Shown piece by piece: positions 1 to 64,000 of a DNA stretch of 64,000 nucleotides. The DNA is from Flavobacterium erciyesense (GTDB lineage: Bacteria > Bacteroidota > Bacteroidia > Flavobacteriales > Flavobacteriaceae): NCBI RefSeq assembly GCF_018069925.1, contig NZ_JAGPXB010000002.1, positions 124,001 through 188,000 on the forward strand. The letters run 5' to 3'. The position numbers and the translations under genes are program-made. The stretch's first letter is position 1. Each line of letters begins with the position of its first letter. The notes under the pieces are model-generated. The model was not told where the DNA came from, did no database searches, and saw only the letters and a program-made list of their open reading frames with translations.

Positions 1-171
1 TCCAAAATATATTTGTTAATTAAATTACTTCAACGTATTGTAACCTTTTATACTCTGATATACAAATTAGATCATAATATAGATCCCTTTCAAGTACTTA
101 TTTATAAAACATTTAATGCTATTAACATAAAAACAGTATGGAGTGATACGTGAAAAAATAGCAACTAAAAA

Positions 172-220
172 TAAAAAAAAGGATTCAACTTTAATTAAAA
201 AGTCGAACCCTTTATTTTTT
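172..220. terminator. Rho-independent terminator-like hairpin
   Basis: An imperfect inverted repeat (AAAGGATTCAACTT and AAGTCGAACCCTTT) lies between an A-run and a T-run, so it could act on both strands. It lies downstream of the minus-strand DUF5131 gene and probably ends its transcript. Bases 1-171 are AT-rich with no gene seen. Confidence 0.6.
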
Positions 221-296
221 AATGTACCCACTTTATTATGATTTATATTAATATCTAATTAATTGATTCCATTTTAATGTATTTGACAGAAAATTT

Positions 297-1100
297 TTAA
301 AATGCCTTTTCGTCAGTTATTTTGAAACCATCCATATTAATTGGGAATTCTCGTATTTGAAGGGCTTTTTCAAACTCGTTTGCATCACCGCCGTGTCTAT
401 CTTTCAATTTCAATTCTTCAGCTAAAAAAGTACCTAACTGCTTGACAAAAACTTTTATATTAGTTTTTTTTGAAATTTTAATCAAACTTTTAAACCATTC
501 TATCTTAGCCTCCCGGTAAAGATATTTTCCTGTTTTATTTCCACTTTCGCCTCCGATTATCATCCAATGAAAATTTTCTTTCAAATTTGATGAAAATTCA
601 TCCAATGTTAATTCTCCGATGAGTGGTTCCGCTGAAATAAATCTTATTTTAGCTGGAACTTTTGAAAGAGTTTCGATGCGATCTTTTTCATCATTGCTTT
701 CCACACTGACACCTAGCCAAACGTTTGGGTATCCGTCTCCCCAATCACTAGGAAGGTTATCTAAGATTCTCTCAGGTCTTTTGGTCAGAATTTGGTAAAT
801 ATGGTGAGGAGTGTCTTTAATTATTTGCCACGCTTCAGGTCTCCACTGGTCTGCTTCCTCAATAAACCAGTCTGACCAACTACAGGCAAATATTAATTGC
901 GGCTCCGACCATTTGGTAGGTTCGTCAAACTTTGTTTTTGATTTCAAAACGTCTGTTGGCTTTTGTCCATATCGCTCTTTATCTCTAAACATGTAACAAA
1001 ATTTGCATCCAGCACTAACTTTTCGGCATCCATGCCAAGGGTTCCAAGTCGCACCCGTCCACTGAATTTTTGATAATTCTACTTTTTTGGATTTTTTCAT
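297..1100 (-). CDS. DUF5131 (phage Gp37/Gp68-like) family protein
   Basis: A protein of 267 residues resembling the DUF5131, or phage Gp37/Gp68, family. The N-terminus carries the family pattern TWNPWHGC followed by further cysteines (C25, C32, C35; spacing CX6CX2C). This resembles an iron-sulfur or radical-SAM-like cluster site, though a reaction is not established. A GGESG motif lies near residue 182. Family members are common in phages and mobile elements and are often next to a three-Cys-motif partner (TcmP) gene. No such partner is visible here: there are 623 bases without a gene upstream and a terminator downstream. The family call is fairly firm and the function unknown. Confidence 0.8.
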   Translation of the reverse strand: MKKSKKVELSKIQWTGATWNPWHGCRKVSAGCKFCYMFRDKERYGQKPTDVLKSKTKFDEPTKWSEPQLIFACSWSDWFIEEADQWRPEAWQIIKDTPHHIYQILTKRPERILDNLPSDWGDGYPNVWLGVSVESNDEKDRIETLSKVPAKIRFISAEPLIGELTLDEFSSNLKENFHWMIIGGESGNKTGKYLYREAKIEWFKSLIKISKKTNIKVFVKQLGTFLAEELKLKDRHGGDANEFEKALQIREFPINMDGFKITDEKAF

Positions 1101-1634
1101 CTTCTTTTTTTTAAAATTTATGTTATTAATCGATTTGATTACTACATATACTCTTAGGAAAAAGAAAAGTTGAATATTTGGTGTGATTTTATTTAAAATA
1201 TTCTGTTGGTATTAAAAAATTATGTTTTAACTTACAAATATAATAAGGGAAGTACTTTACCGTCATTAAAATAGGTGATTTTGTATTATAGATATTCGAT
1301 AGCCATAAATGAATTACTCATTTAGAAGTCATTGAATATAGATATAGCAACAGTTGCATAATTATAAAAGCGCTAATCAATGTACAGAATATTTAAAATA
1401 ATGTCAATCAAATATTAAATATACCGTATTACTCATAATACAACTGATCGTATTAATTTGATACAATTAAACTTCGCGCATAATCCAATTAACTACTACT
1501 ATTATGAAAAAAAATTCACAATTATCAACATCGATAAAGTATGTCAAAATCTCAAAAGTAGGTATTTATATGAATGTGATTTATTAATACTCAAAAGTAC
1601 TAAAGAAAATTATAGTATATAGCTGTCTATTTTT

Positions 1635-1678
1635 AAAAATAACATATTAACATTGGGTGTTGTTAATATGTTATTTTT
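1635..1678. terminator. Perfect 18-bp inverted repeat with T-run
   Basis: Arms 1635-1652 and 1661-1678 are exact reverse complements (AAAAATAACATATTAACA), separated by an 8-nt loop and running into a T-run. This is the shape of a strong intrinsic terminator on the plus strand, yet no plus-strand gene lies before it. Its position 46 bases ahead of the recombinase start also allows an insulator or a recombination or operator site. Confidence 0.6.
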
Positions 1679-1681
1679 TTT

Positions 1682-1689
1682 TATCTTTA
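1682..1689 (+). promoter_or_regulatory. Promoter -7 like motif for the recombinase
   Basis: TATCTTTA, one base off the flavobacterial TAnnTTTG consensus, sits 35 bases before the recombinase start codon and just behind the T-run of the inverted repeat. No clear -33 TTG at the right spacing. Confidence 0.35.
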
Positions 1690-1723
1690 CTCTTTACAGT
1701 AAAAATTCTCTAGGACAAGACAA

Positions 1724-2410
1724 ATGAAATACTACATTACTTATATTCGGACTTCAACGAAAAGACAAGATCTAGGACTTGAAGCGCAACAAAATATTAT
1801 TAAGAATTTTCTAAGTAGTGAAGATGTCGTGTTATATTCATTTTCAGAGCAAGAATCTGGAAGTAAAAAAAATAGGATTGAACTAAACAAAGCAATACAA
1901 GCTTGTAAAGATAATAAGGCGGTATTATTGATTGCTAAACTTGATAGACTATCACGAAGTGTATCATTTATATCGACATTACTTGATAGCGATATCGAAA
2001 TAGTAGTTGCTGATATGCCTAACGCAAATAAATTTACTTTACATATCCTAGCTAGCGTTGCCCAACAAGAACTAGATTCTATTCATAAAAGAACAACTGA
2101 CGCTTTGAATGTTATAAAAAACAATATTCACCGTAATGGTTTTCATATTTCAAAGGCGGGCAATCAAATTACTAAGCTAGGTAACGGATCCTGTATTAGT
2201 GAAGAAAACAGATTACTTGGACAACAAGCCATAAAAGCAAAAAAGCTAAGTAACCATAATCTAATCAAAGCTAAGGCATTTGCTAATGTATTAAAAAAAG
2301 CAGGAAGTACTTTAACTGAAATTACCCTGCAATTAAATAACAATGGATTCAAAACTTCACAAGGTAAAAGGTTTCATTTAATGACCACCCGAAGATTATT
2401 TGACCTGTAG
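1724..2410 (+). CDS. Serine recombinase/resolvase family protein
   Basis: A site-specific serine recombinase of 228 residues. The N-terminal catalytic domain opens with the pattern YIRTSTKRQ, giving R9 and the nucleophile S11, and includes the LDRLSR motif (D74, R75, R78). A long helix region follows from about residue 108. The C-terminal ~50 residues look like the small helix-turn-helix 'Recombinase' module (AGSTLTEITLQLNNNGFKT). It is far shorter than large serine integrases (450-700 residues), so it is more likely a resolvase or invertase than the enzyme that moved the element. It stands alone, with 474 gene-free bases after it. Confidence 0.85.
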   Translation: MKYYITYIRTSTKRQDLGLEAQQNIIKNFLSSEDVVLYSFSEQESGSKKNRIELNKAIQACKDNKAVLLIAKLDRLSRSVSFISTLLDSDIEIVVADMPNANKFTLHILASVAQQELDSIHKRTTDALNVIKNNIHRNGFHISKAGNQITKLGNGSCISEENRLLGQQAIKAKKLSNHNLIKAKAFANVLKKAGSTLTEITLQLNNNGFKTSQGKRFHLMTTRRLFDL

Positions 2411-2884
2411 ATGTATATTTTATTGTAAAGACTAATAAACAGAGCTCCTTAGTATAACAAACTGGACATGCTACAAATTATGATTACTACAATTAACAAC
2501 AAATACGATTTACAGACTGTTTCTCAATTATGTTTTCTATCTAAATCGAAAAAAATTTAAGGTATTGATAAAGCGCATCTAAAACGAAATGAAAACCCTG
2601 CCGGACGATCCACTAATGATACTGGGGCTTAGTTTGCTAAAAATTAGTTCAAATGTTTTTGGAAACCACAATTCGTTACCGCATATTAGTTCTATTCAAC
2701 TTGTTTAATTTTTAAATTGTGATGTATGCATGACGTGCAGTATTATCTAAAATGAAATCATTTTGATATAGCTAATCTATATTTTACGAAACAACTGATT
2801 GAATAATACACGTATCTATTTTTAACAGCATTTTTAACATCTAGTAATAATTTTTAATTAATTTTGTAATGCTCTTTTTAAAAT
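2411..2884. other. Gene-free spacer before the copper cluster
   Basis: These 474 bases are AT-rich with no convincing coding frame, RNA gene or repeat. A promoter-like TAATTTTG lies at its right end. It may hold decayed sequence from earlier insertions, but I see nothing assignable. Confidence 0.5.
2859..2866 (+). promoter_or_regulatory. TAnnTTTG promoter for the Cys-rich protein
   Basis: TAATTTTG matches the flavobacterial -7 consensus exactly and ends 18 bases before the ATG at 2885. No -33 TTG at the usual spacing was seen. Confidence 0.5.
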
Positions 2885-3259
2885 ATGAAAAAATACCACT
2901 TTATACTATTATTATTAGGCATGTTTCTTATGCCCAGTAATGTTATGGCTTGTGGTAAAGCTTCAGGCAAGAGTTCTTGCAAAAAAGAGGTTTCATCAAC
3001 TAGAAAAGAAAAAAAGAGTTGCTGTACTAACGACAATTCAAAACAGAAAGACCACAAATCTTGCAAAGGTAATTGCGGTCATTCTAAGTGCGGATGCTCT
3101 TCAACCTGTCCAACTTCTTCAGTAAGCTTGTTATCCGAGATCATTTTTAAAAATAACATGTTTAGCTATTCTTCAATTGAGAAAGTGAAATTTTCAAACA
3201 CAATACCATCAATCTCAGATGGTTTTTATTCTATTTGGCTCATTCCTAAAATAGGCTAA
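2885..3259 (+). CDS. Small secreted cysteine-rich protein, putative metal binder
   Basis: A protein of 124 residues that I cannot place in a named family. Residues 1-22 form a good Sec signal peptide (KK, hydrophobic core, cleavage near VMA-CGK). The next ~60 residues are rich in Cys, Lys and Ser, with nine cysteines including SCC, GNCGHSKCGC and STC patterns and some His. The C-terminal 40 residues are hydrophobic and lack cysteine. The composition recalls metallothioneins and periplasmic copper-binding peptides. As the first gene of a copper cluster, with its own promoter, a periplasmic Cu(I) buffer is a reasonable inference, not a demonstrated role. Confidence 0.7.
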   Translation: MKKYHFILLLLGMFLMPSNVMACGKASGKSSCKKEVSSTRKEKKSCCTNDNSKQKDHKSCKGNCGHSKCGCSSTCPTSSVSLLSEIIFKNNMFSYSSIEKVKFSNTIPSISDGFYSIWLIPKIG

Positions 3260-3441
3260 ATCGTTTTTTGACAGCCATATTTATGTCAAATTCGTAGCAT
3301 TTTGCTACTCAATCTAACAGTTTTTTCTTTTTTTTATACCTAAATGGGTATCGAAATTAATTTCCCTCTTTACTGTTATTTATCCAAATTTATTTTATCA
3401 ACCAATCAAGGTAGTTTACTTTGATTACAACTTTATTTAAA

Positions 3442-4314
3442 ATGAAAAATTCATTTATGAAAATAATGATAGCAATTACTGTATTGTTATCAACTACAAG
3501 TAATGCACAAATAAAAAATGCTAAAACTGAAAATGTAAAAATTCATGGAAATTGTGGCATGTGCGAAACCAAAATCGAAAAAGCTGGAAACATAAAAAAA
3601 ATTGCCAATGTCGATTGGAACCAAGATACTCAAATGGCTACTATAACCTTTGATGCCACCAAAACAAATCAAGACGAAGTACTTAAAAGAATTGCATTAG
3701 TTGGTTACGATAGTGATAAATTCCTTGCTCCAGATGATGTTTATAGTAATCTTCACGGATGTTGTCAATATGAAAGAGTAGCAAAAATTCCTGCTAAAGA
3801 AACAACAACAGCGATGACAAGTAACGAAGACCATTCGACTCATGGTAATCAAGCTGAAGCAACTACTAAAATAGTTCAAAATGACAATCAACTTAAATCG
3901 GTTTTTGATAATTACTTTTTGGTCAAAGATGCGTTAATTGCTTCAAATGGAAATAATACTACCGCTGCTGCAAAAGAATTGGTATTGAGTATCAATACTG
4001 TTAAAATGGAAAAGCTTGAAATGGACGTTCACATGGCGTGGATGGAAGTTGTAAATACGATAAAAAAGAATGCAGAAAATATTGCTAATACAAAAGATGT
4101 TAAAATTCAACGTGACAACTTCACTACATTATCCAAAGACATGTATTCATTAATCAAAGTCTTTAAATATGAAACTCCTGTATACTATCAATTTTGTCCA
4201 ATGTACAACGAAGGTGCAGGTGCTAATTGGTTAAGCAAAGAGAATGCAGTAAAAAATCCCTATTATGGCTCCATGATGCTAAGTTGTGGAAAAACGGTTG
4301 AAACTATAAAATAA
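3442..4314 (+). CDS. HMA domain plus DUF3347 periplasmic protein
   Basis: I choose ATG 3442 (290 residues) over an upstream TTG at 3421 because it gives a proper signal peptide ending near NAQ (residue 23); ATG 3457 is also possible. Residues ~30-90 form a heavy-metal-associated domain with the GNCGMCE site (C38, C41). After a His/Thr linker comes a DUF3347 domain (~residues 150-290). It has the family's typical ending: FCPMYNEG, a WLS motif, NPYYG and a final MLSCG. DUF3347 proteins accompany copper and silver efflux genes in Bacteroidota. Likely role: periplasmic copper binding or delivery. It is probably cotranscribed with the next two genes (5-base gap). Confidence 0.85.
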   Translation: MKNSFMKIMIAITVLLSTTSNAQIKNAKTENVKIHGNCGMCETKIEKAGNIKKIANVDWNQDTQMATITFDATKTNQDEVLKRIALVGYDSDKFLAPDDVYSNLHGCCQYERVAKIPAKETTTAMTSNEDHSTHGNQAEATTKIVQNDNQLKSVFDNYFLVKDALIASNGNNTTAAAKELVLSINTVKMEKLEMDVHMAWMEVVNTIKKNAENIANTKDVKIQRDNFTTLSKDMYSLIKVFKYETPVYYQFCPMYNEGAGANWLSKENAVKNPYYGSMMLSCGKTVETIK

Positions 4315-4319
4315 ATCAA

Positions 4320-4808
4320 ATGAAAAAAGTACATATAATCATAACATCAATGGTTTTGATGTTCTCAATGCAAAGTAATGCGCAAATTGTAAAAGCCGAA
4401 ATTAGAGCAACAGGTTTAACGTGTTCCATGTGTTCCAACGCTATTAACAAGCAGCTAAAAAGCATGTCAGAAGTGGCTTATGTAGCAACCGATTTGAATA
4501 CCAATACATTTACAGTAACATTAAAAGAGGGTAACAGTTTAACGCCGAAAGTATTTAAAGAAAAAGTAGAAAAAGCAGGTTTTTTTATTGGTTCATTGGT
4601 GTTAACAGCAAAAGCTGAAACAATTAGGCAAGTAGGTTATATTGAAGTTAATAAAGCTCCAACTAATAATGCCGAAGTCCAAATTCAAATTTTAGACAAA
4701 GGCTATGTTACAGAGAAAGAATTTAAAAAACTATCTAAATCGCTCAAGAATGTAGCAACTTATGCTTTAAACAACGAAGACGATTTTCATGCTAAATATA
4801 TAAACTAA
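4320..4808 (+). CDS. Secreted HMA-domain copper-binding protein
   Basis: A protein of 162 residues with a signal peptide (cleavage near SNA-QIV) and one heavy-metal-associated domain at about residues 24-90. The binding site is TGLTCSMCSN with C35 and C38. The last ~70 residues have no recognised domain. HMA domains bind Cu(I) through the CxxC pair. The gene starts 5 bases after the HMA-DUF3347 gene, and its stop overlaps the start of the next gene (TAATG), so the three are probably translated from one message. Likely a periplasmic metal chaperone. Confidence 0.8.
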   Translation: MKKVHIIITSMVLMFSMQSNAQIVKAEIRATGLTCSMCSNAINKQLKSMSEVAYVATDLNTNTFTVTLKEGNSLTPKVFKEKVEKAGFFIGSLVLTAKAETIRQVGYIEVNKAPTNNAEVQIQILDKGYVTEKEFKKLSKSLKNVATYALNNEDDFHAKYIN

Positions 4809-5617
4809 TGAGAAAGATTTTCATTTTATTAATGGTGTTTACACTTCAAAAAAATTACAGTCAAGAGTTATTTGTAGTTACCGATCCTGCGAGTAATGTG
4901 CCTGCAAATACAATAAGTGTTCGACTTTCACAATCTTTGTTTAAGGAAGAATTTGTACCGGGCTATAATTATCATTTGATGCCAGAGGTTACTTATGGGT
5001 TGAATAAAAATCTAATGTTTAGGGGCTCTGCTTTTGTAAGCAATCGAAGTAACCAATTGGTAACTGAAGGCGGAAGTTTGTATACCAAGTATCGCTTTTA
5101 TTCAACCGATGATTTAAACAGTCATTTTCGTTTGGCAGCATTCGGAAGATACAGTTTCAATAATGCCGATATTCATCAAGAACAAATCGAAATTATGGGC
5201 CATAATACTGGTTTTGAAACCGGATTTGTGGCAACTAAATTGATAAAAAAAGTAGCCATAAGTTCATCCGTAAGCTTTGAAAAAGCCTTTGACAATAAAC
5301 CTAATTATCCTTTTCCAGATGACTTTGGTGATAATGCAACAAATTACACCTTATCATTTGGTAAATTAATGTACCCTAAAAAGTATACCAACTACAAGCA
5401 GACTAACATCAATTTGATGGTTGAATTTGTAGGCCAAAGCATAAACAAAAGCGGTAAGTCCTATCTGGATGTTGTTCCTGCAATTCAGTTTATTATCAAT
5501 AGTCAAGCGCGGATAGATTTGGCTTACCGACAAGAGTTGGTAAGTTCCATGTTAAGAACTGCGCCAAATGGCTTTTATTTTAATCTGGAGTACATCTTTT
5601 TTAATGCATCCAAGTAA
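4808..5617 (+). CDS. Putative outer-membrane beta-barrel protein of the copper operon
   Basis: A protein of 269 residues with a short signal peptide (cleavage near NYS-QEL). The rest alternates polar and hydrophobic residues with many aromatics and Gly/Asn turns, as in outer-membrane barrels, and ends in FFNASK. I do not recognise a named family with certainty; similar proteins sit beside HMA genes in Bacteroidota copper clusters. Its start overlaps the stop of the preceding HMA gene, which ties it to copper handling. It could be a specific pore or a surface copper-binding protein. Confidence 0.65.
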   Translation: MRKIFILLMVFTLQKNYSQELFVVTDPASNVPANTISVRLSQSLFKEEFVPGYNYHLMPEVTYGLNKNLMFRGSAFVSNRSNQLVTEGGSLYTKYRFYSTDDLNSHFRLAAFGRYSFNNADIHQEQIEIMGHNTGFETGFVATKLIKKVAISSSVSFEKAFDNKPNYPFPDDFGDNATNYTLSFGKLMYPKKYTNYKQTNINLMVEFVGQSINKSGKSYLDVVPAIQFIINSQARIDLAYRQELVSSMLRTAPNGFYFNLEYIFFNASK

Positions 5618-5726
5618 GTAGTATGAATTATACAACTTAATTAGTCAAACGTGTAACATACTTAATAACAATATTTTGTACCATTACAAGACAGAAATTA
5701 TTCTGCAATTTAAATCAATTAAAAAA

Positions 5727-6029
5727 ATGAAAAAAATAATCTTTTCAGCCATAATAATGGCTTTCGTTTTGGTTTCATGTAACCAAAAAACTAAAGAAGC
5801 ATCAACAACCGATTACGAAATGATGGAAAATGATTCTACAACAATGAAAAATGATGGAACAATGATGGAACACGATTCTACAATGACTGATCATTCGAAG
5901 ATGGATCATTCTAACATATATGCTTGTTCAATGCATCCTGAAGTTCAAGGAAAAATGAATGACAAATGTTCTAAATGCGGTATGAAATTGACTGAACCTG
6001 TTCCAGAAAATGGTGAAGGAAGCAAATAA
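5727..6029 (+). CDS. Lipoprotein with heavy-metal-binding (HMBD) motif
   Basis: Starting at ATG 5727 gives a 100-residue protein with a textbook lipoprotein signal (LVSC, lipidated C18); an earlier start at 5676 would bury that signal. Residues ~30-62 are strikingly rich in Met, Asp and His. The C-terminus is a heavy-metal-binding domain of the YACSMHPE...CSKCGMKL type (C67, M69, H70, C81, C84). The same domain recurs twice in the ATPase and once in the multicopper oxidase of this cluster. Likely an envelope-anchored copper-binding protein that buffers or hands over metal. Confidence 0.85.
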   Translation: MKKIIFSAIIMAFVLVSCNQKTKEASTTDYEMMENDSTTMKNDGTMMEHDSTMTDHSKMDHSNIYACSMHPEVQGKMNDKCSKCGMKLTEPVPENGEGSK

Positions 6030-6053
6030 CAGTTAATTTTTAGTCATTAGCTT

Positions 6054-6089
6054 AAACTAACTTTGTTAATATTTTAGCAAGGTTAGTTT
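6054..6089. terminator. Hairpin between the lipoprotein and the AraC-type regulator
   Basis: AAACTAACTTTG (6054-6065) and CAAGGTTAGTTT (6078-6089) pair over 12 bases with one G-T, around a 12-nt loop. The T-run after it is poor. It may end the lipoprotein transcript, or serve as an operator for the regulator that starts 29 bases later. Confidence 0.45.
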
Positions 6090-6117
6090 ATATCGTTTTA
6101 GCAAAAAACATTGTACA

Positions 6118-6678
6118 ATGAAGCTTTACATCAAAAATATGGTTTGTGCTCGCTGCATAATGGTTGTGAAGTCCGTTTTTGAAAATATGGATATTAATCC
6201 TATTTCAGTTGAATTGGGAGAAGTTGAATTGAAACATGACATTCCCGAAAACCAAAAACAGGAATTAGTAAAAAGTCTTCGAAGTATAGGCTTTGATTTA
6301 ATTAGCGACAAGAAAAGTAAAACTATCGATAAAATTAAAACACTGATTATTGATTTGGTTCAAAATAAAAACAACGATTTGAAAATTAATTTATCCAATT
6401 ACCTTTCACAAGAACTGCGTCAAGATTATAATACATTGAGTAATCTTTTCTCCGAAGTCGAAAATACCACTATCGAAAAGTATTTCATTAATCAGAAAAT
6501 TGAGAAAGTAAAAGAGTTGATTATGTATGATGAACTCTCATTAAGTGAAATTGCTTATTCTTTAAATTACAGTACTGTTTCACATTTGAGCAATCAATTT
6601 AAAAAAGTAACTGGCTTCTCTCCAACCTTCTTCAGGAATATAAAAACCATAAAAAGAAAACAGATAGAAGATTTATAA
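6118..6678 (+). CDS. AraC-type regulator with N-terminal HMA-like metal-sensing domain
   Basis: A protein of 186 residues. The first ~65 residues have the HMA fold pattern with a CARC metal site (C10, C13) and the closing LRSIGFDL segment. After a linker comes an AraC-type DNA-binding domain (~residues 85-183). Its second helix-turn-helix is clear (LSLSEIAYSLNYSTVSHLSN followed by GFSPTFFRN). It has no signal peptide, so it is cytoplasmic. The layout predicts direct control by Cu(I) or another soft metal, and the likely target is the ATPase-DUF2911-oxidase unit beginning 77 bases downstream. Architecture is seen; the inducer and targets are inferred. Confidence 0.85.
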   Translation: MKLYIKNMVCARCIMVVKSVFENMDINPISVELGEVELKHDIPENQKQELVKSLRSIGFDLISDKKSKTIDKIKTLIIDLVQNKNNDLKINLSNYLSQELRQDYNTLSNLFSEVENTTIEKYFINQKIEKVKELIMYDELSLSEIAYSLNYSTVSHLSNQFKKVTGFSPTFFRNIKTIKRKQIEDL

Positions 6679-6755
6679 ATTTTGCATATCAAACCCAAAA
6701 TTCTGCAACTCCAAAAAAGTATTAAACTGGAAATTTGTATTTAAATAACAAAAAA

Positions 6756-9293
6756 ATGATACATACATACAACATTACCGGAATGACTTGCGATGGTTGT
6801 CGCGCTAAAGTCGAAAAATCGTTGCATACTATTGAGGGTATTAAAGCAAAAGTTTCCCTAAATCCGCCTACAGCAACAATAACTATGGAAAAGCACATTT
6901 CAATAGAAAAGTTGCAAGAGGCTTTATCAGCCGCGGGAAAATACACTATTGAAATGAGCAAAGTGGAGGTGATCGAGTATTCAGAAACAAATAAAGCAAC
7001 TGAAAAATCATGTTGCTCTACCCCATCTCATCATCATAAAAAAGAAAGTACTTTACCGAGCAATGCACAAGCAAAATATTATTGCCCTATGCATTGCGAA
7101 GGCGAAAAAGTATACGACAAAGCAGGAGATTGTCCTGTGTGTGGAATGGATTTGGTAAAAGCATCAGAGTTAACCGTTAGCAAAACGCAGTATACATGTC
7201 CAATGCATCCCGAAGTAATTCAAGAAGATCCGGGTTCATGCCCGATATGTGGAATGGATCTAGTGGCAATGGAACCAAGCGAAAGCGAAGACCAAAAGAC
7301 GTATACCGATCTGGTCAAAAAAATGAAAATTGCGGTGGTGTTTACTGTTCCGATTTTCATCATTGCCATGATTGATATGGCCCATAACAATCCCTTACTA
7401 CAATTAATGGATTCCGCAAAATGGAATTGGGTACAATTAATTTTTTCACTTCCTGTAGTGTTTTATGCCTGTTGGATATTTTTTGTCCGTGCTTGGAAAT
7501 CAATAATCACATGGAATTTGAACATGTTTACTCTTATCGGAATTGGTACGGGAGTCTCTTTCCTTTTCAGTTTAGTTGGAATGTTTTTTCCGGATATTTT
7601 TCCCAGCGAATTCAAAACAGAACATGGAACGGTATTGTTATACTTCGAAGCGACAACCGTTATTTTAACTCTTGTATTATTAGGACAATTACTCGAAGCC
7701 CGAGCGCACAGTCAAACAAGCGGAGCAATAAAAGAATTATTAAAACTGGCACCTACCGAAGCTACTTTGGTTAGTGAAGGAAGTGACAAAGTAATTTCAA
7801 TCCACGATATCAAGAAAGGCGATTTATTACGCGTAAAACCTGGAGATAAAATTCCTGTAGATGGAAAAATAACTGATGGTGAAAGCAGTATCGATGAAGC
7901 TATGATTACTGGTGAACCAATACCTGTTGACAAGAAGAAAGATGATATTATCATTGCTGGGACTATAAATGGGAATAAATCATTTGTAATGATCGCTGAA
8001 AAAGTAGGTTCCGAAACTTTACTTTCTCAAATCGTGCAAATGGTCAACGATGCCTCACGTTCAAGAGCACCTATTCAAAAATTAGCAGATAGTATTGCCA
8101 AATATTTTGTACCCACTGTGGTGATAATTTCCTTAATTACATTTTTGATTTGGGCAAATTTTGGTCCTGAACCTGCATTAGTGTATGGATTTATAAATGC
8201 AATTGCGGTTTTAATTATTGCTTGTCCATGTGCTTTAGGTTTGGCAACTCCAATGTCAGTAATGGTGGGTGTTGGTAAAGGAGCACAATCAGGCGTTTTG
8301 ATTAAAAATGCTGAAGCTCTGGAGAATATGAATAAGGTTAATGTTCTGATTACAGATAAAACAGGAACCATCACTGAGGGAAAACCATCCGTGGAAAAAA
8401 TTTATTCGACCAATAACAGTGATACTGATTTATTACAAAGCATTGCTTCATTAAACCAATACAGTGAGCATCCATTGGCACAAGCAGTAGTCAATTTTGC
8501 CAAATCAAAATCAATCTCATTAATTGAGGTGAAAGATTTTGAAGCAGTTGCCGGAAAAGGGGTTACAGGAACAGTATCGAATAAAAAAGTAGCATTAGGT
8601 AATAAAAAGCTAATGGAGCAAGTTAAAGCAACGGTTTCTGAAGATTTAGAAAACAAAATTATAGCCGAACAAAAACTAGGCAAAACCGTTTCTTATATTG
8701 CAGTTGATGGAATTGCAGTTGGTTTTGTGTCCATCTTGGATGCCATTAAAGAATCAAGTGCTGCAGCCATTAAAGAATTAATGCGTCAAGGTGTCGAAGT
8801 AATTATGCTCACCGGAGATAACGAAAATACTGCCAAAGCAGTTGCTGATGAATTGGGGTTAGCATCATACAAAGCTGGATGCTTACCCGAAGACAAACTG
8901 AAAGAAATAAAAAAATTACAAGCCGAAGGCAAAATTGTGGCAATGGCTGGCGATGGAATAAACGATGCTCCGGCATTGGCACAAGCAGACATTGGAATTG
9001 CAATGGGAACTGGAACCGATGTTGCCATAGAAAGTGCCAAAATCACTTTAGTAAAAGGGGATTTATTAGGTATCGTGAAAGCCAAAAATTTGAGCCATGC
9101 TGTTATGAAAAATATAAAGCAAAATCTATTCTTTGCCTTTTTCTATAATGTTTTGGGAGTTCCAATCGCAGCAGGAGTTTTGTATCCGTTTTTCGGAATT
9201 TTATTATCCCCAATGATTGCGGCTTTAGCCATGTCATTTAGTTCGGTATCAGTAATTGTGAATGCATTACGGTTAAAAAATTTAAAACTTTAA
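6756..9293 (+). CDS. copA: Copper-translocating P1B-type ATPase
   Basis: ATG 6756 (845 residues) is preferred to a TTG at 6735 because it places the HMA domain at the very start (GMTCDGC; C12, C15). Two heavy-metal-binding motifs follow (YYCPMH with C110, YTCPMHPE with C148). Then come the membrane and catalytic parts: the TGE motif (MITGEP), the CPC translocation site (C490, C492), the phosphorylation site DKTGT (D534), the SEHPLA motif of the N-domain and GDGINDAPA (D733). CPC with a C-terminal helix pair carrying N and MxxSS-type residues marks the Cu(I)/Ag(I) subgroup. It exports Cu(I) from the cytoplasm. It is probably the first gene of an operon with the DUF2911 and oxidase genes. Confidence 0.95.
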   Translation: MIHTYNITGMTCDGCRAKVEKSLHTIEGIKAKVSLNPPTATITMEKHISIEKLQEALSAAGKYTIEMSKVEVIEYSETNKATEKSCCSTPSHHHKKESTLPSNAQAKYYCPMHCEGEKVYDKAGDCPVCGMDLVKASELTVSKTQYTCPMHPEVIQEDPGSCPICGMDLVAMEPSESEDQKTYTDLVKKMKIAVVFTVPIFIIAMIDMAHNNPLLQLMDSAKWNWVQLIFSLPVVFYACWIFFVRAWKSIITWNLNMFTLIGIGTGVSFLFSLVGMFFPDIFPSEFKTEHGTVLLYFEATTVILTLVLLGQLLEARAHSQTSGAIKELLKLAPTEATLVSEGSDKVISIHDIKKGDLLRVKPGDKIPVDGKITDGESSIDEAMITGEPIPVDKKKDDIIIAGTINGNKSFVMIAEKVGSETLLSQIVQMVNDASRSRAPIQKLADSIAKYFVPTVVIISLITFLIWANFGPEPALVYGFINAIAVLIIACPCALGLATPMSVMVGVGKGAQSGVLIKNAEALENMNKVNVLITDKTGTITEGKPSVEKIYSTNNSDTDLLQSIASLNQYSEHPLAQAVVNFAKSKSISLIEVKDFEAVAGKGVTGTVSNKKVALGNKKLMEQVKATVSEDLENKIIAEQKLGKTVSYIAVDGIAVGFVSILDAIKESSAAAIKELMRQGVEVIMLTGDNENTAKAVADELGLASYKAGCLPEDKLKEIKKLQAEGKIVAMAGDGINDAPALAQADIGIAMGTGTDVAIESAKITLVKGDLLGIVKAKNLSHAVMKNIKQNLFFAFFYNVLGVPIAAGVLYPFFGILLSPMIAALAMSFSSVSVIVNALRLKNLKL

Positions 9294-9310
9294 ATGAAAA
9301 AATTAAAAAA

Positions 9311-10183
9311 ATGAAAAAAATAATCTTATTAAGCATAATCCTTTTGCAATCTTTAATAGTATCAGCACAAGAAAAAGTTCAAATTAGAGTTACCACATCA
9401 AGCCCAGCAGCATCGTTTGAGCAAGAAGTAGGTAGCGCAAAAATAAAAGTAGCCTACAGCAGACCATTAGTAAGAGGCCGAAAAGTATTTGGTGAGTTAG
9501 TGCCTTTTGATAAACTTTGGCGAACAGGTGCAAGTGATTGCACAGTGATAAATACTTCCGAAGATATTTATTTTGGCAACAATCTTTTAAAAGCCGGTAG
9601 TTACTCCATATTTTCAATTCCTTCCAATAATGAGTGGACTATAATTGTTAATACTGATACTGCTTTACATGGTGAAACGGGCTACGATGAAAAGAAAGAC
9701 GTGATGCGAATCAAAGTTCCCATTGAAAAAAGTCCTAATTTCTATGAAACCTTTACAATTGAATTAAATGACATTAACAGTAAAGGGGAAGCATTTCTAA
9801 AAATTATTTGGGAAAACACAATGGTAAAAATACCCCTAAAGAGTAAAGAGGACGACAATATACTTGCATTAATAGACCAACACATCACTAAAGGAAAAAC
9901 CCAAGATGCTACTTTATTGTTTCAGGCAGCAAATTATTATTACAGCACCAATAGAGATTTCAAACAAGCAATAATGTGGCTTTTAGAAGCTGAAAAAGTA
10001 GACCCTCAAAATTTCTATTACCCCAATTTGAGACAAAAAATGGCTTCGGAATTACAAGATTACAACAATGCAATTGCTGCAGCAAAGAGAGCAATTACAT
10101 TACTCGATAAAGAAAAAATGAAAGGTACAATCGACATCTTAAATAAAAGAATCGCAGATTGGGAAAAATTAATAAAAAATTAA
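9311..10183 (+). CDS. DUF2911 domain secreted protein
   Basis: A protein of 290 residues with a signal peptide cleaved near VSA-QEK. Residues ~25-170 match DUF2911: a beta-rich domain with the typical VAYSRPLVRGRKVFGELVPF and WRTGASD segments. The last ~110 residues are helical, with TPR-like spacing (ATLLFQAANYYYSTNRDFKQ). The function of DUF2911 is unknown; it is common among secreted Bacteroidota proteins. It lies 17 bases after copA and 4 bases before the oxidase gene, so it is probably part of the copper operon, possibly as a folding or assembly factor (inference). Confidence 0.85.
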   Translation: MKKIILLSIILLQSLIVSAQEKVQIRVTTSSPAASFEQEVGSAKIKVAYSRPLVRGRKVFGELVPFDKLWRTGASDCTVINTSEDIYFGNNLLKAGSYSIFSIPSNNEWTIIVNTDTALHGETGYDEKKDVMRIKVPIEKSPNFYETFTIELNDINSKGEAFLKIIWENTMVKIPLKSKEDDNILALIDQHITKGKTQDATLLFQAANYYYSTNRDFKQAIMWLLEAEKVDPQNFYYPNLRQKMASELQDYNNAIAAAKRAITLLDKEKMKGTIDILNKRIADWEKLIKN

Positions 10184-10187
10184 AGTA

Positions 10188-12707
10188 ATGAAATTCAAAT
10201 TAGCAATCATAGTTTTTCTTTTTTTGATTAATCACGTAGCTGTCGCTCAGGTTAATTCACAAAAAACGTCTTACACCTGCGTCATGCATCCTGAAATCCA
10301 ATCACCAAAACCTGGTGAATGTCCTAAATGTGGGATGGCGTTAGTTAAAGCAAAAGTTAAACCGATAAAAAAAGCAGTCGCTACAAAAAAGGTGATTTCT
10401 GAAACAAAAAAAGAAGTGAAGGAAGTTTCAGAACCCATAAAAGAAACTCCAAAAATCGTTGAAGTTCCAAAAAATATTCCTATTTCTGAAAGCAAATCTA
10501 TAGTTAAGACAATAGCTAAAACAGTGAGATACGATCTATACGTTCGGGATACTCTGGTAACTATTGGTAATAAACCTACTAGAGCAATTGCTGTAAACGG
10601 TCAAATTCCAATGCCCACGCTAACCTTTACGGAAGGAGATACTGCCGAAATATACGTTCATAACGAATTAAAAGAAAGTACCTCACTGCATTGGCATGGC
10701 CTATTTTTACCCAATAAAGAAGATGGTGTACCTTACCTAACACAAATGCCAATTGAACCAGGTACAACGCATAAATATAGTTTTCCAATCATACAACACG
10801 GAACACATTGGTACCACAGTCATTCGGGTTTACAGGAGCAAATCGGGATGTACGGTTCAATGATTTTAAACAAAAGAGTTGAGGACGAAACCTTCAGAAA
10901 AGGTATTGACGATTTGCCAACAGTTCCTTTAATTTTAAGTGAATGGACCGATGTAAATCCAAATAATGTGCATCGAATGCTACACAATGCTACCGATTGG
11001 TTTGCTATTCAAAAAGGAACTACTCAAAGTTATGCAGAGGCAATCAAGCAAGGTCATTTCAAAACTAAAGTAGCAAACGAATGGAAACGCATGAATGCAA
11101 TGGATGTGAGTGATGTTTACTATGATGCCTTTTTAATTAATGGTAAAAGTAATAGTCAATTATCCCAATTCAAAGGAGGCGACAAAGTACGATTACGCAT
11201 TTCAAATGGTGGTGCATCAACTTATTTTTGGCTAACGTATGCAGGGGGTAAAATTACGGTTGTTGCCAATGATGGTAATGACGTTGAGCCTGTTGAAGTA
11301 GATCGATTATTAATTGCCGTTTCAGAAACCTATGATGTCGTAGTGACCATTCCTGCTGATAATACAGCGTTCGAATTTCTAGCAACTCCAGAAGACAGGA
11401 CTAAATCGGCATCACTATATATTGGTGATGGTATCAAACAATTAATTTCACCATTACCAAAATTAAAATATTTTGATGGAATGAAAATGATGAACGGAAT
11501 GATGAAAATGAACGGAGATTTAGATGATATGGGAATGCAAATGTCTTACAATCAAATGGACATGAATGTAGTCATGTATCCTGAAATCACTGGAGAAGTT
11601 GCAAAAAAAGAACATAGAGAAAAGAAAATAGATCATTCTATGCATTCTATTAAAATGACTGAAAACGATTATAACAGTAACCAACTTTCAGACATTACGA
11701 CTTTAAATTATGCAATGTTAAAATCACCAACTAAAACCACACTGCCTCAAGATGCACCAGTAAAAGAATTACGATTTGAATTATCGGGAAACATGAACCG
11801 TTATGTTTGGAGTTTAGACAATAAAGTGGTTTCTGAAACTGATAAAATTTTAATCAAGAAAGGTGAAAATGTTAGAATTACGTTATACAACGGTTCTATG
11901 ATGCGACATCCAATGCACTTGCACGGTCACGATTTTAGAGTGTTGAACGGTCAAGGAGATTATGCACCATTGAAGAACGTCATAGACATCATGCCAATGG
12001 AAACGGATGTGATTGAATTCAATGCCAATACTGAAGGCGATTGGTTTTTTCATTGCCATATTTTGTACCACATGATGGCAGGAATGGGACGCGTTTTTAC
12101 CTATGAAAATCAAGCACCAAACCCATTAATTCCAAATCCAAAATTAGCACAACGCAAATTGTTTGGCGAAGACCGTAAATTTCACCTTATGGCAGAAAAT
12201 GATTTTGCTACTAACGGTAATGATGGTATGGCAATGTTAAGCAACACACGTTGGAGTATTGGTACAGAATGGCGATTGGGCTACAAAGATCATCATGGTT
12301 ATGAAACAGAAACTCATATTGGTAGATATATTGGCAAAATGCAATGGCTAATGCCGTTCATAGGCTTTGATTGGCGTTACCGCAAAATGGAAGAAGGTAA
12401 AATGGAAAAAAACATATTCAACCAATCCAATACAAAAGACAACCGTTCTGTTTTTAGTGCAGGTATAGAATATACGCTACCAATGCTTATAAAAGCACAA
12501 GCCGAGGTTTTTACAGATGGAAATTTTAGATTTCAATTAGAACGAATGGATATTCCTGTTTCTAAAAGAGTTCGCATGGATTTAATGTGGAATACCGATA
12601 AAGAATACATGGCAGGATTGCGCTACATCATCAAAAGAAATTTTAGTATTAAAACGCATTTCGACAGTGATATGGGATTAGGTTTGGGTGTAAATTTAAA
12701 TTATTAA
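10188..12707 (+). CDS. Multicopper oxidase with N-terminal HMBD and C-terminal barrel-like domain
   Basis: A protein of 839 residues. The signal peptide ends near residue 20 (VAVAQ). Next are a heavy-metal-binding motif (YTCVMHPE...CPKCGM) and a Lys/Glu-rich linker to about residue 108. The cupredoxin domains of a CopA/PcoA-type oxidase follow, with all four copper motifs: HWHG (H168, H170), HWYHSH (H207, H210, H212), HPMHLHGH (H574, H577, H579) and HCHILYHMMAGM (H622-M633). A Met-rich loop lies near residues 430-460. From ~660 to the end is an extension patterned as an outer-membrane barrel, resembling CopB/PcoB and ending in an aromatic residue. Likely role: periplasmic Cu(I) oxidation, anchored at the outer membrane. 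Confidence 0.9.
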   Translation: MKFKLAIIVFLFLINHVAVAQVNSQKTSYTCVMHPEIQSPKPGECPKCGMALVKAKVKPIKKAVATKKVISETKKEVKEVSEPIKETPKIVEVPKNIPISESKSIVKTIAKTVRYDLYVRDTLVTIGNKPTRAIAVNGQIPMPTLTFTEGDTAEIYVHNELKESTSLHWHGLFLPNKEDGVPYLTQMPIEPGTTHKYSFPIIQHGTHWYHSHSGLQEQIGMYGSMILNKRVEDETFRKGIDDLPTVPLILSEWTDVNPNNVHRMLHNATDWFAIQKGTTQSYAEAIKQGHFKTKVANEWKRMNAMDVSDVYYDAFLINGKSNSQLSQFKGGDKVRLRISNGGASTYFWLTYAGGKITVVANDGNDVEPVEVDRLLIAVSETYDVVVTIPADNTAFEFLATPEDRTKSASLYIGDGIKQLISPLPKLKYFDGMKMMNGMMKMNGDLDDMGMQMSYNQMDMNVVMYPEITGEVAKKEHREKKIDHSMHSIKMTENDYNSNQLSDITTLNYAMLKSPTKTTLPQDAPVKELRFELSGNMNRYVWSLDNKVVSETDKILIKKGENVRITLYNGSMMRHPMHLHGHDFRVLNGQGDYAPLKNVIDIMPMETDVIEFNANTEGDWFFHCHILYHMMAGMGRVFTYENQAPNPLIPNPKLAQRKLFGEDRKFHLMAENDFATNGNDGMAMLSNTRWSIGTEWRLGYKDHHGYETETHIGRYIGKMQWLMPFIGFDWRYRKMEEGKMEKNIFNQSNTKDNRSVFSAGIEYTLPMLIKAQAEVFTDGNFRFQLERMDIPVSKRVRMDLMWNTDKEYMAGLRYIIKRNFSIKTHFDSDMGLGLGVNLNY

Positions 12708-12752
12708 TTATAACACATATAATTTCACTATCATTAGATCATTCACTTAAAC

Positions 12753-12793
12753 AAAAATCGCCTTTAGGACAAGTATTCCTATTGGCGATTTTT
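12753..12793. terminator. Terminator of the copper operon
   Basis: AAAAATCGCC (12753-12762) and GGCGATTTTT (12784-12793) are perfect complements, and TAGGA/TCCTA pair inside them. A-run and T-run flank the stem, so it works both ways. It follows the oxidase stop codon by 46 bases. Confidence 0.8.
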
Positions 12794-13140
12794 ATTATTT
12801 CAATTAACTATCATTTTATCAATTATGTGTTCAAATCATAAGTGCAACAAACTTGTTATTGACTAAAATATTTATTGTTCAAAAAGATAGTTTATTAAGC
12901 AATCTTATATTTATGGATAGTATTTTTTCGATTTTGTTCCTTTGCTTTTTTTTAATTGTAGACTAAAAAACTTATTGTTAGAATTAAGTAAATAGATAAG
13001 TTACTAATAAAAAAATCCTTTACAAGGAGTGAGGAAAAAGCATGAAGAAAACGGTAAAAAACGATAAAAACAGATTTTTACAAAAAACTAAAACATTGCA
13101 ATTCAATTATTTAAAAAATAAAAAGAGTGAAATTTCAATT
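12794..13140. other. Gene-free AT-rich end of the element
   Basis: About 350 bases between the operon terminator and the tRNA fragment. It is AT-rich with no coding frame or clear repeat. It would be the terminal segment of the inserted element, where integrase arm sites might be expected; none is recognisable by eye. Confidence 0.5.
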
Positions 13141-13185
13141 TTCATAACCCTGAGGTCCCGAGTTCAAATCTCGGTCTCGCTACCA
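13141..13185 (+). tRNA. 3' half of a tRNA with anticodon CAT (attachment-site remnant)
   Basis: Reading back from CCA (13183-13185) gives discriminator A, acceptor 3' strand TCTCGCT, T-arm CCGAG-TTCAAAT-CTCGG, variable loop AGGTC, anticodon stem 3' strand CCCTG and anticodon loop TTCATAA, so anticodon CAT (Met, fMet or Ile2). CCC below the loop hints at the initiator type. The 5' half (CAGGG stem, D-arm, acceptor) is absent: the sequence to the left is AT-rich and unrelated. A break in the anticodon loop, with an intact 3' end, is what integration into a tRNA gene leaves at the far side of the element. Confidence 0.8.
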
Positions 13186-13190
13186 AAACA

Positions 13191-13220
13191 AAAACCCTAA
13201 CATCAATTTGTTAGGGTTTT
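13191..13220. terminator. Terminator directly behind the tRNA fragment
   Basis: AAAACCCTAACA and TGTTAGGGTTTT pair perfectly over 12 bases around a 6-nt loop and run into further T residues. It lies 5 bases past the CCA, as expected for the original terminator of the interrupted tRNA gene, which supports chromosomal sequence resuming here. Confidence 0.8.
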
Positions 13221-13264
13221 TTGATGGAAGTGTATTTCTAGGAAATAGCCTTTAAAAAAAATAA

Positions 13265-13534
13265 CTATTTAACCTCATACGCTACTTTTCCTTTTCGTTT
13301 TCTTTGAGAGCCAAAGCTTTGATGGTAGGAAGAAATATTTTTTTTAAATTCTTTTAGCACTTGTGATTGTCCAAAACAACAAAAACCATTCTGCAATTGC
13401 GGAATTGAATTACTTATATTACCCTTTTTTGCATGCGTTTGATTTTGCCAGACTGTTTTTCCTTTGACACAAAAAAACGAGCATAAAAAAAACGCAAGTA
13501 TCACTAACTTCTTGGGAACTGTAATTGTTATCAT
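13265..13534 (-). CDS. Hypothetical small secreted protein
   Basis: An 89-residue frame with a plausible signal peptide (VPKKLVILAFFLCSFFCVKG) followed by a Gln/Asn/Lys-rich tail with two adjacent cysteines. No family recognised. An overlapping minus-strand frame in another phase (13419-13643) is less protein-like. It follows the response-regulator gene on the same strand after 154 bases. Low certainty that it is real. Confidence 0.35.
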   Translation of the reverse strand: MITITVPKKLVILAFFLCSFFCVKGKTVWQNQTHAKKGNISNSIPQLQNGFCCFGQSQVLKEFKKNISSYHQSFGSQRKRKGKVAYEVK

Positions 13535-13688
13535 TTTTAAAATAGCAATTCATTAATTTTGAACAAATCCAAAAGTAACGAGCTACAAAATCATTTCTTT
13601 GCGGGAAACCGTAAAGCAGGATTTTTTTCTTGATAAGAATCAAATTTTATATGGATATGCAGTAAAGGAATAAAAATTAGAAGTGTTT

Positions 13689-14357
13689 TTATATAAGACC
13701 CAGGTCTTTTGCGATTGATACCAAATGGGTAGTATTGAGCGCTCTAAAGTATATTTTCAATTTACCAATTCGCTTTTCGATGGTGCTTTTGCTGTTTGGG
13801 GTAATTCCTGCTTCTTTAAAAACAGACTCCATTGCTTCTTGAGAGACGCCTTTTGAGAGGTACTCTAATAACTGAATGTCGTAGTCATCAATTTCGTTGA
13901 CTAATTTTTCTTGAAAAATAAACTGTAAATCTGTGGGCAGATACGGTATATCCTGAGTTGCAATTGCCTCGACAGCTTTGCGCAACTCGACCATTGTATT
14001 GCGCCCTTTCATCACAAAACCATGGACACCTGATTGTTCAAATAGGGCTTTAATACGATAGGATTTGTCTTCAATAGAAAAAGCAATGATTTTTAAATCC
14101 GGGAAAATTCCCTTTACTGCATCAATCAAAGCTTCGCCAGATGATAATAAAGTGGTACGATGATCAGCCTTGAATGACAAATCGGTTATTAACAAATCAT
14201 AGGGAACCTCATCTAAAGCCGCTTTTTTTATTTTCAGCAACGCATCGTCACAGTATTTTGTAAAGTCAATTTGTGGGATTCCCATTTCCTTTAAAACACT
14301 GACCGCTGCTACATCATTGAAATCAATATCGTCAACTATTAAAACTTTTCGAAACAT
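13689..14357 (-). CDS. Two-component response regulator (LuxR/NarL-like)
   Basis: A protein of 222 residues. Residues 1-130 form a receiver domain with the acidic pair D9/D10 and phospho-acceptor D59 (LLITDL). The C-terminal ~65 residues (from about LLEYLSKGVSQEAMESVFKE) form a helix-turn-helix of the kind found in NarL/LuxR-type regulators, though divergent. The gene lies 7 bases after the sensor kinase gene and is surely its partner. This family in Flavobacteriia is poorly characterised and the target genes cannot be read from the sequence. Confidence 0.85.
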   Translation of the reverse strand: MFRKVLIVDDIDFNDVAAVSVLKEMGIPQIDFTKYCDDALLKIKKAALDEVPYDLLITDLSFKADHRTTLLSSGEALIDAVKGIFPDLKIIAFSIEDKSYRIKALFEQSGVHGFVMKGRNTMVELRKAVEAIATQDIPYLPTDLQFIFQEKLVNEIDDYDIQLLEYLSKGVSQEAMESVFKEAGITPNSKSTIEKRIGKLKIYFRALNTTHLVSIAKDLGLI

Positions 14358-14364
14358 AAGTCAC

Positions 14365-16086
14365 TTATTTAGGAAATGTTAATCTGATTTTTAGCCCTTT
14401 TGAGCTTTTCGAGTCAAAAATAATACTTCCTCCAATGGCATCAATACGGTTTTCCACATTGAGCAGTCCATTTTTACTTTGTAGGGGATTTTTTATACCA
14501 ATTCCGTTATCTGAATAATGAACATAACATTGTTTATTGTCTGTCTCAAAGCGAAGTACTACAAAAGTCCCTTGACTGTGTTTTTTCATGTTGATCATTA
14601 ATTCTTGCAACACACGATACAAAGCAATTTTCTTTTCTTCTGTAATCTTATTCCATGGAATGCTATTACTATCCTTTAAAATAACCTGTACTTGAGCTGC
14701 ATTAAAACTAGATAGCATTTCCTTTAATTCGCTTTCATAGGTTTCACCCGTGGGAATAGGGCTGTTTTCTCTCGATATGTTGCGTGTTCGACGGTAAATT
14801 TTATCCAAATTATCTAACAAGGTTTCTTTTTGACTTACATTTTGCAAGTCTTGCGTTTCTGCAAAAGCAATTGTTTGATAAACGTCATTGGCTAATTCAT
14901 CATGCAATTTTTTAGAAATTCGAATTTCACTTTCATATATTGCTGCTTGTTTTTCTTTCTTGTTCTTATCTTGAAGATAGAAATATAAAATGAGTGCCAA
15001 AATTACCCCCAAGAGCATGATAAAAAACAACATATAATTTTGAAGTTTTTCTTGCTCTAATGCCAAAGCTTTTTCTGCATTATCTGTTTTTAATTGTAAA
15101 TTCTCATTTTGTGCTTGTGTAGCATCATACTTGATTTTGGCAAACTGATTTTTAGCAATCTGCCTAACTTTTGTAATACTATCATTAAGTTGAAGGTATT
15201 TTTTTGTGTAGTTTCGCACTTGTAATGGAGTACTTATTTCCATCAGCAATGCCAAAGCTGATAAGCGATCATCGATACTTTTTAGCACTGTGGCTTTAGC
15301 ATACGATTCTTGTGCATATTTGATTGCCAATTGGGGCTGTCTCCTTTGATAATACTGAGCAAGATTGTTAAAACTAGTGACCAAACCATAGTCAAATTGT
15401 AATTGTTGGCGAATCTTCAAAGCTCTTTTTAAGACCATACCGCTTCTGTTATCTCCTATTTTATAATAGCAATAGCCTAGATTACCTAAAACTCTAGCAA
15501 GATGCTCTAAGTTGGCCTGAGCAATTGGTGATTTAGAGAGCGACTCAAGTGACTGTATGGCTTGTTTGTAGTTTTGTTGCTCCATGTTCACCACCGCAAT
15601 ATTATTCTGCATGATTTCTTTTTGCAAAGGCGTATCAGCCAATTCACTTGCTTTTTTGTAATACGTAATGGCGTTGGGATAATCGTAAAGGTTCTTATAA
15701 TTAATCCCTAAAGAATTGTATATCGCCACTTTATACTGGGTTTCAATTTTGTTTTTAAAGTAGGAAATCGCCTCTGTAGCAGTAACTTCACTTCCTACAT
15801 AATCTCCCTGTGTTTGCTGTATCGCGGCCATTTTTAGGAGTGCATATACTATTTTTTCTGCATCTTCTTTAGCGGAACTTTGGGTTCGAATTTGATTGTA
15901 ATAGTAGTAGGCGCTGTCGTAAACACCCTCCGCATAAAAATCTTCTGCCGTTGTAATGTACTTTTCATAAACGGTAACCGATTTAACTGCTGTTTGATTA
16001 GGCGTTGTTTTTGAACAAGAACAAAAAAAATCCCCTATGAATAAGAGAAAAATAAAAAACGGGAAACGTACTTTTTGTAGTATCAT
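14365..16086 (-). CDS. TPR-containing sensor histidine kinase (HisKA_3 type)
   Basis: A protein of 573 residues. The N-terminus has a lipoprotein-like signal (FFCSC). About 300 residues of tetratricopeptide repeats follow in the periplasm (repeats such as AIYNSLGINYKNLYDYPNAI). Then come a coiled-coil segment, one membrane span (YMLFFIMLLGVILALILYFY) and a cytoplasmic kinase. The phospho-accepting histidine is H395 in ISKKLHDELAND, typical of HisKA_3 kinases, and the ATPase domain has YSDNGIGI and GLLNVENRI motifs. It pairs with the response regulator downstream. The signal it senses is unknown; TPRs suggest a protein or peptide ligand. Confidence 0.9.
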   Translation of the reverse strand: MILQKVRFPFFIFLLFIGDFFCSCSKTTPNQTAVKSVTVYEKYITTAEDFYAEGVYDSAYYYYNQIRTQSSAKEDAEKIVYALLKMAAIQQTQGDYVGSEVTATEAISYFKNKIETQYKVAIYNSLGINYKNLYDYPNAITYYKKASELADTPLQKEIMQNNIAVVNMEQQNYKQAIQSLESLSKSPIAQANLEHLARVLGNLGYCYYKIGDNRSGMVLKRALKIRQQLQFDYGLVTSFNNLAQYYQRRQPQLAIKYAQESYAKATVLKSIDDRLSALALLMEISTPLQVRNYTKKYLQLNDSITKVRQIAKNQFAKIKYDATQAQNENLQLKTDNAEKALALEQEKLQNYMLFFIMLLGVILALILYFYLQDKNKKEKQAAIYESEIRISKKLHDELANDVYQTIAFAETQDLQNVSQKETLLDNLDKIYRRTRNISRENSPIPTGETYESELKEMLSSFNAAQVQVILKDSNSIPWNKITEEKKIALYRVLQELMINMKKHSQGTFVVLRFETDNKQCYVHYSDNGIGIKNPLQSKNGLLNVENRIDAIGGSIIFDSKSSKGLKIRLTFPK

Positions 16087-16337
16087 TTCCCGAAAATATC
16101 AAATTAATTTTAATAAATGTAAAATCAAGTTCTATTTTTTTGGAGGAGTTGTTGGAGATTGTCCACTGGAATCCCCTCCGCTCCCGCCCGTTTCACTGGC
16201 AACAATTTGAGTGGCAGCAACTGGGGAATTTTACATTAAATACAATTATTAAAAAACATCAGTTCGACGCAAGGCGAACAATTGTTCTTTCACGAAGTAT
16301 TATGGAAATGGTTCTTCATCACATTTAAAACCGAACA

Positions 16338-17618
16338 CTATTTTCTCCACAAAATCTTTCGGAAATAAACTAAGAGCACAACAAAATACAGGAAGTTATC
16401 CAGAGCTTGTGCCATCACTACACCTTTTAAGCCATAAATATTCATTAAAAAATAACTGCTCAAATACAAAAACAGCAGTGACAGGAACTCTGAAACCAAA
16501 AATGCAACTGTATGTTTTTTTGCAAAAAATTGATAACCCAAAATAAGTGCTGCAACTTTGAAAATATCACCAAGCAATTGCAAAAAAAACAAATCGGCAA
16601 CAGGTTTAAAGCTTGGCGCAAATAAGAATTGAATGATAAAATCGCGACATAAAAAAATCACAAAAACCATCACTATGAATACGGGCAGAATAGTTTGGTA
16701 AAAATTCCGAAAAATGAGTTTAGAGTCTGCTTTTGATTTTGCCTGAGCTAATTTTGGAAAATAATAAATACTTACAATTGAAGTAACAAATAACATGTAG
16801 TAACTGGCTATACGCCCCATCGTTTCCCAATAACCCGCTTGCTCCAATCCCAGCGAAAGAACAATTTCTTTACGGATTATCAAATACACAAACGGACTTG
16901 CAACAGCAGCAAACAGTGCCATAATTGAGTAACTTGACAAGCTTTTCAGAATCGTAAAATCAAAATATCGCATGGAAAACAATGCTCCAATCTGAACCAC
17001 TTTTGGCATCAAAAGCATAGTAACCAAAAACCAAATTGCAGGCACAAGTGCAACCAACAATACTGCTCCCGAAGTTATATAATGGTAAATCAAATATACA
17101 GCAAGCAAAACACTAGCACTATTACCGGCAATAGCAACGCCCAAAACTCGTTTGTAAAAACCCAATCCATTTGCTATTGCAACCCAAATCAAAGACAAAG
17201 CATACCATGGCAAACTAAGTGCGACAACTTTAAACACAAATTCGTACCGAACTGAAGAACCAAAAACGACTGTATTCCAATAGGAGGCGAAACAAAACAA
17301 CACGATTCCGATAATTATTGACACAAGCATCAAAGTAAAACTGACAGTGAACGCCATCTTTTTAAGGTAGAAGGAGTCATTTTCATTTTCGGCGGTATAT
17401 TTCACTACTCCGTTTTGAAAACCTAATGTCGAAATTCCTTCTAAAGCACTAAAAAATACTCTAAAATTCCCTACTAAACCCATACCGCTTGGCCCCACAA
17501 AAACAGCCAATAATTTTGAAGTAATTAAGCCTGAAATTATCTTTACAAAAACACTTAAACTATTTAATGACAATAGTTTTATAAATTTACTTTTAGCTAT
17601 TTTATGCAAAAACAACAT
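16338..17618 (-). CDS. O-antigen/polysaccharide flippase (Wzx-like)
   Basis: A membrane protein of 426 residues with about twelve hydrophobic segments and the polysaccharide-synthase/Wzx pattern. The start (LISGLITSKLLAVFVGPSG, then the GNF and GFQNG region) is typical of lipid-III/O-antigen flippases. It should move lipid-linked oligosaccharides across the inner membrane. It is the last gene of a leftward cluster, one base after the sugar aminotransferase gene, so the two work on the same glycan. The exact polymer cannot be told. Confidence 0.85.
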   Translation of the reverse strand: MLFLHKIAKSKFIKLLSLNSLSVFVKIISGLITSKLLAVFVGPSGMGLVGNFRVFFSALEGISTLGFQNGVVKYTAENENDSFYLKKMAFTVSFTLMLVSIIIGIVLFCFASYWNTVVFGSSVRYEFVFKVVALSLPWYALSLIWVAIANGLGFYKRVLGVAIAGNSASVLLAVYLIYHYITSGAVLLVALVPAIWFLVTMLLMPKVVQIGALFSMRYFDFTILKSLSSYSIMALFAAVASPFVYLIIRKEIVLSLGLEQAGYWETMGRIASYYMLFVTSIVSIYYFPKLAQAKSKADSKLIFRNFYQTILPVFIVMVFVIFLCRDFIIQFLFAPSFKPVADLFFLQLLGDIFKVAALILGYQFFAKKHTVAFLVSEFLSLLFLYLSSYFLMNIYGLKGVVMAQALDNFLYFVVLLVYFRKILWRK

Positions 17619-17619
17619 C

Positions 17620-18732
17620 TTAGTAACGGTTTATAACTGCAATAATTTCGCTTATTTCCTCAAAAGTTAGCACAGGACTTATCGGCAAACTGAGTACTTC
17701 ATGAGCTAATTTTTCAGTAATTGGAAGTGAAAGATGACGGAATTCTGACAAGGCTTTTTGATGGTGTACCGGAACAGGATAATGTATGACTGTTTCAATG
17801 CCATTCTGCTGCAAATAGTTGTGAAAACCAGCCCTATCCGCTGTGCGAACGACAAACAAATGATACACATGTGGCGGTAAGTTTCCCATTTCGTCTACTC
17901 CTTCGGGAAGTATTATTTTAGGATTTTTAATTTCTGCTAAGTAGCGTTTGGCAATTGCACGGCGACTTGCATTGCTTTTATCCAAATAAGGCAATTTCAC
18001 ATTTAAAAAGGCAGCTTGTACCTCATCTAATCGAGAATTTATACCCGCTAAATCATGAATGTATTTGGTATGAGAGCCATAATTGCGTAGTGCTTTAATA
18101 CAATCTGCTAGTTCAGCATCCGTAGTAACAACTGCTCCTCCATCGCCTAATGCGCCTAAATTTTTACCGGGATAAAAGCTGTAGGCAGCAACAGTAGTAT
18201 TTTTATTGAATTGCATCTCTGGGGCAGATAATACGCCATGGGATTGAGCTGCATCTTCAATGACTAACAAATTATTAGCTTTTGCGATGGCACGAATTTT
18301 ATCCATATCAGCTAATCGACCATACAAATGAACAACCAAAATCGCTTTGGCGGAAGCCGAAATTTTATTTTGCAAATCGATAGGATCTATTGTGAAAGTT
18401 TGAATATTTGGCTCTACTAAAATTGGTACTAAACCAGCTTGCTTTATGGCCAATACACTCGCAATGTACGTATGCGCAGGAACCAAAACGGAATCGCCTT
18501 TTTTCAATTTACCCAAAGCAATGTAAGCTTCAAAAATGAGTACTAATGCGTCAAATCCATTTCCGACGCCTACGCAAAAAGGGACACTACAATAGACGGC
18601 AAATTTAGTCTCAAATTCCTGAACTTGATTTCCCAAAACGTACCAACCACTATCTAAAACAGTCGCTAAATTTTCTTGAAAAGCCAAATGATAAGGCTCA
18701 TTTATTTTTTTTAAGTCTAAAAATTTAATCAT
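17620..18732 (-). CDS. DegT/DnrJ/EryC1/StrS-family sugar aminotransferase
   Basis: A PLP enzyme of about 370 residues. I choose ATG 18732 (MIKFLDLKKIN), which matches the usual family start, over an in-frame start at 18741. The PLP lysine is K190 in SFYPGKNLGALGDGG, and the EDAAQSHG motif supplies the ring-binding Asp. The sequence looks most like FdtB/QdtB/WecE-type enzymes that aminate dTDP- or UDP-4(3)-keto-6-deoxy sugars. It overlaps the upstream acyltransferase-like gene by 8 bases and abuts the flippase gene. This supports a role in making an amino sugar for a surface glycan. Confidence 0.88.
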   Translation of the reverse strand: MIKFLDLKKINEPYHLAFQENLATVLDSGWYVLGNQVQEFETKFAVYCSVPFCVGVGNGFDALVLIFEAYIALGKLKKGDSVLVPAHTYIASVLAIKQAGLVPILVEPNIQTFTIDPIDLQNKISASAKAILVVHLYGRLADMDKIRAIAKANNLLVIEDAAQSHGVLSAPEMQFNKNTTVAAYSFYPGKNLGALGDGGAVVTTDAELADCIKALRNYGSHTKYIHDLAGINSRLDEVQAAFLNVKLPYLDKSNASRRAIAKRYLAEIKNPKIILPEGVDEMGNLPPHVYHLFVVRTADRAGFHNYLQQNGIETVIHYPVPVHHQKALSEFRHLSLPITEKLAHEVLSLPISPVLTFEEISEIIAVINRY

Positions 18733-19726
18733 GATCAGCATTTTTAGAGACTGTAAAATAATCCATCAAAAGTTCATGCGACAATGTTTCGCATTCATAA
18801 AAATCATGCACAATGGCGCTTGCTCCAAAACTCTCCTTCCAGTAACTTAAACCTTCATTTAAATGCAAACCATTTGACTCGGTTGAAATACCAAAGTCAA
18901 AAAAACGTTTTTCTGCGTAAACTTCTGTTAGTAAATAATGGTACAAAAAATCTAAACTGCCTAAATTCATTCCCTTTTCATATTTCGAAATATATTGGCA
19001 ATGCGCAGCGGTTTCTGTTTCAAAAATTGTTGTTCCTGCCACAATCACTCCTTCGTAATAAACATTAAACTGACGAATAGCTTGAGGAAAACAACTTTTT
19101 AAATAGTGTATTTCGTTTAGAGTGTGCACTGGCTCAACTTGGTGTCTTTGTTCAAGGTTTGGCACTAGTATTTCGTTCCAAAAAGCAGTAAAATCTTGCT
19201 CCTCTTTAACCACTAATTGATGTTGTTTGGCACGTAGCAAACCTCTCTTACGTATTTTAGATAATGCAAAGCCAGCAGAACAGTCAATCACAGCCAAAAC
19301 ATCTCTCCTTATAAGCGTAGCTTTGGTCAAAAACAGTGCGTATTGCAATTCCTCAGCTGGTTTTTTATGATAGATTGAAGGCAGGGTTTTTATCTGTAAA
19401 GTGCTAACTCCTTCAGATTCCAGATGTTTCAAAATAGCGGCAAATGCAGCGATTACTGATGTTAATTTACAAGAATCTTTATAAACCAAACCTCCATAAG
19501 TTAAACCTTGATGCGAAAAAACAGTGGTTTCATTTCGGTTGGCCGGCAAAAGAGCTACTAATAGATCTGATTGATAAACCATAAGAGAACAATCAGAAAA
19601 CCGCTCTTTATGGTATTCCATAAAATTTCGGTGAAATAAAAAGGTAGCATTTTTTGCTCCCGAAACAAATTCGTTCCAGATCTCAAAATCAGTTTGTTGA
19701 TATGCTTTTACCGTGTAGTTTTTCAC
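18725..19726 (-). CDS. GNAT/FemAB-like acyltransferase
   Basis: I choose GTG 19726 (333 residues, starting VKNYTVKAYQQ). The longer frame from 19792 would run into the preceding gene and has an unlikely N-terminus. The protein has the doubled GNAT fold seen in FemAB and BioF2-like acyltransferases. The recognisable C-terminal region (GTTIFETETAAHCQYISKY, then DFGISTE and the LSYWKESFGA ending) is shared with proteins encoded in flavobacterial glycan clusters. It probably acylates the amino sugar made by the next enzyme, or aminoacylates a glycan; the substrate is unknown. Confidence 0.75.
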   Translation of the reverse strand: MKNYTVKAYQQTDFEIWNEFVSGAKNATFLFHRNFMEYHKERFSDCSLMVYQSDLLVALLPANRNETTVFSHQGLTYGGLVYKDSCKLTSVIAAFAAILKHLESEGVSTLQIKTLPSIYHKKPAEELQYALFLTKATLIRRDVLAVIDCSAGFALSKIRKRGLLRAKQHQLVVKEEQDFTAFWNEILVPNLEQRHQVEPVHTLNEIHYLKSCFPQAIRQFNVYYEGVIVAGTTIFETETAAHCQYISKYEKGMNLGSLDFLYHYLLTEVYAEKRFFDFGISTESNGLHLNEGLSYWKESFGASAIVHDFYECETLSHELLMDYFTVSKNADHD

Positions 19727-19761
19727 CCTAAATTTTTCTTGACTGTGAAAGTAGTTAATTT

Positions 19762-20364
19762 TTACTGATTTTCGAAAGCAGGTAAATACCATTTGAACTT
19801 TACTGCCATCAATCGCAAAGAAATAATTATTGACGAACTCAATAGATACAGCACATCATTTTCTAAATTCATCGTTCTCAAAACGAAAAAAAGAACACCT
19901 CCCACAATACAAAGGGTAGCATAAATTTCTCGTCGAAAAATCACTGGAATTTCATTGCACAAAATATCTCGAATTACGCCACCAAAACAGGCAGTCATAG
20001 TTCCTAACGCGACGCAAATTACAGGATGCAAACCTATTTCAAGACCTTTTTCGAGACCTATCAAAGTAAAAACACCAAGCCCGATGGTATCAAATAAAAA
20101 AAGAGATTTTCGTAATTTATCTAGTTTTTTTCGAAAAATGATAGCCAAAACAAATCCGATGAAAATCACGTAAACATATTTTAAATCGAGCATCCATCCT
20201 ACTGGAGTTCTCCCAATTAACACATCGCGTAAAGTCCCGCCGCCAACTGCCGTAACGAATGCAATGATAAAAACTCCAAACGGATCAAGCTTTTTACTCA
20301 TTGCCGTTAAAGCGCCTGACATGGCAAAGGCCATTGTACCAATAATGTCTAGAAAATGAAACAT
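19762..20364 (-). CDS. Trimeric intracellular cation (TRIC) channel family protein
   Basis: A membrane protein of 200 residues, starting at ATG 20364 (MFHFLDIIG); the promoter at 20383-20390 rules out the longer frame from 20400. It is built of two repeats of three membrane helices plus a seventh. Each repeat has the family signature: GGGTLRDVLIG in the first and GGVIRDILCN in the second. The family (UPF0126/YadS) is a bacterial relative of TRIC potassium channels. It lies 35 bases before the acyltransferase gene, so it may share the transcript. Confidence 0.9.
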   Translation of the reverse strand: MFHFLDIIGTMAFAMSGALTAMSKKLDPFGVFIIAFVTAVGGGTLRDVLIGRTPVGWMLDLKYVYVIFIGFVLAIIFRKKLDKLRKSLFLFDTIGLGVFTLIGLEKGLEIGLHPVICVALGTMTACFGGVIRDILCNEIPVIFRREIYATLCIVGGVLFFVLRTMNLENDVLYLLSSSIIISLRLMAVKFKWYLPAFENQ

Positions 20365-20382
20365 AGTTGTAAAGGATTTGGA

Positions 20383-20390
20383 CAAAAATA
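20383..20390 (-). promoter_or_regulatory. TAnnTTTG promoter for the TRIC gene
   Basis: Reads TATTTTTG on the minus strand, an exact -7 match, 18 bases upstream of ATG 20364. It supports the shorter start. Confidence 0.6.
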
Positions 20391-20490
20391 CAGAAAACAC
20401 CGCTAATTGATCCTATTAACACCATCAATTAATCCGTAATTAAGAAACAAATAAATGCCATATTTTCCTAAAAACTGCCAATTCTCTCTG

Positions 20491-20498
20491 TATCTTTG
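20491..20498 (+). promoter_or_regulatory. TAnnTTTG promoter for the SpoU methyltransferase
   Basis: TATCTTTG, an exact match, followed 28 bases later by the in-frame TTG at 20527. It lies inside the frame that starts at ATG 20455, so that start would precede the transcript. Confidence 0.6.
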
Positions 20499-20526
20499 TA
20501 CTTGCAAATTTAATCGTGAAAAAGCC

Positions 20527-21312
20527 TTGAAACACATTACTTCTATTCAAAATCCGTACATTAAAACGCTCGTGCAATTGCAAGAAAAAGCAAAAACGCG
20601 CAAACAAACTGGCACTTTTTTAATGGAAGGAAAGCGCGAAATTAGCATTGCTGTAAAAGGCGGTTACGAATTGATTACGGTATTATTTGTCCCTGAAATT
20701 TGCGCCGAATCTGAAATCGTTGCTTTCTATGGAGATGCCGAATTGATTTCGATTACTAAAGAAGTGTATCAGAAATTAGCTTACCGCGATACTACCGAAG
20801 GTATTTTGGCTGTAGCCAAAACCAAGTCCATGCAATTAAAGGATTTGAAATTATCTAAAAACCCATTGATTCTGGTAGCCGAAGCTCCTGAAAAGCCAGG
20901 AAACATTGGTGCTTTACTACGCACCGCAGATGCCGCTAATTTAGATGCTGTCTTGATTGCCAATCCAAAAAGCGATTTGTACAATCCAAATATCGTTCGT
21001 TCAAGTGTAGGCTGCTTATTCACCAATCAAATTGCAACAGGAACTACAACAGAAATTATTGCATATTTAAAAGAGCATAACATCAATTTTTATTGTGCCA
21101 CTTTACAAAATTCAACCGCATACCATACCCAAGATTACACATCCGCAACAGCTTTGGTGGTAGGTACAGAAGCAACTGGACTTACCCAGGAATGGCGCGA
21201 AGCTGCAACGCAAAATATTATTATACCCATGCAAGGCGAAATCGATTCAATGAACGTATCAGTTGCAGCGGCAATTTTAATTTTTGAAGCCAAAAGACAA
21301 AGAGGATTTTAA
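20527..21312 (+). CDS. TrmH/SpoU-family RNA 2'-O-methyltransferase
   Basis: The start is set to TTG 20527 (261 residues, KHITSIQNPYIK), because the likely promoter lies downstream of ATG 20455 and this N-terminus matches the family. An N-terminal substrate-binding domain (~residues 1-95) is followed by the SPOUT knot domain. The three motifs are visible: PEKPGNIGALLRTADA, VVGTEATGL and IDSMNVSVAAAILIFEA. It transfers methyl from SAM to a ribose 2'-OH in rRNA or tRNA; the exact nucleotide is not predictable. It reads the same way as the thioesterase-RSH-Fur-PurA genes that follow. Confidence 0.88.
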   Translation: MKHITSIQNPYIKTLVQLQEKAKTRKQTGTFLMEGKREISIAVKGGYELITVLFVPEICAESEIVAFYGDAELISITKEVYQKLAYRDTTEGILAVAKTKSMQLKDLKLSKNPLILVAEAPEKPGNIGALLRTADAANLDAVLIANPKSDLYNPNIVRSSVGCLFTNQIATGTTTEIIAYLKEHNINFYCATLQNSTAYHTQDYTSATALVVGTEATGLTQEWREAATQNIIIPMQGEIDSMNVSVAAAILIFEAKRQRGF

Positions 21313-21380
21313 ATTGCTAGCCATAAACCTAATATCAAAGAAGAAATCTCTCAGCAAATAACCCAATCACAAGCAACAAA

Positions 21381-21782
21381 ATGAATCTAGAAGAAAGAAT
21401 TTCACAAGCTGAAACAAGAATTTTTAAAACCGTTTTCCCAAGCACAACAAACCATTACGATACTTTATTTGGAGGGACGGCCATGTTGATGATGGATGAA
21501 GTAGCATTTATAGCCGCTACCCGATTTACCAGAAAAAGATGTGTTACAGTTTCGTCTGACAGAATCGATTTTAAAAAACCTATTCCTGCTGGTACGATTG
21601 TGGAACTTGTTGGGAAAGTATCTAAAATAGGTAATACTAGTTTAGATGTGAAAGTGGATATTTACATTGAGCAAATGTATAGCAACCACAGAGAAAAAGC
21701 CATATCTGGTAATTTTACTTTTGTTGCATTAGATGAAAACAAAAAACCGATTCGTATTCTCGACAATAATGACACTATTTAA
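21381..21782 (+). CDS. Acyl-CoA thioesterase (hotdog fold, YciA/ACOT type)
   Basis: A protein of 133 residues with a single hotdog domain. The GGTAMLMMDEVAFIAATRF helix holds the catalytic Asp of the cytosolic acyl-CoA hydrolase group, and VTVSSDRIDFKKPI matches the next conserved strand. Length is typical. It hydrolyses acyl-CoA to free acid and CoA in the cytoplasm; chain preference unknown. It sits between the methyltransferase and the RSH gene with no obvious functional link. Confidence 0.88.
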   Translation: MNLEERISQAETRIFKTVFPSTTNHYDTLFGGTAMLMMDEVAFIAATRFTRKRCVTVSSDRIDFKKPIPAGTIVELVGKVSKIGNTSLDVKVDIYIEQMYSNHREKAISGNFTFVALDENKKPIRILDNNDTI

Positions 21783-21849
21783 CTATTTATCTAGTTTTAA
21801 AACCTAAAATCTTCTTGCTTTTTTGATTAGTTATTGCTATTTTTAGAAA

Positions 21850-24090
21850 ATGAACCATGACGTTATGATAGAAATTGATATCGAGAGAGAAAATAAAGCG
21901 ATTGCGCAAGAATACAAAGAACTTTTACGCATTAGTTATCAAACTTTGACCGATGATGACAAAAAACTCATTCGAAAAGCTTTTGATGTATCTGTAGAGG
22001 CACACAAAGACCAACGTAGAAAATCTGGCGAAGCCTACATCTTCCACCCTATTGCCGTAGCAAAAATTGTTGCTTCTGAAATTGGTCTAGGCGCCACCTC
22101 AATTGCAGCTGCATTATTGCATGATGTTGTTGAGGACACACCTACTACCGTGCAAGATATTGAGCGTTTGTTCAATCCAAAAGTAGCGCAATTGGTTGAA
22201 GGATTGACCAAAATATCCTTGGTTCAAAAGGACCTAAATGCCTCTATGCAAGCCGAAAATTTCAGAAAAATGATCTTGACACTCAATGATGATGTTCGAG
22301 TGATTTTGATCAAATTGGCAGACCGTTTGCACAATATGCAAACAATGGATTCCATGCAAGAGGACAAACAAACTAAAATTGCATCTGAAACCTTATACAT
22401 ATACGCCCCATTAGCGCATCGTTTAGGGTTATACAATATTAAAACCAAACTAGAAGATTTAGGTTTAAAATACACTGAACCCGCTATTTACAATGAAATA
22501 GTGAGTAAAATTAAAGAAACTAAGGAGCAGCAAGACGCCTACATTGCTGATATCTCGGAAGTTTTAAAAGGATCTTTAGACAAAGAAGGAGTTGAATATA
22601 TGATCAAGGGCCGACCAAAATCAATTTATTCTATCCGCAGAAAAATGAAGGCCCAAAACGTAACCTTTGACGAGGTTTACGATAAATTTGCTTTACGAAT
22701 TGTGTACAAAGCCAATCCAAACGAGGAGAAATTTGTCGCTTGGAAAATTTACTCTATCGTTACGGATCATTATCGACCAAGTCCTAGTCGTTTGCGCGAT
22801 TGGATTTCTTCACCAAAAACTACGGGTTATGAAGCCTTGCACATCACTGTCATGGGACCAAAAGGACGTTGGGTTGAAGTACAAGTGCGTAGTGAACGTA
22901 TGGATGAGATTGCTGAAAAAGGTTATGCTGCTCATTACAAATATAAAAATGGTGCTACTGAAGAAAGTGGTTTAGATGTCTGGTTAAACCTTCTACGCGA
23001 AGCCTTAGAAAATTCAGAAACTAACGCTGTTGATTTTGTAGAAGATTTTAAAATGAATTTGTATTCAAAAGAAATCTTTGTGTTTACCCCAAAAGGTGAA
23101 ATCAAATCACTCCCAAAAGGAGCAACATCATTGGATTTCGCATTTGGGATTCACTCTGAAATTGGTATTCGCACCCGCGGAACTCGTGTAAATGGCAAAT
23201 TAGTTCCTTTAAACTTTGAGTTAAAAAGCGGCGATCAGGTAGAAGTAATCACTTCGCAACATCAAAAACCAACTATCAACTGGTTAGATTATGTAACAAC
23301 ATCGCGCGCCAAAACAAAAATTAAAAACGTTCTCAACGAGAATACCAAAAAGATTGGCGAGGAAGGAAAAGAATTGCTTACCAGAAAATTAAAGCACTTA
23401 AAAATCACGATGAGCGAACAAGTGGTTAATGAGTTGGTTAATTTTTTCAAACTAAAAACTAGTTTAGACTTGTTTTATCGCGTAGGTATTGGATCCATCG
23501 AAAACCAACAACTTAAGGATTATGCTTCGCAAAAAAGCAATTCAATTATCAACTTTTTCAAAAATAAAATCAAACGATCTGGCAGCAGTACCACATCAGA
23601 CGAAGACATTCATAAACCTGTTATTAGCAGTAATTATGATATGTTGGTTTTTGGAAAAGAACACGATAAACTTGACTATAAACTTTCGCCTTGTTGCAAC
23701 CCAATTCCGGGTGATGATGTTTTTGGTTTTGTTACCATAAATGAAGGTATCAAAGTGCATAAAAAAGATTGCCCGAACGCCATTGGGATGCAATCTAACT
23801 ACGCTTACCGCATCATGTCGGCTAAATGGATTGACTCGTCTCAAGAAGAATTCAAAGCCATCATTAACATAACAGGAATGGATGTTCTGGGCTTGACCAA
23901 TCAATTGACTAAAGTTATCTCCAATAACATGCACGTGAACATTCAAAGTATTGCGCTTAGCACCGATGCCGGAATTTTTGAAGGACAAGTGGCTGTAATT
24001 GTACAAAACAATACCATTTTGAAAAAATTAATTAGCAACATCAAAAAAATAGATGGTGTTGATAAAGTAACCCGAGAATACAAAACATAG
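21850..24090 (+). CDS. rsh: Bifunctional (p)ppGpp synthetase/hydrolase (RSH)
   Basis: A protein of 746 residues with full RelA/SpoT layout. The HD hydrolase domain has H66 and the HD pair H91/D92 (ALLHDVVEDT). The synthetase domain has GRPKSIYSIRRKM near residue 255 and GYEALHITV. A TGS domain follows (IFVFTPKGEIKSLPKGATSL), then a conserved CC motif (LSPCCNPIPGD) and a C-terminal ACT domain. The HD residues look intact, so it should both make and degrade (p)ppGpp during the stringent response. It could also begin at the Met six residues in. It is followed by fur and purA, a common order in Bacteroidota, and PurA is a known target of ppGpp. Confidence 0.95.
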   Translation: MNHDVMIEIDIERENKAIAQEYKELLRISYQTLTDDDKKLIRKAFDVSVEAHKDQRRKSGEAYIFHPIAVAKIVASEIGLGATSIAAALLHDVVEDTPTTVQDIERLFNPKVAQLVEGLTKISLVQKDLNASMQAENFRKMILTLNDDVRVILIKLADRLHNMQTMDSMQEDKQTKIASETLYIYAPLAHRLGLYNIKTKLEDLGLKYTEPAIYNEIVSKIKETKEQQDAYIADISEVLKGSLDKEGVEYMIKGRPKSIYSIRRKMKAQNVTFDEVYDKFALRIVYKANPNEEKFVAWKIYSIVTDHYRPSPSRLRDWISSPKTTGYEALHITVMGPKGRWVEVQVRSERMDEIAEKGYAAHYKYKNGATEESGLDVWLNLLREALENSETNAVDFVEDFKMNLYSKEIFVFTPKGEIKSLPKGATSLDFAFGIHSEIGIRTRGTRVNGKLVPLNFELKSGDQVEVITSQHQKPTINWLDYVTTSRAKTKIKNVLNENTKKIGEEGKELLTRKLKHLKITMSEQVVNELVNFFKLKTSLDLFYRVGIGSIENQQLKDYASQKSNSIINFFKNKIKRSGSSTTSDEDIHKPVISSNYDMLVFGKEHDKLDYKLSPCCNPIPGDDVFGFVTINEGIKVHKKDCPNAIGMQSNYAYRIMSAKWIDSSQEEFKAIINITGMDVLGLTNQLTKVISNNMHVNIQSIALSTDAGIFEGQVAVIVQNNTILKKLISNIKKIDGVDKVTREYKT

Positions 24091-24189
24091 CATCTAGAAA
24101 GTCTTTCTACATTCAATTAAAAAAATCTAGAAAAGCAGAAAATTAAAAACTAAACAAACGGGAAGTTTTAAACTTTGAACTAAAAAAAT

Positions 24190-24197
24190 TATCTTTG
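24190..24197 (+). promoter_or_regulatory. TAnnTTTG promoter for fur
   Basis: TATCTTTG, an exact match, ends only 7 bases before the ATG at 24205. Transcription would start almost at the start codon, giving a nearly leaderless message. Confidence 0.55.
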
Positions 24198-24204
24198 CGC
24201 GCAT

Positions 24205-24693
24205 ATGACACTCATTTCCACAGACAATACTAAAAACCAAGAAATTGTAAAAAATGTTTTTACAATGTACCTTGAAAAAAAAGGACACCGCAAGACTCCC
24301 GAGCGCTACGCGATCCTTCAAGAGATTTATGATAGCGAAGAACATTTTGATGTAGAAAATTTGTACATCAAGATGAAAAACAAAAACTATCGTGTCAGCA
24401 GAGCGACCTTATACAATACCATAGAATTACTTTTGGATTGTGCTTTGGTGCGCAAACATCAATTTGGACAAAATCAAGCACACTACGAAAAATCATATTT
24501 TGATAAGCAGCACGATCATATTATTATGACTGATACAGGCGAAGTAATTGAGTTTTGTGATCCAAGAATTCAGAGCATCAAAAAAACGATTGAAGATATT
24601 TTTGATATCGAAATAACTAATCACTCGCTTTACTTATACGGCAATAAAAGGCAAGCGCCAGTTTTGAACGAGGAAGATCGTACAGAAATTTAA
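24205..24693 (+). CDS. fur: Fur-family transcriptional regulator
   Basis: A protein of 162 residues with an N-terminal winged helix ([17 protein letters not shown], then [15 protein letters not shown]) and the Fur dimerisation domain. The [15 protein letters not shown] segment holds the regulatory metal-site histidines. The usual pair of CxxC structural zinc motifs is missing: only the single Cys of FCDP stands at the first position. It could be Fur, Zur or PerR; the fur symbol is by similarity. It is conserved between RSH and PurA in Bacteroidota. Confidence 0.85.
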
Positions 24694-24720
24694 AAAAACT
24701 AACTACAAATAACATTTAGA

Positions 24721-25992
24721 ATGACAGTTGATTTATTACTAGGATTACAATGGGGAGATGAAGGAAAAGGAAAAATTGTGGATGTCTTAACTTCAAAATA
24801 TGACATTATTGCACGTTTTCAAGGTGGTCCAAATGCAGGACACACATTAGAATTTGACGGCATCAAACACGTCCTAAGAACTATTCCCTCAGGTATTTTT
24901 CATAAAACTGCCGTAAATATCATTGGAAACGGAGTGGTAATTGATCCTGTTGTTTTTCAAAAAGAAATTGAAGGTCTTGAAAAGTTTAATATTGACATCA
25001 AAAAGAAATTAATCATTTCGCGTAAAGCACACTTAATTTTACCAACACACCGCTTGCTTGATGCTGCCTCTGAGGCATCAAAAGGAAAAGCAAAAATTGG
25101 TTCTACATTAAAGGGTATTGGACCAACTTACATGGACAAAACAGGTAGAAACGGTTTGCGTGTAGGTGACATTGAATTGGAAGACTTTGCTGACCGTTAC
25201 AGAGCTTTGGCTGACAAGCACGAAGAAATGATTCAGTTTTACGATGTAGCTATTCAATACAATTTAGCCGAAATGGAAGCTGAGTTTTTTGAAGCTATCC
25301 AAGAACTTAAAAAATTAGATTTTATTGATAGCGAAGAGTACTTGCACCAAGCTCAAAAAGCAGGAAAATCAATTTTATGCGAAGGCGCTCAAGGTTCCTT
25401 GCTTGATGTTGATTTTGGTACTTATCCGTTTGTAACATCATCAAACACCACTGCTGCTGGAGCTTGTACAGGTTTAGGTATTGCACCAAACAAAATCAAA
25501 GAGGTTTACGGAATTTTCAAAGCTTACGTAACTCGTGTGGGTAGCGGACCGTTCCCTACAGAACTTTTTGATGAAGATGGAGCTACAATGGCAAGAGTAG
25601 GAAACGAATTCGGATCAGTTACTGGGCGTCAAAGACGTTGTGGATGGTTGGATTTAGTAGCTCTTAAATATGCTGTTCAAGTAAACGGTGTTACGCAATT
25701 AATGATGATGAAAGGTGATGTTTTATCTGGTTTCGAAACTTTAAAAGTGTGTACTTCTTACAATTATAAAGGTGAAAACATTGCGCATTTCCCATACAAC
25801 ATTGAGCCAGAAAATGTAACTCCTGTGTATCAAGAATTCAAAGGTTGGAAACAAGATTTAACAGGTATGACTACTTATGATGAACTACCAGTTGAATTAA
25901 AAGAATACATTGATTTTATTGAAAAAGAAATCGAAGTGCCAATCAAAATTGTTTCTGTTGGACCAGATAGAAAACAGACAATTTTAAAATAA
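24721..25992 (+). CDS. purA: Adenylosuccinate synthase
   Basis: A protein of 423 residues, the usual length. The GTP-binding loop GDEGKGK is at residues 12-18. GPNAGHT, CEGAQGSLLDVDFGTYPF and GRQRRCGWLD are the family signatures. It makes adenylosuccinate from IMP, aspartate and GTP, the first committed step to AMP. It is 27 bases after fur with no promoter motif of its own seen, so it may be cotranscribed with it. A clean terminator follows. Confidence 0.97.
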   Translation: MTVDLLLGLQWGDEGKGKIVDVLTSKYDIIARFQGGPNAGHTLEFDGIKHVLRTIPSGIFHKTAVNIIGNGVVIDPVVFQKEIEGLEKFNIDIKKKLIISRKAHLILPTHRLLDAASEASKGKAKIGSTLKGIGPTYMDKTGRNGLRVGDIELEDFADRYRALADKHEEMIQFYDVAIQYNLAEMEAEFFEAIQELKKLDFIDSEEYLHQAQKAGKSILCEGAQGSLLDVDFGTYPFVTSSNTTAAGACTGLGIAPNKIKEVYGIFKAYVTRVGSGPFPTELFDEDGATMARVGNEFGSVTGRQRRCGWLDLVALKYAVQVNGVTQLMMMKGDVLSGFETLKVCTSYNYKGENIAHFPYNIEPENVTPVYQEFKGWKQDLTGMTTYDELPVELKEYIDFIEKEIEVPIKIVSVGPDRKQTILK

Positions 25993-26004
25993 AAATACAA
26001 CAAG

Positions 26005-26032
26005 CGCTCTGAAATTCAGGGCGTTTTTTTTT
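26005..26032 (+). terminator. Terminator of purA
   Basis: CGCTCTGAA and TTCAGGGCG pair with one G-T around a one-base centre and run into nine T residues, 13 bases past the purA stop. Confidence 0.75.
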
Positions 26033-26070
26033 ACCTTAGCACGACTACAGTATTTTGCAACAGTCTATTT

Positions 26071-27102
26071 ATGAGAGCTATTTCCTTTTTACAAAAATCA
26101 AGATGTTTGGTTATTCTCTTTTTGGGAATACTCTCCTCTTGCAATCAAGCGGAGGAAAAGACAGCAAATAACAATACGGATGAATATTCAACTCAAGGCA
26201 GTCGCATTCTCAAAAACAAGCAAGCCATACAACTTATTGGCACCAACTCGTTTCAGGTTTTTAGCGCAAATGACCAAACAATGAAAAGTTGGAACATGGA
26301 TATTGCAAGAGAATTTATAGGGAACGTTTTAGAGCAACCGCTTACAGGCATACCAATCAAAGACAGTAATAATTCGTTCTTGCACTCGTTACAAAGCGTG
26401 GTAGACGGCAACCGCAAGAACAACCGAATTACCATTTTGTGCGGTTTTGGTTGGAATGGAAAAACGGAAACGGAATTCACAGGCAAAAGCCCGACGCAAA
26501 CTTTTTGGTGGGAAGCTTACAAAGAAAAATTAAAGGAATGGGCGCTTCACTTTAAAGATCAACCAGATGTATGGTTAGAAGTATGGAATGAACCCTATAG
26601 ATTTGACAGAGCCGATGGTTATACCGATATCGTTTGGAAAAATGACATGAATACTTTAGTGCGCATTATTCGGAGTACGGGAAACAATTCAATTGTAATT
26701 GTGCCTTGTGCAGAGCAAGGACAAGATGAAAGTGTATTACTCCAAAAAGGTGCCGTATTTTTAGAAAAGAATCCCAAAATAATTTTCGATATTCATGCCT
26801 ATGAAAAATGGTTATTGGATAGTGACGCCTCCATCAGCAATAGATTAGATCAACTAAAAAAACAAAAATTACCAATCATTTTTGGCGAAACGGCCCCAAT
26901 GAATGCTGGAATTTTAATGAATCCAACTTATTTTCTAAACAGCATTTACCAAAGAGGATTTTCGGTCTGTGCTTGGGTTTGGAAATATGACAGTTCAGAT
27001 CAAGATGCCCTACTAACTGCCGAAGGCCTGCCTAACGATAAAAACAATAATAATTGGGGAACTACTTTTAAAAACCTTGCCGCACTACCGCGCACTCCCT
27101 AA
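26071..27102 (+). CDS. Glycoside hydrolase family 5-like lipoprotein
   Basis: A protein of 343 residues with a lipoprotein signal (ILSSC near residue 25). The mature part looks like a GH5 cellulase-type TIM barrel. The acid/base Glu is E174 in VWNEPY and the nucleophile is E273 in IFGETAP; the HAYEKW segment and a late AWVWKYD match conserved barrel strands. Likely a surface- or periplasm-anchored beta-glycanase. There is no polysaccharide-utilisation locus nearby (no SusC/D), so the substrate is open. Confidence 0.8.
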   Translation: MRAISFLQKSRCLVILFLGILSSCNQAEEKTANNNTDEYSTQGSRILKNKQAIQLIGTNSFQVFSANDQTMKSWNMDIAREFIGNVLEQPLTGIPIKDSNNSFLHSLQSVVDGNRKNNRITILCGFGWNGKTETEFTGKSPTQTFWWEAYKEKLKEWALHFKDQPDVWLEVWNEPYRFDRADGYTDIVWKNDMNTLVRIIRSTGNNSIVIVPCAEQGQDESVLLQKGAVFLEKNPKIIFDIHAYEKWLLDSDASISNRLDQLKKQKLPIIFGETAPMNAGILMNPTYFLNSIYQRGFSVCAWVWKYDSSDQDALLTAEGLPNDKNNNNWGTTFKNLAALPRTP

Positions 27103-27116
27103 AGCTTAAACTAAAA

Positions 27117-27698
27117 ATGAAAAACCCTGCTATAAAAATCCAAAAAACAGAAATACTATCTGATAATTGGTATGTTTTAAATAAAGTAACTTTCGACTTT
27201 CAAAAAAAAGACAATTCTTGGATTACACAAAAAAGAGAAGTCTATGACAGAGGCAACGGTGCAGCGATTTTGTTGTACAATGCGGAACAGAAAACAGTCA
27301 TTTTAACGCGTCAGTTCAGACTACCCACGTATTTAAACGGAAATGCATCAGGAATGAGCATTGAAGTTTGTGCCGGATTATTAGACCAAGACCAACCGGA
27401 GCAATGTATCATTCGAGAAACGGAAGAAGAAACCGGCTATCGATTATCAAACGTAACAAAAATCATGGAATCGTATATGTCTCCTGGTGCCGTTACTGAA
27501 ATTTTATACCTATTTACCGGTGCTTACAACGCCTCAATGAAAGTTAGCGAAGGCGGCGGTGTAGCGCATGAAGAGGAAAATATCGAAGTTTTAGAAATGC
27601 CTTTTGACCAAGCTTATGCGATGATTGCAACAGGCGAAATTAAAGATGCTAAAACAATTATGTTATTGCAATACGCCAAAATTCACCAGCTTGTATAA
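27117..27698 (+). CDS. nudK: Nudix hydrolase, GDP-mannose pyrophosphatase type
   Basis: A protein of 193 residues with a Nudix box around residues 88-112 (AGLLDQDQPEQCIIRETEEETGY), the longer spacing typical of NudK/ADP-ribose pyrophosphatases. The flanking VYDRGNGAAILLYN and MSPGAVTEILYLF also fit NudK. It should cleave GDP-mannose or another nucleotide-sugar pyrophosphate. Its stop overlaps the start of the next gene (TAATG), so the two are translationally coupled. Confidence 0.85.
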   Translation: MKNPAIKIQKTEILSDNWYVLNKVTFDFQKKDNSWITQKREVYDRGNGAAILLYNAEQKTVILTRQFRLPTYLNGNASGMSIEVCAGLLDQDQPEQCIIRETEEETGYRLSNVTKIMESYMSPGAVTEILYLFTGAYNASMKVSEGGGVAHEEENIEVLEMPFDQAYAMIATGEIKDAKTIMLLQYAKIHQLV

Positions 27699-28585
27699 TG
27701 AATAACAAAACAAAAGGAGTTGTATTTGCACTTTTAGCCACTTTGCTTTGGTCTGTCAATATGGTTATTGCAAGCAGTATCAAAGGGCACATTCCGCCAA
27801 TTGGACTGGCTTTTTGGCGGTGGTGTGTTGCTTGTTTAGCCTTTGCACCGTTTGCCTTCAAAAGTACAGTTGCTCAATTTTCAATCGTCAAAAAAAACTG
27901 GTTGTATCTTTTTTGCACTGCCATTTTGGGCATAACCATCTTTAATACATTAATCTATTTTGCAGGAAAAACAACGAGTGCCATTAATTTGTCTTTAATT
28001 GCCATTTCAATCCCGCTCTTCATCATTTTTTTGTCCCGAATATTTTTAAAAGAACGCATTTCAACTCTCAAATTGGTTGGCATTGCCACTATTATTTGTG
28101 GTGTTTTAGTATTAATTTCAAAAGGATCTTGGCAAGCCTTGCGCTCGATCAGTTTTAGTTTTGGTGATATTCTGATGCTAATTGCGTGTTTCTTTTTTGC
28201 CTCATATACACTTTTAGTACGCAAAAAACCGACAGAAATAGATTCAAAAGTTTTTCTTTTTTCGGTTTTTGTAATGGGTACAGTAGCTTTATTTCCGTTT
28301 TACCTTTACGAGCATTGGTACATCACAACCGTACAATTTGATACTAAAACAATATTGGTATTATTGTACGTTGGCATTTTTGCTTCCTTAGTTTCCTTTT
28401 ATTTATGGAACGAAGCCATAGCACTTATTGGCACTGCCAAAACAGCACTGATTTATTATCTTATTCCTGTTTTTAGCGGGCTCATCGCCTATCTTATTAC
28501 TGATCAACCCATTTTACAGTCGCAACTAATAAGCATGTTAATTATTATAACGGGTTTGTTACTAACGAATAAGAATTCCAACTAA
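27698..28585 (+). CDS. EamA/DMT-family transporter
   Basis: A membrane protein of 295 residues with ten predicted helices and two EamA repeats (first from VVFALLATLLWSVNMVIASS, second from SFSFGDILMLIACFFFASYT). Members of the drug/metabolite transporter superfamily export metabolites such as amino acids or nucleobases. The substrate here is unknown. Its start overlaps the nudK stop. Its end overlaps by a few bases the end of the convergent MFS gene. Confidence 0.88.
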   Translation: MNNKTKGVVFALLATLLWSVNMVIASSIKGHIPPIGLAFWRWCVACLAFAPFAFKSTVAQFSIVKKNWLYLFCTAILGITIFNTLIYFAGKTTSAINLSLIAISIPLFIIFLSRIFLKERISTLKLVGIATIICGVLVLISKGSWQALRSISFSFGDILMLIACFFFASYTLLVRKKPTEIDSKVFLFSVFVMGTVALFPFYLYEHWYITTVQFDTKTILVLLYVGIFASLVSFYLWNEAIALIGTAKTALIYYLIPVFSGLIAYLITDQPILQSQLISMLIIITGLLLTNKNSN

Positions 28586-29802
28586 ACCGTTTCTTTTTTC
28601 TTCAGATTAGGTAAAAACAAAGCAATTATTCCAATTAGTGGTAAAAAAGCACAAAGTTCGTACACATACGTAATACTGCTATGATCAGCAAGATTTCCCA
28701 ATAGTGCCGATCCTAAACCACCCATACCAAATGCAAAACCATAGAAAAGACCTGAAACCATGCCTAGTTTTTTTGGCAAAAGCTCTTGAGCATAAACCAA
28801 AATAGCTGGAAAAGCAGAAGAAATAATAATACCAATCACCACTGATAAAATTCCGGTCCAAAACAAATCAACAAATGGCAATAGTAAGGTAAAAGGAGCT
28901 GCTCCTAATACGGAAAACCAAATCACATATTTTCTTCCAAACTTATCTCCCAATGGACCTCCAATTAAGGTTCCGAAAGCACAAGATGCTAAAAACAATA
29001 CTAATTGAAATTGTGCTTCTTGTACAGATAACCCAAATTTTTCAATCAAGTAAAAAGTAAAATAACTAGACATACTAGCCATGTAAAAGAATTTTGAAAA
29101 AATCAAAACCAATAAGATAACAACCGAAATCACAATTGTTTTTTGAGATAACTGCGGCAAGTCAATCACTGCTTTTTTGGTTGCTCGTAAACTCAAATGA
29201 TTTTGATACCAAAAGGCAATTCTACTCAACACCACCAACGCAATTAGTGCAACTCCTACAAACCAAACAATATGCCTTTGCGTATTGGGAACAACGATTA
29301 AGGCTACTAAAAACGGTCCAATTGCTGTGCCCGCGTTTCCTCCTAATTGAAAAATCGATTGTGCCAAACCGCGCTTGCCTCCCGAAGCCAAAAATGAAAT
29401 TCGAGAAGCTTCAGGGTGAAAAATAGAAGAACCAATTCCCACTAAAACTACTGCTAAAATAATCATTGGAAAACTCGATGCGTAACCTAAAGCAATCATT
29501 CCAGAAAGTGAGAACAGCATCCCGAAAATTTGAGAGAAAGGTTTTGGCCTAGTATCCGTATATAAACCAACAAGTGGCTGTAAAATAGAAGCTGCCAATT
29601 GGTACGCCAATGTAATGAGTCCGATTTGGGTAAAAGTTAACTTATAATTTTCTTTCAAAATAGGATAAGCAGCCGGAATTACCGCCTGCAACAAATCGTT
29701 TAACAAGTGAGCAAAAGCAATGGAAAAAAGTATAGAATAGGCTGTTTTTTGTGCTGTATTGTTAGCGATTTTTTCTGGGCTTGTAGAATCAGTGGATTGC
29801 AT
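28582..29802 (-). CDS. MFS transporter, fosmidomycin-resistance (Fsr) type
   Basis: A membrane protein of 406 residues with twelve helices. Its sequence resembles the Fsr group (AFAHLLNDLLQAVIPAAYPI at the start, SSIFHPEASR after helix 4, the LGGNAGTAIGP stretch and GDKFGRK between the halves). Fsr pumps drugs such as fosmidomycin by proton antiport. The family call is firm; a drug substrate in this organism is not shown. Confidence 0.88.
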   Translation of the reverse strand: MQSTDSTSPEKIANNTAQKTAYSILFSIAFAHLLNDLLQAVIPAAYPILKENYKLTFTQIGLITLAYQLAASILQPLVGLYTDTRPKPFSQIFGMLFSLSGMIALGYASSFPMIILAVVLVGIGSSIFHPEASRISFLASGGKRGLAQSIFQLGGNAGTAIGPFLVALIVVPNTQRHIVWFVGVALIALVVLSRIAFWYQNHLSLRATKKAVIDLPQLSQKTIVISVVILLVLIFSKFFYMASMSSYFTFYLIEKFGLSVQEAQFQLVLFLASCAFGTLIGGPLGDKFGRKYVIWFSVLGAAPFTLLLPFVDLFWTGILSVVIGIIISSAFPAILVYAQELLPKKLGMVSGLFYGFAFGMGGLGSALLGNLADHSSITYVYELCAFLPLIGIIALFLPNLKKKETV

Positions 29803-29841
29803 TAGTATGAAATTTGTAAATAAATAATTATGGTAAAAAGA

Positions 29842-30753
29842 TTAAATAAATTGGACCATAAAATACCAAAAAGTCAGAGTGATAAATGAAATCAGAATTC
29901 CGAAACCAATCATCATACTGCTTAACCTAGGCTTAAGTCCGTGTGTGGCCGAGAGTATACAGGCGGTTATCATGGGAGCCATAGCTGCTTCCATAACTGC
30001 AATTTGAATACTGGTAGAATGTTGTTGTAGCATCACCACATAAATAAAAAAAATTAATGCTGGCGTGAGTATTAATTTGTACAAAAGACCAATGGCAAGA
30101 AAAGGCCAATGTTTACTGTTCTTCTCAAATTTTAATTGTAAACCTACCGAAATTAATGCCAATGGCGTCACTCCGCTACCTACCTTTTGCAACAAAAATT
30201 GAAGAGTTGAAATAAATTCTATGTGAAACACATTCATCAAACAAGCTAATAAAAAAGTGATAAAAGGTGGAAAAAGCAGAATTTTTTTAGCTATTTGCTT
30301 CGGCTCCGGATTACCGGCAGAAAATAAAGTAGCTACTACAATCCCGAGTGTTGACAAAACCACAAATGTACCGGGCTGGTCTACCAAGATAGCTGTTTTT
30401 AATCCGTCTTGTCCGTACAATGCTTCAATAATCGGGAAACCTAAAAAGGAAGTGTTTCCTAAACCCGTAGTCAAAATCAAACATCCTGTTAACTTTTTGG
30501 ACCAACCCAATTTTTTACCCAAAAAACTAAAAAACAAATACGAACACCCAAAAGCAATCCAAGCAACGCCAATGGGAAAAAGCAATTCAGTACTCCAATG
30601 TATTTTAGGGATGTAATATAAAGCCAAGGCAGGAAGACAAACATTAATTACAATTTTGTTTAAAACTTGGTAAATGCGTACGGGAAATCCTTTGATGTTT
30701 TGAAACAACAAGCCTATACCTAAATAAACGAAAATTAAAACTAAATTGATCAT
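29842..30753 (-). CDS. AEC (auxin efflux carrier) family transporter
   Basis: A membrane protein of 303 residues with about ten helices and the AEC pattern (VNKIVINVCLPALALYYI, then LGNTSFLGFPIIEALYG and MEAAMAPMITA). In bacteria the family includes malonate and other organic-anion carriers; the substrate is unknown. Its promoter lies 8 bases before the start codon, giving a very short leader. Confidence 0.88.
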   Translation of the reverse strand: MINLVLIFVYLGIGLLFQNIKGFPVRIYQVLNKIVINVCLPALALYYIPKIHWSTELLFPIGVAWIAFGCSYLFFSFLGKKLGWSKKLTGCLILTTGLGNTSFLGFPIIEALYGQDGLKTAILVDQPGTFVVLSTLGIVVATLFSAGNPEPKQIAKKILLFPPFITFLLACLMNVFHIEFISTLQFLLQKVGSGVTPLALISVGLQLKFEKNSKHWPFLAIGLLYKLILTPALIFFIYVVMLQQHSTSIQIAVMEAAMAPMITACILSATHGLKPRLSSMMIGFGILISFITLTFWYFMVQFI

Positions 30754-30760
30754 AAAGCTG

Positions 30761-30768
30761 CAAAGGTA
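30761..30768 (-). promoter_or_regulatory. TAnnTTTG promoter for the AEC transporter
   Basis: Reads TACCTTTG on the minus strand, an exact match, 7 bases before ATG 30753, again implying a nearly leaderless message. Confidence 0.5.
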
Positions 30769-30920
30769 TTGACTAAAACACTAGAAAAGGAATGCTTTAA
30801 AACAAATTTTGTTACAAAAACATTCTCTTGAGCACAGTAAAAAAAAGCATCTTAATTTTAGGCTAAAGCAATCACATAGACTGTCTATTTTTAGTATTTT
30901 TACTTTCATAAAAAAGAGTT

Positions 30921-32012
30921 TTGTCAAGTAAAAAATTCCATCCTAGCGCCTTACACGAAAAACCCGGTATTCCCGCTCCTGAAACCATCAGCGGCTATGC
31001 TGTGCAACACATTCAAAAATTCAGAAAATTACAACCATCAGCTAATGAATTGGTAGCTGGAATTTTGAATGGTAACATCACTGCTTTGAGTAGAGCCATT
31101 ACTCTTGTAGAAAGTACTAGTAGTGCTCATTTGGCGAAAGCCAATGAAGTAATTACATCTTGCTTGCCACACGCCAATAAATCGGTGCGAATTGGAATTA
31201 CAGGCGTTCCTGGCGTGGGAAAAAGTACTTTTATTGAAGCTTTTGGAAAATACTTAACTGGTTTAGGGAAAAAAGTAGCCGTACTTGCCGTTGATCCTAG
31301 TAGTACGATCTCACACGGAAGTATTTTAGGTGATAAAACCCGCATGGAAGAATTGGTGAAAGATGAGAATGCTTTCATTCGTCCATCAGCCTCGGGTGAT
31401 ACGCTGGGAGGTGTGGCTCGTAAAACCCGTGAAACCATAACGCTATGCGAAGCAGCTGGTTTTGATACGATTATTATTGAAACCGTTGGCGTAGGCCAAA
31501 GTGAAACAGCCGTTCATAGCATGGTTGATTTCTTTTTATTGCTCAAAATTTCTGGTGCTGGCGATGAATTACAAGGTATAAAGCGCGGAATTATGGAAAT
31601 GGCTGATGCCATAGTGATTAACAAAGCCGATGGCGATAACGTAAAAAGAGCGCATCTTGCGAAAGTAGAATTCAATAGAGCCTTACATTTATTTCCTGCC
31701 AAAAAATCAGGATGGACACCAACCACTGCAGCTTGTAGCGCAATAACTCAAGAAGGAATCAGCGAAGTTTGGACTACCATCGAAAAATTCTTGACCCTAA
31801 CTAAAGGCAACAATTATTTTTTTGAAAAACGTAAAGAGCAAAATCAATATTGGATGTTAGAAACGATTAATGAACAATTAAAATCGAATTTTTTCAGCAA
31901 TCCTGGCATTCAGCAATCAATGGCCGTAACTAAAAAAGCGGTGCAAAATGATGAAATTTCACCTTTTGCAGCCGCTCAAAAATTATTAGAAACGTATTTT
32001 AAGAAAGAATAG
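30921..32012 (+). CDS. meaB: Methylmalonyl-CoA mutase-associated GTPase MeaB
   Basis: A protein of 363 residues that starts at TTG. Walker A is GVPGVGKST at about residues 95-103, followed by AVDPSST and the ETVGVGQSE switch region. The guanine-specificity motif is NKADGDN, and the C-terminal helical dimerisation arm is present. MeaB protects and gates cofactor loading of adenosylcobalamin-dependent methylmalonyl-CoA mutase. The mutase genes are not in this window. Confidence 0.92.
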   Translation: MSSKKFHPSALHEKPGIPAPETISGYAVQHIQKFRKLQPSANELVAGILNGNITALSRAITLVESTSSAHLAKANEVITSCLPHANKSVRIGITGVPGVGKSTFIEAFGKYLTGLGKKVAVLAVDPSSTISHGSILGDKTRMEELVKDENAFIRPSASGDTLGGVARKTRETITLCEAAGFDTIIIETVGVGQSETAVHSMVDFFLLLKISGAGDELQGIKRGIMEMADAIVINKADGDNVKRAHLAKVEFNRALHLFPAKKSGWTPTTAACSAITQEGISEVWTTIEKFLTLTKGNNYFFEKRKEQNQYWMLETINEQLKSNFFSNPGIQQSMAVTKKAVQNDEISPFAAAQKLLETYFKKE

Positions 32013-32013
32013 C

Positions 32014-32241
32014 TTATTTAACTCTAATTTCTTGATAAGTTTCATACCCATACTGTATCATTTTTGCACCTAATATTAAAGCAAAAAACTTTCCTATCAC
32101 ATATCCAGCCATGTGACCATACTTGTAGCTTTCGCCGTAGGTTTCAATAATTTTAATTTCAAAAGGAAAAAACTTCACCACTCCGCCGATAATAAACATA
32201 GTACCTAGGATAAACATGGCATACATAAAAACATTTTTCAT
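32014..32241 (-). CDS. Small membrane protein, unknown
   Basis: A protein of 75 residues with two hydrophobic helices (YAMFILGTMFIIGGVVKFF and GYVIGKFFALILGAKMI) and a charged C-terminus. No family recognised. It follows the small acidic protein by 44 bases on the same strand and may be the end of the MATE transcript. Confidence 0.65.
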   Translation of the reverse strand: MKNVFMYAMFILGTMFIIGGVVKFFPFEIKIIETYGESYKYGHMAGYVIGKFFALILGAKMIQYGYETYQEIRVK

Positions 32242-32285
32242 AGTTATTGGGTTATTGGTTAATTGGGTTAAATAGCAATATAAAT

Positions 32286-32516
32286 TTACTCTTTTTCGTA
32301 GCGCTCCATTTCGCGGTCGTAAAACTCATTGGCAAGAACGATTAATCCTTCCATTTCTGTATTCAATTCGGCTTCGTCTAAATCCTCCGCTTCTTCCATG
32401 AACTCGACCTCATCATCTTTTAAATTGATGATAAATCTCGGATAATCAAGGTGAATAATGAATATATCTTCGGGGAAATCAGTATTGTCGCCTAGTAAAA
32501 ATTTTGGTAATTCCAT
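32286..32516 (-). CDS. Small acidic protein, unknown
   Basis: A soluble protein of 76 residues, very rich in Glu and Asp in its second half (DDEVEFMEEAEDLDEAELN). The start (MELPKFLLGDNTDFPEDIFI) looks like that of small proteins conserved in Flavobacterium. No known function. It lies 28 bases behind the MATE gene, same strand. Confidence 0.75.
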   Translation of the reverse strand: MELPKFLLGDNTDFPEDIFIIHLDYPRFIINLKDDEVEFMEEAEDLDEAELNTEMEGLIVLANEFYDREMERYEKE

Positions 32517-32544
32517 GAATATTTTTATTTAATAATTTTTGTTT

Positions 32545-33927
32545 TTAATTCTTCTCTTGCTGCAAAATCAGCTTTTTGGTCAATCTAGCAAAGCGAATAT
32601 ACAAAAATAATGAAGCAGCTGTTAGCCCGGCTAAAAGTCCGATCCAAATTCCAACCGCTTTTAACTCTGTATACTTTCCTAGATAATAGGAAATAGGAAA
32701 ACCGATAACCCAATAGGCCACAAACGTAATATACATGGGTATTTTCACATCTTGCAAACCTCGCAAAGCACCTAGTACAACGACTTGTATTCCATCAGAA
32801 ATTTGAAAGATAGCCGCTATTAAAAGGAGTTGTGCTGTAATTTTTATAATTTCCTCATTATCCACTAACTGAGAAACATCAGACATATTCAGGAATAAAT
32901 GAGGCAAATAGTTGTGAAATAGGACAAACACTAATCCGAAAATAATTTCTAAAATAATAGCCAATAAGAATATCGAACGCGCCACCACTACAAGGTATTT
33001 ATAATCGTTCGTGCCTTTGGTATTCCCTACTCGAATCATCGCTGTAACGCTCAAACCCATCGCCACCATAAAAGTTGATGAAGCTAGCGTTAGCGCGATT
33101 TGATTGGCAGCTTGACTGTTTTTACCCAACGAACCCGAAAGCCAAATAGCGGCTGTAAACAAAGTTACTTCAAATAACATTTGCATAGCGGATGGCATTC
33201 CCAGATCGATTATTTTCTTTAAAATCGACTTTCGAATATCTTTAAAACTAAAGTTGGCAAAGTATTTTTTCAGTACTTTATTGTTTTTCATTAGATAATG
33301 CATGAAAACGACCATCATAATTCTAGAAAGTACCGTTCCCAAAGCCGCGCCTACAATACCGAGTTTAGGAAAAATCCAAACGCCGTAAATAAGCACATAA
33401 TTAAAGAACACGTGCACCACATTGGCCAAGAAAATTGCATACATCGAGTATTTGGTGTGCGATAATCCATCGGCAAACTGCTTGTATCCTTGGTAAATAA
33501 TTACTGGAATTAACGAAAAAGCAACCCAATCAATATAAGGAGCAGCCAAAGCGGCCACTTCTGCCGGTTGGTGCATCAAATACATCAACTCTTTTGATAA
33601 AACGGTTAATATAAATAAGGAAACGCCCAAAATGGTACACAACAGAAGACCGTGATGAAAAGTAGCTCTAATTTTATCTTCTTTTTGCTCTGCATCGGCT
33701 TCAGCAATTAGCGGCGTGATGGCTGTAGAAAAACCAATTCCTAACGACATAGCGATGAAAATAAAACTATTTCCTAAGGATACGGCGGCCAACTCCGTAG
33801 AGCCTAGTTTACCCACCATAAAATTATCGACAATTCCGATTAAGGTGTGCCCAAGCATTCCTAAAATTACTGGGTAAGCCAATTTAATGTTATATGAAAA
33901 CTCCTTAAAGTACTGAGATAAATTCAC
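32545..33927 (-). CDS. MATE-family multidrug efflux transporter
   Basis: A membrane protein of 460 residues with twelve helices in two halves and NorM-type sequence (LAYPVILGMLGHTLIGIVDN at the start). It starts at GTG, in agreement with the promoter 18 bases upstream. MATE proteins expel cationic drugs by proton or sodium antiport; the substrates are unknown. It heads a small leftward unit with two small proteins. Confidence 0.9.
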   Translation of the reverse strand: MNLSQYFKEFSYNIKLAYPVILGMLGHTLIGIVDNFMVGKLGSTELAAVSLGNSFIFIAMSLGIGFSTAITPLIAEADAEQKEDKIRATFHHGLLLCTILGVSLFILTVLSKELMYLMHQPAEVAALAAPYIDWVAFSLIPVIIYQGYKQFADGLSHTKYSMYAIFLANVVHVFFNYVLIYGVWIFPKLGIVGAALGTVLSRIMMVVFMHYLMKNNKVLKKYFANFSFKDIRKSILKKIIDLGMPSAMQMLFEVTLFTAAIWLSGSLGKNSQAANQIALTLASSTFMVAMGLSVTAMIRVGNTKGTNDYKYLVVVARSIFLLAIILEIIFGLVFVLFHNYLPHLFLNMSDVSQLVDNEEIIKITAQLLLIAAIFQISDGIQVVVLGALRGLQDVKIPMYITFVAYWVIGFPISYYLGKYTELKAVGIWIGLLAGLTAASLFLYIRFARLTKKLILQQEKN

Positions 33928-33944
33928 TTGTGTTTTTTTGAGTG

Positions 33945-33952
33945 CAAAGATA
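33945..33952 (-). promoter_or_regulatory. TAnnTTTG promoter for the MATE gene
   Basis: Reads TATCTTTG on the minus strand, exact match, 17 bases before GTG 33927. It supports the GTG start. Confidence 0.6.
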
Positions 33953-34080
33953 ATTAGAAGCTTTCAATTTTCAGGTGACAGCTACCATTATAAGTAGCTA
34001 TTGATACATAAAAACAAGGCTCCCTCAAATTCTGTAACAATGCTTTTAAATTCTATAACATGCTAAACGCACTGCCCGTC

Positions 34081-34088
34081 TATCTTTG
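34081..34088 (+). promoter_or_regulatory. TAnnTTTG promoter for the outer-membrane protein
   Basis: TATCTTTG, exact match, 67 bases before ATG 34156. The leader of about 60 bases is long for this window. Confidence 0.6.
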
Positions 34089-34155
34089 TCCTGTAGATTT
34101 GTTGCAACAATCACCATATCTACATCATTAAAAAATCAATAAAAAAAATTACATT

Positions 34156-34740
34156 ATGACAATCTCAAGAAAAGTAACAACAGGAATTTTAGCAGCTGCG
34201 GCATTTATATTTACAGCAACAACCCAAGCTCAAGAAACTACAAATGCAGCCACAAATTACGATCAAGGTTTCCGTTTAGGAGTAGGACTAAATGCAGGTT
34301 ACTCTACTAACGATCCTTACAAATTAGCACTTGGTGCCGATGTTAGAGGACAATATGATTTATCAAAAAGATACTCATTGACTTTAACTACAGGGTACAC
34401 TAACTTATTTCAAAGTAAAGCAGATGGATTTCCTGGACAAACAGAAGGAAAAGATTTAGGTTTAATTCCTGCAAAAGCAGGTTTCAAAGCTTTTATTTGG
34501 GACGATCAGTTTTATGTAATGGGTGAAGCAGGTGCTGCCTTTGCAGTAAGTAATGTTGACAATACTAGAGACAAAACCTCTTTGTTATTATCCCCAAGTA
34601 TCGGATACGCAACAAAATATATTGACGTATCGTTAAACTACACACACTACAATCATTTTGACCGCATCAACAACAATGGTTCTCTAGGTAGAGGCGTTGG
34701 ACAAGTTGGCGTACGTGTAGCTTACGGTTTCAAATTGTAA
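34156..34740 (+). CDS. Small outer-membrane beta-barrel protein
   Basis: A protein of 194 residues with a signal peptide (cleavage near TQA-QET) and about eight amphipathic strands ending in VRVAYGFKL, a classic barrel end. It belongs to the broad group of 'outer membrane beta-barrel' proteins of the OmpX/OmpA barrel size. No catalytic motif. It is a single-gene unit with its own promoter and strong terminator. Role in the envelope unknown. Confidence 0.85.
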   Translation: MTISRKVTTGILAAAAFIFTATTQAQETTNAATNYDQGFRLGVGLNAGYSTNDPYKLALGADVRGQYDLSKRYSLTLTTGYTNLFQSKADGFPGQTEGKDLGLIPAKAGFKAFIWDDQFYVMGEAGAAFAVSNVDNTRDKTSLLLSPSIGYATKYIDVSLNYTHYNHFDRINNNGSLGRGVGQVGVRVAYGFKL

Positions 34741-34766
34741 GACATAATCATATTGAATTAGTTATA

Positions 34767-34800
34767 AAAAAAGGCACTGTTTGATCTCAGTGCCTTTTTT
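34767..34800. terminator. Bidirectional terminator
   Basis: AAAAAAGGCACTG and CAGTGCCTTTTTT are perfect complements around an 8-nt loop. It lies between convergent genes and serves both the barrel-protein gene and the PPK2 gene. Confidence 0.85.
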
Positions 34801-34804
34801 GCGT

Positions 34805-35683
34805 TTACTCTTTTTGAAGCATTTGTTTATAGGATTCAAAATTAGCTTTAATTTTTTCATCTAATTCCGGCTCCTTGATATCAGTATATTTTTGCATTTC
34901 TTCCCAAATAATTTTGGCTACGATGTAACGAGCCATGGCTTTGTCATCAGCAGGAACAATAAACCAAGGCGCATTTTCAGTAGCTGTTTTGGTAATCGCT
35001 TCCTCGTAATAGTGCATATAATCGTCCCAACGCTCGCGCTCTTTCAAGTCTCCCGCCGAAAATTTCCAATGATGCTCCTCTTCCTCTAACCTACGCAGCA
35101 ATCGCTTGCGTTGCTCTTCCTTGCTCATGTGGAAATAAAACTTCAACACAATCGTGCCGTTTTGAGTCAGGTGATTTTCAAAATTTTTAATTTGCTCCAT
35201 CCTGTTTTCCCAAAATTCAGGCGTAATATCCGCCACCTCATTTATTCCGGGTAAATTCTCGTTCAAAATATATTCAGGATGCACTCTCGTCACCAAAACA
35301 TTCTCGTAATGCGTACGATTAAATACGGCAAACTTTCCTTTTTCGGGTAAGGCCAAATAATGCCTCCACAAATAATCATGTTCTAATTCAGTCGAATTGG
35401 GTGTTTTAAAACTGTGCACCACCACTCCACGCGGATTAAACTCCTTAAAAACCTCTCGAATCAAGCTATCCTTACCCGATGTATCCATTCCTTGCAAACA
35501 AATCAATACACCATAACGATTGTGCGCATACATCATATCCTGCAAAGCGCTCAACTTGGCCTGCACCGCATTCAGTTTTTCCTCTTTCTCGTCATCGCTT
35601 ATCTTATACTGCAATTCCGTTGGGATAGCAGCCAAATCAATTGGTCCAACTGCTCTAAAATCATCTGGCTTTATGAACTTCAT
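34805..35683 (-). CDS. Polyphosphate kinase 2 family protein
   Basis: ATG 35683 gives 292 residues (MKFIKPDDFRAVG), the usual PPK2 length; a longer frame to 35818 lies upstream of the promoter and adds unrelated sequence. Walker A is GMDTSGKDS (K71). The Walker B region is FNRTHYENVL, and the lid module includes RRLEEEEHHWKFSAGDLKER. It transfers phosphate between polyphosphate and nucleotides (polyP:AMP or ADP phosphotransferase). The subclass cannot be fixed by eye. Confidence 0.92.
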   Translation of the reverse strand: MKFIKPDDFRAVGPIDLAAIPTELQYKISDDEKEEKLNAVQAKLSALQDMMYAHNRYGVLICLQGMDTSGKDSLIREVFKEFNPRGVVVHSFKTPNSTELEHDYLWRHYLALPEKGKFAVFNRTHYENVLVTRVHPEYILNENLPGINEVADITPEFWENRMEQIKNFENHLTQNGTIVLKFYFHMSKEEQRKRLLRRLEEEEHHWKFSAGDLKERERWDDYMHYYEEAITKTATENAPWFIVPADDKAMARYIVAKIIWEEMQKYTDIKEPELDEKIKANFESYKQMLQKE

Positions 35684-35707
35684 CGTATTTATTTTATCTT
35701 TACTTCT

Positions 35708-35715
35708 CAAATATA
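35708..35715 (-). promoter_or_regulatory. TAnnTTTG promoter for the PPK2 gene
   Basis: Reads TATATTTG on the minus strand, exact match, 24 bases before ATG 35683. It decides the start. Confidence 0.6.
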
Positions 35716-35851
35716 ACAAATTATTAGGAGCTTTTTCCTGCTGTACGCTATATTCCCGATAAATAAAAACTACGGCAAAAAAGCCTTGTTTTTCTAAATC
35801 GGGAGATACCGCTGCCATCAGGGCTAGGGCCTTACTGCAACATCACAAAAC

Positions 35852-36691
35852 ATGGAAAAATTCACACTCGAAATTCTTTGCCAAATCATCGGAATCGGAT
35901 CAGCATCAGGACTTATTTATCAAGACCCTTCACTCTATGTGATTGGTGATAACAGCGGTTTCCTGTACCAATACGATCTACAATCCAAAGAATTACAACG
36001 CCACCCTTTAGTCGAAAACCCAACCGAAAACACTCCTAAAAAAGACAAAGCCGACTTTGAAGCGATAACGCATTACCAAGATAGCCTTTATATTTTTGGC
36101 TCCGGCTCTACCCAAAAGCGGAATAAAATGGTGCACCTTAACGGAAATACCAAACAAGTAATTGCCACACATGACTTGACCGATTTGTATGCAGTCATGC
36201 AAAACTTTGGCGGGATCAATCCCGAAGATTTCAATATTGAAGGCGCTATTTTCGATGGAGAAAATTATTATTTATTAAATCGTGGCAATGGTAAGTCTGG
36301 CAAAAACATTTTGTTTACCGTAGCTGGCAAAAATCTCAGCAACGATTTTCAAATCCTGTCCAACAACTACAAATTGCCTAAAATAAAAGGCGTTCGAACC
36401 AGTTTTACTGATGGTGTTTTGGTTGGTGATCAACTTTATTTTTTGGCCTCTGCCGAAGATACACAATCAACGTATGATGATGGTGCCGTTTTAGGAAGCT
36501 TGATCGGGAGCATCGACCTAAAAACTATGAAAATCAATTTCACACAAAAAATTAGCGACACCCATAAATTTGAAGGATTAACACTATTTGCAGATACTCC
36601 AGATAAAATACAATTTTTACTTTGCGAAGACAATGACACCGAAGTTTTAGAAACCACGATTTATAAATTGAGAGTCAATAAAAAAAGATAG
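35852..36691 (+). CDS. Unknown protein, probable beta-propeller (DUF6929-like)
   Basis: A protein of 279 residues without signal peptide or membrane segment. It is rich in short beta-strand repeats of the kind SLYVIGDNSGFLYQYDL, SLYIFGSGS and YYLLNRGNG, suggesting a propeller. Conserved polar patches (KADFEAI, PEDFNIEGA and HKFEGLTL) repeat a D/F-E theme that may build a metal or active site. I think it matches a DUF (possibly DUF6929) but cannot confirm. It stands alone between PPK2 and an SDR gene. Confidence 0.7.
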   Translation: MEKFTLEILCQIIGIGSASGLIYQDPSLYVIGDNSGFLYQYDLQSKELQRHPLVENPTENTPKKDKADFEAITHYQDSLYIFGSGSTQKRNKMVHLNGNTKQVIATHDLTDLYAVMQNFGGINPEDFNIEGAIFDGENYYLLNRGNGKSGKNILFTVAGKNLSNDFQILSNNYKLPKIKGVRTSFTDGVLVGDQLYFLASAEDTQSTYDDGAVLGSLIGSIDLKTMKINFTQKISDTHKFEGLTLFADTPDKIQFLLCEDNDTEVLETTIYKLRVNKKR

Positions 36692-36778
36692 CCTGCTCCT
36701 TCATTCGACTTTTGCTCCACGCGCGTTAAAATTTAATTAAAATAAAAAAGTAAATGCAGTTAGCCGCTGGAAACGTGG

Positions 36779-36786
36779 TAATTTTG
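36779..36786 (+). promoter_or_regulatory. TAnnTTTG promoter for the SDR gene
   Basis: TAATTTTG, exact match, 40 bases before ATG 36827. Confidence 0.5.
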
Positions 36787-36826
36787 TACAACAAGTTTTG
36801 AAAAACTGACATAAAAAAAACACCAA

Positions 36827-37543
36827 ATGACTGATTTAAAAAATAAAACGGCACTGGTCACCGGCGCCGGAAAAGGAATAGGAAAAGCAATTGCATTGGC
36901 TTTAGCCAAAGAAGGCGTAAACGTAATTTTAGTAGCGCGCACCCAAGAAGAAATTGACAGTGTAGCTGCAAAAGTACGTTCGCTACGTGTAAAAGCTTTG
37001 GCTGTTACCGCAGATGTTGCTGATATCAACTCCGTAAACGCTGCGGTGGAAAAAGCACTAAATGAATTTGGCGCTATTGATATTTTAATCAATAACGCTG
37101 GTATTGCATCGTTTGGAAAATTCTTAGAATTAGAACCAACAGACTGGGAACGCATTATTCAAGTGAATTTAATGGGACCGTATTATGTTACGAGAGCCGT
37201 TGTTCCGAACATGATTGAAAGACAAACTGGTGATATTATCAACATTTCATCAACCGCTGGATTGGCAGGAAATGCCATGACGAGTGCCTACAGCGCTTCT
37301 AAATTTGCGTTGTTAGGACTAACCGATTCTTTGATGCAAGAAATGCGCAAACACAACATTCGTGTTACTGCTCTTACCCCAAGCACCGTAGCTACTGATA
37401 TGGCCAAAGAACTGAAGCTTACGGACGGAAATCCGGATAAAGTAATGCAAGCCGAAGATATGGCTGAGCTAGTTATTGCTCAACTCAAATTAAATCGTCG
37501 CGTGTTTGTAAAAAACAGCAGCCTTTGGTCTACTAATCCGTAA
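36827..37543 (+). CDS. SDR-family oxidoreductase, 3-ketoacyl-ACP reductase-like
   Basis: A classical short-chain dehydrogenase of 238 residues. It has the nucleotide motif [13 protein letters not shown], the NNAG stretch ([10 protein letters not shown]), catalytic Ser in ISSTAG and the YSASK pair of Tyr and Lys. Arg in VARTQEE suggests NADPH preference. It resembles FabG but need not act in fatty-acid synthesis; sepiapterin reductase-like roles are possible. Single-gene unit with promoter and terminator. Confidence 0.88.
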
Positions 37544-37570
37544 AGTTTAAAAGTTTACAGTATAAAAACT

Positions 37571-37618
37571 AAAAAACCATTGAGAAGCAAATTAAAATCG
37601 CTTTCTCAATGGTTTTTT
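37571..37618. terminator. Bidirectional terminator
   Basis: AAAAAACCATTGAGAA and TTCTCAATGGTTTTTT pair perfectly around an interior loop. It separates the convergent SDR and L,D-transpeptidase genes. Confidence 0.85.
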
Positions 37619-37636
37619 CTTTGTTACAAGCTGTGT

Positions 37637-38512
37637 CTATTCCTTATTTTGTTGCGTAGCTCTATTTTTTTGTTCTTTTAAAATGGAATTCAAGTGTGGT
37701 TGTGTTTCTCTTTCGATATCACTTTCACTGAGTTGTAAACCTTTGGCATCATCAACCAAAACATACCAAGGTTTGACTTTGCCAAACGGATAGGCTCCAA
37801 AAACAATGACAGGAGTTCCTTTTACTTTCACATTTTGATCATCTTGAAGTATCCATTCGTCTGCCCAACTGTAGAGTTTTTTGGCATCCGCTTCTTGAAG
37901 TCTCAAACAAGAATGCGAAGCAGGATAACCCGGTAAAGCATATTGATGAAAACCAACACCCAATTTATTTTCGATGTTAAAATTCCATTTTAAATCCCAC
38001 TCGTCGTTAAAAGTACTGGTTGTTTTTTCCGCTTTCCAGTTAGTAAAAAACAAGCCCGTAGGTGTTTTATCTTTTTCCCTTCCCATATTGGTAGGGCCGG
38101 TATAAATTAGTTCGCCATTTTCATAGGCAGCAAAAGTTTGAGTCGGGTACGAAAAATAGATAATCTTTTCAACCTCCTTTAAAGCCGAAACCTTCAAGGG
38201 AAAAGGCAAATAATAAGCAATATCTCCCGTAAAATCATTTGGAACAATAACCGAATCTAATTTTTTGAAATTATCAGCGTCTGTCCTATTGATGGCATAC
38301 GCAAGTTGCAATTGAGTACTATCGTTTGTAGCTTTCTTTAGCCATTCTTTCGTGTTTTCAAAATTATAAGTGACCGTACCTGGTTTTTTTCGTTCTATTT
38401 TAGTTGGAATTTTTTCTGTTTGATTTTTGTTTTTAGAACTTGCCGCGCTCTCTTTACAAGAAAACAAAACAGAACAAACTACGGCGCTAAGGATACATAC
38501 AATTGGCTTCAT
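37637..38512 (-). CDS. L,D-transpeptidase (YkuD) lipoprotein
   Basis: A protein of 291 residues with a lipoprotein signal (VLFSC, C19). The YkuD domain covers about residues 115-255, with IIYFSYPTQTFAAYENGEL at its start and GRE...TPTG in the middle. The active site reads GFHQYALPGYPASHSCLRL: His and the nucleophilic Cys are present, but the usual SHGC is SHSC here. Such enzymes make 3-3 peptidoglycan cross-links or attach proteins to the wall. A lipid anchor would place it at the outer or inner membrane facing the periplasm. Confidence 0.88.
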   Translation of the reverse strand: MKPIVCILSAVVCSVLFSCKESAASSKNKNQTEKIPTKIERKKPGTVTYNFENTKEWLKKATNDSTQLQLAYAINRTDADNFKKLDSVIVPNDFTGDIAYYLPFPLKVSALKEVEKIIYFSYPTQTFAAYENGELIYTGPTNMGREKDKTPTGLFFTNWKAEKTTSTFNDEWDLKWNFNIENKLGVGFHQYALPGYPASHSCLRLQEADAKKLYSWADEWILQDDQNVKVKGTPVIVFGAYPFGKVKPWYVLVDDAKGLQLSESDIERETQPHLNSILKEQKNRATQQNKE

Positions 38513-38605
38513 AAGGTTAAATTTTAATTAGTTTAAAATTACCTCAATCAACTACAAAGTCTCTTACACAATTTGTATTAGTTATTATAGAATTAAACTT
38601 CATTT

Positions 38606-38816
38606 AAACCATTAAGAAAATGAAGGAAATTAAGCCTAAAACTTAATGACCTTAACTTACTAAATGGTTTAAAAATGATTTACTTAAATGACTTATATGT
38701 TAAAACCAAAACATAAAAACCATTAAGAAAATGAAGAAAATTAAGCGTAAAACTTAATGAACTCAACCCCTTAATGGTTTAAAATATTTTACTTAAATGA
38801 CTTATATGTTTAAAAC
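38606..38816. repeat. Two tandem copies of a ~100-bp flavobacterial repeat
   Basis: Copies at 38606-38706 and 38716-38816 are about 90% alike. Each opens with AAACCATTAAGAAAATGAAG, is an imperfect palindrome ending in TAATGGTTT or AAATGGTTT, and has the tail ACTTAAATGACTTATATGTT. A shorter third relative lies at 44105-44170. These fill the 304-base gap upstream of the L,D-transpeptidase gene. Confidence 0.8.
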
Positions 38817-40145
38817 CTACACTAACACAGATACAAAATCCATGCGCACGCTGCCATCCTCATCAATTCGAGTCAAGTTGATATCGTGTAGCGTATTCAC
38901 CAATTCAGGATTCCAAGGCGTTTTTACTTTTACGTAATTTTCAGTAAATCCGTGAATGTAGCCTTCTTTATTTTCACTTTCAAACAACACTTTGCGTTGC
39001 GTTCCCAACTGACTTTCATAAAAAGCACGACGTTTTTTCACAGATAATCCACGTAACATTTTACTACGTTTTGCACGCACATTTGCCGGAACAACTCCGC
39101 TCATAGCAGCAGCCTCAGTATTATCACGCTCCGAATACGTAAAAACGTGCAAGTACGATATATCCAAATCATTCAAAAAATGATAGGTTTCCAGAAAATG
39201 CTCATCGGTTTCACCCGGAAAACCTACAATCACGTCTACTCCTATACACGCATGTGGCATTACTTCCCGAATTTTACTCACGCGCTCCGTGTACACCTCG
39301 CGCAAGTAACGACGCTTCATCAACTTTAAAATATCATTACTCCCAGATTGCAACGGAATGTGAAAATGTGGTACAAAAGTCCTGCTTTTCGACACAAATT
39401 CAATCGTTTCGTTTTTCAATAAATTCGGTTCAATAGACGAAATTCGCAAACGCTCAATACCGTCCACTTCATCCAAAGCCTGAACCAATTCCAAAAAAGT
39501 ATGTTCGTGTTTTTTATTTCCAAATTCCCCTTTACCGTAATCGCCAATATTTACGCCCGTAAGCACAATTTCTTTAATGCCTTGTTTCGAAATTTCAGCT
39601 GCATTTTTCAATACATTTCCTAACTCGTCACTTCTAGAAATTCCTCTCGCTAGCGGAATCGTGCAATAGGTACATTTATAATCGCAACCATCCTGAACTT
39701 TCAAGAACGCACGCGTTCTATCGCCTATAGAATAACTGCCTACATAAAAATCAGCTTCGGCAATCTCGCAGGAATGCACCTCGCCCATATCATTTTTAGA
39801 CAAATCGTTGATGTAATCGGCCAGTTTGAATTTTTCGGTAGCACCAAGCACCAAATCTACGCCATCCACCGCCGCCAATTCCTCTGGTTTCAGTTGCGCA
39901 TAACAACCCACCGCAGCCACAAAAGCTTTATCGTTGAGCTTCATAGCCTTACGCACCACTTGTTTGAATTGTTTATCGGCATTTTCAGTAACTGAACACG
40001 TATTAATCACATACATATCAGCCACTTCTTCAAAATCAACGCGATCAAAACCCTCGTCTTGAAGATTGCGCGCAATAGTTGATGTTTCTGAGAAATTGAG
40101 TTTACAGCCTAAAGTATAAAAGGCTACTTTTTTGCGTTTTTCCAT
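38817..40145 (-). CDS. mtaB: tRNA t6A37 methylthiotransferase MtaB
   Basis: A protein of 442 residues with the three-domain methylthiotransferase layout. The N-terminal UPF0004 domain has cluster cysteines in TLGCKLN, INTCSVT and AVGCYAQ. The radical-SAM domain has CDYKCTYC, and the C-terminus is a TRAM domain. It adds a methylthio group to t6A at position 37 of tRNAs reading ANN codons, using two iron-sulfur clusters and SAM. Its promoter is at 40192-40199. A single-gene unit. Confidence 0.93.
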   Translation of the reverse strand: MEKRKKVAFYTLGCKLNFSETSTIARNLQDEGFDRVDFEEVADMYVINTCSVTENADKQFKQVVRKAMKLNDKAFVAAVGCYAQLKPEELAAVDGVDLVLGATEKFKLADYINDLSKNDMGEVHSCEIAEADFYVGSYSIGDRTRAFLKVQDGCDYKCTYCTIPLARGISRSDELGNVLKNAAEISKQGIKEIVLTGVNIGDYGKGEFGNKKHEHTFLELVQALDEVDGIERLRISSIEPNLLKNETIEFVSKSRTFVPHFHIPLQSGSNDILKLMKRRYLREVYTERVSKIREVMPHACIGVDVIVGFPGETDEHFLETYHFLNDLDISYLHVFTYSERDNTEAAAMSGVVPANVRAKRSKMLRGLSVKKRRAFYESQLGTQRKVLFESENKEGYIHGFTENYVKVKTPWNPELVNTLHDINLTRIDEDGSVRMDFVSVLV

Positions 40146-40191
40146 AAGTAAGCGCTATCTAATGAAATCGTTGTCAAAAAAATAGCGTGCG

Positions 40192-40199
40192 CAAATTTA
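40192..40199 (-). promoter_or_regulatory. TAnnTTTG promoter for mtaB
   Basis: Reads TAAATTTG on the minus strand, exact match, 46 bases before ATG 40145. Confidence 0.55.
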
Positions 40200-40244
40200 C
40201 GAACAAATACGAGAAAACTGCACCGAATTGAATTTTTATTAAAT

Positions 40245-40345
40245 AGGGCGTGCCCCTCCGTAAACTGCGGGTCGGGCTCTACGCTCTATCTTTATTTTTT
40301 TAAAGAAAAAAAATAAAGGATGCCGCTGCTATCCCTCACGCAAAC
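40245..40345. repeat. Structured intergenic element (GGGCGTG...CACGC type)
   Basis: It starts AGGGCGTGCCCCTCCG, continues with GGGTCGGGCTCTACGCTCTA and ends GGATGCCGCTGCTATCCCTC-ACGC. GCGTG at the left pairs with CACGC at the right. In between, ATCTTTATTTTTTT pairs with the A-rich AAAAAAAATAAAGGAT around a 4-base loop. From memory this layout recurs between genes in many Bacteroidota genomes, but I know no proven function. Only one copy was seen here. The rest of 40146-40542 shows nothing assignable. Confidence 0.6.
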
Positions 40346-40542
40346 TAACTCGCTGCAAACCAAATCTATGGAAACAAGAAACATCTTATTGCTTTTGTAA
40401 TAAATTTATTATTTCTATATTTGGTAAATACAAACTAATTATGCTACATGCTAATCATTTTCAGTTGGTTTGAGTTGGAGAGGGTTTGTCCTCCAATATA
40501 GTAGTTAGCAGAGATTTTTAAACCCAAACCGCTGAAAAAAAA

Positions 40543-40797
40543 TTGGAGGAAGCGAAATTTATTCAAGACGAAAATATATTTATTTTAATCGGTGTAGAAT
40601 TAATTCTTATTGCGCTGATATATTGGTTTTATAAGAGTTACTGGAAAGATAGAGAACGAGATTATGATAATAGTGCTGAAGATAATAGCTATGGGTATAG
40701 AAGAATGACCTCTTGGCGAGCGTATTTATTTGTCGGTGTAATATTTACAATAATATCGTGGGAATTGATTAAAAGACTCATTAATATTTTTCATTAA
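40543..40797 (+). CDS. Small membrane protein, unknown
   Basis: A frame of 84 residues beginning at TTG, with two membrane helices (IFILIGVELILIALIYWFY and RAYLFVGVIFTIISWELI) separated by an acidic, Tyr-rich loop. Its look is protein-like, but the start is uncertain and no family is recognised. It lies in the repeat-rich accessory patch. Confidence 0.5.
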   Translation: MEEAKFIQDENIFILIGVELILIALIYWFYKSYWKDRERDYDNSAEDNSYGYRRMTSWRAYLFVGVIFTIISWELIKRLINIFH

Positions 40798-40803
40798 AAC
40801 CTC

Positions 40804-40945
40804 AGCTAGTCCACGCATTAGGTCAAACTTGGCTAGCGAGAGTTTCTAGCTCGTGCCTACAAACAAAATTTAGTCAATATTGTTGGATGACAGATGAGTC
40901 GAAATTTTTAGTTTGAAGAAAAAAGAGGAGATTATTTTGTAAGTT
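40804..40945 (+). repeat. REP unit 1 with 5' remnant of a RAYT gene
   Basis: It opens CAGCTAGTC...ATTAGGT, then the palindrome GGCTAGCGAGAGTTTCTAGCTCGTGCC (40831-40857) and CTACAAACAAAAT. From ATG 40894 it carries about 17 codons matching the start of the intact RAYT gene (M S R N F stop F E E K R G D Y F V S), with TAG at codon 6. Confidence 0.75.
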
Positions 40946-40949
40946 CCTA

Positions 40950-41066
40950 GGCTAGCGCGAGCTTCTAGCTCGTGCCCACAAACAAAATGTAGTCAATATT
41001 GTTTTATGACAGATGAGTCGAAAATATTAGTTTGAAGAAAAAGGAGGAGGTTATTTTGTAAGTTTC
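40950..41066 (+). repeat. REP unit 2 with 5' remnant of a RAYT gene
   Basis: The palindrome GGCTAGCGCGAGCTTCTAGC plus TCGTGCCCACAAAC begins at 40950. ATG 41013 opens 18 codons alike to the RAYT start: M S R K Y stop F E E K G G G Y F V S F. The stop sits at the same codon 6 as in unit 1, so the two remnants share an ancestor. Coding similarity breaks off at 41066. Confidence 0.75.
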
Positions 41067-41143
41067 CCCATCGTACCGCACGAATCCTCTCCCGCTCTAG
41101 TAAATAGACATCATGTGCCAGAGCCAAAAAAAATTACTGTGAA

Positions 41144-41539
41144 ATGAAATTTATAGATCTATTTGAATATGCCGTTAAACTCGGTTTTAGAGCTATTCCT
41201 GTAGAAGATGAATATTATAAAATAGTTTTTAGAAGTAATAATTCATTTTATATAGAAATCTCTTTTCCCAATGATACTATTAACCAAGACTTAGCAGACT
41301 ATATAAATATTGACTGGGATTATAGCATCAGAAATGATCAAAAGATTGAAATCTACAGAGAAAGCTTTGAGTATTATAAAGGAAATGCAGCAACGAAAAT
41401 TAAAGAAATGCAAAATGATATTTCTGAATACTTGAACAATTTTGCTCATTTAAAATTTAATATAATCCAGCAGTCAGTATTTTCTATTTTTGGAATACGT
41501 TTTCTAAGATATAAACAGTTAGTATTTGAAAAAAAATAG
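41144..41539 (+). CDS. Hypothetical protein
   Basis: A soluble protein of 131 residues with no signal peptide or known motif. It is rich in Tyr, Ile and Asp/Glu, and an alpha/beta mix is likely (FIDLFEYAVKLGFRAIPVED). Good codon structure and an ATG start support it. It lies between REP units 2 and 3. Function unknown. Confidence 0.65.
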   Translation: MKFIDLFEYAVKLGFRAIPVEDEYYKIVFRSNNSFYIEISFPNDTINQDLADYINIDWDYSIRNDQKIEIYRESFEYYKGNAATKIKEMQNDISEYLNNFAHLKFNIIQQSVFSIFGIRFLRYKQLVFEKK

Positions 41540-41566
41540 TCTTAAAGATATTGTTTTACTTAGCCA

Positions 41567-41626
41567 GCTAGTCTGAGAATTAGGTAGCACTGGGCTAGCG
41601 CGAGCTTCTAGCTCATGCCCACAAAC
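41567..41626 (+). repeat. REP unit 3, left flank of the RAYT gene
   Basis: It has the same lead-in as unit 1 (CCAGCTAGTC...ATTAGGT) and the palindrome GGCTAGCGCGAGCTTCTAGC followed by TCATGCCCACAAAC at 41593-41626. The intact transposase starts 29 bases later. Confidence 0.8.
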
Positions 41627-41654
41627 AAAATGTATTCAAAATTGTTTTTGATAT

Positions 41655-42203
41655 ATGAGCAGAAAATATAAATTTCATGAAAAAGAGGGAGCTTATTTTG
41701 TAAGTTTCGCAACAGTCAATTGGATAGATGTATTTACTAGAGATCTTTATTTTACAATAATGACAGAATCGTTAGACCATTGCAGAAAAAACAAGAGTAT
41801 GGAAATTTATGGTTATTGCATTATGCCAAGTCACGTACATTTGATTTTTAGGTCTGCATTAGGCGACCCGTCAGGATTAATAAGGGATTTAAAAGGGTTT
41901 ACTTCAAGAAAGATCATAAAAACAATTCAAGATAATCCACAAGAGAGCCGACGTGAATGGATGCTATGGATGTTTGAAAGAGCGGGAAAGAAAAACAGCA
42001 ATGTTAAGGAAAAACAGTTTTGGCAACAAAACAACCAACCAATAGAAATTTGGAGTTTGAAAGTATTTGAACAGAAATTAAACTACATTCATAACAACCC
42101 AGTTGAATCAGGGTTTGTAACTGACTCTATAGACTGGAAATACAGCAGCGCAAGGAATTATGGCAATAACGATCAAACCATTTTAGAGATAGATTTAAAT
42201 TAA
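41655..42203 (+). CDS. REP-associated tyrosine transposase (RAYT, IS200/IS605-like)
   Basis: A protein of 182 residues of the Y1 transposase fold. The HUH metal motif is H60-V-H62 in YCIMPSHVHLIF and the catalytic tyrosine is Y144 in KLNYIHNNPV, typical of the RAYT (TnpA-REP) group. RAYTs bind and cut single-stranded REP hairpins and are thought to spread them. The gene is flanked by REP palindromes in opposite orientations, 29 bases upstream and 5 bases downstream, and two more REPs nearby carry dead copies of its first codons. It looks intact. Confidence 0.92.
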   Translation: MSRKYKFHEKEGAYFVSFATVNWIDVFTRDLYFTIMTESLDHCRKNKSMEIYGYCIMPSHVHLIFRSALGDPSGLIRDLKGFTSRKIIKTIQDNPQESRREWMLWMFERAGKKNSNVKEKQFWQQNNQPIEIWSLKVFEQKLNYIHNNPVESGFVTDSIDWKYSSARNYGNNDQTILEIDLN

Positions 42204-42207
42204 TTAC

Positions 42208-42241
42208 GTTTGTGGGAACGAGCTAGAAGCTCGCACTAGCC
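42208..42241 (-). repeat. REP unit 4, inverted, right flank of the RAYT gene
   Basis: GTTTGTGGGAACGAGCTAGA followed by AGCTCGCACTAGCC is the reverse complement of the REP palindrome to the left of the gene, so the transposase lies between inverted REPs. Confidence 0.85.
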
Positions 42242-42330
42242 TGAGGAAATAAAAAGTTCCAAAGTTAGCAACTGACAAGAAGTCACGGGCTGTAAGTGGC
42301 AATCTCACCAAAATAACTTAAAAAGACTAC

Positions 42331-42624
42331 ATGCACAGAGTTTTCGAATATATAATGGAAATTATTGGATGGCTTCAAATTGTTGCTTCACCGCTTTTAA
42401 TTGGTTTAGGAATCGCTGCATTTATATATTTTCCAAATCCAACCGAAACAAGAATGATTTTTGCAATTCTTGTAGCAGTATTAGGTTTATTTATAGGAAT
42501 AGTTTGGGCAAACAAAATATGGAAGACTAAAGGAACGATGTGGTTTGTTTCTCAAATTAGCGCGACACCAGACTTAGAAAATTTAACTAGAAAAGAAACC
42601 GAAAAGAATAAAAGCAACCACTAA
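42331..42624 (+). CDS. Small membrane protein, unknown
   Basis: A protein of 97 residues with two membrane helices (IGWLQIVASPLLIGLGIAAF and MIFAILVAVLGLFIGIVWA) and a charged, Lys/Glu-rich C-terminus. Similar small proteins seem frequent in flavobacterial accessory regions. No known function. Confidence 0.7.
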   Translation: MHRVFEYIMEIIGWLQIVASPLLIGLGIAAFIYFPNPTETRMIFAILVAVLGLFIGIVWANKIWKTKGTMWFVSQISATPDLENLTRKETEKNKSNH

Positions 42625-42649
42625 AATGACTACAACGGATTTGCACCCC

Positions 42650-42682
42650 TCTAGCGCGACCTTTGGGCTCGTGCCCACAAAC
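42650..42682 (+). repeat. REP unit 5 (divergent)
   Basis: TCTAGCGCGACCTTTGGGCT followed by CGTGCCCACAAAC keeps both ends of the REP palindrome while the loop has changed. It lies between two small accessory genes. Confidence 0.6.
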
Positions 42683-42732
42683 TGGTGCAGACACAGACCT
42701 TTCCTACGTGTAACTTCACAAAATAATTAATT

Positions 42733-43230
42733 ATGAAAAAAATAGTATTAGCATTGTCATTTTTAAGTCTAATCTCTTGTGCTTCAAGCAATTTAGGTAA
42801 TAAAGAAAATTTAATTAAAACTAATTTTACTGATTTAAAAATTGCCACTTCTTCATTAGTTAAAAATGCTACAACCATTACATGTAACGAATTACGATTT
42901 TACAATATTGATTCCGCATTTGACACTAAGAAATCCATGTTTCTTGATTTTGGAATATCGAATGAACAAACAAACGGAATGCATCAGAATAATATAAGAA
43001 AGATGCAATGGACAAATGTCAAGCTTTTTGACAGTGATGATAGGTTTACCATTATTGCTGATGGAACAGAAACTACTCAAAACTACTTTGCATGCTTAAT
43101 AGTTTTTGACAATCAAGGTAAAGATTGCTTAAATGAAAATCAACCTTTAAAAAACGAAATAGTAAATTATTTTCAAAATAGGATGAAAAAAAATAGAGGT
43201 AAAAAAGTAGAGTTTCATAATATAAAATAG
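42733..43230 (+). CDS. Lipoprotein, unknown
   Basis: A protein of 165 residues with a lipoprotein signal (SLISC, C16). The mature part has several beta-strand patterns and a FACLIVFDNQGKDC segment; no family recognised. Its stop codon is the first part of the cassette-like boundary GTTATGCC at 43230. Likely envelope-anchored. Confidence 0.7.
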   Translation: MKKIVLALSFLSLISCASSNLGNKENLIKTNFTDLKIATSSLVKNATTITCNELRFYNIDSAFDTKKSMFLDFGISNEQTNGMHQNNIRKMQWTNVKLFDSDDRFTIIADGTETTQNYFACLIVFDNQGKDCLNENQPLKNEIVNYFQNRMKKNRGKKVEFHNIK

Positions 43231-43804
43231 TTATGCCTCATTGCCAAACTGACCGTTAATAAAAACCAAATCATATGAAATACTTGTTTATATTATTTTT
43301 CACTTTTCTGCTAGTTTCTTGTGGCGAATCGTTTGATAATATGGACACGGAAATGATTAATAAAGATATTGCTGGAAATACCAATATTAAAACACCAGAA
43401 GAATTAATTACTTTTTATTATAATTATCCAAGTTCAGAAAGCAAACCGAATTTAAAAATTGAGAAGAAAGAAATTGAAAAAAATGTTTTCGAAATAACCT
43501 TGATTCACGATAATCAACAAGATGATTCCCAAAAAGCCGAAAAAATTATTATGATAGCTGAAAAGCTTGTTAACAAATGGCACGTGAAAAAAATAAGGCG
43601 GAATTGGAAATGTTACAGTGGAAGAGGTCACACAGATTGGGGAACTGAAGTTTGTAACTAAAGCAACGAAGGCATAACACACGCTACAAGCAATTTGGGC
43701 AATAGGCTTAATTTAAATATGGTTTTGTATTTGGAAATATTTGGCAAATCCGAATAATGGGCTTAATTTAGTCCCAAACTGCTTTTAGCGCGGGGACGAT
43801 AACT
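43230..43804 (+). repeat. Cassette-like unit with inverted-repeat tail
   Basis: GTTATGCC (43230-43237) is mirrored by GGCATAAC (43671-43678), with one small lipoprotein gene in between. Behind it an imperfect 17-bp inverted repeat, GCTACAAGCAATTTGGG (43683-43699) and CCCAAACTGCTTTTAGC (43773-43789), ends in GGGGACGATAAC. The shape recalls an integron gene cassette with its attC hairpin, but the core bases do not fit the attC consensus well and no integron integrase is present. Confidence 0.5.
43275..43661 (+). CDS. Lipoprotein, unknown
   Basis: A protein of 128 residues with a lipoprotein signal (FLLVSC, C16). The mature domain (EELITFYYNYPSSES through KWHVKKIRRNWKCYSGRGH) resembles small periplasmic domains of unknown function with a late WKCYSGRGHTDW segment. 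It lies alone between the cassette-like ends GTTATGCC and GGCATAAC. Confidence 0.7.
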   Translation: MKYLFILFFTFLLVSCGESFDNMDTEMINKDIAGNTNIKTPEELITFYYNYPSSESKPNLKIEKKEIEKNVFEITLIHDNQQDDSQKAEKIIMIAEKLVNKWHVKKIRRNWKCYSGRGHTDWGTEVCN

Positions 43805-43874
43805 TCTTTAACTTCAAGTATTGCTGCTGCGTTTGTTTGCAAGTAGTAGCTACTTAATTAAAAAGGTAAATCCC

Positions 43875-44033
43875 TCGCTACCGCGCGAATCCTTTCGTGA
43901 GGTAGTTCGCTACAAATACTAATTTTTTATATTCAAAATAAAATCAAAGAATCCCAGCTACCGCACGAATCCTTTCGTGTGGTAGTTTGCTACAAATATT
44001 AATTTTTATATTCACAATAAAATCAAAGAATCG
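43875..44033. repeat. Two tandem 79-bp palindromic repeats
   Basis: Units at 43875-43953 and 43955-44033 share the palindrome CTACCGCACGAATCCTTTCG followed by TGTGGTAG (one has GCGCG and GAGG variants), and an AT-rich tail ending AAAATCAAAGAATC. A partial relative (TACCGCACGAATCCT) lies at 41074-41088. The rest of 43805-44184 contains no gene. Confidence 0.75.
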
Positions 44034-44104
44034 CACTGCCGGCGCTTATGAAGATTCCTCCTTTGTCGGAATGACAAAAAAACATGCAAAATTTTCTAAA
44101 AATA

Positions 44105-44170
44105 AAAACCATTAAAAAATCAAGTTTAAGAACAAATCTTAAATACCTTAATTTCTTAATGGTTAAAAAA
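44105..44170. repeat. Short relative of the 38606-38816 repeat
   Basis: AAAACCATTAAAAAATCAAG opens and CCTTAATTTCTTAATGGTTA closes an imperfect palindrome like that of the two tandem repeats near 38.7 kb. Confidence 0.55.
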
Positions 44171-44184
44171 AATGGTGCAATAGC

Positions 44185-44982
44185 TTACACCAAAATGTAT
44201 TTTTGAATCACCTCGGCTACACCGTGATTGTTATTCGAAGCCACAATAGCGTCACCTTTAGAACGTAATTCAGGATCAACATTGTCAACCCAAACGCCTA
44301 AGCCGGCATATTCAATCATAGTTAAATCGTTGCCAGCATTGCCAACCGCGATAATTTCGCTTTGATGAATGCCTAATTTTTCAGCCAAGATTTTAATACT
44401 TGCCGCTTTGTCAATTCCGTTTTGGGCTACTTCCAGAAAAAAAGGTTTAGACATACTCACACTTAAATGTGGCATGGCAGCCTTTAAATCTTGCTCTACT
44501 TCTTTCAAGTAAGAAGGCTCCTCGAGCAAAATACATTTCACCGCCGATGATTGCACTGCATCTGTAAAACGAGCCACTTTATTATGAGCTAAACCGGTAA
44601 TGTTTTTTTCAACTTCAATGTATTCCGAGTCGGTTTCGCTGATAATTTCACCATTCAAATAGGTGATAATATGCGTTTTGCTTTTTAGGCTGTAGGCATA
44701 CAACTCATGAATTTGTTCTTGACTTAGCGTTTGTTCAAAAATTACGGTATCCGTTTTTAAATCGGTAATGACAGCGCCGTTGTACGAAATCATGTAAGAG
44801 TCCTGCAATTGCAATTCTTCAGCAAACTGCACCATTGCTGGAGTAGGTCTGCCCGAAGCCAAAATAATGTGAACTCCTAACGCTTTTGCTTTTTCAAGCA
44901 TTAATTTATTTTCGTTTGAAATCGTATGCGCATCCGTAAGCAACGTATCATCTAGGTCTAAAACCAGCATTTTATATTTCAT
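44185..44982 (-). CDS. Cof-type HAD-IIB phosphatase
   Basis: I take ATG 44982 (265 residues, MKYKMLVLDLDDT) rather than an upstream TTG. HAD motifs: DLDDTLL (nucleophile and acid Asp), SGR in ILASGRPT, a Lys before the last motif, and GNAGNDLTMIEYAG. The large C2-type cap marks the Cof/YidA group, which hydrolyses sugar phosphates and other small phosphates. It is 19 bases after the DUF2007 gene, the last of three leftward genes. Confidence 0.9.
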   Translation of the reverse strand: MKYKMLVLDLDDTLLTDAHTISNENKLMLEKAKALGVHIILASGRPTPAMVQFAEELQLQDSYMISYNGAVITDLKTDTVIFEQTLSQEQIHELYAYSLKSKTHIITYLNGEIISETDSEYIEVEKNITGLAHNKVARFTDAVQSSAVKCILLEEPSYLKEVEQDLKAAMPHLSVSMSKPFFLEVAQNGIDKAASIKILAEKLGIHQSEIIAVGNAGNDLTMIEYAGLGVWVDNVDPELRSKGDAIVASNNNHGVAEVIQKYILV

Positions 44983-45001
44983 TCTGCCTTTTTTCAATGA
45001 T

Positions 45002-45220
45002 TTAAATACTCATTCGGAATTCCTCGATAACTGGATTTACCTTTGCAAATTCTGTTTCTTGTACAAACAATTCGACTGCTTGTCCCGTAGTGCCAAAACC
45101 CGCCAAACGTGCCGATTGAATATTATTTTTTAGCAAAGTCTCTACGCCAATTGCTTCAATTTTTTCTTTAAGTGCCAATGCTAAAATTTCACTTCCTGAA
45201 AACACTTTCATTAATCCCAT
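45002..45220 (-). CDS. DUF2007 domain protein
   Basis: A protein of 72 residues, perhaps starting three residues later (MKVFSGSEILALALKEKIEA). It matches the DUF2007 pattern: an N-terminal strand-helix like a ferredoxin fold, then LLKNNIQSARLAG and ELFVQETEFAKVNPVIEEF. The family is described as putative signal-transducing, without proven function. It lies 11 bases behind the DEAD-like gene. Confidence 0.8.
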   Translation of the reverse strand: MGLMKVFSGSEILALALKEKIEAIGVETLLKNNIQSARLAGFGTTGQAVELFVQETEFAKVNPVIEEFRMSI

Positions 45221-45231
45221 CCTATTCCTAT

Positions 45232-45927
45232 TTATTTATTATCGTCATTAATTTCTTCCTCGTTGTCTTCAAATTCTACATCTTCGTCCTCTTCATCCTC
45301 ATCCTCATCCTCATCTTCATAAAAATCAAATTCAAAAGGCTCAATCAACATTCTTTCGGCCATGATTTCAATTCTTTCTGTGAATTGCTCGGTGAAAATA
45401 ATACGTTGGGTTTTATCGATACTGTTCGAAATACGCATGATTTTAGTTTCGTGACGCAATTTCAAAATCGGGTCGGCATCGTCAAGAATAAACATTTTCA
45501 AGCGGTTCACGTTGTAACCTGCGGATGAAAACATTTCACTCAATTTATTTGGTGTACCAATCAATACATCAATTCCAGTCGAAATGTAATTTTTGTCGTA
45601 ATCCATGTCGCCTTTGTCGTGTACTCCATAAATTTCGAGATCGGTGTATTTTGCCAATTTTTCAAATTGTGCTACCATTTCGACCACTTTTTCTTTATCA
45701 GAAACGATAATTAAAGCGCGTGGCGACTCCTCAACTGAACCCACCAAACGCTGAATAACATTGATGACAATGGTAGTCGATTTTCCGCTGCCAGCAGGTG
45801 CCACAATAATAGCGTCGGCGCCACTTTTTAAAGTTCCAAAGGTTTCCTTCTGAATGTCATTTGCCTCTAAAAACCCGTTGTCAATTAAGTTTTGCTGCAG
45901 CGTCTCGTTTATTTTTTTTAATTTCAT
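45232..45927 (-). CDS. Single-domain DEAD-box-like protein with acidic tail
   Basis: A protein of 231 residues that is only the first RecA-like domain of a DEAD-box helicase. It has a Q-motif-like start (NGFLEANDIQKETF), Walker A APAGSGKST (K49), the GTPNKL motif and motif II as DDAD (ILDDADP) instead of DEAD. The second RecA domain with motifs IV-VI is absent. Instead the last ~30 residues are almost all Asp and Glu. The frame ends naturally and the sequence after it is the next gene, so this looks like a distinct short family, not a recent truncation. It could regulate RNA by binding, without unwinding. Confidence 0.85.
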   Translation of the reverse strand: MKLKKINETLQQNLIDNGFLEANDIQKETFGTLKSGADAIIVAPAGSGKSTTIVINVIQRLVGSVEESPRALIIVSDKEKVVEMVAQFEKLAKYTDLEIYGVHDKGDMDYDKNYISTGIDVLIGTPNKLSEMFSSAGYNVNRLKMFILDDADPILKLRHETKIMRISNSIDKTQRIIFTEQFTERIEIMAERMLIEPFEFDFYEDEDEDEDEEDEDVEFEDNEEEINDDNK

Positions 45928-46013
45928 TCTTTTTATATTGAAAGATTCAAAAATTTAAAAATTAAATGATTACTTCACTAATTTTTAAATGATTCAACCT
46001 CTAAATTATTTAA

Positions 46014-47177
46014 TTATTTTGATGCAAATAGTTTGACATCATTTTCAGAAATTTCGCTTCCGCCAAGGATAATCAATCGCTCCACTACATTGCGCAATTC
46101 TCTGATGTTTCCAGTCCAATCATACTCTTGCAAAAGCGTGATGGCGGCTGCCGAAAATTTCTTAACCGCGTTTCCTTGTTCCGATGCTATTTTTTCTGCA
46201 AAATGAGCAATCAACATCGGGATATCATCACGACGGTCGTTCAGAGCTGGCACTTTGATCAAAATGACCGCCAAACGATGGTACAAATCCTCACGGAATC
46301 GGCCTTCAGCGATTTCTGTTTTTAGATCTTTGTTGGTAGCGGCAACCACACGAACATCTACTTTGATATCCTTGTCGGCACCCACACGAGTAATCATGTT
46401 TTCTTGTAAGGCACGCAATACTTTGGCTTGCGCAGAGAGACTCATGTCACCAATTTCATCCAAGAAAATAGTTCCTTTATCCGCTGCTTCAAATTTACCG
46501 GCACGGTCTTTTACGGCAGAAGTAAATGCGCCTTTTACATGACCAAACAATTCACTTTCGATTAATTCAGATGGGATTGCAGCACAATTTACTTCGATTA
46601 AAGGAAAGTTTGCACGTTCACTTTTTTCGTGTAACTGATGCGCAACTAATTCTTTTCCGGTACCGTTTGGCCCGGTGATTAAAACTCTAGCTTCGGTTTG
46701 CGCTACCTTATCAATCATCAATTTGATGTGATTGATGGCTTCGCTTTCGCCAATCATTTCGTAGTTTTTACTAACCTTCTTTTTGAGAATTTTATTTTCA
46801 ACTACGAGTTGTTTTTTGTCTAAAGCATTGCGAACAGTATTAAGTAATCTGTTCAAATCAGGTGGCTTTGAGATGTAATCAAAAGCGCCCAAACGCATGG
46901 TATTGATGGCGGTTTCCATATCGCCATGACCAGAAATCATGACCATCGGGATTTCGGGTTTTATTTTTTTTACGGCTTCTAATACTTCAACACCATCCAT
47001 TTTTGGCATTTTAATATCGCACAAAACCAGATCGTAGTCGTTGTTTTTTATTTTTTCGAAACCTACAATTCCATCTTCAGCCTCATCGACTTGATAGGAA
47101 TCGTTTTCTTCTGAAAGAATTTTAGACAGCACTCTGCGTATTGCTGCTTCGTCTTCGATAATCAATATTTTTGACAT
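46014..47177 (-). CDS. NtrC-type sigma-54 activator without C-terminal HTH
   Basis: A protein of 387 residues. The receiver domain (1-120) has phospho-acceptor D54 (LCDIKMPKMDG). The AAA+ domain (~140-385) has Walker A GPNGTGKE, Walker B in GTIFLDEIGD and the sigma-54 contact loop as GAFTSA (usually GAFTGA). It stops right after the AAA+ domain (ERLIILGGSEISENDVKL), so the usual ~60-residue Fis-type DNA-binding domain is missing. It may activate RpoN-dependent promoters from solution. No histidine kinase gene lies beside it. Confidence 0.88.
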   Translation of the reverse strand: MSKILIIEDEAAIRRVLSKILSEENDSYQVDEAEDGIVGFEKIKNNDYDLVLCDIKMPKMDGVEVLEAVKKIKPEIPMVMISGHGDMETAINTMRLGAFDYISKPPDLNRLLNTVRNALDKKQLVVENKILKKKVSKNYEMIGESEAINHIKLMIDKVAQTEARVLITGPNGTGKELVAHQLHEKSERANFPLIEVNCAAIPSELIESELFGHVKGAFTSAVKDRAGKFEAADKGTIFLDEIGDMSLSAQAKVLRALQENMITRVGADKDIKVDVRVVAATNKDLKTEIAEGRFREDLYHRLAVILIKVPALNDRRDDIPMLIAHFAEKIASEQGNAVKKFSAAAITLLQEYDWTGNIRELRNVVERLIILGGSEISENDVKLFASK

Positions 47178-47256
47178 AATTCTAATTTTTTGTAGCCCAA
47201 TGGGCTTGGTATTGTAAATGGCTAGCGTGCACTAGTTTTCTTTAAAAACGTACTCC

Positions 47257-47340
47257 CTAGCCCCGATTGCAATGGAAATCCTTTACTGCGGCGCGCTAGC
47301 AAAGCAGGAAAGATTGAAATGAAAAGCGGGAAACAGCTCC
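47257..47340 (+). repeat. Flavobacterial CTAGCCCCGATTG element, copy 1
   Basis: It begins CTAGCCCCGATTGCAATGGA, ends AAAAGCGGGAAACAGCTCC and shares both ends with 53478-53622. The ends can pair in part (AGCCCCG/GCGGG, AGCTCC). It lies between the ABC permease and the NtrC-type gene. A conserved RNA or mobile repeat is possible. Confidence 0.6.
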
Positions 47341-47358
47341 TAAAAAAAACAGTTTGGC

Positions 47359-48675
47359 TTAATATTTTAGCCAACGGTACATTTCTTTCCACGTTGGTTT
47401 TTTGCCGTACATTAATATTCCGATTCGGTAAATTTTGGCGGCAAACCAAACCACTGCAAAAAACGAGCCTAAAAGCAGCGTTATCGAAATTGCAATTTGC
47501 CACAAAGGTACGCCAAATGGGATGCGCATAAGCATTACAATAGGCGAAGTAAGCGGAATCATAGAAAATACTACTGCTACGGTGCCGTGCGGATCATTAA
47601 TTACTGTAAAAAAGCCTACATAAACACTAAGCATGAGCGGCATGATGATAGGCAATAAAAACTGTTGTGAATCGGTTTGATTATCGACCGCAGCGCCAAT
47701 GGCCGCATAAAAAGAGCTGTACAAAAAGTAACCACCTATGAAATAAATGATAAACCCGATGAGAATACTGGCTATAGGCAAGTTCCAAAGTTCTTTGATG
47801 TATAATTGCGCTGTACTGCTCATTTCGTGCTGCGCAGCCTGCATCATCTCTGGCGAAACGCTGGCGGCTGGACCTACATTGACACCAAAAAAGGTAGAAA
47901 TTGCAAAAAATAGCAGCAAACCAAGTACGGCCCAAATACAAAATTGTAGTAAACCGGCAAGTGCTGTACCAATGATTTTGCCCATCATGAGCTGAAATGG
48001 CTTTACGGAGGAAATAATGATTTCGACAATGCGGCTGGTTTTTTCTTCGATAACGCTGCGCATAACCATGTTGCCGTAAATGATAATAAACATCATGATT
48101 AGGTATCCGAAAGCGCCACCAATTCCGATTTTGATTTCATTGATTCCCTTGACACTTTCTTCGCCAGAAACTTTAGTTAAATTGACATTGACCTTTGCTT
48201 GCGCTTTGTTGATGGCCAAAGTATCTAAGTTTGCCCTTACCAAATTGCTCTTGGTAAGACTTGTAGCAATCACATCTTGTATATTTTTGACAAAGGTTAA
48301 ACTTGGACTTTCATTAGAAATGTATTGAATTTTGGTTTCAAAATCTTTTGGATTGCTTGTTGCAGGAACGTACAAAATGCCTTCGAGACTTTCCTTAGAA
48401 AGACTGTCTTTAAGAAACTGTAAATCGATAGCCGATAAATCTTGGTATTTATAGGTTTCGCTTTTGGCATTGCGTGCTACAAACTCTTTTGCAAAATTGC
48501 CTTGCACATCATGAATGGCAACGCGTTTGATATCGGGTTTCATAGTACTCAAATAGCCTACAAAAACCGCAATTCCTACAAAGAGTAACGGACTTAAGAA
48601 AGTCATTACGATAAAGGATTTATTGCGGACTTTAGCAATAAATTCTCTTTTGATGATTAATGATATAATGCTCAT
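47359..48675 (-). CDS. ABC-2 type exporter permease (NatB-like)
   Basis: A membrane protein of 438 residues. One N-terminal helix (FIVMTFLSPLLFVGIAVFVG) is followed by a large extracytoplasmic domain (~residues 45-175) and then five or six helices. This is the NatB/YhaP layout of ABC-2 permeases. It pairs with the ATPase gene 51 bases upstream. NatAB exports sodium in Bacillus; the substrate here is not known. Confidence 0.88.
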   Translation of the reverse strand: MSIISLIIKREFIAKVRNKSFIVMTFLSPLLFVGIAVFVGYLSTMKPDIKRVAIHDVQGNFAKEFVARNAKSETYKYQDLSAIDLQFLKDSLSKESLEGILYVPATSNPKDFETKIQYISNESPSLTFVKNIQDVIATSLTKSNLVRANLDTLAINKAQAKVNVNLTKVSGEESVKGINEIKIGIGGAFGYLIMMFIIIYGNMVMRSVIEEKTSRIVEIIISSVKPFQLMMGKIIGTALAGLLQFCIWAVLGLLLFFAISTFFGVNVGPAASVSPEMMQAAQHEMSSTAQLYIKELWNLPIASILIGFIIYFIGGYFLYSSFYAAIGAAVDNQTDSQQFLLPIIMPLMLSVYVGFFTVINDPHGTVAVVFSMIPLTSPIVMLMRIPFGVPLWQIAISITLLLGSFFAVVWFAAKIYRIGILMYGKKPTWKEMYRWLKY

Positions 48676-48726
48676 TTAAAAATTTTGATTTCGGATTTAA
48701 AAACCAGAACCGTTTGGAATGGTTCT

Positions 48727-49650
48727 TTACTTTTGGCTCACGGTTTGAATAAAAATATCGTTTACAGACGGGATTTTTTCAACAAAATGTGTCACCTGCC
48801 CACGCTGTGTAAGTAAGTGCAACAACTCGTTTGGTGCCGACTTCCCTATTTGAATCTCTAATTTTAGTTCTTGATTTAAAGATTTAAAATGAGCGGGGCT
48901 TACGGTAAATTGTTTTGTAATATCATACATCAGGCCTTCAACATTGTCTGTTAAAATACCTACTTCAAAACTATTGGTTTTAAATTGACGTTTAACATCA
49001 TCTAACTTTCCTTCGATCAACTTATTGGATTTGTGAATAAGCGCGATATGATCGCATAATTCTTCGACACTTTCCATACGATGCGTAGAAAAAATGATGG
49101 TAGCACCTTGATCACGAAGTGCTAAAATTTCGTCTTTTATGATATTGGCATTCACTGGGTCAAAACCAGAAAATGGTTCGTCAAAAATTAAAAGTTTTGG
49201 TTTGTGCAAAACGCAAACAACAAACTGAATTTTTTGGGCCATACCCTTAGACAGTTCTTGAATTTTTTTGTTCCACCATCCTTGAATACCTAGGCGATCA
49301 AACCAGTATTCTAATTGTTTTTTGGCCTCAGCTTTAGACAATCCTTTCATTTGAGCCAAATACAAACACTGCTCTCCTACTTTCATGGTATGGTACAAAC
49401 CGCGCTCCTCAGGCAAATAACCAATGTATTGCACGTGTTTGGGTTGCAAAGGTTCGCCATCTAAAAAAACTTGACCTTGATCAGGCAAAGTAATTTGATT
49501 TATGATTCGGATTAAGGAAGTTTTACCAGCGCCATTAGGACCAAGAAGACCATAAATACTTCCTTTGGGCACGGCTAAAGAAACGGAATTGAGTGCAACA
49601 TAATCGCCATATTGCTTGACAATAGAATTGACTTCAAGTAAATTATTCAT
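48727..49650 (-). CDS. ABC transporter ATP-binding protein (NatA-like)
   Basis: A protein of 307 residues with Walker A GPNGAGKTS, signature LSKGMAQKIQ, Walker B LLIFDEPFSGFDP and the switch His in STHRMES. The C-terminal ~85 residues are the DUF4162-like extension common in NatA-type ATPases. It energises the permease encoded next. Confidence 0.9.
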   Translation of the reverse strand: MNNLLEVNSIVKQYGDYVALNSVSLAVPKGSIYGLLGPNGAGKTSLIRIINQITLPDQGQVFLDGEPLQPKHVQYIGYLPEERGLYHTMKVGEQCLYLAQMKGLSKAEAKKQLEYWFDRLGIQGWWNKKIQELSKGMAQKIQFVVCVLHKPKLLIFDEPFSGFDPVNANIIKDEILALRDQGATIIFSTHRMESVEELCDHIALIHKSNKLIEGKLDDVKRQFKTNSFEVGILTDNVEGLMYDITKQFTVSPAHFKSLNQELKLEIQIGKSAPNELLHLLTQRGQVTHFVEKIPSVNDIFIQTVSQK

Positions 49651-49713
49651 ACGTTGTATTTAATTGCTGTAAATGTAAAAAAATTAGTCCTGATATGCAG
49701 CGGAACGAGTGCA

Positions 49714-49751
49714 TAAAAAAACCCATCCGTGCTAAATAACAGGATGGGTTT
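49714..49751 (-). terminator. Terminator of dnaJ
   Basis: On the minus strand AAACCCATCC pairs perfectly with GGATGGGTTT around a 13-nt loop and runs into seven T residues, 48 bases past the dnaJ stop. Confidence 0.85.
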
Positions 49752-49799
49752 GTTGGCGTTTATCAAAATACAATCAATCCAACTTAGATTGGGTTTGTA

Positions 49800-50915
49800 T
49801 TATGAAAACATATCTTTTACCTTTTCAAAAAAGGACTTGTCTGACTTTTCAGGATTAGGGTGAAAGTTGTCATCGTTCATGTTTTTTTCAAAAAACTGTC
49901 TTTGTTCTTTGTTTAATGTTTTTGGTGTCCAAACATTTACATGAACTAGCAAATCTCCGTTTCCGTATCCGTTGATACTTGGAATTCCTTTTCCTTTTAA
50001 ACGTAAAATTTTACCAGATTGAATGCCTTCTTCTAACTTGATACGTACTTTTCCGTTGATGGCTTCGATATCTTTAGAAATACCTAAAACAGCTTCAGCA
50101 AAGCTAATGTACAAATCATAGTGCAAATTCTCGCCTTCACGTTTCAAGAAGTCGTGCTCTAACTCTTCGATTGCTACGATCAAATCACCTGGTACGCTGT
50201 TTCCTGGCGCATCGTTTCCTTTGTTTGAAACTTTTAACTGCATTCCGTCAACAACACCTGCTGGTATTTTGATTGAAACCGTTTCATCTTCAAGAACCAT
50301 TCCTTGTGAATCTGCGTCGGCTGGTTTTTTATCTAAAATTTGACCTGAACCATTACAAGTTGGGCAAGTAGAAGCAGATTGCATACGGCCTAAAATGGTG
50401 TTCGTCACACGCATTACTTGACCTTGTCCGTTACAGGTATTACAAGTTTTATAGGTAACGCCAGCAGCTTGTACTTTACGTTTTACTTTTACTTTTTTCT
50501 CAACACCATTGGCAATCTCTTCCAAAGTCAATTTTACTTTGATACGAAGATTACTTCCTTTAGTACGACGATTTCCGCCGCCACCTCCGCCACCGAAGCC
50601 GCCAAAACCACCGCCAAAAATATCTCCAAATTGACTAAAGATATCATCCATATTCATACCGCCGTGACCGCCGCCGCCAAAACCGCCAGAGCCATCAAAA
50701 GCTTGGTGCCCGTACTGATCGTACTTGGCTTTTTTCTGAGGATCACTTAATACTTCGTAGGCCTCAGCAGCTAATTTGAATTTTTCCTCTGCTTCTTTGT
50801 CTCCAGGATTTTTGTCAGGATGATATTGCAACGCACTTTTTCGGTATGCTTTTTTAATTGCATTCGCGTCAGCGTTTTTTGAAATGCCTAATATTTCGTA
50901 AAAATCTTTTTTCAT
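49800..50915 (-). CDS. dnaJ: Chaperone DnaJ with a two-motif zinc region
   Basis: A protein of 371 residues. The J domain (1-70) has the HPD motif (YHPDKNPGD). A long Gly/Phe-rich stretch with many GGFGG repeats follows. The zinc region has only two CxxCxGxG motifs (CNTCNGQG and CPTCNGSG) instead of four; their spacing fits canonical repeats 2 and 3, so one zinc centre remains. The substrate-binding C-terminus is normal. It stimulates DnaK and delivers unfolded proteins. It is 57 bases behind grpE, same operon. Confidence 0.95.
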
Positions 50916-50972
50916 CTTTATTTTTTCTTGTGCCTGTTCAGCTTACATTAATTTGCTAGTGATTGTAGCGCC

Positions 50973-51551
50973 TTACTGACCAATAACCACTTTAGGAAAA
51001 CGAATGATTTTGTCACCCAATTTGTATCCTTTTTCAAGAACATCAACAATTTTTCCTTTCATACTATCTGATGGAGCTGGAATTTGAGTGATTGCTTCTG
51101 CAAAATCAGCATTGAAAGCATCACCTGCATTTACATCAACTTGCTCTAATCCTTTAGCAACTAAAGTGTTTTTTAGTTTTTCGTGAATCAACTCTACACC
51201 TTTTGTTAACAATTCATCTTCTGACTTGTTAATTTCGATAATTGCTCTGTCAAAATCATCAAGAACAGGAAGTAAAGCCAATAAAACTTCTTGATTTGCT
51301 GTCTTAAACAAATCGATACGCTCTTTAGCTGTTCTTCTTTTATAGTTTTCAAACTCAGCAAAAAGACGTAAATACTTGTCTTTTTCCTTTGCTAAATCCT
51401 GAGATAATTGCTCCTCTACACTTAATTCCTCAACAACAGTTTGCTCTTCACTAGTGGTGTTCTCTACTGTAGTGCCCTCTAATTCTTGATCGATTTCTGT
51501 ATTTTCAGTAGTCATAGTATTCTTATTTTTAAAAATATTCTTAAAATTCAT
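50973..51551 (-). CDS. grpE: Nucleotide exchange factor GrpE
   Basis: A protein of 192 residues. An acidic, disordered N-terminus is followed by a long coiled coil (~residues 45-95, EFENYKRRTAKERIDLFKTA) and the small beta domain ending VLEKGYKLGDKIIRFPKVVIG. It releases ADP from DnaK. It starts at ATG 51551, 20 bases behind a promoter with both -7 and -33 elements. It forms an operon with dnaJ; dnaK is not in the window. Confidence 0.95.
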   Translation of the reverse strand: MNFKNIFKNKNTMTTENTEIDQELEGTTVENTTSEEQTVVEELSVEEQLSQDLAKEKDKYLRLFAEFENYKRRTAKERIDLFKTANQEVLLALLPVLDDFDRAIIEINKSEDELLTKGVELIHEKLKNTLVAKGLEQVDVNAGDAFNADFAEAITQIPAPSDSMKGKIVDVLEKGYKLGDKIIRFPKVVIGQ

Positions 51552-51570
51552 TTTAATTTCATTTGGATTG

Positions 51571-51602
51571 CAAAAGTACTGCCAATTCTTTTAAAATGTC
51601 AA
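51571..51602 (-). promoter_or_regulatory. grpE-dnaJ promoter with -33 and -7 elements
   Basis: On the minus strand TACTTTTG (51578-51571) matches TAnnTTTG and TTG (51602-51600) precedes it by 21 bases, within the known flavobacterial spacing. It is the most complete promoter in the window. No CIRCE-type heat-shock operator was seen. Confidence 0.65.
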
Positions 51603-51824
51603 ATTGTCACTCTTTATATTTTACAGTTGTCAAAGTTTTGATTGTAGTACTGCAGAGCAATTCGTGAAAGTGTCATCCTGACCTTTCTGAATCAGGACAA
51701 AAAAGCTCTTTTTCAATAACATAGCTAGCTGTAAAGAATAAGAAAATCGAATTTTAGATTGCGCTATTTGATAATAAAAGAAAAAAATTAGGATTATTTT
51801 ATGATTAAATCAAATCTATTTTTA

Positions 51825-51946
51825 TAGTTTTGCGATTGATGGTAGTGCAAATGGAAAATTTGAGATGCCACGAGAATACCAAGTAATTATTAATTCACCA
51901 TTACATTATAGAAAAAAGCTTCGTTTGAGACAAACGAAGCTTTTTT
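51825..51946 (+). ncRNA. Candidate small RNA between grpE and hisS
   Basis: A TAGTTTTG promoter motif (51825-51832) on the plus strand and a strong terminator (51912-51946) frame a possible transcript of ~105 bases opposite to its neighbours. It holds only a 15-codon frame (ATG 51840). The terminator can be explained by hisS alone, so this is tentative. The rest of 51552-51955 shows nothing else. Confidence 0.3.
51912..51946. terminator. Bidirectional terminator next to hisS
   Basis: AAAAAAGCTTCGTTTG and CAAACGAAGCTTTTTT are perfect 16-bp complements around a 3-nt loop, 10 bases past the hisS stop. Confidence 0.85.
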
Positions 51947-51955
51947 TTTATGCTA

Positions 51956-53332
51956 TTATTTTACTTGAAGCACCTTCAACAATTCATCAAAAGAAAGGTT
52001 TTGCTGCTCTCCAGATGCTAAGTTTTTCAGAGCGTAAGTTCCTGCTTCCATTTCAGTTTCACCTACCAAAACGGCGTAGGGAATTCCGCGCTTGTCAGCG
52101 TGCTGAAATTGTTTGGCTAGTTTTGCAGCATCAGGATACAACTCAACGCGAATGCCAGCTTGGCGTAATTTGCCAATAGCTTGCATAGCGTATAAGGCTT
52201 CTTTGTGACCGTAGTTCAAAAATAAAGCTGCAGAAGTTGCCGTTACCGTTTGTGGAAACAAGCTTAGCTCTTCGATTACTAAATAAATGCGGTCCAGACC
52301 AAATGAAATTCCAACGCCACTCATGTTTTTAAGTCCAAAAATACCCGTCAAATCATCATAACGGCCACCGCCACCAATAGAACCCATTGCTACGGTTTTA
52401 GGAGCTGCTACTTCAAAAATAGCTCCAGTGTAATAATTTAAACCTCTAGCTAGAGTTACATCAAGATCCAAAATTGCTGCTGATAAACCTAAATTTGCCA
52501 CATTGTCACAAATAAAACGCAACTCCTCTACTCCTTTCATACCTTCGGCAGAATCTGCTAAAAGAGAAGAAAGTTGTTGAATTTTCTCGGCAAAAGTTCC
52601 TGAAAACTGAAACAGCGGTTGCACTTTTGAAATAGCATCGGCCGTAATGCCTTTTTCGGTCATTTCTTTTTTAACACCGTCTTCGCCAATTTTATCTAGC
52701 TTATCAAGTGCTACGGTAAAATCAATTAATTTATCTGAGGCGCCAATTACCTCAGCGATTCCAGAAAGTATTTTTCGATTGTTAATTTTAATTGTCACTC
52801 CTTGCAATCCTAGCGCTGCAAAAACACTGTCATACAATTGCACTAACTCTACTTCTTGCCAAAGCGATTGCGAACCTACCACATCAGCATCACACTGAAA
52901 AAACTCTCTGAAACGGCCTTTTTGCGGACGATCAGCGCGCCAAACAGGCTGCACTTGGTAACGCTTAAACGGAAATTCGATCTCGTTTTGATGTTGTACC
53001 ACATAACGTGCAAAGGGCACTGTTAAGTCGTAACGCAATGCTTTTTCAGAGATACTTGCTGTTAATTTAGTACTGTCTTTCGCTTCTAAATGCGTAGCAT
53101 TAGCTTTAGCCAAATAATCGCCTGAATTTAAAATTTTAAAAATCAAACGATCTCCTTCTTCGCCGTACTTACCCATCAGGGTTTCAGAGTTTTCAAAAGA
53201 AGGCGTTTCGATAGGTTGGAAACCAAATTTCTCGAAATTGGTTTTTATAATTTGAATGATATAATTGCGTTTTGCCACCTCAGCAGGTGAAAAATCTCTC
53301 GTTCCTTTTGGAATACTTGGTTTTGATGCCAT
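51956..53332 (-). CDS. hisS: Histidine-tRNA ligase
   Basis: A protein of 458 residues with class II synthetase motifs: motif 2 around [18 protein letters not shown], the histidine-binding [12 protein letters not shown], motif 3 with [11 protein letters not shown], and a C-terminal anticodon-binding domain. It charges tRNA-His in the cytoplasm. Single-gene unit with a strong terminator. Confidence 0.96.
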
Positions 53333-53477
53333 GGTTTTATGATTGCTTTTTACAATACCTTTTTAGATCAAAAGCGCGATGGCTAAAATCTTGATCAATA
53401 AAAGATGAATTAAGGTGCAAATATCATATTTTTAAAATTATTCTCTTTAGAAAAAACGTCATTTTATTGCAATACGC

Positions 53478-53622
53478 CTAGCCCCGATTGAAGTGAACAG
53501 GCGCAGCGAAACAAATACTATTGTTTTGTTGCGACCAAGAGCGACCAACGGAAGCTCCTTGGGTGAAATGAAAACAAAGAATTTGTTGCTGCGAATGGTA
53601 ACAAAAAGCGGGAAAAAGCTAC
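53478..53622 (+). repeat. Flavobacterial CTAGCCCCGATTG element, copy 2
   Basis: It begins CTAGCCCCGATTGAAGTG and ends AACAAAAAGCGGGAAAAAGC. The ends match copy 1 at 47257-47340, but the interior is longer, with short complementary pieces (CGCAGCGAAACAAA and TTTGTTGCTGCG). It fills most of the 373-base gap between hisS and the permease gene. Confidence 0.6.
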
Positions 53623-53705
53623 TGATAGGAAAGTAGAAGAACAAAAAAGCAGGTTATGGTAGAAAAATGTAACGAAATAAGTCAATTGGTGTCAAACGTA
53701 GTATT

Positions 53706-54947
53706 ATGATAAAATTATTCAAAGAAAATGTTCGAATTGCCTTAGGCTCCATAAGAACACAATTGTTGCGAACGGTGCTTACGGTAATGATTATTGCTAT
53801 TGGAATCACTGCTTTAGTGAGTATTTTAACCGTTGTATCTGCCTTGGAGAACACCATTTCCTCTGATTTTGCATCGATGGGAGCCAATACTTTCAACATC
53901 AAACAATACGAAAATACTACACGTAATCGAGGTGGTGGCGAGCGCGAAATCATCAACCCGATTATTTCGTACCCAGAAGCGGTTGCTTTTAAAAATAAAT
54001 ACACTTATCCGTTTACCGAAACTTCTTTGTCCTTTACGGCTACAGCCGCGGCAGAAGTAAAATACGAAGCCACGAAAACCGATCCTGAAAATTCAATTGT
54101 AGGTGTTGATGAATATTTTATGACCAACTCCGGATTAGAGACTAGTTCAGGAAGAAATTTCACTCGCTTTGATATTGACAACAACGCTTATGTTTGTGTG
54201 GTAGGATCTGATTTTGAAAAAGGATTGCTGAAAAATGTGAACCCTATTGATAAAATAATTTCCATTCGTGGGGCAAAATTTAGAGTTATTGGCGTGCTGA
54301 AAGAGAAAGGATCTACTTTTGGTAACAGTCAAGATTTGCGTATTTTGATTCCGATTCAAGTGGCGCGTTCGTTATTTACCGCTCCTAACATCAATTATAC
54401 CGTAAGTGTTATGGTGGGCAAAAAAGAATTGCTTGAACAAGCGCTTGACAATGCTACAAGTACTATGCGACGTGTGCGAAAATTAAGCCCGGTAAAAGAC
54501 AACAACTTTGGAATTGTACGTAGCGACGATTTGATCAATCGTATTTTGGGAATCACACAATATTTGGGACTTGCCTCCTGGTTGATTGGAGTAATCACCG
54601 TTTTGGGCTCCTCGATTGCCTTGATGAATATCATGATTGTATCGGTAACTGAAAGAACGCGTGAAATTGGTGTACGTAAAGCATTAGGCGCCAAAAAAAC
54701 TACTATTGCGATTCAGTTTTTTATTGAAACTTTACTTATTGGACAATTAGGTGGACTGGTTGGAATTATTTTTGGAATTCTAATTGGCTTTGGAATTGCA
54801 ACTGCCATGAGTTTTGCCTTCGTGATTCCGTGGGGAGCGATTATGGCTGCTTTTATAACTAGTTTTATCGTGGCGATTGCATCTGGACTTTACCCTGCTA
54901 TTAAAGCGGCTGTTTTAGATCCGATTGAAGCGTTGCGATATGAATAA
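53706..54947 (+). CDS. MacB-like ABC transporter permease
   Basis: A protein of 413 residues with the MacB layout. One N-terminal helix (TVLTVMIIAIGITALVSIL) is followed by a large periplasmic MacB_PCD domain (~residues 45-260) and three C-terminal helices with the FtsX motif (VTERTREIGVRKALGAKK). MacB-type systems push substrates through outer-membrane exit ducts. The ATPase and adaptor genes are not next to it, so it must pair with a partner elsewhere. Confidence 0.9.
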   Translation: MIKLFKENVRIALGSIRTQLLRTVLTVMIIAIGITALVSILTVVSALENTISSDFASMGANTFNIKQYENTTRNRGGGEREIINPIISYPEAVAFKNKYTYPFTETSLSFTATAAAEVKYEATKTDPENSIVGVDEYFMTNSGLETSSGRNFTRFDIDNNAYVCVVGSDFEKGLLKNVNPIDKIISIRGAKFRVIGVLKEKGSTFGNSQDLRILIPIQVARSLFTAPNINYTVSVMVGKKELLEQALDNATSTMRRVRKLSPVKDNNFGIVRSDDLINRILGITQYLGLASWLIGVITVLGSSIALMNIMIVSVTERTREIGVRKALGAKKTTIAIQFFIETLLIGQLGGLVGIIFGILIGFGIATAMSFAFVIPWGAIMAAFITSFIVAIASGLYPAIKAAVLDPIEALRYE

Positions 54948-54985
54948 GAAACATTTTATAACCTAATTTGGTCGTGACCCAATAA

Positions 54986-55026
54986 AAAAAGGAGCAACAA
55001 ATCGTATTGAATTGTTGCTCCTTTTT
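54986..55026. terminator. Terminator of the MacB-like gene
   Basis: AAAAAGGAGCAACAA and TTGTTGCTCCTTTTT are perfect 15-bp complements around an 11-nt loop, 38 bases past the stop. The remaining bases up to 55221 show no feature. Confidence 0.85.
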
Positions 55027-55221
55027 AATAAGTTTTCGCCGCAACGAATTACTGTTAGATAACATTACGTTAGACTTCCGCAACCGACTTTTTTTTATAT
55101 AGTAGATTTATAGTGAATCAAGAAAAAAGTGTATTTGAATTATGGAAGTAATCTGTGGAAATCCTTTTAATCTGTAGCAAAAAAGCTATGGTAATTGCTA
55201 TGGACTAATATTCACAATAAA

Positions 55222-56076
55222 CTAATACGTAGCACGTATCATTCTATCATTACCATAAATATCTTTTTTGAGAATGATGTTTTTAAAACCCATATCCTGC
55301 AACAATCCAATCATTTCAGGGCCTAAATACTGATTGATTTCAAAAAATAGAAAGCCGTTGGGTTTTAGATTTTTCTGCGCCAATTCGGCAATTTTTCTGT
55401 AAAAAATTAACGCATTATCATTTTCAACAAAAAGCGCTAAGTGCGGCTCATAGTCCAAAACGTTTTTCTTGATTTCTACTTTCTCAAGATTACGAACGTA
55501 TGGCGGATTAGAAACGATTACATCAAACTGTTCCTGTAAATCATTTGTTTCTAGAATATTTTGATTTTTAAAAACCACATCAACTTTGTTATTTTGTGAA
55601 TTTTTTTGGGCTGTTGCCAAAGCAGCAACAGATACATCAAGTGCCATAACCTGGGCGTGAGGAATATTTTTTGCCAAAGAAATTGCAATGCAACCGCTGC
55701 CGGTACCAATGTCAATAATTCGCAGATTTTGATCTTTTGAAGATTCTTTTTGACTTTCAATAATCCAGTCAACTAACTCTTCCGTTTCAGGTCTCGGAAT
55801 CAAAACAGCTGGATTCACCTCAAAATCTAATCCGAAAAAATTGGTTTTTCCTAAAACATACTGAACAGGAATCTCCAATTTCAGCTGTACCAAATAGGCG
55901 TTCCATTGATTCAGCTGCTCTTCAGACAGCGAAAGATCAGTATTTAAAGCTAAATCAAACCTTTTGAGCTGTTGCAAATCCTCCAAGATAATGTAAAAAA
56001 AACTCTCGGCTTCTTCAGCAGAACAAATAGGTGTTAATTCTTGAATAAAATAAGCGCGATAGTCTCTGATTTTCAT
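55222..56076 (-). CDS. prmC: Peptide chain release factor N5-glutamine methyltransferase
   Basis: A protein of 284 residues. An N-terminal helical domain binds the release factor; the SAM domain begins with the GTGSGCIAI loop and has the catalytic NPPY in VSNPPYVRN. The ALIPRPETEELVDW segment is diagnostic. It methylates the GGQ glutamine of RF1 and RF2. It lies 27 bases behind the GNAT gene, probably one transcript. Confidence 0.94.
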   Translation of the reverse strand: MKIRDYRAYFIQELTPICSAEEAESFFYIILEDLQQLKRFDLALNTDLSLSEEQLNQWNAYLVQLKLEIPVQYVLGKTNFFGLDFEVNPAVLIPRPETEELVDWIIESQKESSKDQNLRIIDIGTGSGCIAISLAKNIPHAQVMALDVSVAALATAQKNSQNNKVDVVFKNQNILETNDLQEQFDVIVSNPPYVRNLEKVEIKKNVLDYEPHLALFVENDNALIFYRKIAELAQKNLKPNGFLFFEINQYLGPEMIGLLQDMGFKNIILKKDIYGNDRMIRATY

Positions 56077-56103
56077 GGAAAGGAGGTTTGAAAAATGGGG
56101 TAA

Positions 56104-56595
56104 TTAGGCGTTTAAATCTTTTAGCATCCAGATCGGACAACTACTATGACCTGTGCAACCCATTGGCTCCGAAAGGGATTCAAAACCTACTTTTTTATAG
56201 AGCTTTTGAGCATCAGTCATAAACGGCATTGTTTCGAGGTAGCATTTATCAAACCCCATATTTTTGGCGCTCTGCAAACACAACAACATCATTTCGTGAC
56301 CAATTCCTAATCCGCGTGTTTGTGGCAGGAAATACATTTTTTGCAATTCACAAATATTGTCGGTTTGGTTGGCCAAAGGTGCAATTCCGGCTACACCCAC
56401 AATCGTCTCTTGATGTTCTACCACATAATAAATCGATCTTGGTTTACTGTACTCCTCAAACATCAAATCAAGATACGGATCCTCGTAAGCAGTACCTACT
56501 TTTGGGATGTTCATTTCGTCAAAAATAGCACGGATTAGTGCTGCAACAGCAGGATTATCTTGCTTTTCGATCTTTCTGATGGTGTAATTTTCCAT
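56104..56595 (-). CDS. GNAT-family N-acetyltransferase
   Basis: ATG 56595 (163 residues, MENYTIRKIEK) is preferred to a TTG four codons earlier. The acetyl-CoA loop is QTRGLGIGHEMM, and a MGFDKCYLETMPFM strand follows. The ending GCTGHSSCPIWML is a Cys-rich tail seen in a subgroup of these enzymes. The substrate is unknown. Confidence 0.88.
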   Translation of the reverse strand: MENYTIRKIEKQDNPAVAALIRAIFDEMNIPKVGTAYEDPYLDLMFEEYSKPRSIYYVVEHQETIVGVAGIAPLANQTDNICELQKMYFLPQTRGLGIGHEMMLLCLQSAKNMGFDKCYLETMPFMTDAQKLYKKVGFESLSEPMGCTGHSSCPIWMLKDLNA

Positions 56596-56618
56596 TTTAT
56601 GAGCCAATTATTTATTGG

Positions 56619-56626
56619 CAAAAATA
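56619..56626 (-). promoter_or_regulatory. TAnnTTTG promoter for GNAT-prmC
   Basis: Reads TATTTTTG on the minus strand, exact match, 23 bases before ATG 56595. It is divergent from the ribD promoter. Confidence 0.55.
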
Positions 56627-56686
56627 GAAATACTTTATGACAAATTTTTGAATAGTTCAAAACAAAAACATCCGCTGAAAAATTAG

Positions 56687-56694
56687 TACTTTTG
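56687..56694 (+). promoter_or_regulatory. TAnnTTTG promoter for ribD
   Basis: TACTTTTG, exact match, ends 4 bases before the GTG at 56699. Transcription should start at or near the start codon, so the message may be leaderless. Confidence 0.55.
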
Positions 56695-56698
56695 CGCC

Positions 56699-57757
56699 GT
56701 GAACAAACATGAAAAATACATACAGCGCTGCATCGAATTAGCCAAAAATGGCTTGGGTACGACCTACCCAAATCCAATGGTAGGAAGTGTAATTGTGTAC
56801 AATGATACTATTATTGGCGAGGGTTGGCATAAAAAAGCGGGACAGGCTCATGCCGAAGTAAACGCCATTGCATCAGTAAAAGACAAAAGCTTGCTTGCAA
56901 AAGCGACTATTTATGTCAGCTTGGAACCTTGCAGTCATTTCGGGAAAACACCACCTTGTAGTGATTTAATTGTGAACACTAAAATTCCGAACGTCGTCAT
57001 CGGGACGGTAGATCCTAATGTAAAAGTAGCCGGGAACGGAATTAAAAAATTGGTCGAAAACGGCATTAACGTCACAGTTGGGATATTAGAAAAAGAGTGC
57101 AACGAATTGAACAAGCGTTTTTTTACTTTTCACCAAAAAAAACGACCATTTATAATCTTGAAATGGGCGCAAAGTCGTGATGGCTTTTTGGCGCCTTTGC
57201 AAAAAGAAATAACGGCACCGGTTTGGCTTACCTCTGATCACTCAAGACAATTGGTTCACAAATGGCGCACCGAAGAGCAAGCGATACTTGTTGGTGCACA
57301 AACGGTATTGGATGACAATCCAAAACTCAACGCCAGAGATTGGTTTGGTTTGCAACCCACACGAGTGGTTATTGACCCAAACAATCGAGTTTTAACTTCA
57401 AATGCTGTGCTAAACGACCAGCAAAAAACAATTGTTTTTACTCGAAATCAAAATCTTCCAAACACTGAAAACACCACTTATGTCACGATTGATTTTGATC
57501 AAAATAGTGTAGCACAAATGATGCAACATTTATACGAGCAAGAACTACAATCGGTAATCATTGAAGGTGGCAGACATACTTTGCAAGCCTTTATTGATTG
57601 TGGAATATGGGACGAAGCGCGTATTTTTACCAGCAAAACACAGTTGGGAAATGGTATCAAAGCACCCTCTTTTCCTTATTTTAGCTCGACAGAAGAACAA
57701 ATAGCAACTGATCAACTTGTAATTGTTAACAATCATGATTCAATCGATAGTATTTGA
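56699..57757 (+). CDS. ribD: Bifunctional riboflavin biosynthesis deaminase/reductase
   Basis: A protein of 352 residues that starts at GTG (NKHEKYIQRCIELAKNG). The deaminase domain has zinc ligands in HAEVNA and PCSHFGKTPPC; the reductase domain begins near residue 150 (RPFIILKWAQSRDGF) and includes VIIEGGRHTLQ. It carries out the second and third steps of riboflavin synthesis. No FMN riboswitch precedes it. It overlaps the next gene by 23 bases. Confidence 0.94.
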   Translation: MNKHEKYIQRCIELAKNGLGTTYPNPMVGSVIVYNDTIIGEGWHKKAGQAHAEVNAIASVKDKSLLAKATIYVSLEPCSHFGKTPPCSDLIVNTKIPNVVIGTVDPNVKVAGNGIKKLVENGINVTVGILEKECNELNKRFFTFHQKKRPFIILKWAQSRDGFLAPLQKEITAPVWLTSDHSRQLVHKWRTEEQAILVGAQTVLDDNPKLNARDWFGLQPTRVVIDPNNRVLTSNAVLNDQQKTIVFTRNQNLPNTENTTYVTIDFDQNSVAQMMQHLYEQELQSVIIEGGRHTLQAFIDCGIWDEARIFTSKTQLGNGIKAPSFPYFSSTEEQIATDQLVIVNNHDSIDSI

Positions 57758-58337
57758 TTTTGGCGATATTTTTATCAATTTAGATAAACAAGCCACTTTA
57801 AGCGCTCTAGAAAAACTAGGTTTACAAAAATGGAATGCTACTCTTGATGAACTTAATGAACAGTTTGAACGTGGCGAAATATCCCGAAACGTATTCTTGC
57901 AAGGATTACAACAGCAACTTCACGATGCTACTCAAGACCAGATATTGGAAGCTTGGAATGCTGTTTTATTGGATTTTCCGCAACACCGCTTGACCTTTTT
58001 AAAAGCGCTTTCTAAAAAATACCGTTTGTTTTTATTATCGAATACAGATTCTATTCATATATCGTATTTTGAACAACAAAACGGAAAAGGCTTTTACGAG
58101 GCTTTTTATAATTGTTTTGAAAAAATTTATTTTTCTTTTGAAATGGGCATGCGCAAACCTGATTCTGCCATTTATCAACGCGTACTTAATGAGCAACAAC
58201 TTGACCCTGCAACCGTTTTATTTGTAGATGACAAAAAAGAAAACACCGATGCTGCGGCAGAGCTAGGAATCAAAGTGTGGAATTTACAAGTGGGCCAAGA
58301 AGATGTTACGGAACTTTACGAAAAAGACCTACTTTAA
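57735..58337 (+). CDS. HAD-superfamily hydrolase (HAD-IA, YihX-like)
   Basis: ATG 57735 (200 residues) is chosen over TTG 57723 since it starts right at the HAD strand MIQSIVFDFGDIFINLD. Other motifs: LLSNTDS (motif II), GMRKPD (motif III Lys) and LFVDDKKEN (motif IV). The substrate is unknown. It might supply the phosphatase step of riboflavin synthesis, which is often done by HAD enzymes. That idea rests only on its overlap with ribD. Confidence 0.85.
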   Translation: MIQSIVFDFGDIFINLDKQATLSALEKLGLQKWNATLDELNEQFERGEISRNVFLQGLQQQLHDATQDQILEAWNAVLLDFPQHRLTFLKALSKKYRLFLLSNTDSIHISYFEQQNGKGFYEAFYNCFEKIYFSFEMGMRKPDSAIYQRVLNEQQLDPATVLFVDDKKENTDAAAELGIKVWNLQVGQEDVTELYEKDLL

Positions 58338-58379
58338 AAGAATACATTTCGAATTCATAACTACACCAATCACACTTCG

Positions 58380-59003
58380 TTGAAAGATACCTACCTCACT
58401 ATTGCCAATCCTACTGAAGAAATTCTGTTTAAAGAAAAAAATAGTAAATTTTACGGATACGCTTTTCCAATCACACACGAAGAAGAGCTAAAACCGATAC
58501 TTGAAACCCTACGAAAAACACATCCGCAAGCAGGGCATTTTTGCTACGCTTACCAGTTAGGAACCGAACAAACTACTTACCGCGCTAATGACGACGGAGA
58601 ACCAAGTAATAGCGCTGGAATGCCAATTTATGGTCAAATTCAGTCTTTCGGCTTAACTAATTTACTTGTTGTTGTGGCTCGAATTTATGGTGGAGTAAAA
58701 TTGGGTGTAGGCGGATTAATTTCAGCCTATAAAACCACAGCACAAGAAGTTTTAAAAGAAGCCAGCATCATCGAAAAAACAGTCGATAGCGAATTTATAA
58801 TCGAATTTGACTACCAAAACATGAACAAAGTCATGCGCGTGATTAAAGAAAAAAAACTAGAAATCGTGGCTCAGGAGATGAAAATAAATCCTGAAACGGA
58901 TGCGCCCTTAGGTGTAATTACGATAAAAACACGCAAAAAAAATGCCGAAATTACTTTCGACATTTTCAATTCTATGTTTGAAATTAACATCAAAAGAGCT
59001 TAA
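58380..59003 (+). CDS. IMPACT/YigZ family protein
   Basis: A protein of 207 residues, starting at TTG. The IMPACT domain has the pattern THPQAGHFCYAYQLG, then RANDDGEPSNSAGMPIYGQI and ARIYGGVKLGVGGLISAY; a small C-terminal DUF1949 domain follows. The eukaryotic relative controls the Gcn2 kinase; the bacterial role is unclear, possibly linked to ribosomes. Same strand as the ribD-HAD pair, 42 bases on. Confidence 0.9.
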   Translation: MKDTYLTIANPTEEILFKEKNSKFYGYAFPITHEEELKPILETLRKTHPQAGHFCYAYQLGTEQTTYRANDDGEPSNSAGMPIYGQIQSFGLTNLLVVVARIYGGVKLGVGGLISAYKTTAQEVLKEASIIEKTVDSEFIIEFDYQNMNKVMRVIKEKKLEIVAQEMKINPETDAPLGVITIKTRKKNAEITFDIFNSMFEINIKRA

Positions 59004-59034
59004 AATTAGGTCTTAAAATTGCATTTTTCGCGCT

Positions 59035-59439
59035 TTACTCGATCGTTTTTAGCAATTCCAAAATGTAATCAGGCGGAGCGGTAGCTTTTCCTGTTTTTAA
59101 GGACACAAAAACCAGAATAAATTGGGCCGTTGTTAATAACTCACCACCTTCATTATGGATTTCGCAATCAAATTCAATCTTTACTGAACTTTGACTTTTA
59201 AATGTTGTATGAACTGTTAAAAGTTCATCATATCGCGCCGATTTTTTGTAATTGATATTCATTGAAACAATTGGCAAAGCAATACCACTTTTTTCCATCT
59301 CTTTATATGAAATCCCTTTGTTTCTAAGCCATTCCACTCTTCCAATCTCAAAATAAGGGATATAATTTCCGTGATAAACAACTCCCATTTGGTCTGTTTC
59401 TGAGTATCGAACTCGAACTTCTACTTGATGACTTTTCAT
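59035..59439 (-). CDS. Acyl-CoA thioesterase (YbgC/4HBT type)
   Basis: A protein of 134 residues with one hotdog domain. The start VRVRYSETDQMGVVYHGNY holds the catalytic Asp of the YbgC/4-hydroxybenzoyl-CoA thioesterase group. The substrate is not known. It is convergent with the IMPACT gene and divergent from dnaA. Confidence 0.9.
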   Translation of the reverse strand: MKSHQVEVRVRYSETDQMGVVYHGNYIPYFEIGRVEWLRNKGISYKEMEKSGIALPIVSMNINYKKSARYDELLTVHTTFKSQSSVKIEFDCEIHNEGGELLTTAQFILVFVSLKTGKATAPPDYILELLKTIE

Positions 59440-59623
59440 TATATTTATATTAAAATTTGAATTAAAAAAAGGTGCCTTACAACAATATTTTGAAAAATTA
59501 CCACCCCATATATTTTTTTTTAAAAAAATTTGTTCACATATTTGTTACCCCAAAAATAAGTAACCAAACATCTTTCTTTTAGTAAGCTAAAAGTTACAAA
59601 ACAAAACAATTTATTTAGAATAT

Positions 59624-61051
59624 ATGAACAAAACTGCTCAATCAGTATGGGAAAACTGTTTGTCTTTTATAAAGGACAACATTCAAGACCAAGCTTACAA
59701 AACTTGGTTCGAACCAATCAAATCAGTTGAACTTACCGATAACGCATTGTATATTCAAGTACCAAGTAAATTTTTTTACGAGTGGCTCGAAGAACACTAT
59801 GTAAAATTATTGAAAGTGGCACTTACTAAAGAACTAGGCAAAAATGCAAAGTTACTTTATAAAATTAGAATGGAAAACACTTATGGCAACAAACAACCGT
59901 TTACTGAACAGTTGCCAAGTGCCAATAGAGTTCCTATGAAACCACAGGAAGTTGATGCTCCATTCAAAAACTTAAATCCAGAACTTAAAAACCCATTTGT
60001 AATTCCTGGGATTCGTAATTTAAAAATCGAATCGCAATTAAACGCGAATTACAGTTTTGATAATTTCTTAGAAGGAGATTCTAACCGTTTAGCTCGTTCA
60101 GCAGGTATGGCTGTGGCTAACAAACCGGGTGGAACTTCATTCAATCCTTTACTGATTTTTGGTGGAGTTGGTTTAGGAAAAACACACTTGGCGCACGCTA
60201 TTGGTGTTGAGATCAAAGACAAATATCCTGAGAAAACAGTTTTATACATTTCAGCTGAAATTTTCACACAACAATACATCGACTCTGTAAAGAAAAACAA
60301 CAGAAACGATTTTATTCACTTCTATCAATTAATCGATGTTTTGATTATAGATGATGTTCAGTTTTTATCAGGTAAATCAGGAACGCAGGACGTATTTTTC
60401 CATATTTTTAATTACCTGCACCAAAACGGAAAGCAAGTTATTTTAACTTCGGATAAAGCGCCTGTTGACATGCAAGACATTGAACAACGTTTGTTGTCTC
60501 GTTTCAAATGGGGATTATCTGCTGAATTGCATCAACCAGATTACGAAACTCGTATTTCTATCTTAAAGAATATTTTGTACCGCGATGGTGTTGAAATTCC
60601 AGAAGACATCATTGAATACGTGGCTCGCAACATCAAATCAAATGTTCGTGAACTTGAAGGAGCCATTATTTCATTGATCGCACAATCTTCTTTCAATAAA
60701 AAAGAAGTAACCATCGAATTGGCCAAAAGTGTTGTAGAGAAGTTTGTTAAAAATGTAAAAAGAGAAATCTCTATTGATTACATTCAAAAAATCGTATCGG
60801 ATTATTTCCAATTGGATTTAGAAACGCTTCAATCGAAAACGCGTAAACGCCATGTGGTGCAAGCCCGACAATTGGCCATGTTTTTTGCAAAAAAATTCAC
60901 CAAGGCTTCTTTGGCAAACATTGGTTCTCAAATAGGAGATCGTGATCACGCTACTGTATTGCACGCATGCAAAACCGTTGACAATTTGGTTGCAACCGAC
61001 AAACAATTCAAAAAGTTTGTAGACGACATCAACAAAAAACTAACTTTGTAA
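59624..61051 (+). CDS. dnaA: Chromosomal replication initiator DnaA
   Basis: A protein of 475 residues with all four domains. Domain I (1-85) includes TWFEPIKSVEL. The AAA+ domain has Walker A GGVGLGKTH (~residues 178-186) and Walker B LIIDDVQFL. The C-terminal DNA-binding domain has the signature GDRDHATVLHA. It opens the origin in its ATP form. There is no cluster of TTATCCACA boxes upstream and dnaN is not beside it, so the origin is probably elsewhere. Confidence 0.97.
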   Translation: MNKTAQSVWENCLSFIKDNIQDQAYKTWFEPIKSVELTDNALYIQVPSKFFYEWLEEHYVKLLKVALTKELGKNAKLLYKIRMENTYGNKQPFTEQLPSANRVPMKPQEVDAPFKNLNPELKNPFVIPGIRNLKIESQLNANYSFDNFLEGDSNRLARSAGMAVANKPGGTSFNPLLIFGGVGLGKTHLAHAIGVEIKDKYPEKTVLYISAEIFTQQYIDSVKKNNRNDFIHFYQLIDVLIIDDVQFLSGKSGTQDVFFHIFNYLHQNGKQVILTSDKAPVDMQDIEQRLLSRFKWGLSAELHQPDYETRISILKNILYRDGVEIPEDIIEYVARNIKSNVRELEGAIISLIAQSSFNKKEVTIELAKSVVEKFVKNVKREISIDYIQKIVSDYFQLDLETLQSKTRKRHVVQARQLAMFFAKKFTKASLANIGSQIGDRDHATVLHACKTVDNLVATDKQFKKFVDDINKKLTL

Positions 61052-61058
61052 TAGCATC

Positions 61059-61529
61059 ATGTCCGTAAAAGTTTTAATGGTTTGTTTAGGAAATATTTGC
61101 CGTTCACCATTGGCCGAAGGCATTTTAGCATCTAAACTTCCCAAAGATCTTTTCACCGTTGACTCCGCTGGTACGGGCGCTTGGCACGTAGGCAATGGCC
61201 CAGATGAACGCTCTATTGCGGTAGCTCGCAAAAACAACATCGACATCACACAGCAACGTGGCAGACAGTTTAGTGAATCTGATTTTGATAGCTTTGATCA
61301 CATCTACGTGATGGATAGTTCAAATTACAAAAATGTTATACGACTTGCTCGTAACACAGAAGAAGCGGCTAAAGTAAAAATGATTTTGAATGAAATATTT
61401 CCAGGTGAAAATGTAGATGTTCCAGATCCGTATTACGGTTTGAATAATGGTTTTGATATGGTTTATCAAATGCTAGATCAAGCTTGTGATGAAATTGCAA
61501 AAAAGCTATTGGCTCAAAATTCAAATTAA
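61059..61529 (+). CDS. Low-molecular-weight protein-tyrosine-phosphatase
   Basis: A protein of 156 residues with the P-loop CLGNICRSP near the start (Cys nucleophile, Arg) and the late DPYYG motif with the general-acid Asp. It removes phosphate from tyrosines, or from arginine in some relatives. It begins only 7 bases after dnaA, so it is likely cotranscribed. Confidence 0.93.
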   Translation: MSVKVLMVCLGNICRSPLAEGILASKLPKDLFTVDSAGTGAWHVGNGPDERSIAVARKNNIDITQQRGRQFSESDFDSFDHIYVMDSSNYKNVIRLARNTEEAAKVKMILNEIFPGENVDVPDPYYGLNNGFDMVYQMLDQACDEIAKKLLAQNSN

Positions 61530-61611
61530 TTCCATTTTATAGTCGTTCAATTCTAGTTAGAAATAAAATTGAACCGTCAGCAGTTCTTTTTACATTTTAC
61601 AAATCTATTTT

Positions 61612-62334
61612 ATGCAATCAACCAACACTTTTGGCAAACTATATCTAATTCCAACAACCATGGGCGATTGTGACCCGATGGATGTGTTGCCACAAACTAT
61701 AAAAAGAAGTATTGAACTGATTGATCATTATATTGTAGAAAACGACAAAACCGCTCGGAAATCAATAAAACTGGTTGTTCCTGAAAAAAAGCAATCAGAA
61801 TTGAAGCTTTTTGTTTTAAATAAACACACTGAAACCAAAGAGCATCTTGACTTTATAAAACCTTTACTTGCTGGCGAGAACATGGGTTTAATGAGCGAAG
61901 CAGGTTGCCCTGGAGTAGCTGATCCTGGCGCTGTAATTGTAAAACTAGCGCACGATAGAGGCATTCAAGTTATTCCATTAGTTGGTCCTTCATCTATCCT
62001 TTTGGCAATGATGGCCTCCGGCATGAACGGTCAAAGTTTTACGTTTCACGGCTACTTACCAATTGAAAAAGACGAAAAGAAAGCCAGCTTTAAAACCTTA
62101 GAGCGCGTTTCTTTTGAAAAAAATCAGTCTCAAATTTTTATTGAAACTCCTTATCGCAACAACAAACTGCTAGAAGATTTAATTCAAGTTTTACATCCCG
62201 AAACCTTGTTGTGCATTGCTACTGACATTACTTTACCAACAGAATACATTCGAACTAAAAAAATTGCCGCTTGGAAAAAGGAATCCATAGATTTACATAA
62301 GCGTCCTACCATTTTTATCATTCATAAAATGTAA
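61612..62334 (+). CDS. RsmI-like tetrapyrrole-methylase family methyltransferase
   Basis: A protein of 240 residues with the tetrapyrrole (corrin/porphyrin) methylase fold: MSEAGCPGVADPGA, VPLVGPSS-type loop (IPLVGPSSILLAMMASGMNG) and IFIETPYRNN. It resembles RsmI, which 2'-O-methylates C1402 of 16S rRNA, but it is shorter than the ~280 residues of E. coli RsmI and lacks its C-terminal extension. A different RNA or small-molecule target is possible. Confidence 0.85.
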   Translation: MQSTNTFGKLYLIPTTMGDCDPMDVLPQTIKRSIELIDHYIVENDKTARKSIKLVVPEKKQSELKLFVLNKHTETKEHLDFIKPLLAGENMGLMSEAGCPGVADPGAVIVKLAHDRGIQVIPLVGPSSILLAMMASGMNGQSFTFHGYLPIEKDEKKASFKTLERVSFEKNQSQIFIETPYRNNKLLEDLIQVLHPETLLCIATDITLPTEYIRTKKIAAWKKESIDLHKRPTIFIIHKM

Positions 62335-62560
62335 AAATTGTTTTTTTATATGTTAGCTTTAAGTTGTTAACGCAAGAACATTGTAAAAGAAACTCTTTAT
62401 TTTTATTCTGTTTTGCAAATAGTCTTGCGAGTTTTTATTCTGTAAAAAAACAACTTCTGACGGAAAAAAAATCTGCTTTACACAACAATTTCATAGCAAA
62501 TTTTGCAGCAAAATTTACTTTAAATTAGCTATATTGAGGTCCTAATTTGGCACCTTAACT

Positions 62561-63688
62561 ATGAGTAAATTACCCAACAGCGGCGCAAGTATTTTTACGG
62601 TAATGTCGCAAATGGCAGCAAAGCACAACGCGATAAATCTATCTCAAGGCTTTCCTAATTTTCCCGTTGATGAGCGACTAACCGCCATTGTCGCGCGGCT
62701 GGCGCATGAAAATGTCCACCAATATGCACCTATGGCTGGATATTTACCCTTGTTAGAGAAAATAGCAAAATTGATACAAGATTCCTATCAAAGAGAGTTA
62801 GCGGCTGCAACCGAAGTTTTGGTAACTACTGGTGCGACACAAGGAATTTTCACTACGATTACGGCGCTCATTCAAACCAATGACGAAGTAGTAATTGTTG
62901 ACCCAAGTTATGATTGCTACGAGACTCCTATTCTCCTAGCTGGAGCAAAACCTATTCGAGTACCACTCGATGACGACTATGCAACCAATTGGGAGCGAAT
63001 TGAGGAAGCATTTAACTCAAAAACCAAAATGCTGATTATCAATAATCCGCACAATCCAACTGGAAAAATCTTAAAACCTACTGATTTTGAAGCGCTAGAA
63101 CGCTTATTAACCAAATATCCAAAAGTACTTTTACTCTCTGACGAAGTGTACGAATACATCACGTTCGAAGAGAACCACATTTCCGCTCACACTCGCCACT
63201 TTTTGCATGACAGAACTATTGTCGTGTCCTCTTTTGGGAAATCTTTTCATATCACCGGATGGAAGATTGGCTATTTGGTTGCTCCAGAACACTTGATGAA
63301 CGAAATTAAAAAAGTACATCAGTTTTTAGTCTTTAGCGTCAACAGCATTTGCCAAGTTTCAATTGCCGAATATTTAGATGTAGTTGCTATTGCCGACATC
63401 AAAAAGATGTATCAAGAAAAAAGAGATTATTTTAGAAGTCTTTTGCAAAACAGTCGCTTCAAACTAATGCCTTGCGAAGGAACGTATTTTCAAGTTGCTT
63501 CTTATGCCGCTATTTCGCAAGAAAGTGATGTCGATTTTTGCAAACGTTTGATTACCGATTTTGGAGTTGCGGCCATCCCAATTTCTACTTTTTATGCCAA
63601 TGGAAAAGATTTAAAACTGATTCGGTTTTGTTTTGCCAAAGACAATGCAACCCTTGAAGCGGCTGCAGCGCGCCTGTGTGCCCTTTAA
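62561..63688 (+). CDS. PLP-dependent methionine aminotransferase (YbdL-like)
   Basis: A class I aminotransferase of 375 residues. It has INLSQGFPNFP, the substrate loop HQYAPMAG, NNPHNPTGK with the PLP-contacting Asn, DEVYEY, and the PLP lysine in SSFGKSFHITGWKIGY. This set is typical of methionine aminotransferase/YbdL enzymes. It should close the methionine salvage cycle or degrade methionine. A longish upstream gap (226 bases) shows no known riboswitch. Confidence 0.9.
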   Translation: MSKLPNSGASIFTVMSQMAAKHNAINLSQGFPNFPVDERLTAIVARLAHENVHQYAPMAGYLPLLEKIAKLIQDSYQRELAAATEVLVTTGATQGIFTTITALIQTNDEVVIVDPSYDCYETPILLAGAKPIRVPLDDDYATNWERIEEAFNSKTKMLIINNPHNPTGKILKPTDFEALERLLTKYPKVLLLSDEVYEYITFEENHISAHTRHFLHDRTIVVSSFGKSFHITGWKIGYLVAPEHLMNEIKKVHQFLVFSVNSICQVSIAEYLDVVAIADIKKMYQEKRDYFRSLLQNSRFKLMPCEGTYFQVASYAAISQESDVDFCKRLITDFGVAAIPISTFYANGKDLKLIRFCFAKDNATLEAAAARLCAL

Positions 63689-63767
63689 AATTGGTTTGAA
63701 AATAAATTTATTATGCATGCATACTATTTAATTTTTAGTATATTTACAATTGTAAAAAAGAAAAAAG

Positions 63768-64000
63768 ATGAGTTATACAGATAAAATGTTACGCGATAAT
63801 GCCCTAGAAGGCAAAGTAATTGTGGTTACTGGCGGCGGAAGTGGCTTAGGAAAAGCCATGACTAAATATTTTTTAGAGTTGGGTGCCAAGGTGGCTATTT
63901 CGTCTCGCGATTTAGAAAAATTGAAAACAACAGCTGCAGAATTAGAACAAGAAACAGGCGGTAGCTGCTTACCAATTCAGTGTGATGTGCGTCATTATAC
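63768..64000 (+). CDS. SDR-family oxidoreductase, 2,4-dienoyl-CoA reductase-like (partial)
   Basis: The first 77 codons of a gene cut by the window end. After a 15-residue lead comes the SDR nucleotide motif VVTGGGSGLGKAM, then ISSRDLEKL and CDVRHY. The N-terminal extension and GGGSGLG resemble 2,4-dienoyl-CoA reductases of fatty-acid breakdown. The catalytic Tyr/Lys part is outside. Confidence 0.8.
   Translation, partial: MSYTDKMLRDNALEGKVIVVTGGGSGLGKAMTKYFLELGAKVAISSRDLEKLKTTAAELEQETGGSCLPIQCDVRHY

Follow-up and report, generated by a model that had tools for sequence, protein, structure and literature searches.

A truncated tRNA gene lies close to a set of copper genes in the window, i.e., the 64-kb stretch analysed here (C12:124001-188000 of a draft genome of 3.43 Mb in 42 contigs), and raises the question of whether it marks the right end of an integrated element that carries those genes. 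Read directly, window 13141-13185 runs on the plus strand from the anticodon loop (TTCATAA) to the encoded CCA of the 3' half of a tRNA-Met(CAT), with the 5' half absent, and is followed by a hairpin:

13141..13185, plus strand: att3, displaced 3' half of tRNA-Met(CAT) at the right end of island B; 13141-13183 identical to the 3' end of the intact tRNA and to att2 (C12:110918-110960)
13190..13221, plus strand: terminator-like hairpin after the tRNA half, with a 13-bp stem and a U run after it

The tRNA half, its upstream copies and the target gene

ARAGORN called no tRNA in the 64-kb window, nor around the 13141-13185 site. The hairpin, in which 13190-13202 pairs with 13209-13221 over 13 bp (-16.9 kcal/mol; z -5.9 against shuffles), resembles those that follow intact tRNA-Met genes in four other genomes (G007, G010, G029, G110). 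Exactly three copies of the 43-nt core of the half tRNA were found in the genome, all on the plus strand of C12, at 51488, 110918 and 137141 (window 13141), as against 0 matches for a reversed-pattern control; no fourth core with up to three mismatches was found in the whole genome. The first copy lies inside an intact tRNA-Met(CAT) (C12:51456-51530), 85.7 kb upstream of the window half, and the second (C12:110918-110960, att2) is a lone 3' half, 26.2 kb upstream of it. By ARAGORN and tRNA search, an intact tRNA was present at the first of the three only. The exact cores, together with the direct reading and the ARAGORN result, bear out the original prediction that the site is the 3' half of a tRNA(CAT) lacking its 5' half and followed by a hairpin. 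The check it proposed was also run and returned an intact tRNA-CAT upstream that ends in the same 43 nt and has a tyrosine integrase as its neighbour.

The tRNA search, in which 150 of 323 candidates were scored, found at least 44 tRNA genes. Those with a CAT anticodon were two initiators (C12:314193 and 314300, with a GGG/CCC anticodon stem), one gene on C1 and the target gene; there was no CAT anticodon among 14 lower-scoring tRNA genes. Going by sequence features, the target looks like an elongator Met gene and the C1 gene like tRNA-Ile(CAU). The target would thus be the sole elongator-Met gene found in the genome, which fits with islands that restore the tRNA exactly. An initiator tRNA, suggested at the outset as the possible target, was rejected for this locus: the gene is of the elongator type, and both initiators found sit elsewhere on C12.

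Islands A and B and the chromosomal border

The three cores delimit two segments, referred to here as islands A and B:

C12:51488-110918: island A, 59.4 kb, with cores at both ends and the integrase beside the tRNA
C12:51595-52812: integrase A, a tyrosine integrase (PF00589) that starts 64 bp after the intact tRNA
C12:110918-137183, no strand: island B, 26.2 kb, from cores, ORFs and Pfam; its right part is window 1..13183 and its left half, including the integrase, lies upstream of the window
C12:111163-112440, minus strand: integrase B, a tyrosine integrase (PF00589; 30.9 bits, above the cut-off of 27.1)
13026..13036, plus strand: presumed right arm-type site of integrase B, GGAGTGAGGAA, a direct repeat near the end of B

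The cores are identical and in line, an integrase gene lies by the left core of each island, and repeats apart from the core are found at both ends of A and of B. The integrase B gene adjoins the second 3' half (att2), i.e., the left end of island B. As expected of members of a tandem array, A and B each come with a separate integrase and a separate tDNA fragment, and the fragment of B lies downstream of the intact tDNA in the same orientation on one replicon. Very likely, the locus is a tandem array in the order tRNA - A - 3' half - B - 3' half - chromosome, in which 13141-13185 is the attR of B. The prediction that this site is the right end of an integrated copper element agrees with the intact tRNA upstream, the tyrosine integrase and the end repeats, and neither a different 3' half upstream nor a copper cluster in place without tRNA duplication was seen. 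What needs revision is the idea of one element: the island end stands, but there are two tandem islands, and the integrase by the intact tRNA belongs to A. Likewise, the 3' copy does mark the right end, but a second 3' half (C12:110918) forms B's own left end.

On this reading, the elongator-type tRNA-Met gene would have been the target of integrase B, with recombination at its anticodon-loop site, island B bringing in a tRNA 3' half and the old 3' half being pushed to the far end. Because the island carried this 3' half, the tRNA gene would have stayed whole. Island A, with a tyrosine integrase of another family and the same 43-bp core, would have stacked between the intact tRNA and B; its arrival after B is the simplest order. 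Judged from the sequence, either island may still be able to excise.

The short direct repeats at both ends of B are putative arm-type sites, of the sort that a bivalent (lambda-like) tyrosine integrase would bind. Within 180 kb of C12, GGAGTGAGGAA occurs exactly only at C12:111053 and 137026, one copy near each end of B; one mismatch gives 8 matches, 3 of them at the ends of B. We scanned 19 sites for this end motif, including nine left ends by an integrase-B gene and three far ends (this genome, G117 and G179). Allowing two mismatches in 11, a lenient threshold at which alone some relatives match, the motif was present at eight of the nine left ends, mostly as two or three copies 12-13 bp apart; the left end in G093 lacked it and had another tandem repeat instead. 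It was present at all three far ends of integrase-B islands. Other occurrences of the motif are at the third core of G117 and near both G177 cores, where an integrase-B gene was not observed. For island A, the direct repeats at the two ends, which are likewise presumed to be arm-type, lie at C12:51624-51650 (in the integrase gene) and 110826-110846 (far end), and TGAACACGA also occurs twice singly within the island.

A single island of 85.7 kb, reaching from the intact tRNA to 13185 and retaining the middle 3' half as a relic, would accommodate the identity of all three cores, with which A and B could leave as one. Each segment, however, starts on the left with a separate integrase and is bounded on both sides by a repeat motif of its own, and relatives have an A-type integrase at the tRNA without a B-type nearby, and the reverse; we consider a single island improbable. 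Truncated tRNA copies can have other origins, such as a segmental duplication that leaves a tRNA pseudogene with no integration involved. This is already unlikely because the duplicated stretch does not reach beyond the tRNA on the left. In addition, the copied part starts at the anticodon loop, the copies are in line on one strand, integrases and repeats lie where they would be expected, and the same is seen at the tRNA-Met of relatives, so that we give this explanation almost no credence.

Chromosome was predicted to resume at about 13186. Base composition changes only gradually here, and the border was judged from the hairpin and the flanking genes, which include:

13689-14357, minus strand: response regulator, chromosome; receiver domain below the cut-off (27.2 against 30.2 bits)
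14365-16086, minus strand: TPR sensor kinase, chromosome; HATPase_c

G105 and G207, which are the closest relatives when judged by the right flank, also have the response regulator (about 81%) and sensor (71-73%) next to each other, and in neither genome is the pair beside the tRNA-Met. A gene lying to the right of the G105 tRNA, the only such gene tested, is here on another contig, C32, and no simple empty site was found in G105 or G207. Because these relatives do not match at the tRNA-Met, the border rests on the hairpin and the orthologues, and on synteny with genome G232 further right, where genes match from C12:140338 (window 16338) on at 54-97%, from a flippase to adenylosuccinate synthetase. 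A further, degraded island might thus extend rightward from 13186, as the position of the response regulator and sensor away from the tRNA-Met in G105 and G207 would allow. A small ORF (13265-13534) has no Pfam match; by eye it looked like kin of the small gene by the G207 response regulator, but no similarity was detectable. G232, moreover, has a degraded core fragment about 24 kb past its third core, which makes its own right border uncertain. On the other hand, there is no further core within three mismatches genome-wide, the core is followed by a hairpin like those after intact tRNA-Met elsewhere, and the genes from 13689 have G105 and G207 orthologues, with those from 16338 on syntenic with G232. 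A rightward island is unlikely on balance, albeit a more serious contender than a single island. The chromosome likely resumes at 13186, as predicted, with a start possible anywhere up to 13689. Further right in the window, three Flavo-1 RNAs (RF01705) scored above the gathering threshold (35730-35829, 40266-40350 and 47255-47337).

G232 has the same left neighbours and a related island A, of which 27.6 of 59.5 kb, the integrase and relaxase among them, are alignable at 96%; the restriction genes lie in the right part, which is different in the two genomes. An exact second core and a third with three mismatches are present, and the surroundings of the third are 87% identical over 204 bp to the right end of B (C12:137025-137225). 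When the nine copper ORFs were compared with 126 kb of G232, the only match was a 28% P-type ATPase match in a kdpB-like gene, and no copper gene was found. With a B-type end and a related island A but no copper genes in the 126 kb of G232 examined, the island ends are shared and the cargo differs. A further stacked segment of that genome (G232:C1:135400-160000) has a row of short paralogues resembling leader peptides and exporter-like genes, perhaps a natural-product cluster, a name given by appearance only.

Cargo of the islands

Island B encodes the tyrosine integrase, a 141-aa ORF, a 506-aa protein for which a Pfam search gave no match, HsdS/HsdM/Bro-N/HsdR and, within the window, the following:

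297..1100, minus strand: DUF5131 protein, cargo (PF07505, E 3.1e-60; PADLOC candidate models PDC-M41B and PDC-M30B)
1724..2410, plus strand: small serine recombinase, cargo (PF00239, E 6.4e-22)
2885..12707, plus strand: copper cluster, cargo, by Pfam comprising HMA and DUF3347 proteins, an AraC-type regulator, a P-type ATPase, a DUF2911 protein and a multicopper oxidase

As predicted, the copper cluster, recombinase and DUF5131 gene are cargo: all lie inside island B, their domains being assigned by Pfam. The serine recombinase was rejected as the island integrase, since a tyrosine integrase adjoins the left core of each island. No relaxase domain, as an integrative mobilizable element would carry, was found among the 20 island B ORFs of at least 70 aa (Pfam, E 0.001). 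The 141-aa ORF (C12:112437-112862) overlaps the start of integrase B and is kept beside the integrase in six aligned relatives at 27-34% identity; it matches neither Pfam nor PHROGs and is a candidate excisionase. Island A carries a relaxase (PF03432) with MobC, PAAR and VgrG-like proteins, an SpvB/RHS protein and a DNA polymerase III alpha subunit, and ends on the right with type I restriction genes.

The Pfam domains of the copper cluster include HMA, HMBD, P-type ATPase and multicopper oxidase, and suggest that its genes confer copper resistance; of its nine ORFs, those at 2885-3259 and 4808-5617 gave no Pfam match. At an E-value threshold of 1e-100, 108 of 199 genus genomes have a relative of the multicopper oxidase; those in G071, G013 and G040 are the most similar (92-93%). 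The DNA that G013 has in common with this genome consists of pieces of the copper module (C12:126791-136707, 70-86% nucleotide identity); in the 60 kb of G013 examined, there was no other island B gene, i.e., no match to DUF5131 or the serine recombinase. Since G013 shares copper pieces without other B genes, the copper module seems to move between backgrounds. The case shows how a copper cluster became the cargo of a mobile island in Flavobacterium.

Docking in relatives and repeats within the integrase A gene

In a scan of genome contigs, a tRNA-Met(CAT) was found within 1.5 kb of the integrase end at 28 of 40 loci of integrase-B relatives, and within the genus an intact one was nearby at 8 of 14 loci, the two sets sharing some genomes. 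Integrase B is thus mostly a tRNA-Met integrase. The remaining 12 of the 40 loci had no intact tRNA-Met near. At one in F. frigoris (L185), a 3' half lies by integrase B, with the intact tRNA on the same contig (L201), 10 kb away; another (L205) stops at a contig end; and at L172, L178, L199, L200 and L206 no tRNA-Met was found near. In five genomes (L189-L193; three Chitinophaga or Chitinophagaceae and two Bacteroidetes), the integrase-B relative abuts a truncated 5' half of an initiator tRNA. An intact initiator is also present in four of these five, on the same contig and 10-12 kb off in two (L189-L193, L207-L216), and these islands seem to carry the tRNA 5' half and to replace the promoter side. 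At L176 (~7251-7460), one of the 28 loci with a tRNA-Met, the integrase-B relative has arm-like repeats and the intact tRNA-Met next to it is oriented oppositely to that at the remaining 27.

The core was found within three mismatches in 24 of 199 genus genomes, with more than one copy in eight of the 24. Directly left of the tRNA-Met, a START-like gene is kept at 18 of 19 distinct sites; the right side varies. G117 has an intact tRNA, an exact core 25 kb away and a two-mismatch copy beyond; G179 has an exact core copy 15 kb from the tRNA; and G113 and G232 repeat the order of A-type island, core and B-type end. At least two integrase families thus repeatedly target one tRNA-Met gene and stack their islands at it, and the definition of the site, ends and repeats is good enough for further islands to be sought in the phylum. 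In the A-type island of G113 (C35; L099, L109), HsdR and HsdM are 97% and 94% identical to those of island A and the integrases only 44%; the restriction genes seem to have been swapped between islands.

As a mobile element, island B is of an ordinary kind, and the tandem array to which it belongs is well resolved. In the sections of the Islander study consulted (PMC4383910), islands have an intact tRNA at one end, a same-strand 3' fragment at the other, a tyrosine integrase inside and, in one class, an anticodon-loop core; at that level of description B does not differ in principle, the particulars here being a Flavobacterium host and a cargo of copper and type I restriction genes. The same source gives 159 islands with 5' fragments, and tandems of two or more (125) and of three or more (4); the array described here, for its part, uses different integrase families at the same 43-bp core. 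The 10K island of Riemerella anatipestifer, likewise a tyrosine-integrase island beside a tRNA in Flavobacteriia and one for which integration and excision were shown, is a single island at a different tRNA, tRNA-Arg, and is set apart by its description in the portion of that report drawn on (PMC6764341) rather than by sequence. Island B was not found in a search of the open-access literature, many subscription papers lying outside it.

The repeats inside the integrase gene of neighbouring island A are the part that a specialist may find new. The integrase-A family was present in 56 of 299 genus genomes at E 1e-40, and the best 30 loci (L217-L246) were examined. A tRNA lies directly upstream in 28 of these 30 (CAT in 25, His in 3), and four family members in other genomes sit at initiator tRNAs, as judged by the halves. 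Integrase genes of the family contain in-frame 12-bp repeats with the core GNAYAC, starting at codon 11 and encoding, e.g., EHDF-EHDL, VHQN-VHQN and ANAY-ANAY-ANAY-ENAY. The motif was defined by inspecting these same sequences, and the start codon of integrase A was itself assigned by prediction; on that basis, the first unit is at reading-frame nucleotide 30 in 29 of the 30 best loci, and the thirtieth has a unit there as well, plus a match at 23. Units are in codon phase in 64 of 65 cases and spaced by 12 bp in 34 of 35. Far ends were sought for 19 A-family elements, 15 of which had a tRNA-half copy; GNAYAC units precede 14 of these 15 by 68-125 bp, the exception being G231, whose copy has six mismatches. 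A unit variant was common to gene and far end in 10 of 11 independent elements, as against 3.4 expected by permutation (P ~1e-4); in the other, G181, none was shared.

Taken with these positions, the sequences make it probable that the left arm-type sites of the A family lie within the integrase gene itself, as in-frame repeats. If so, the recombination sites of the enzyme would themselves encode the beginning of the protein, repeat spacing would be locked to whole codons, and integrase binding at attL would be coupled to int expression. Arm-type repeats inside an integrase reading frame were not found in the open-access literature searched, to which many subscription papers do not belong. As far as the relevant part of the KplE1 report goes (PMC2951348), intS attL adjoins int and the tRNA 3' end and overlaps int expression signals; the overlap there is with the int promoter, whereas the repeats of the A family are inside the reading frame from nucleotide 30. 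Archaeal suicidal integrases, in the passages of PMC8371274 used here, resemble the A family in having att sequence within the integrase gene, but there it is the att site itself, whereas the A family has arm-like repeats only and the gene stays whole.

Finally, codon positions were compared over 23 distinct genes. Within the repeats, variability is lowest at the third position (0.63 bits; 0.69 and 0.98 at the other two), whereas in the rest of the gene the third position was never the least variable in 347 overlapping eight-codon windows (mean 1.36 bits). This suggests that DNA, more than protein, is under constraint. The overlap of arm-like repeats and coding sequence in the A family makes it directly testable whether a constraint on DNA has shaped the N-terminus of a protein.
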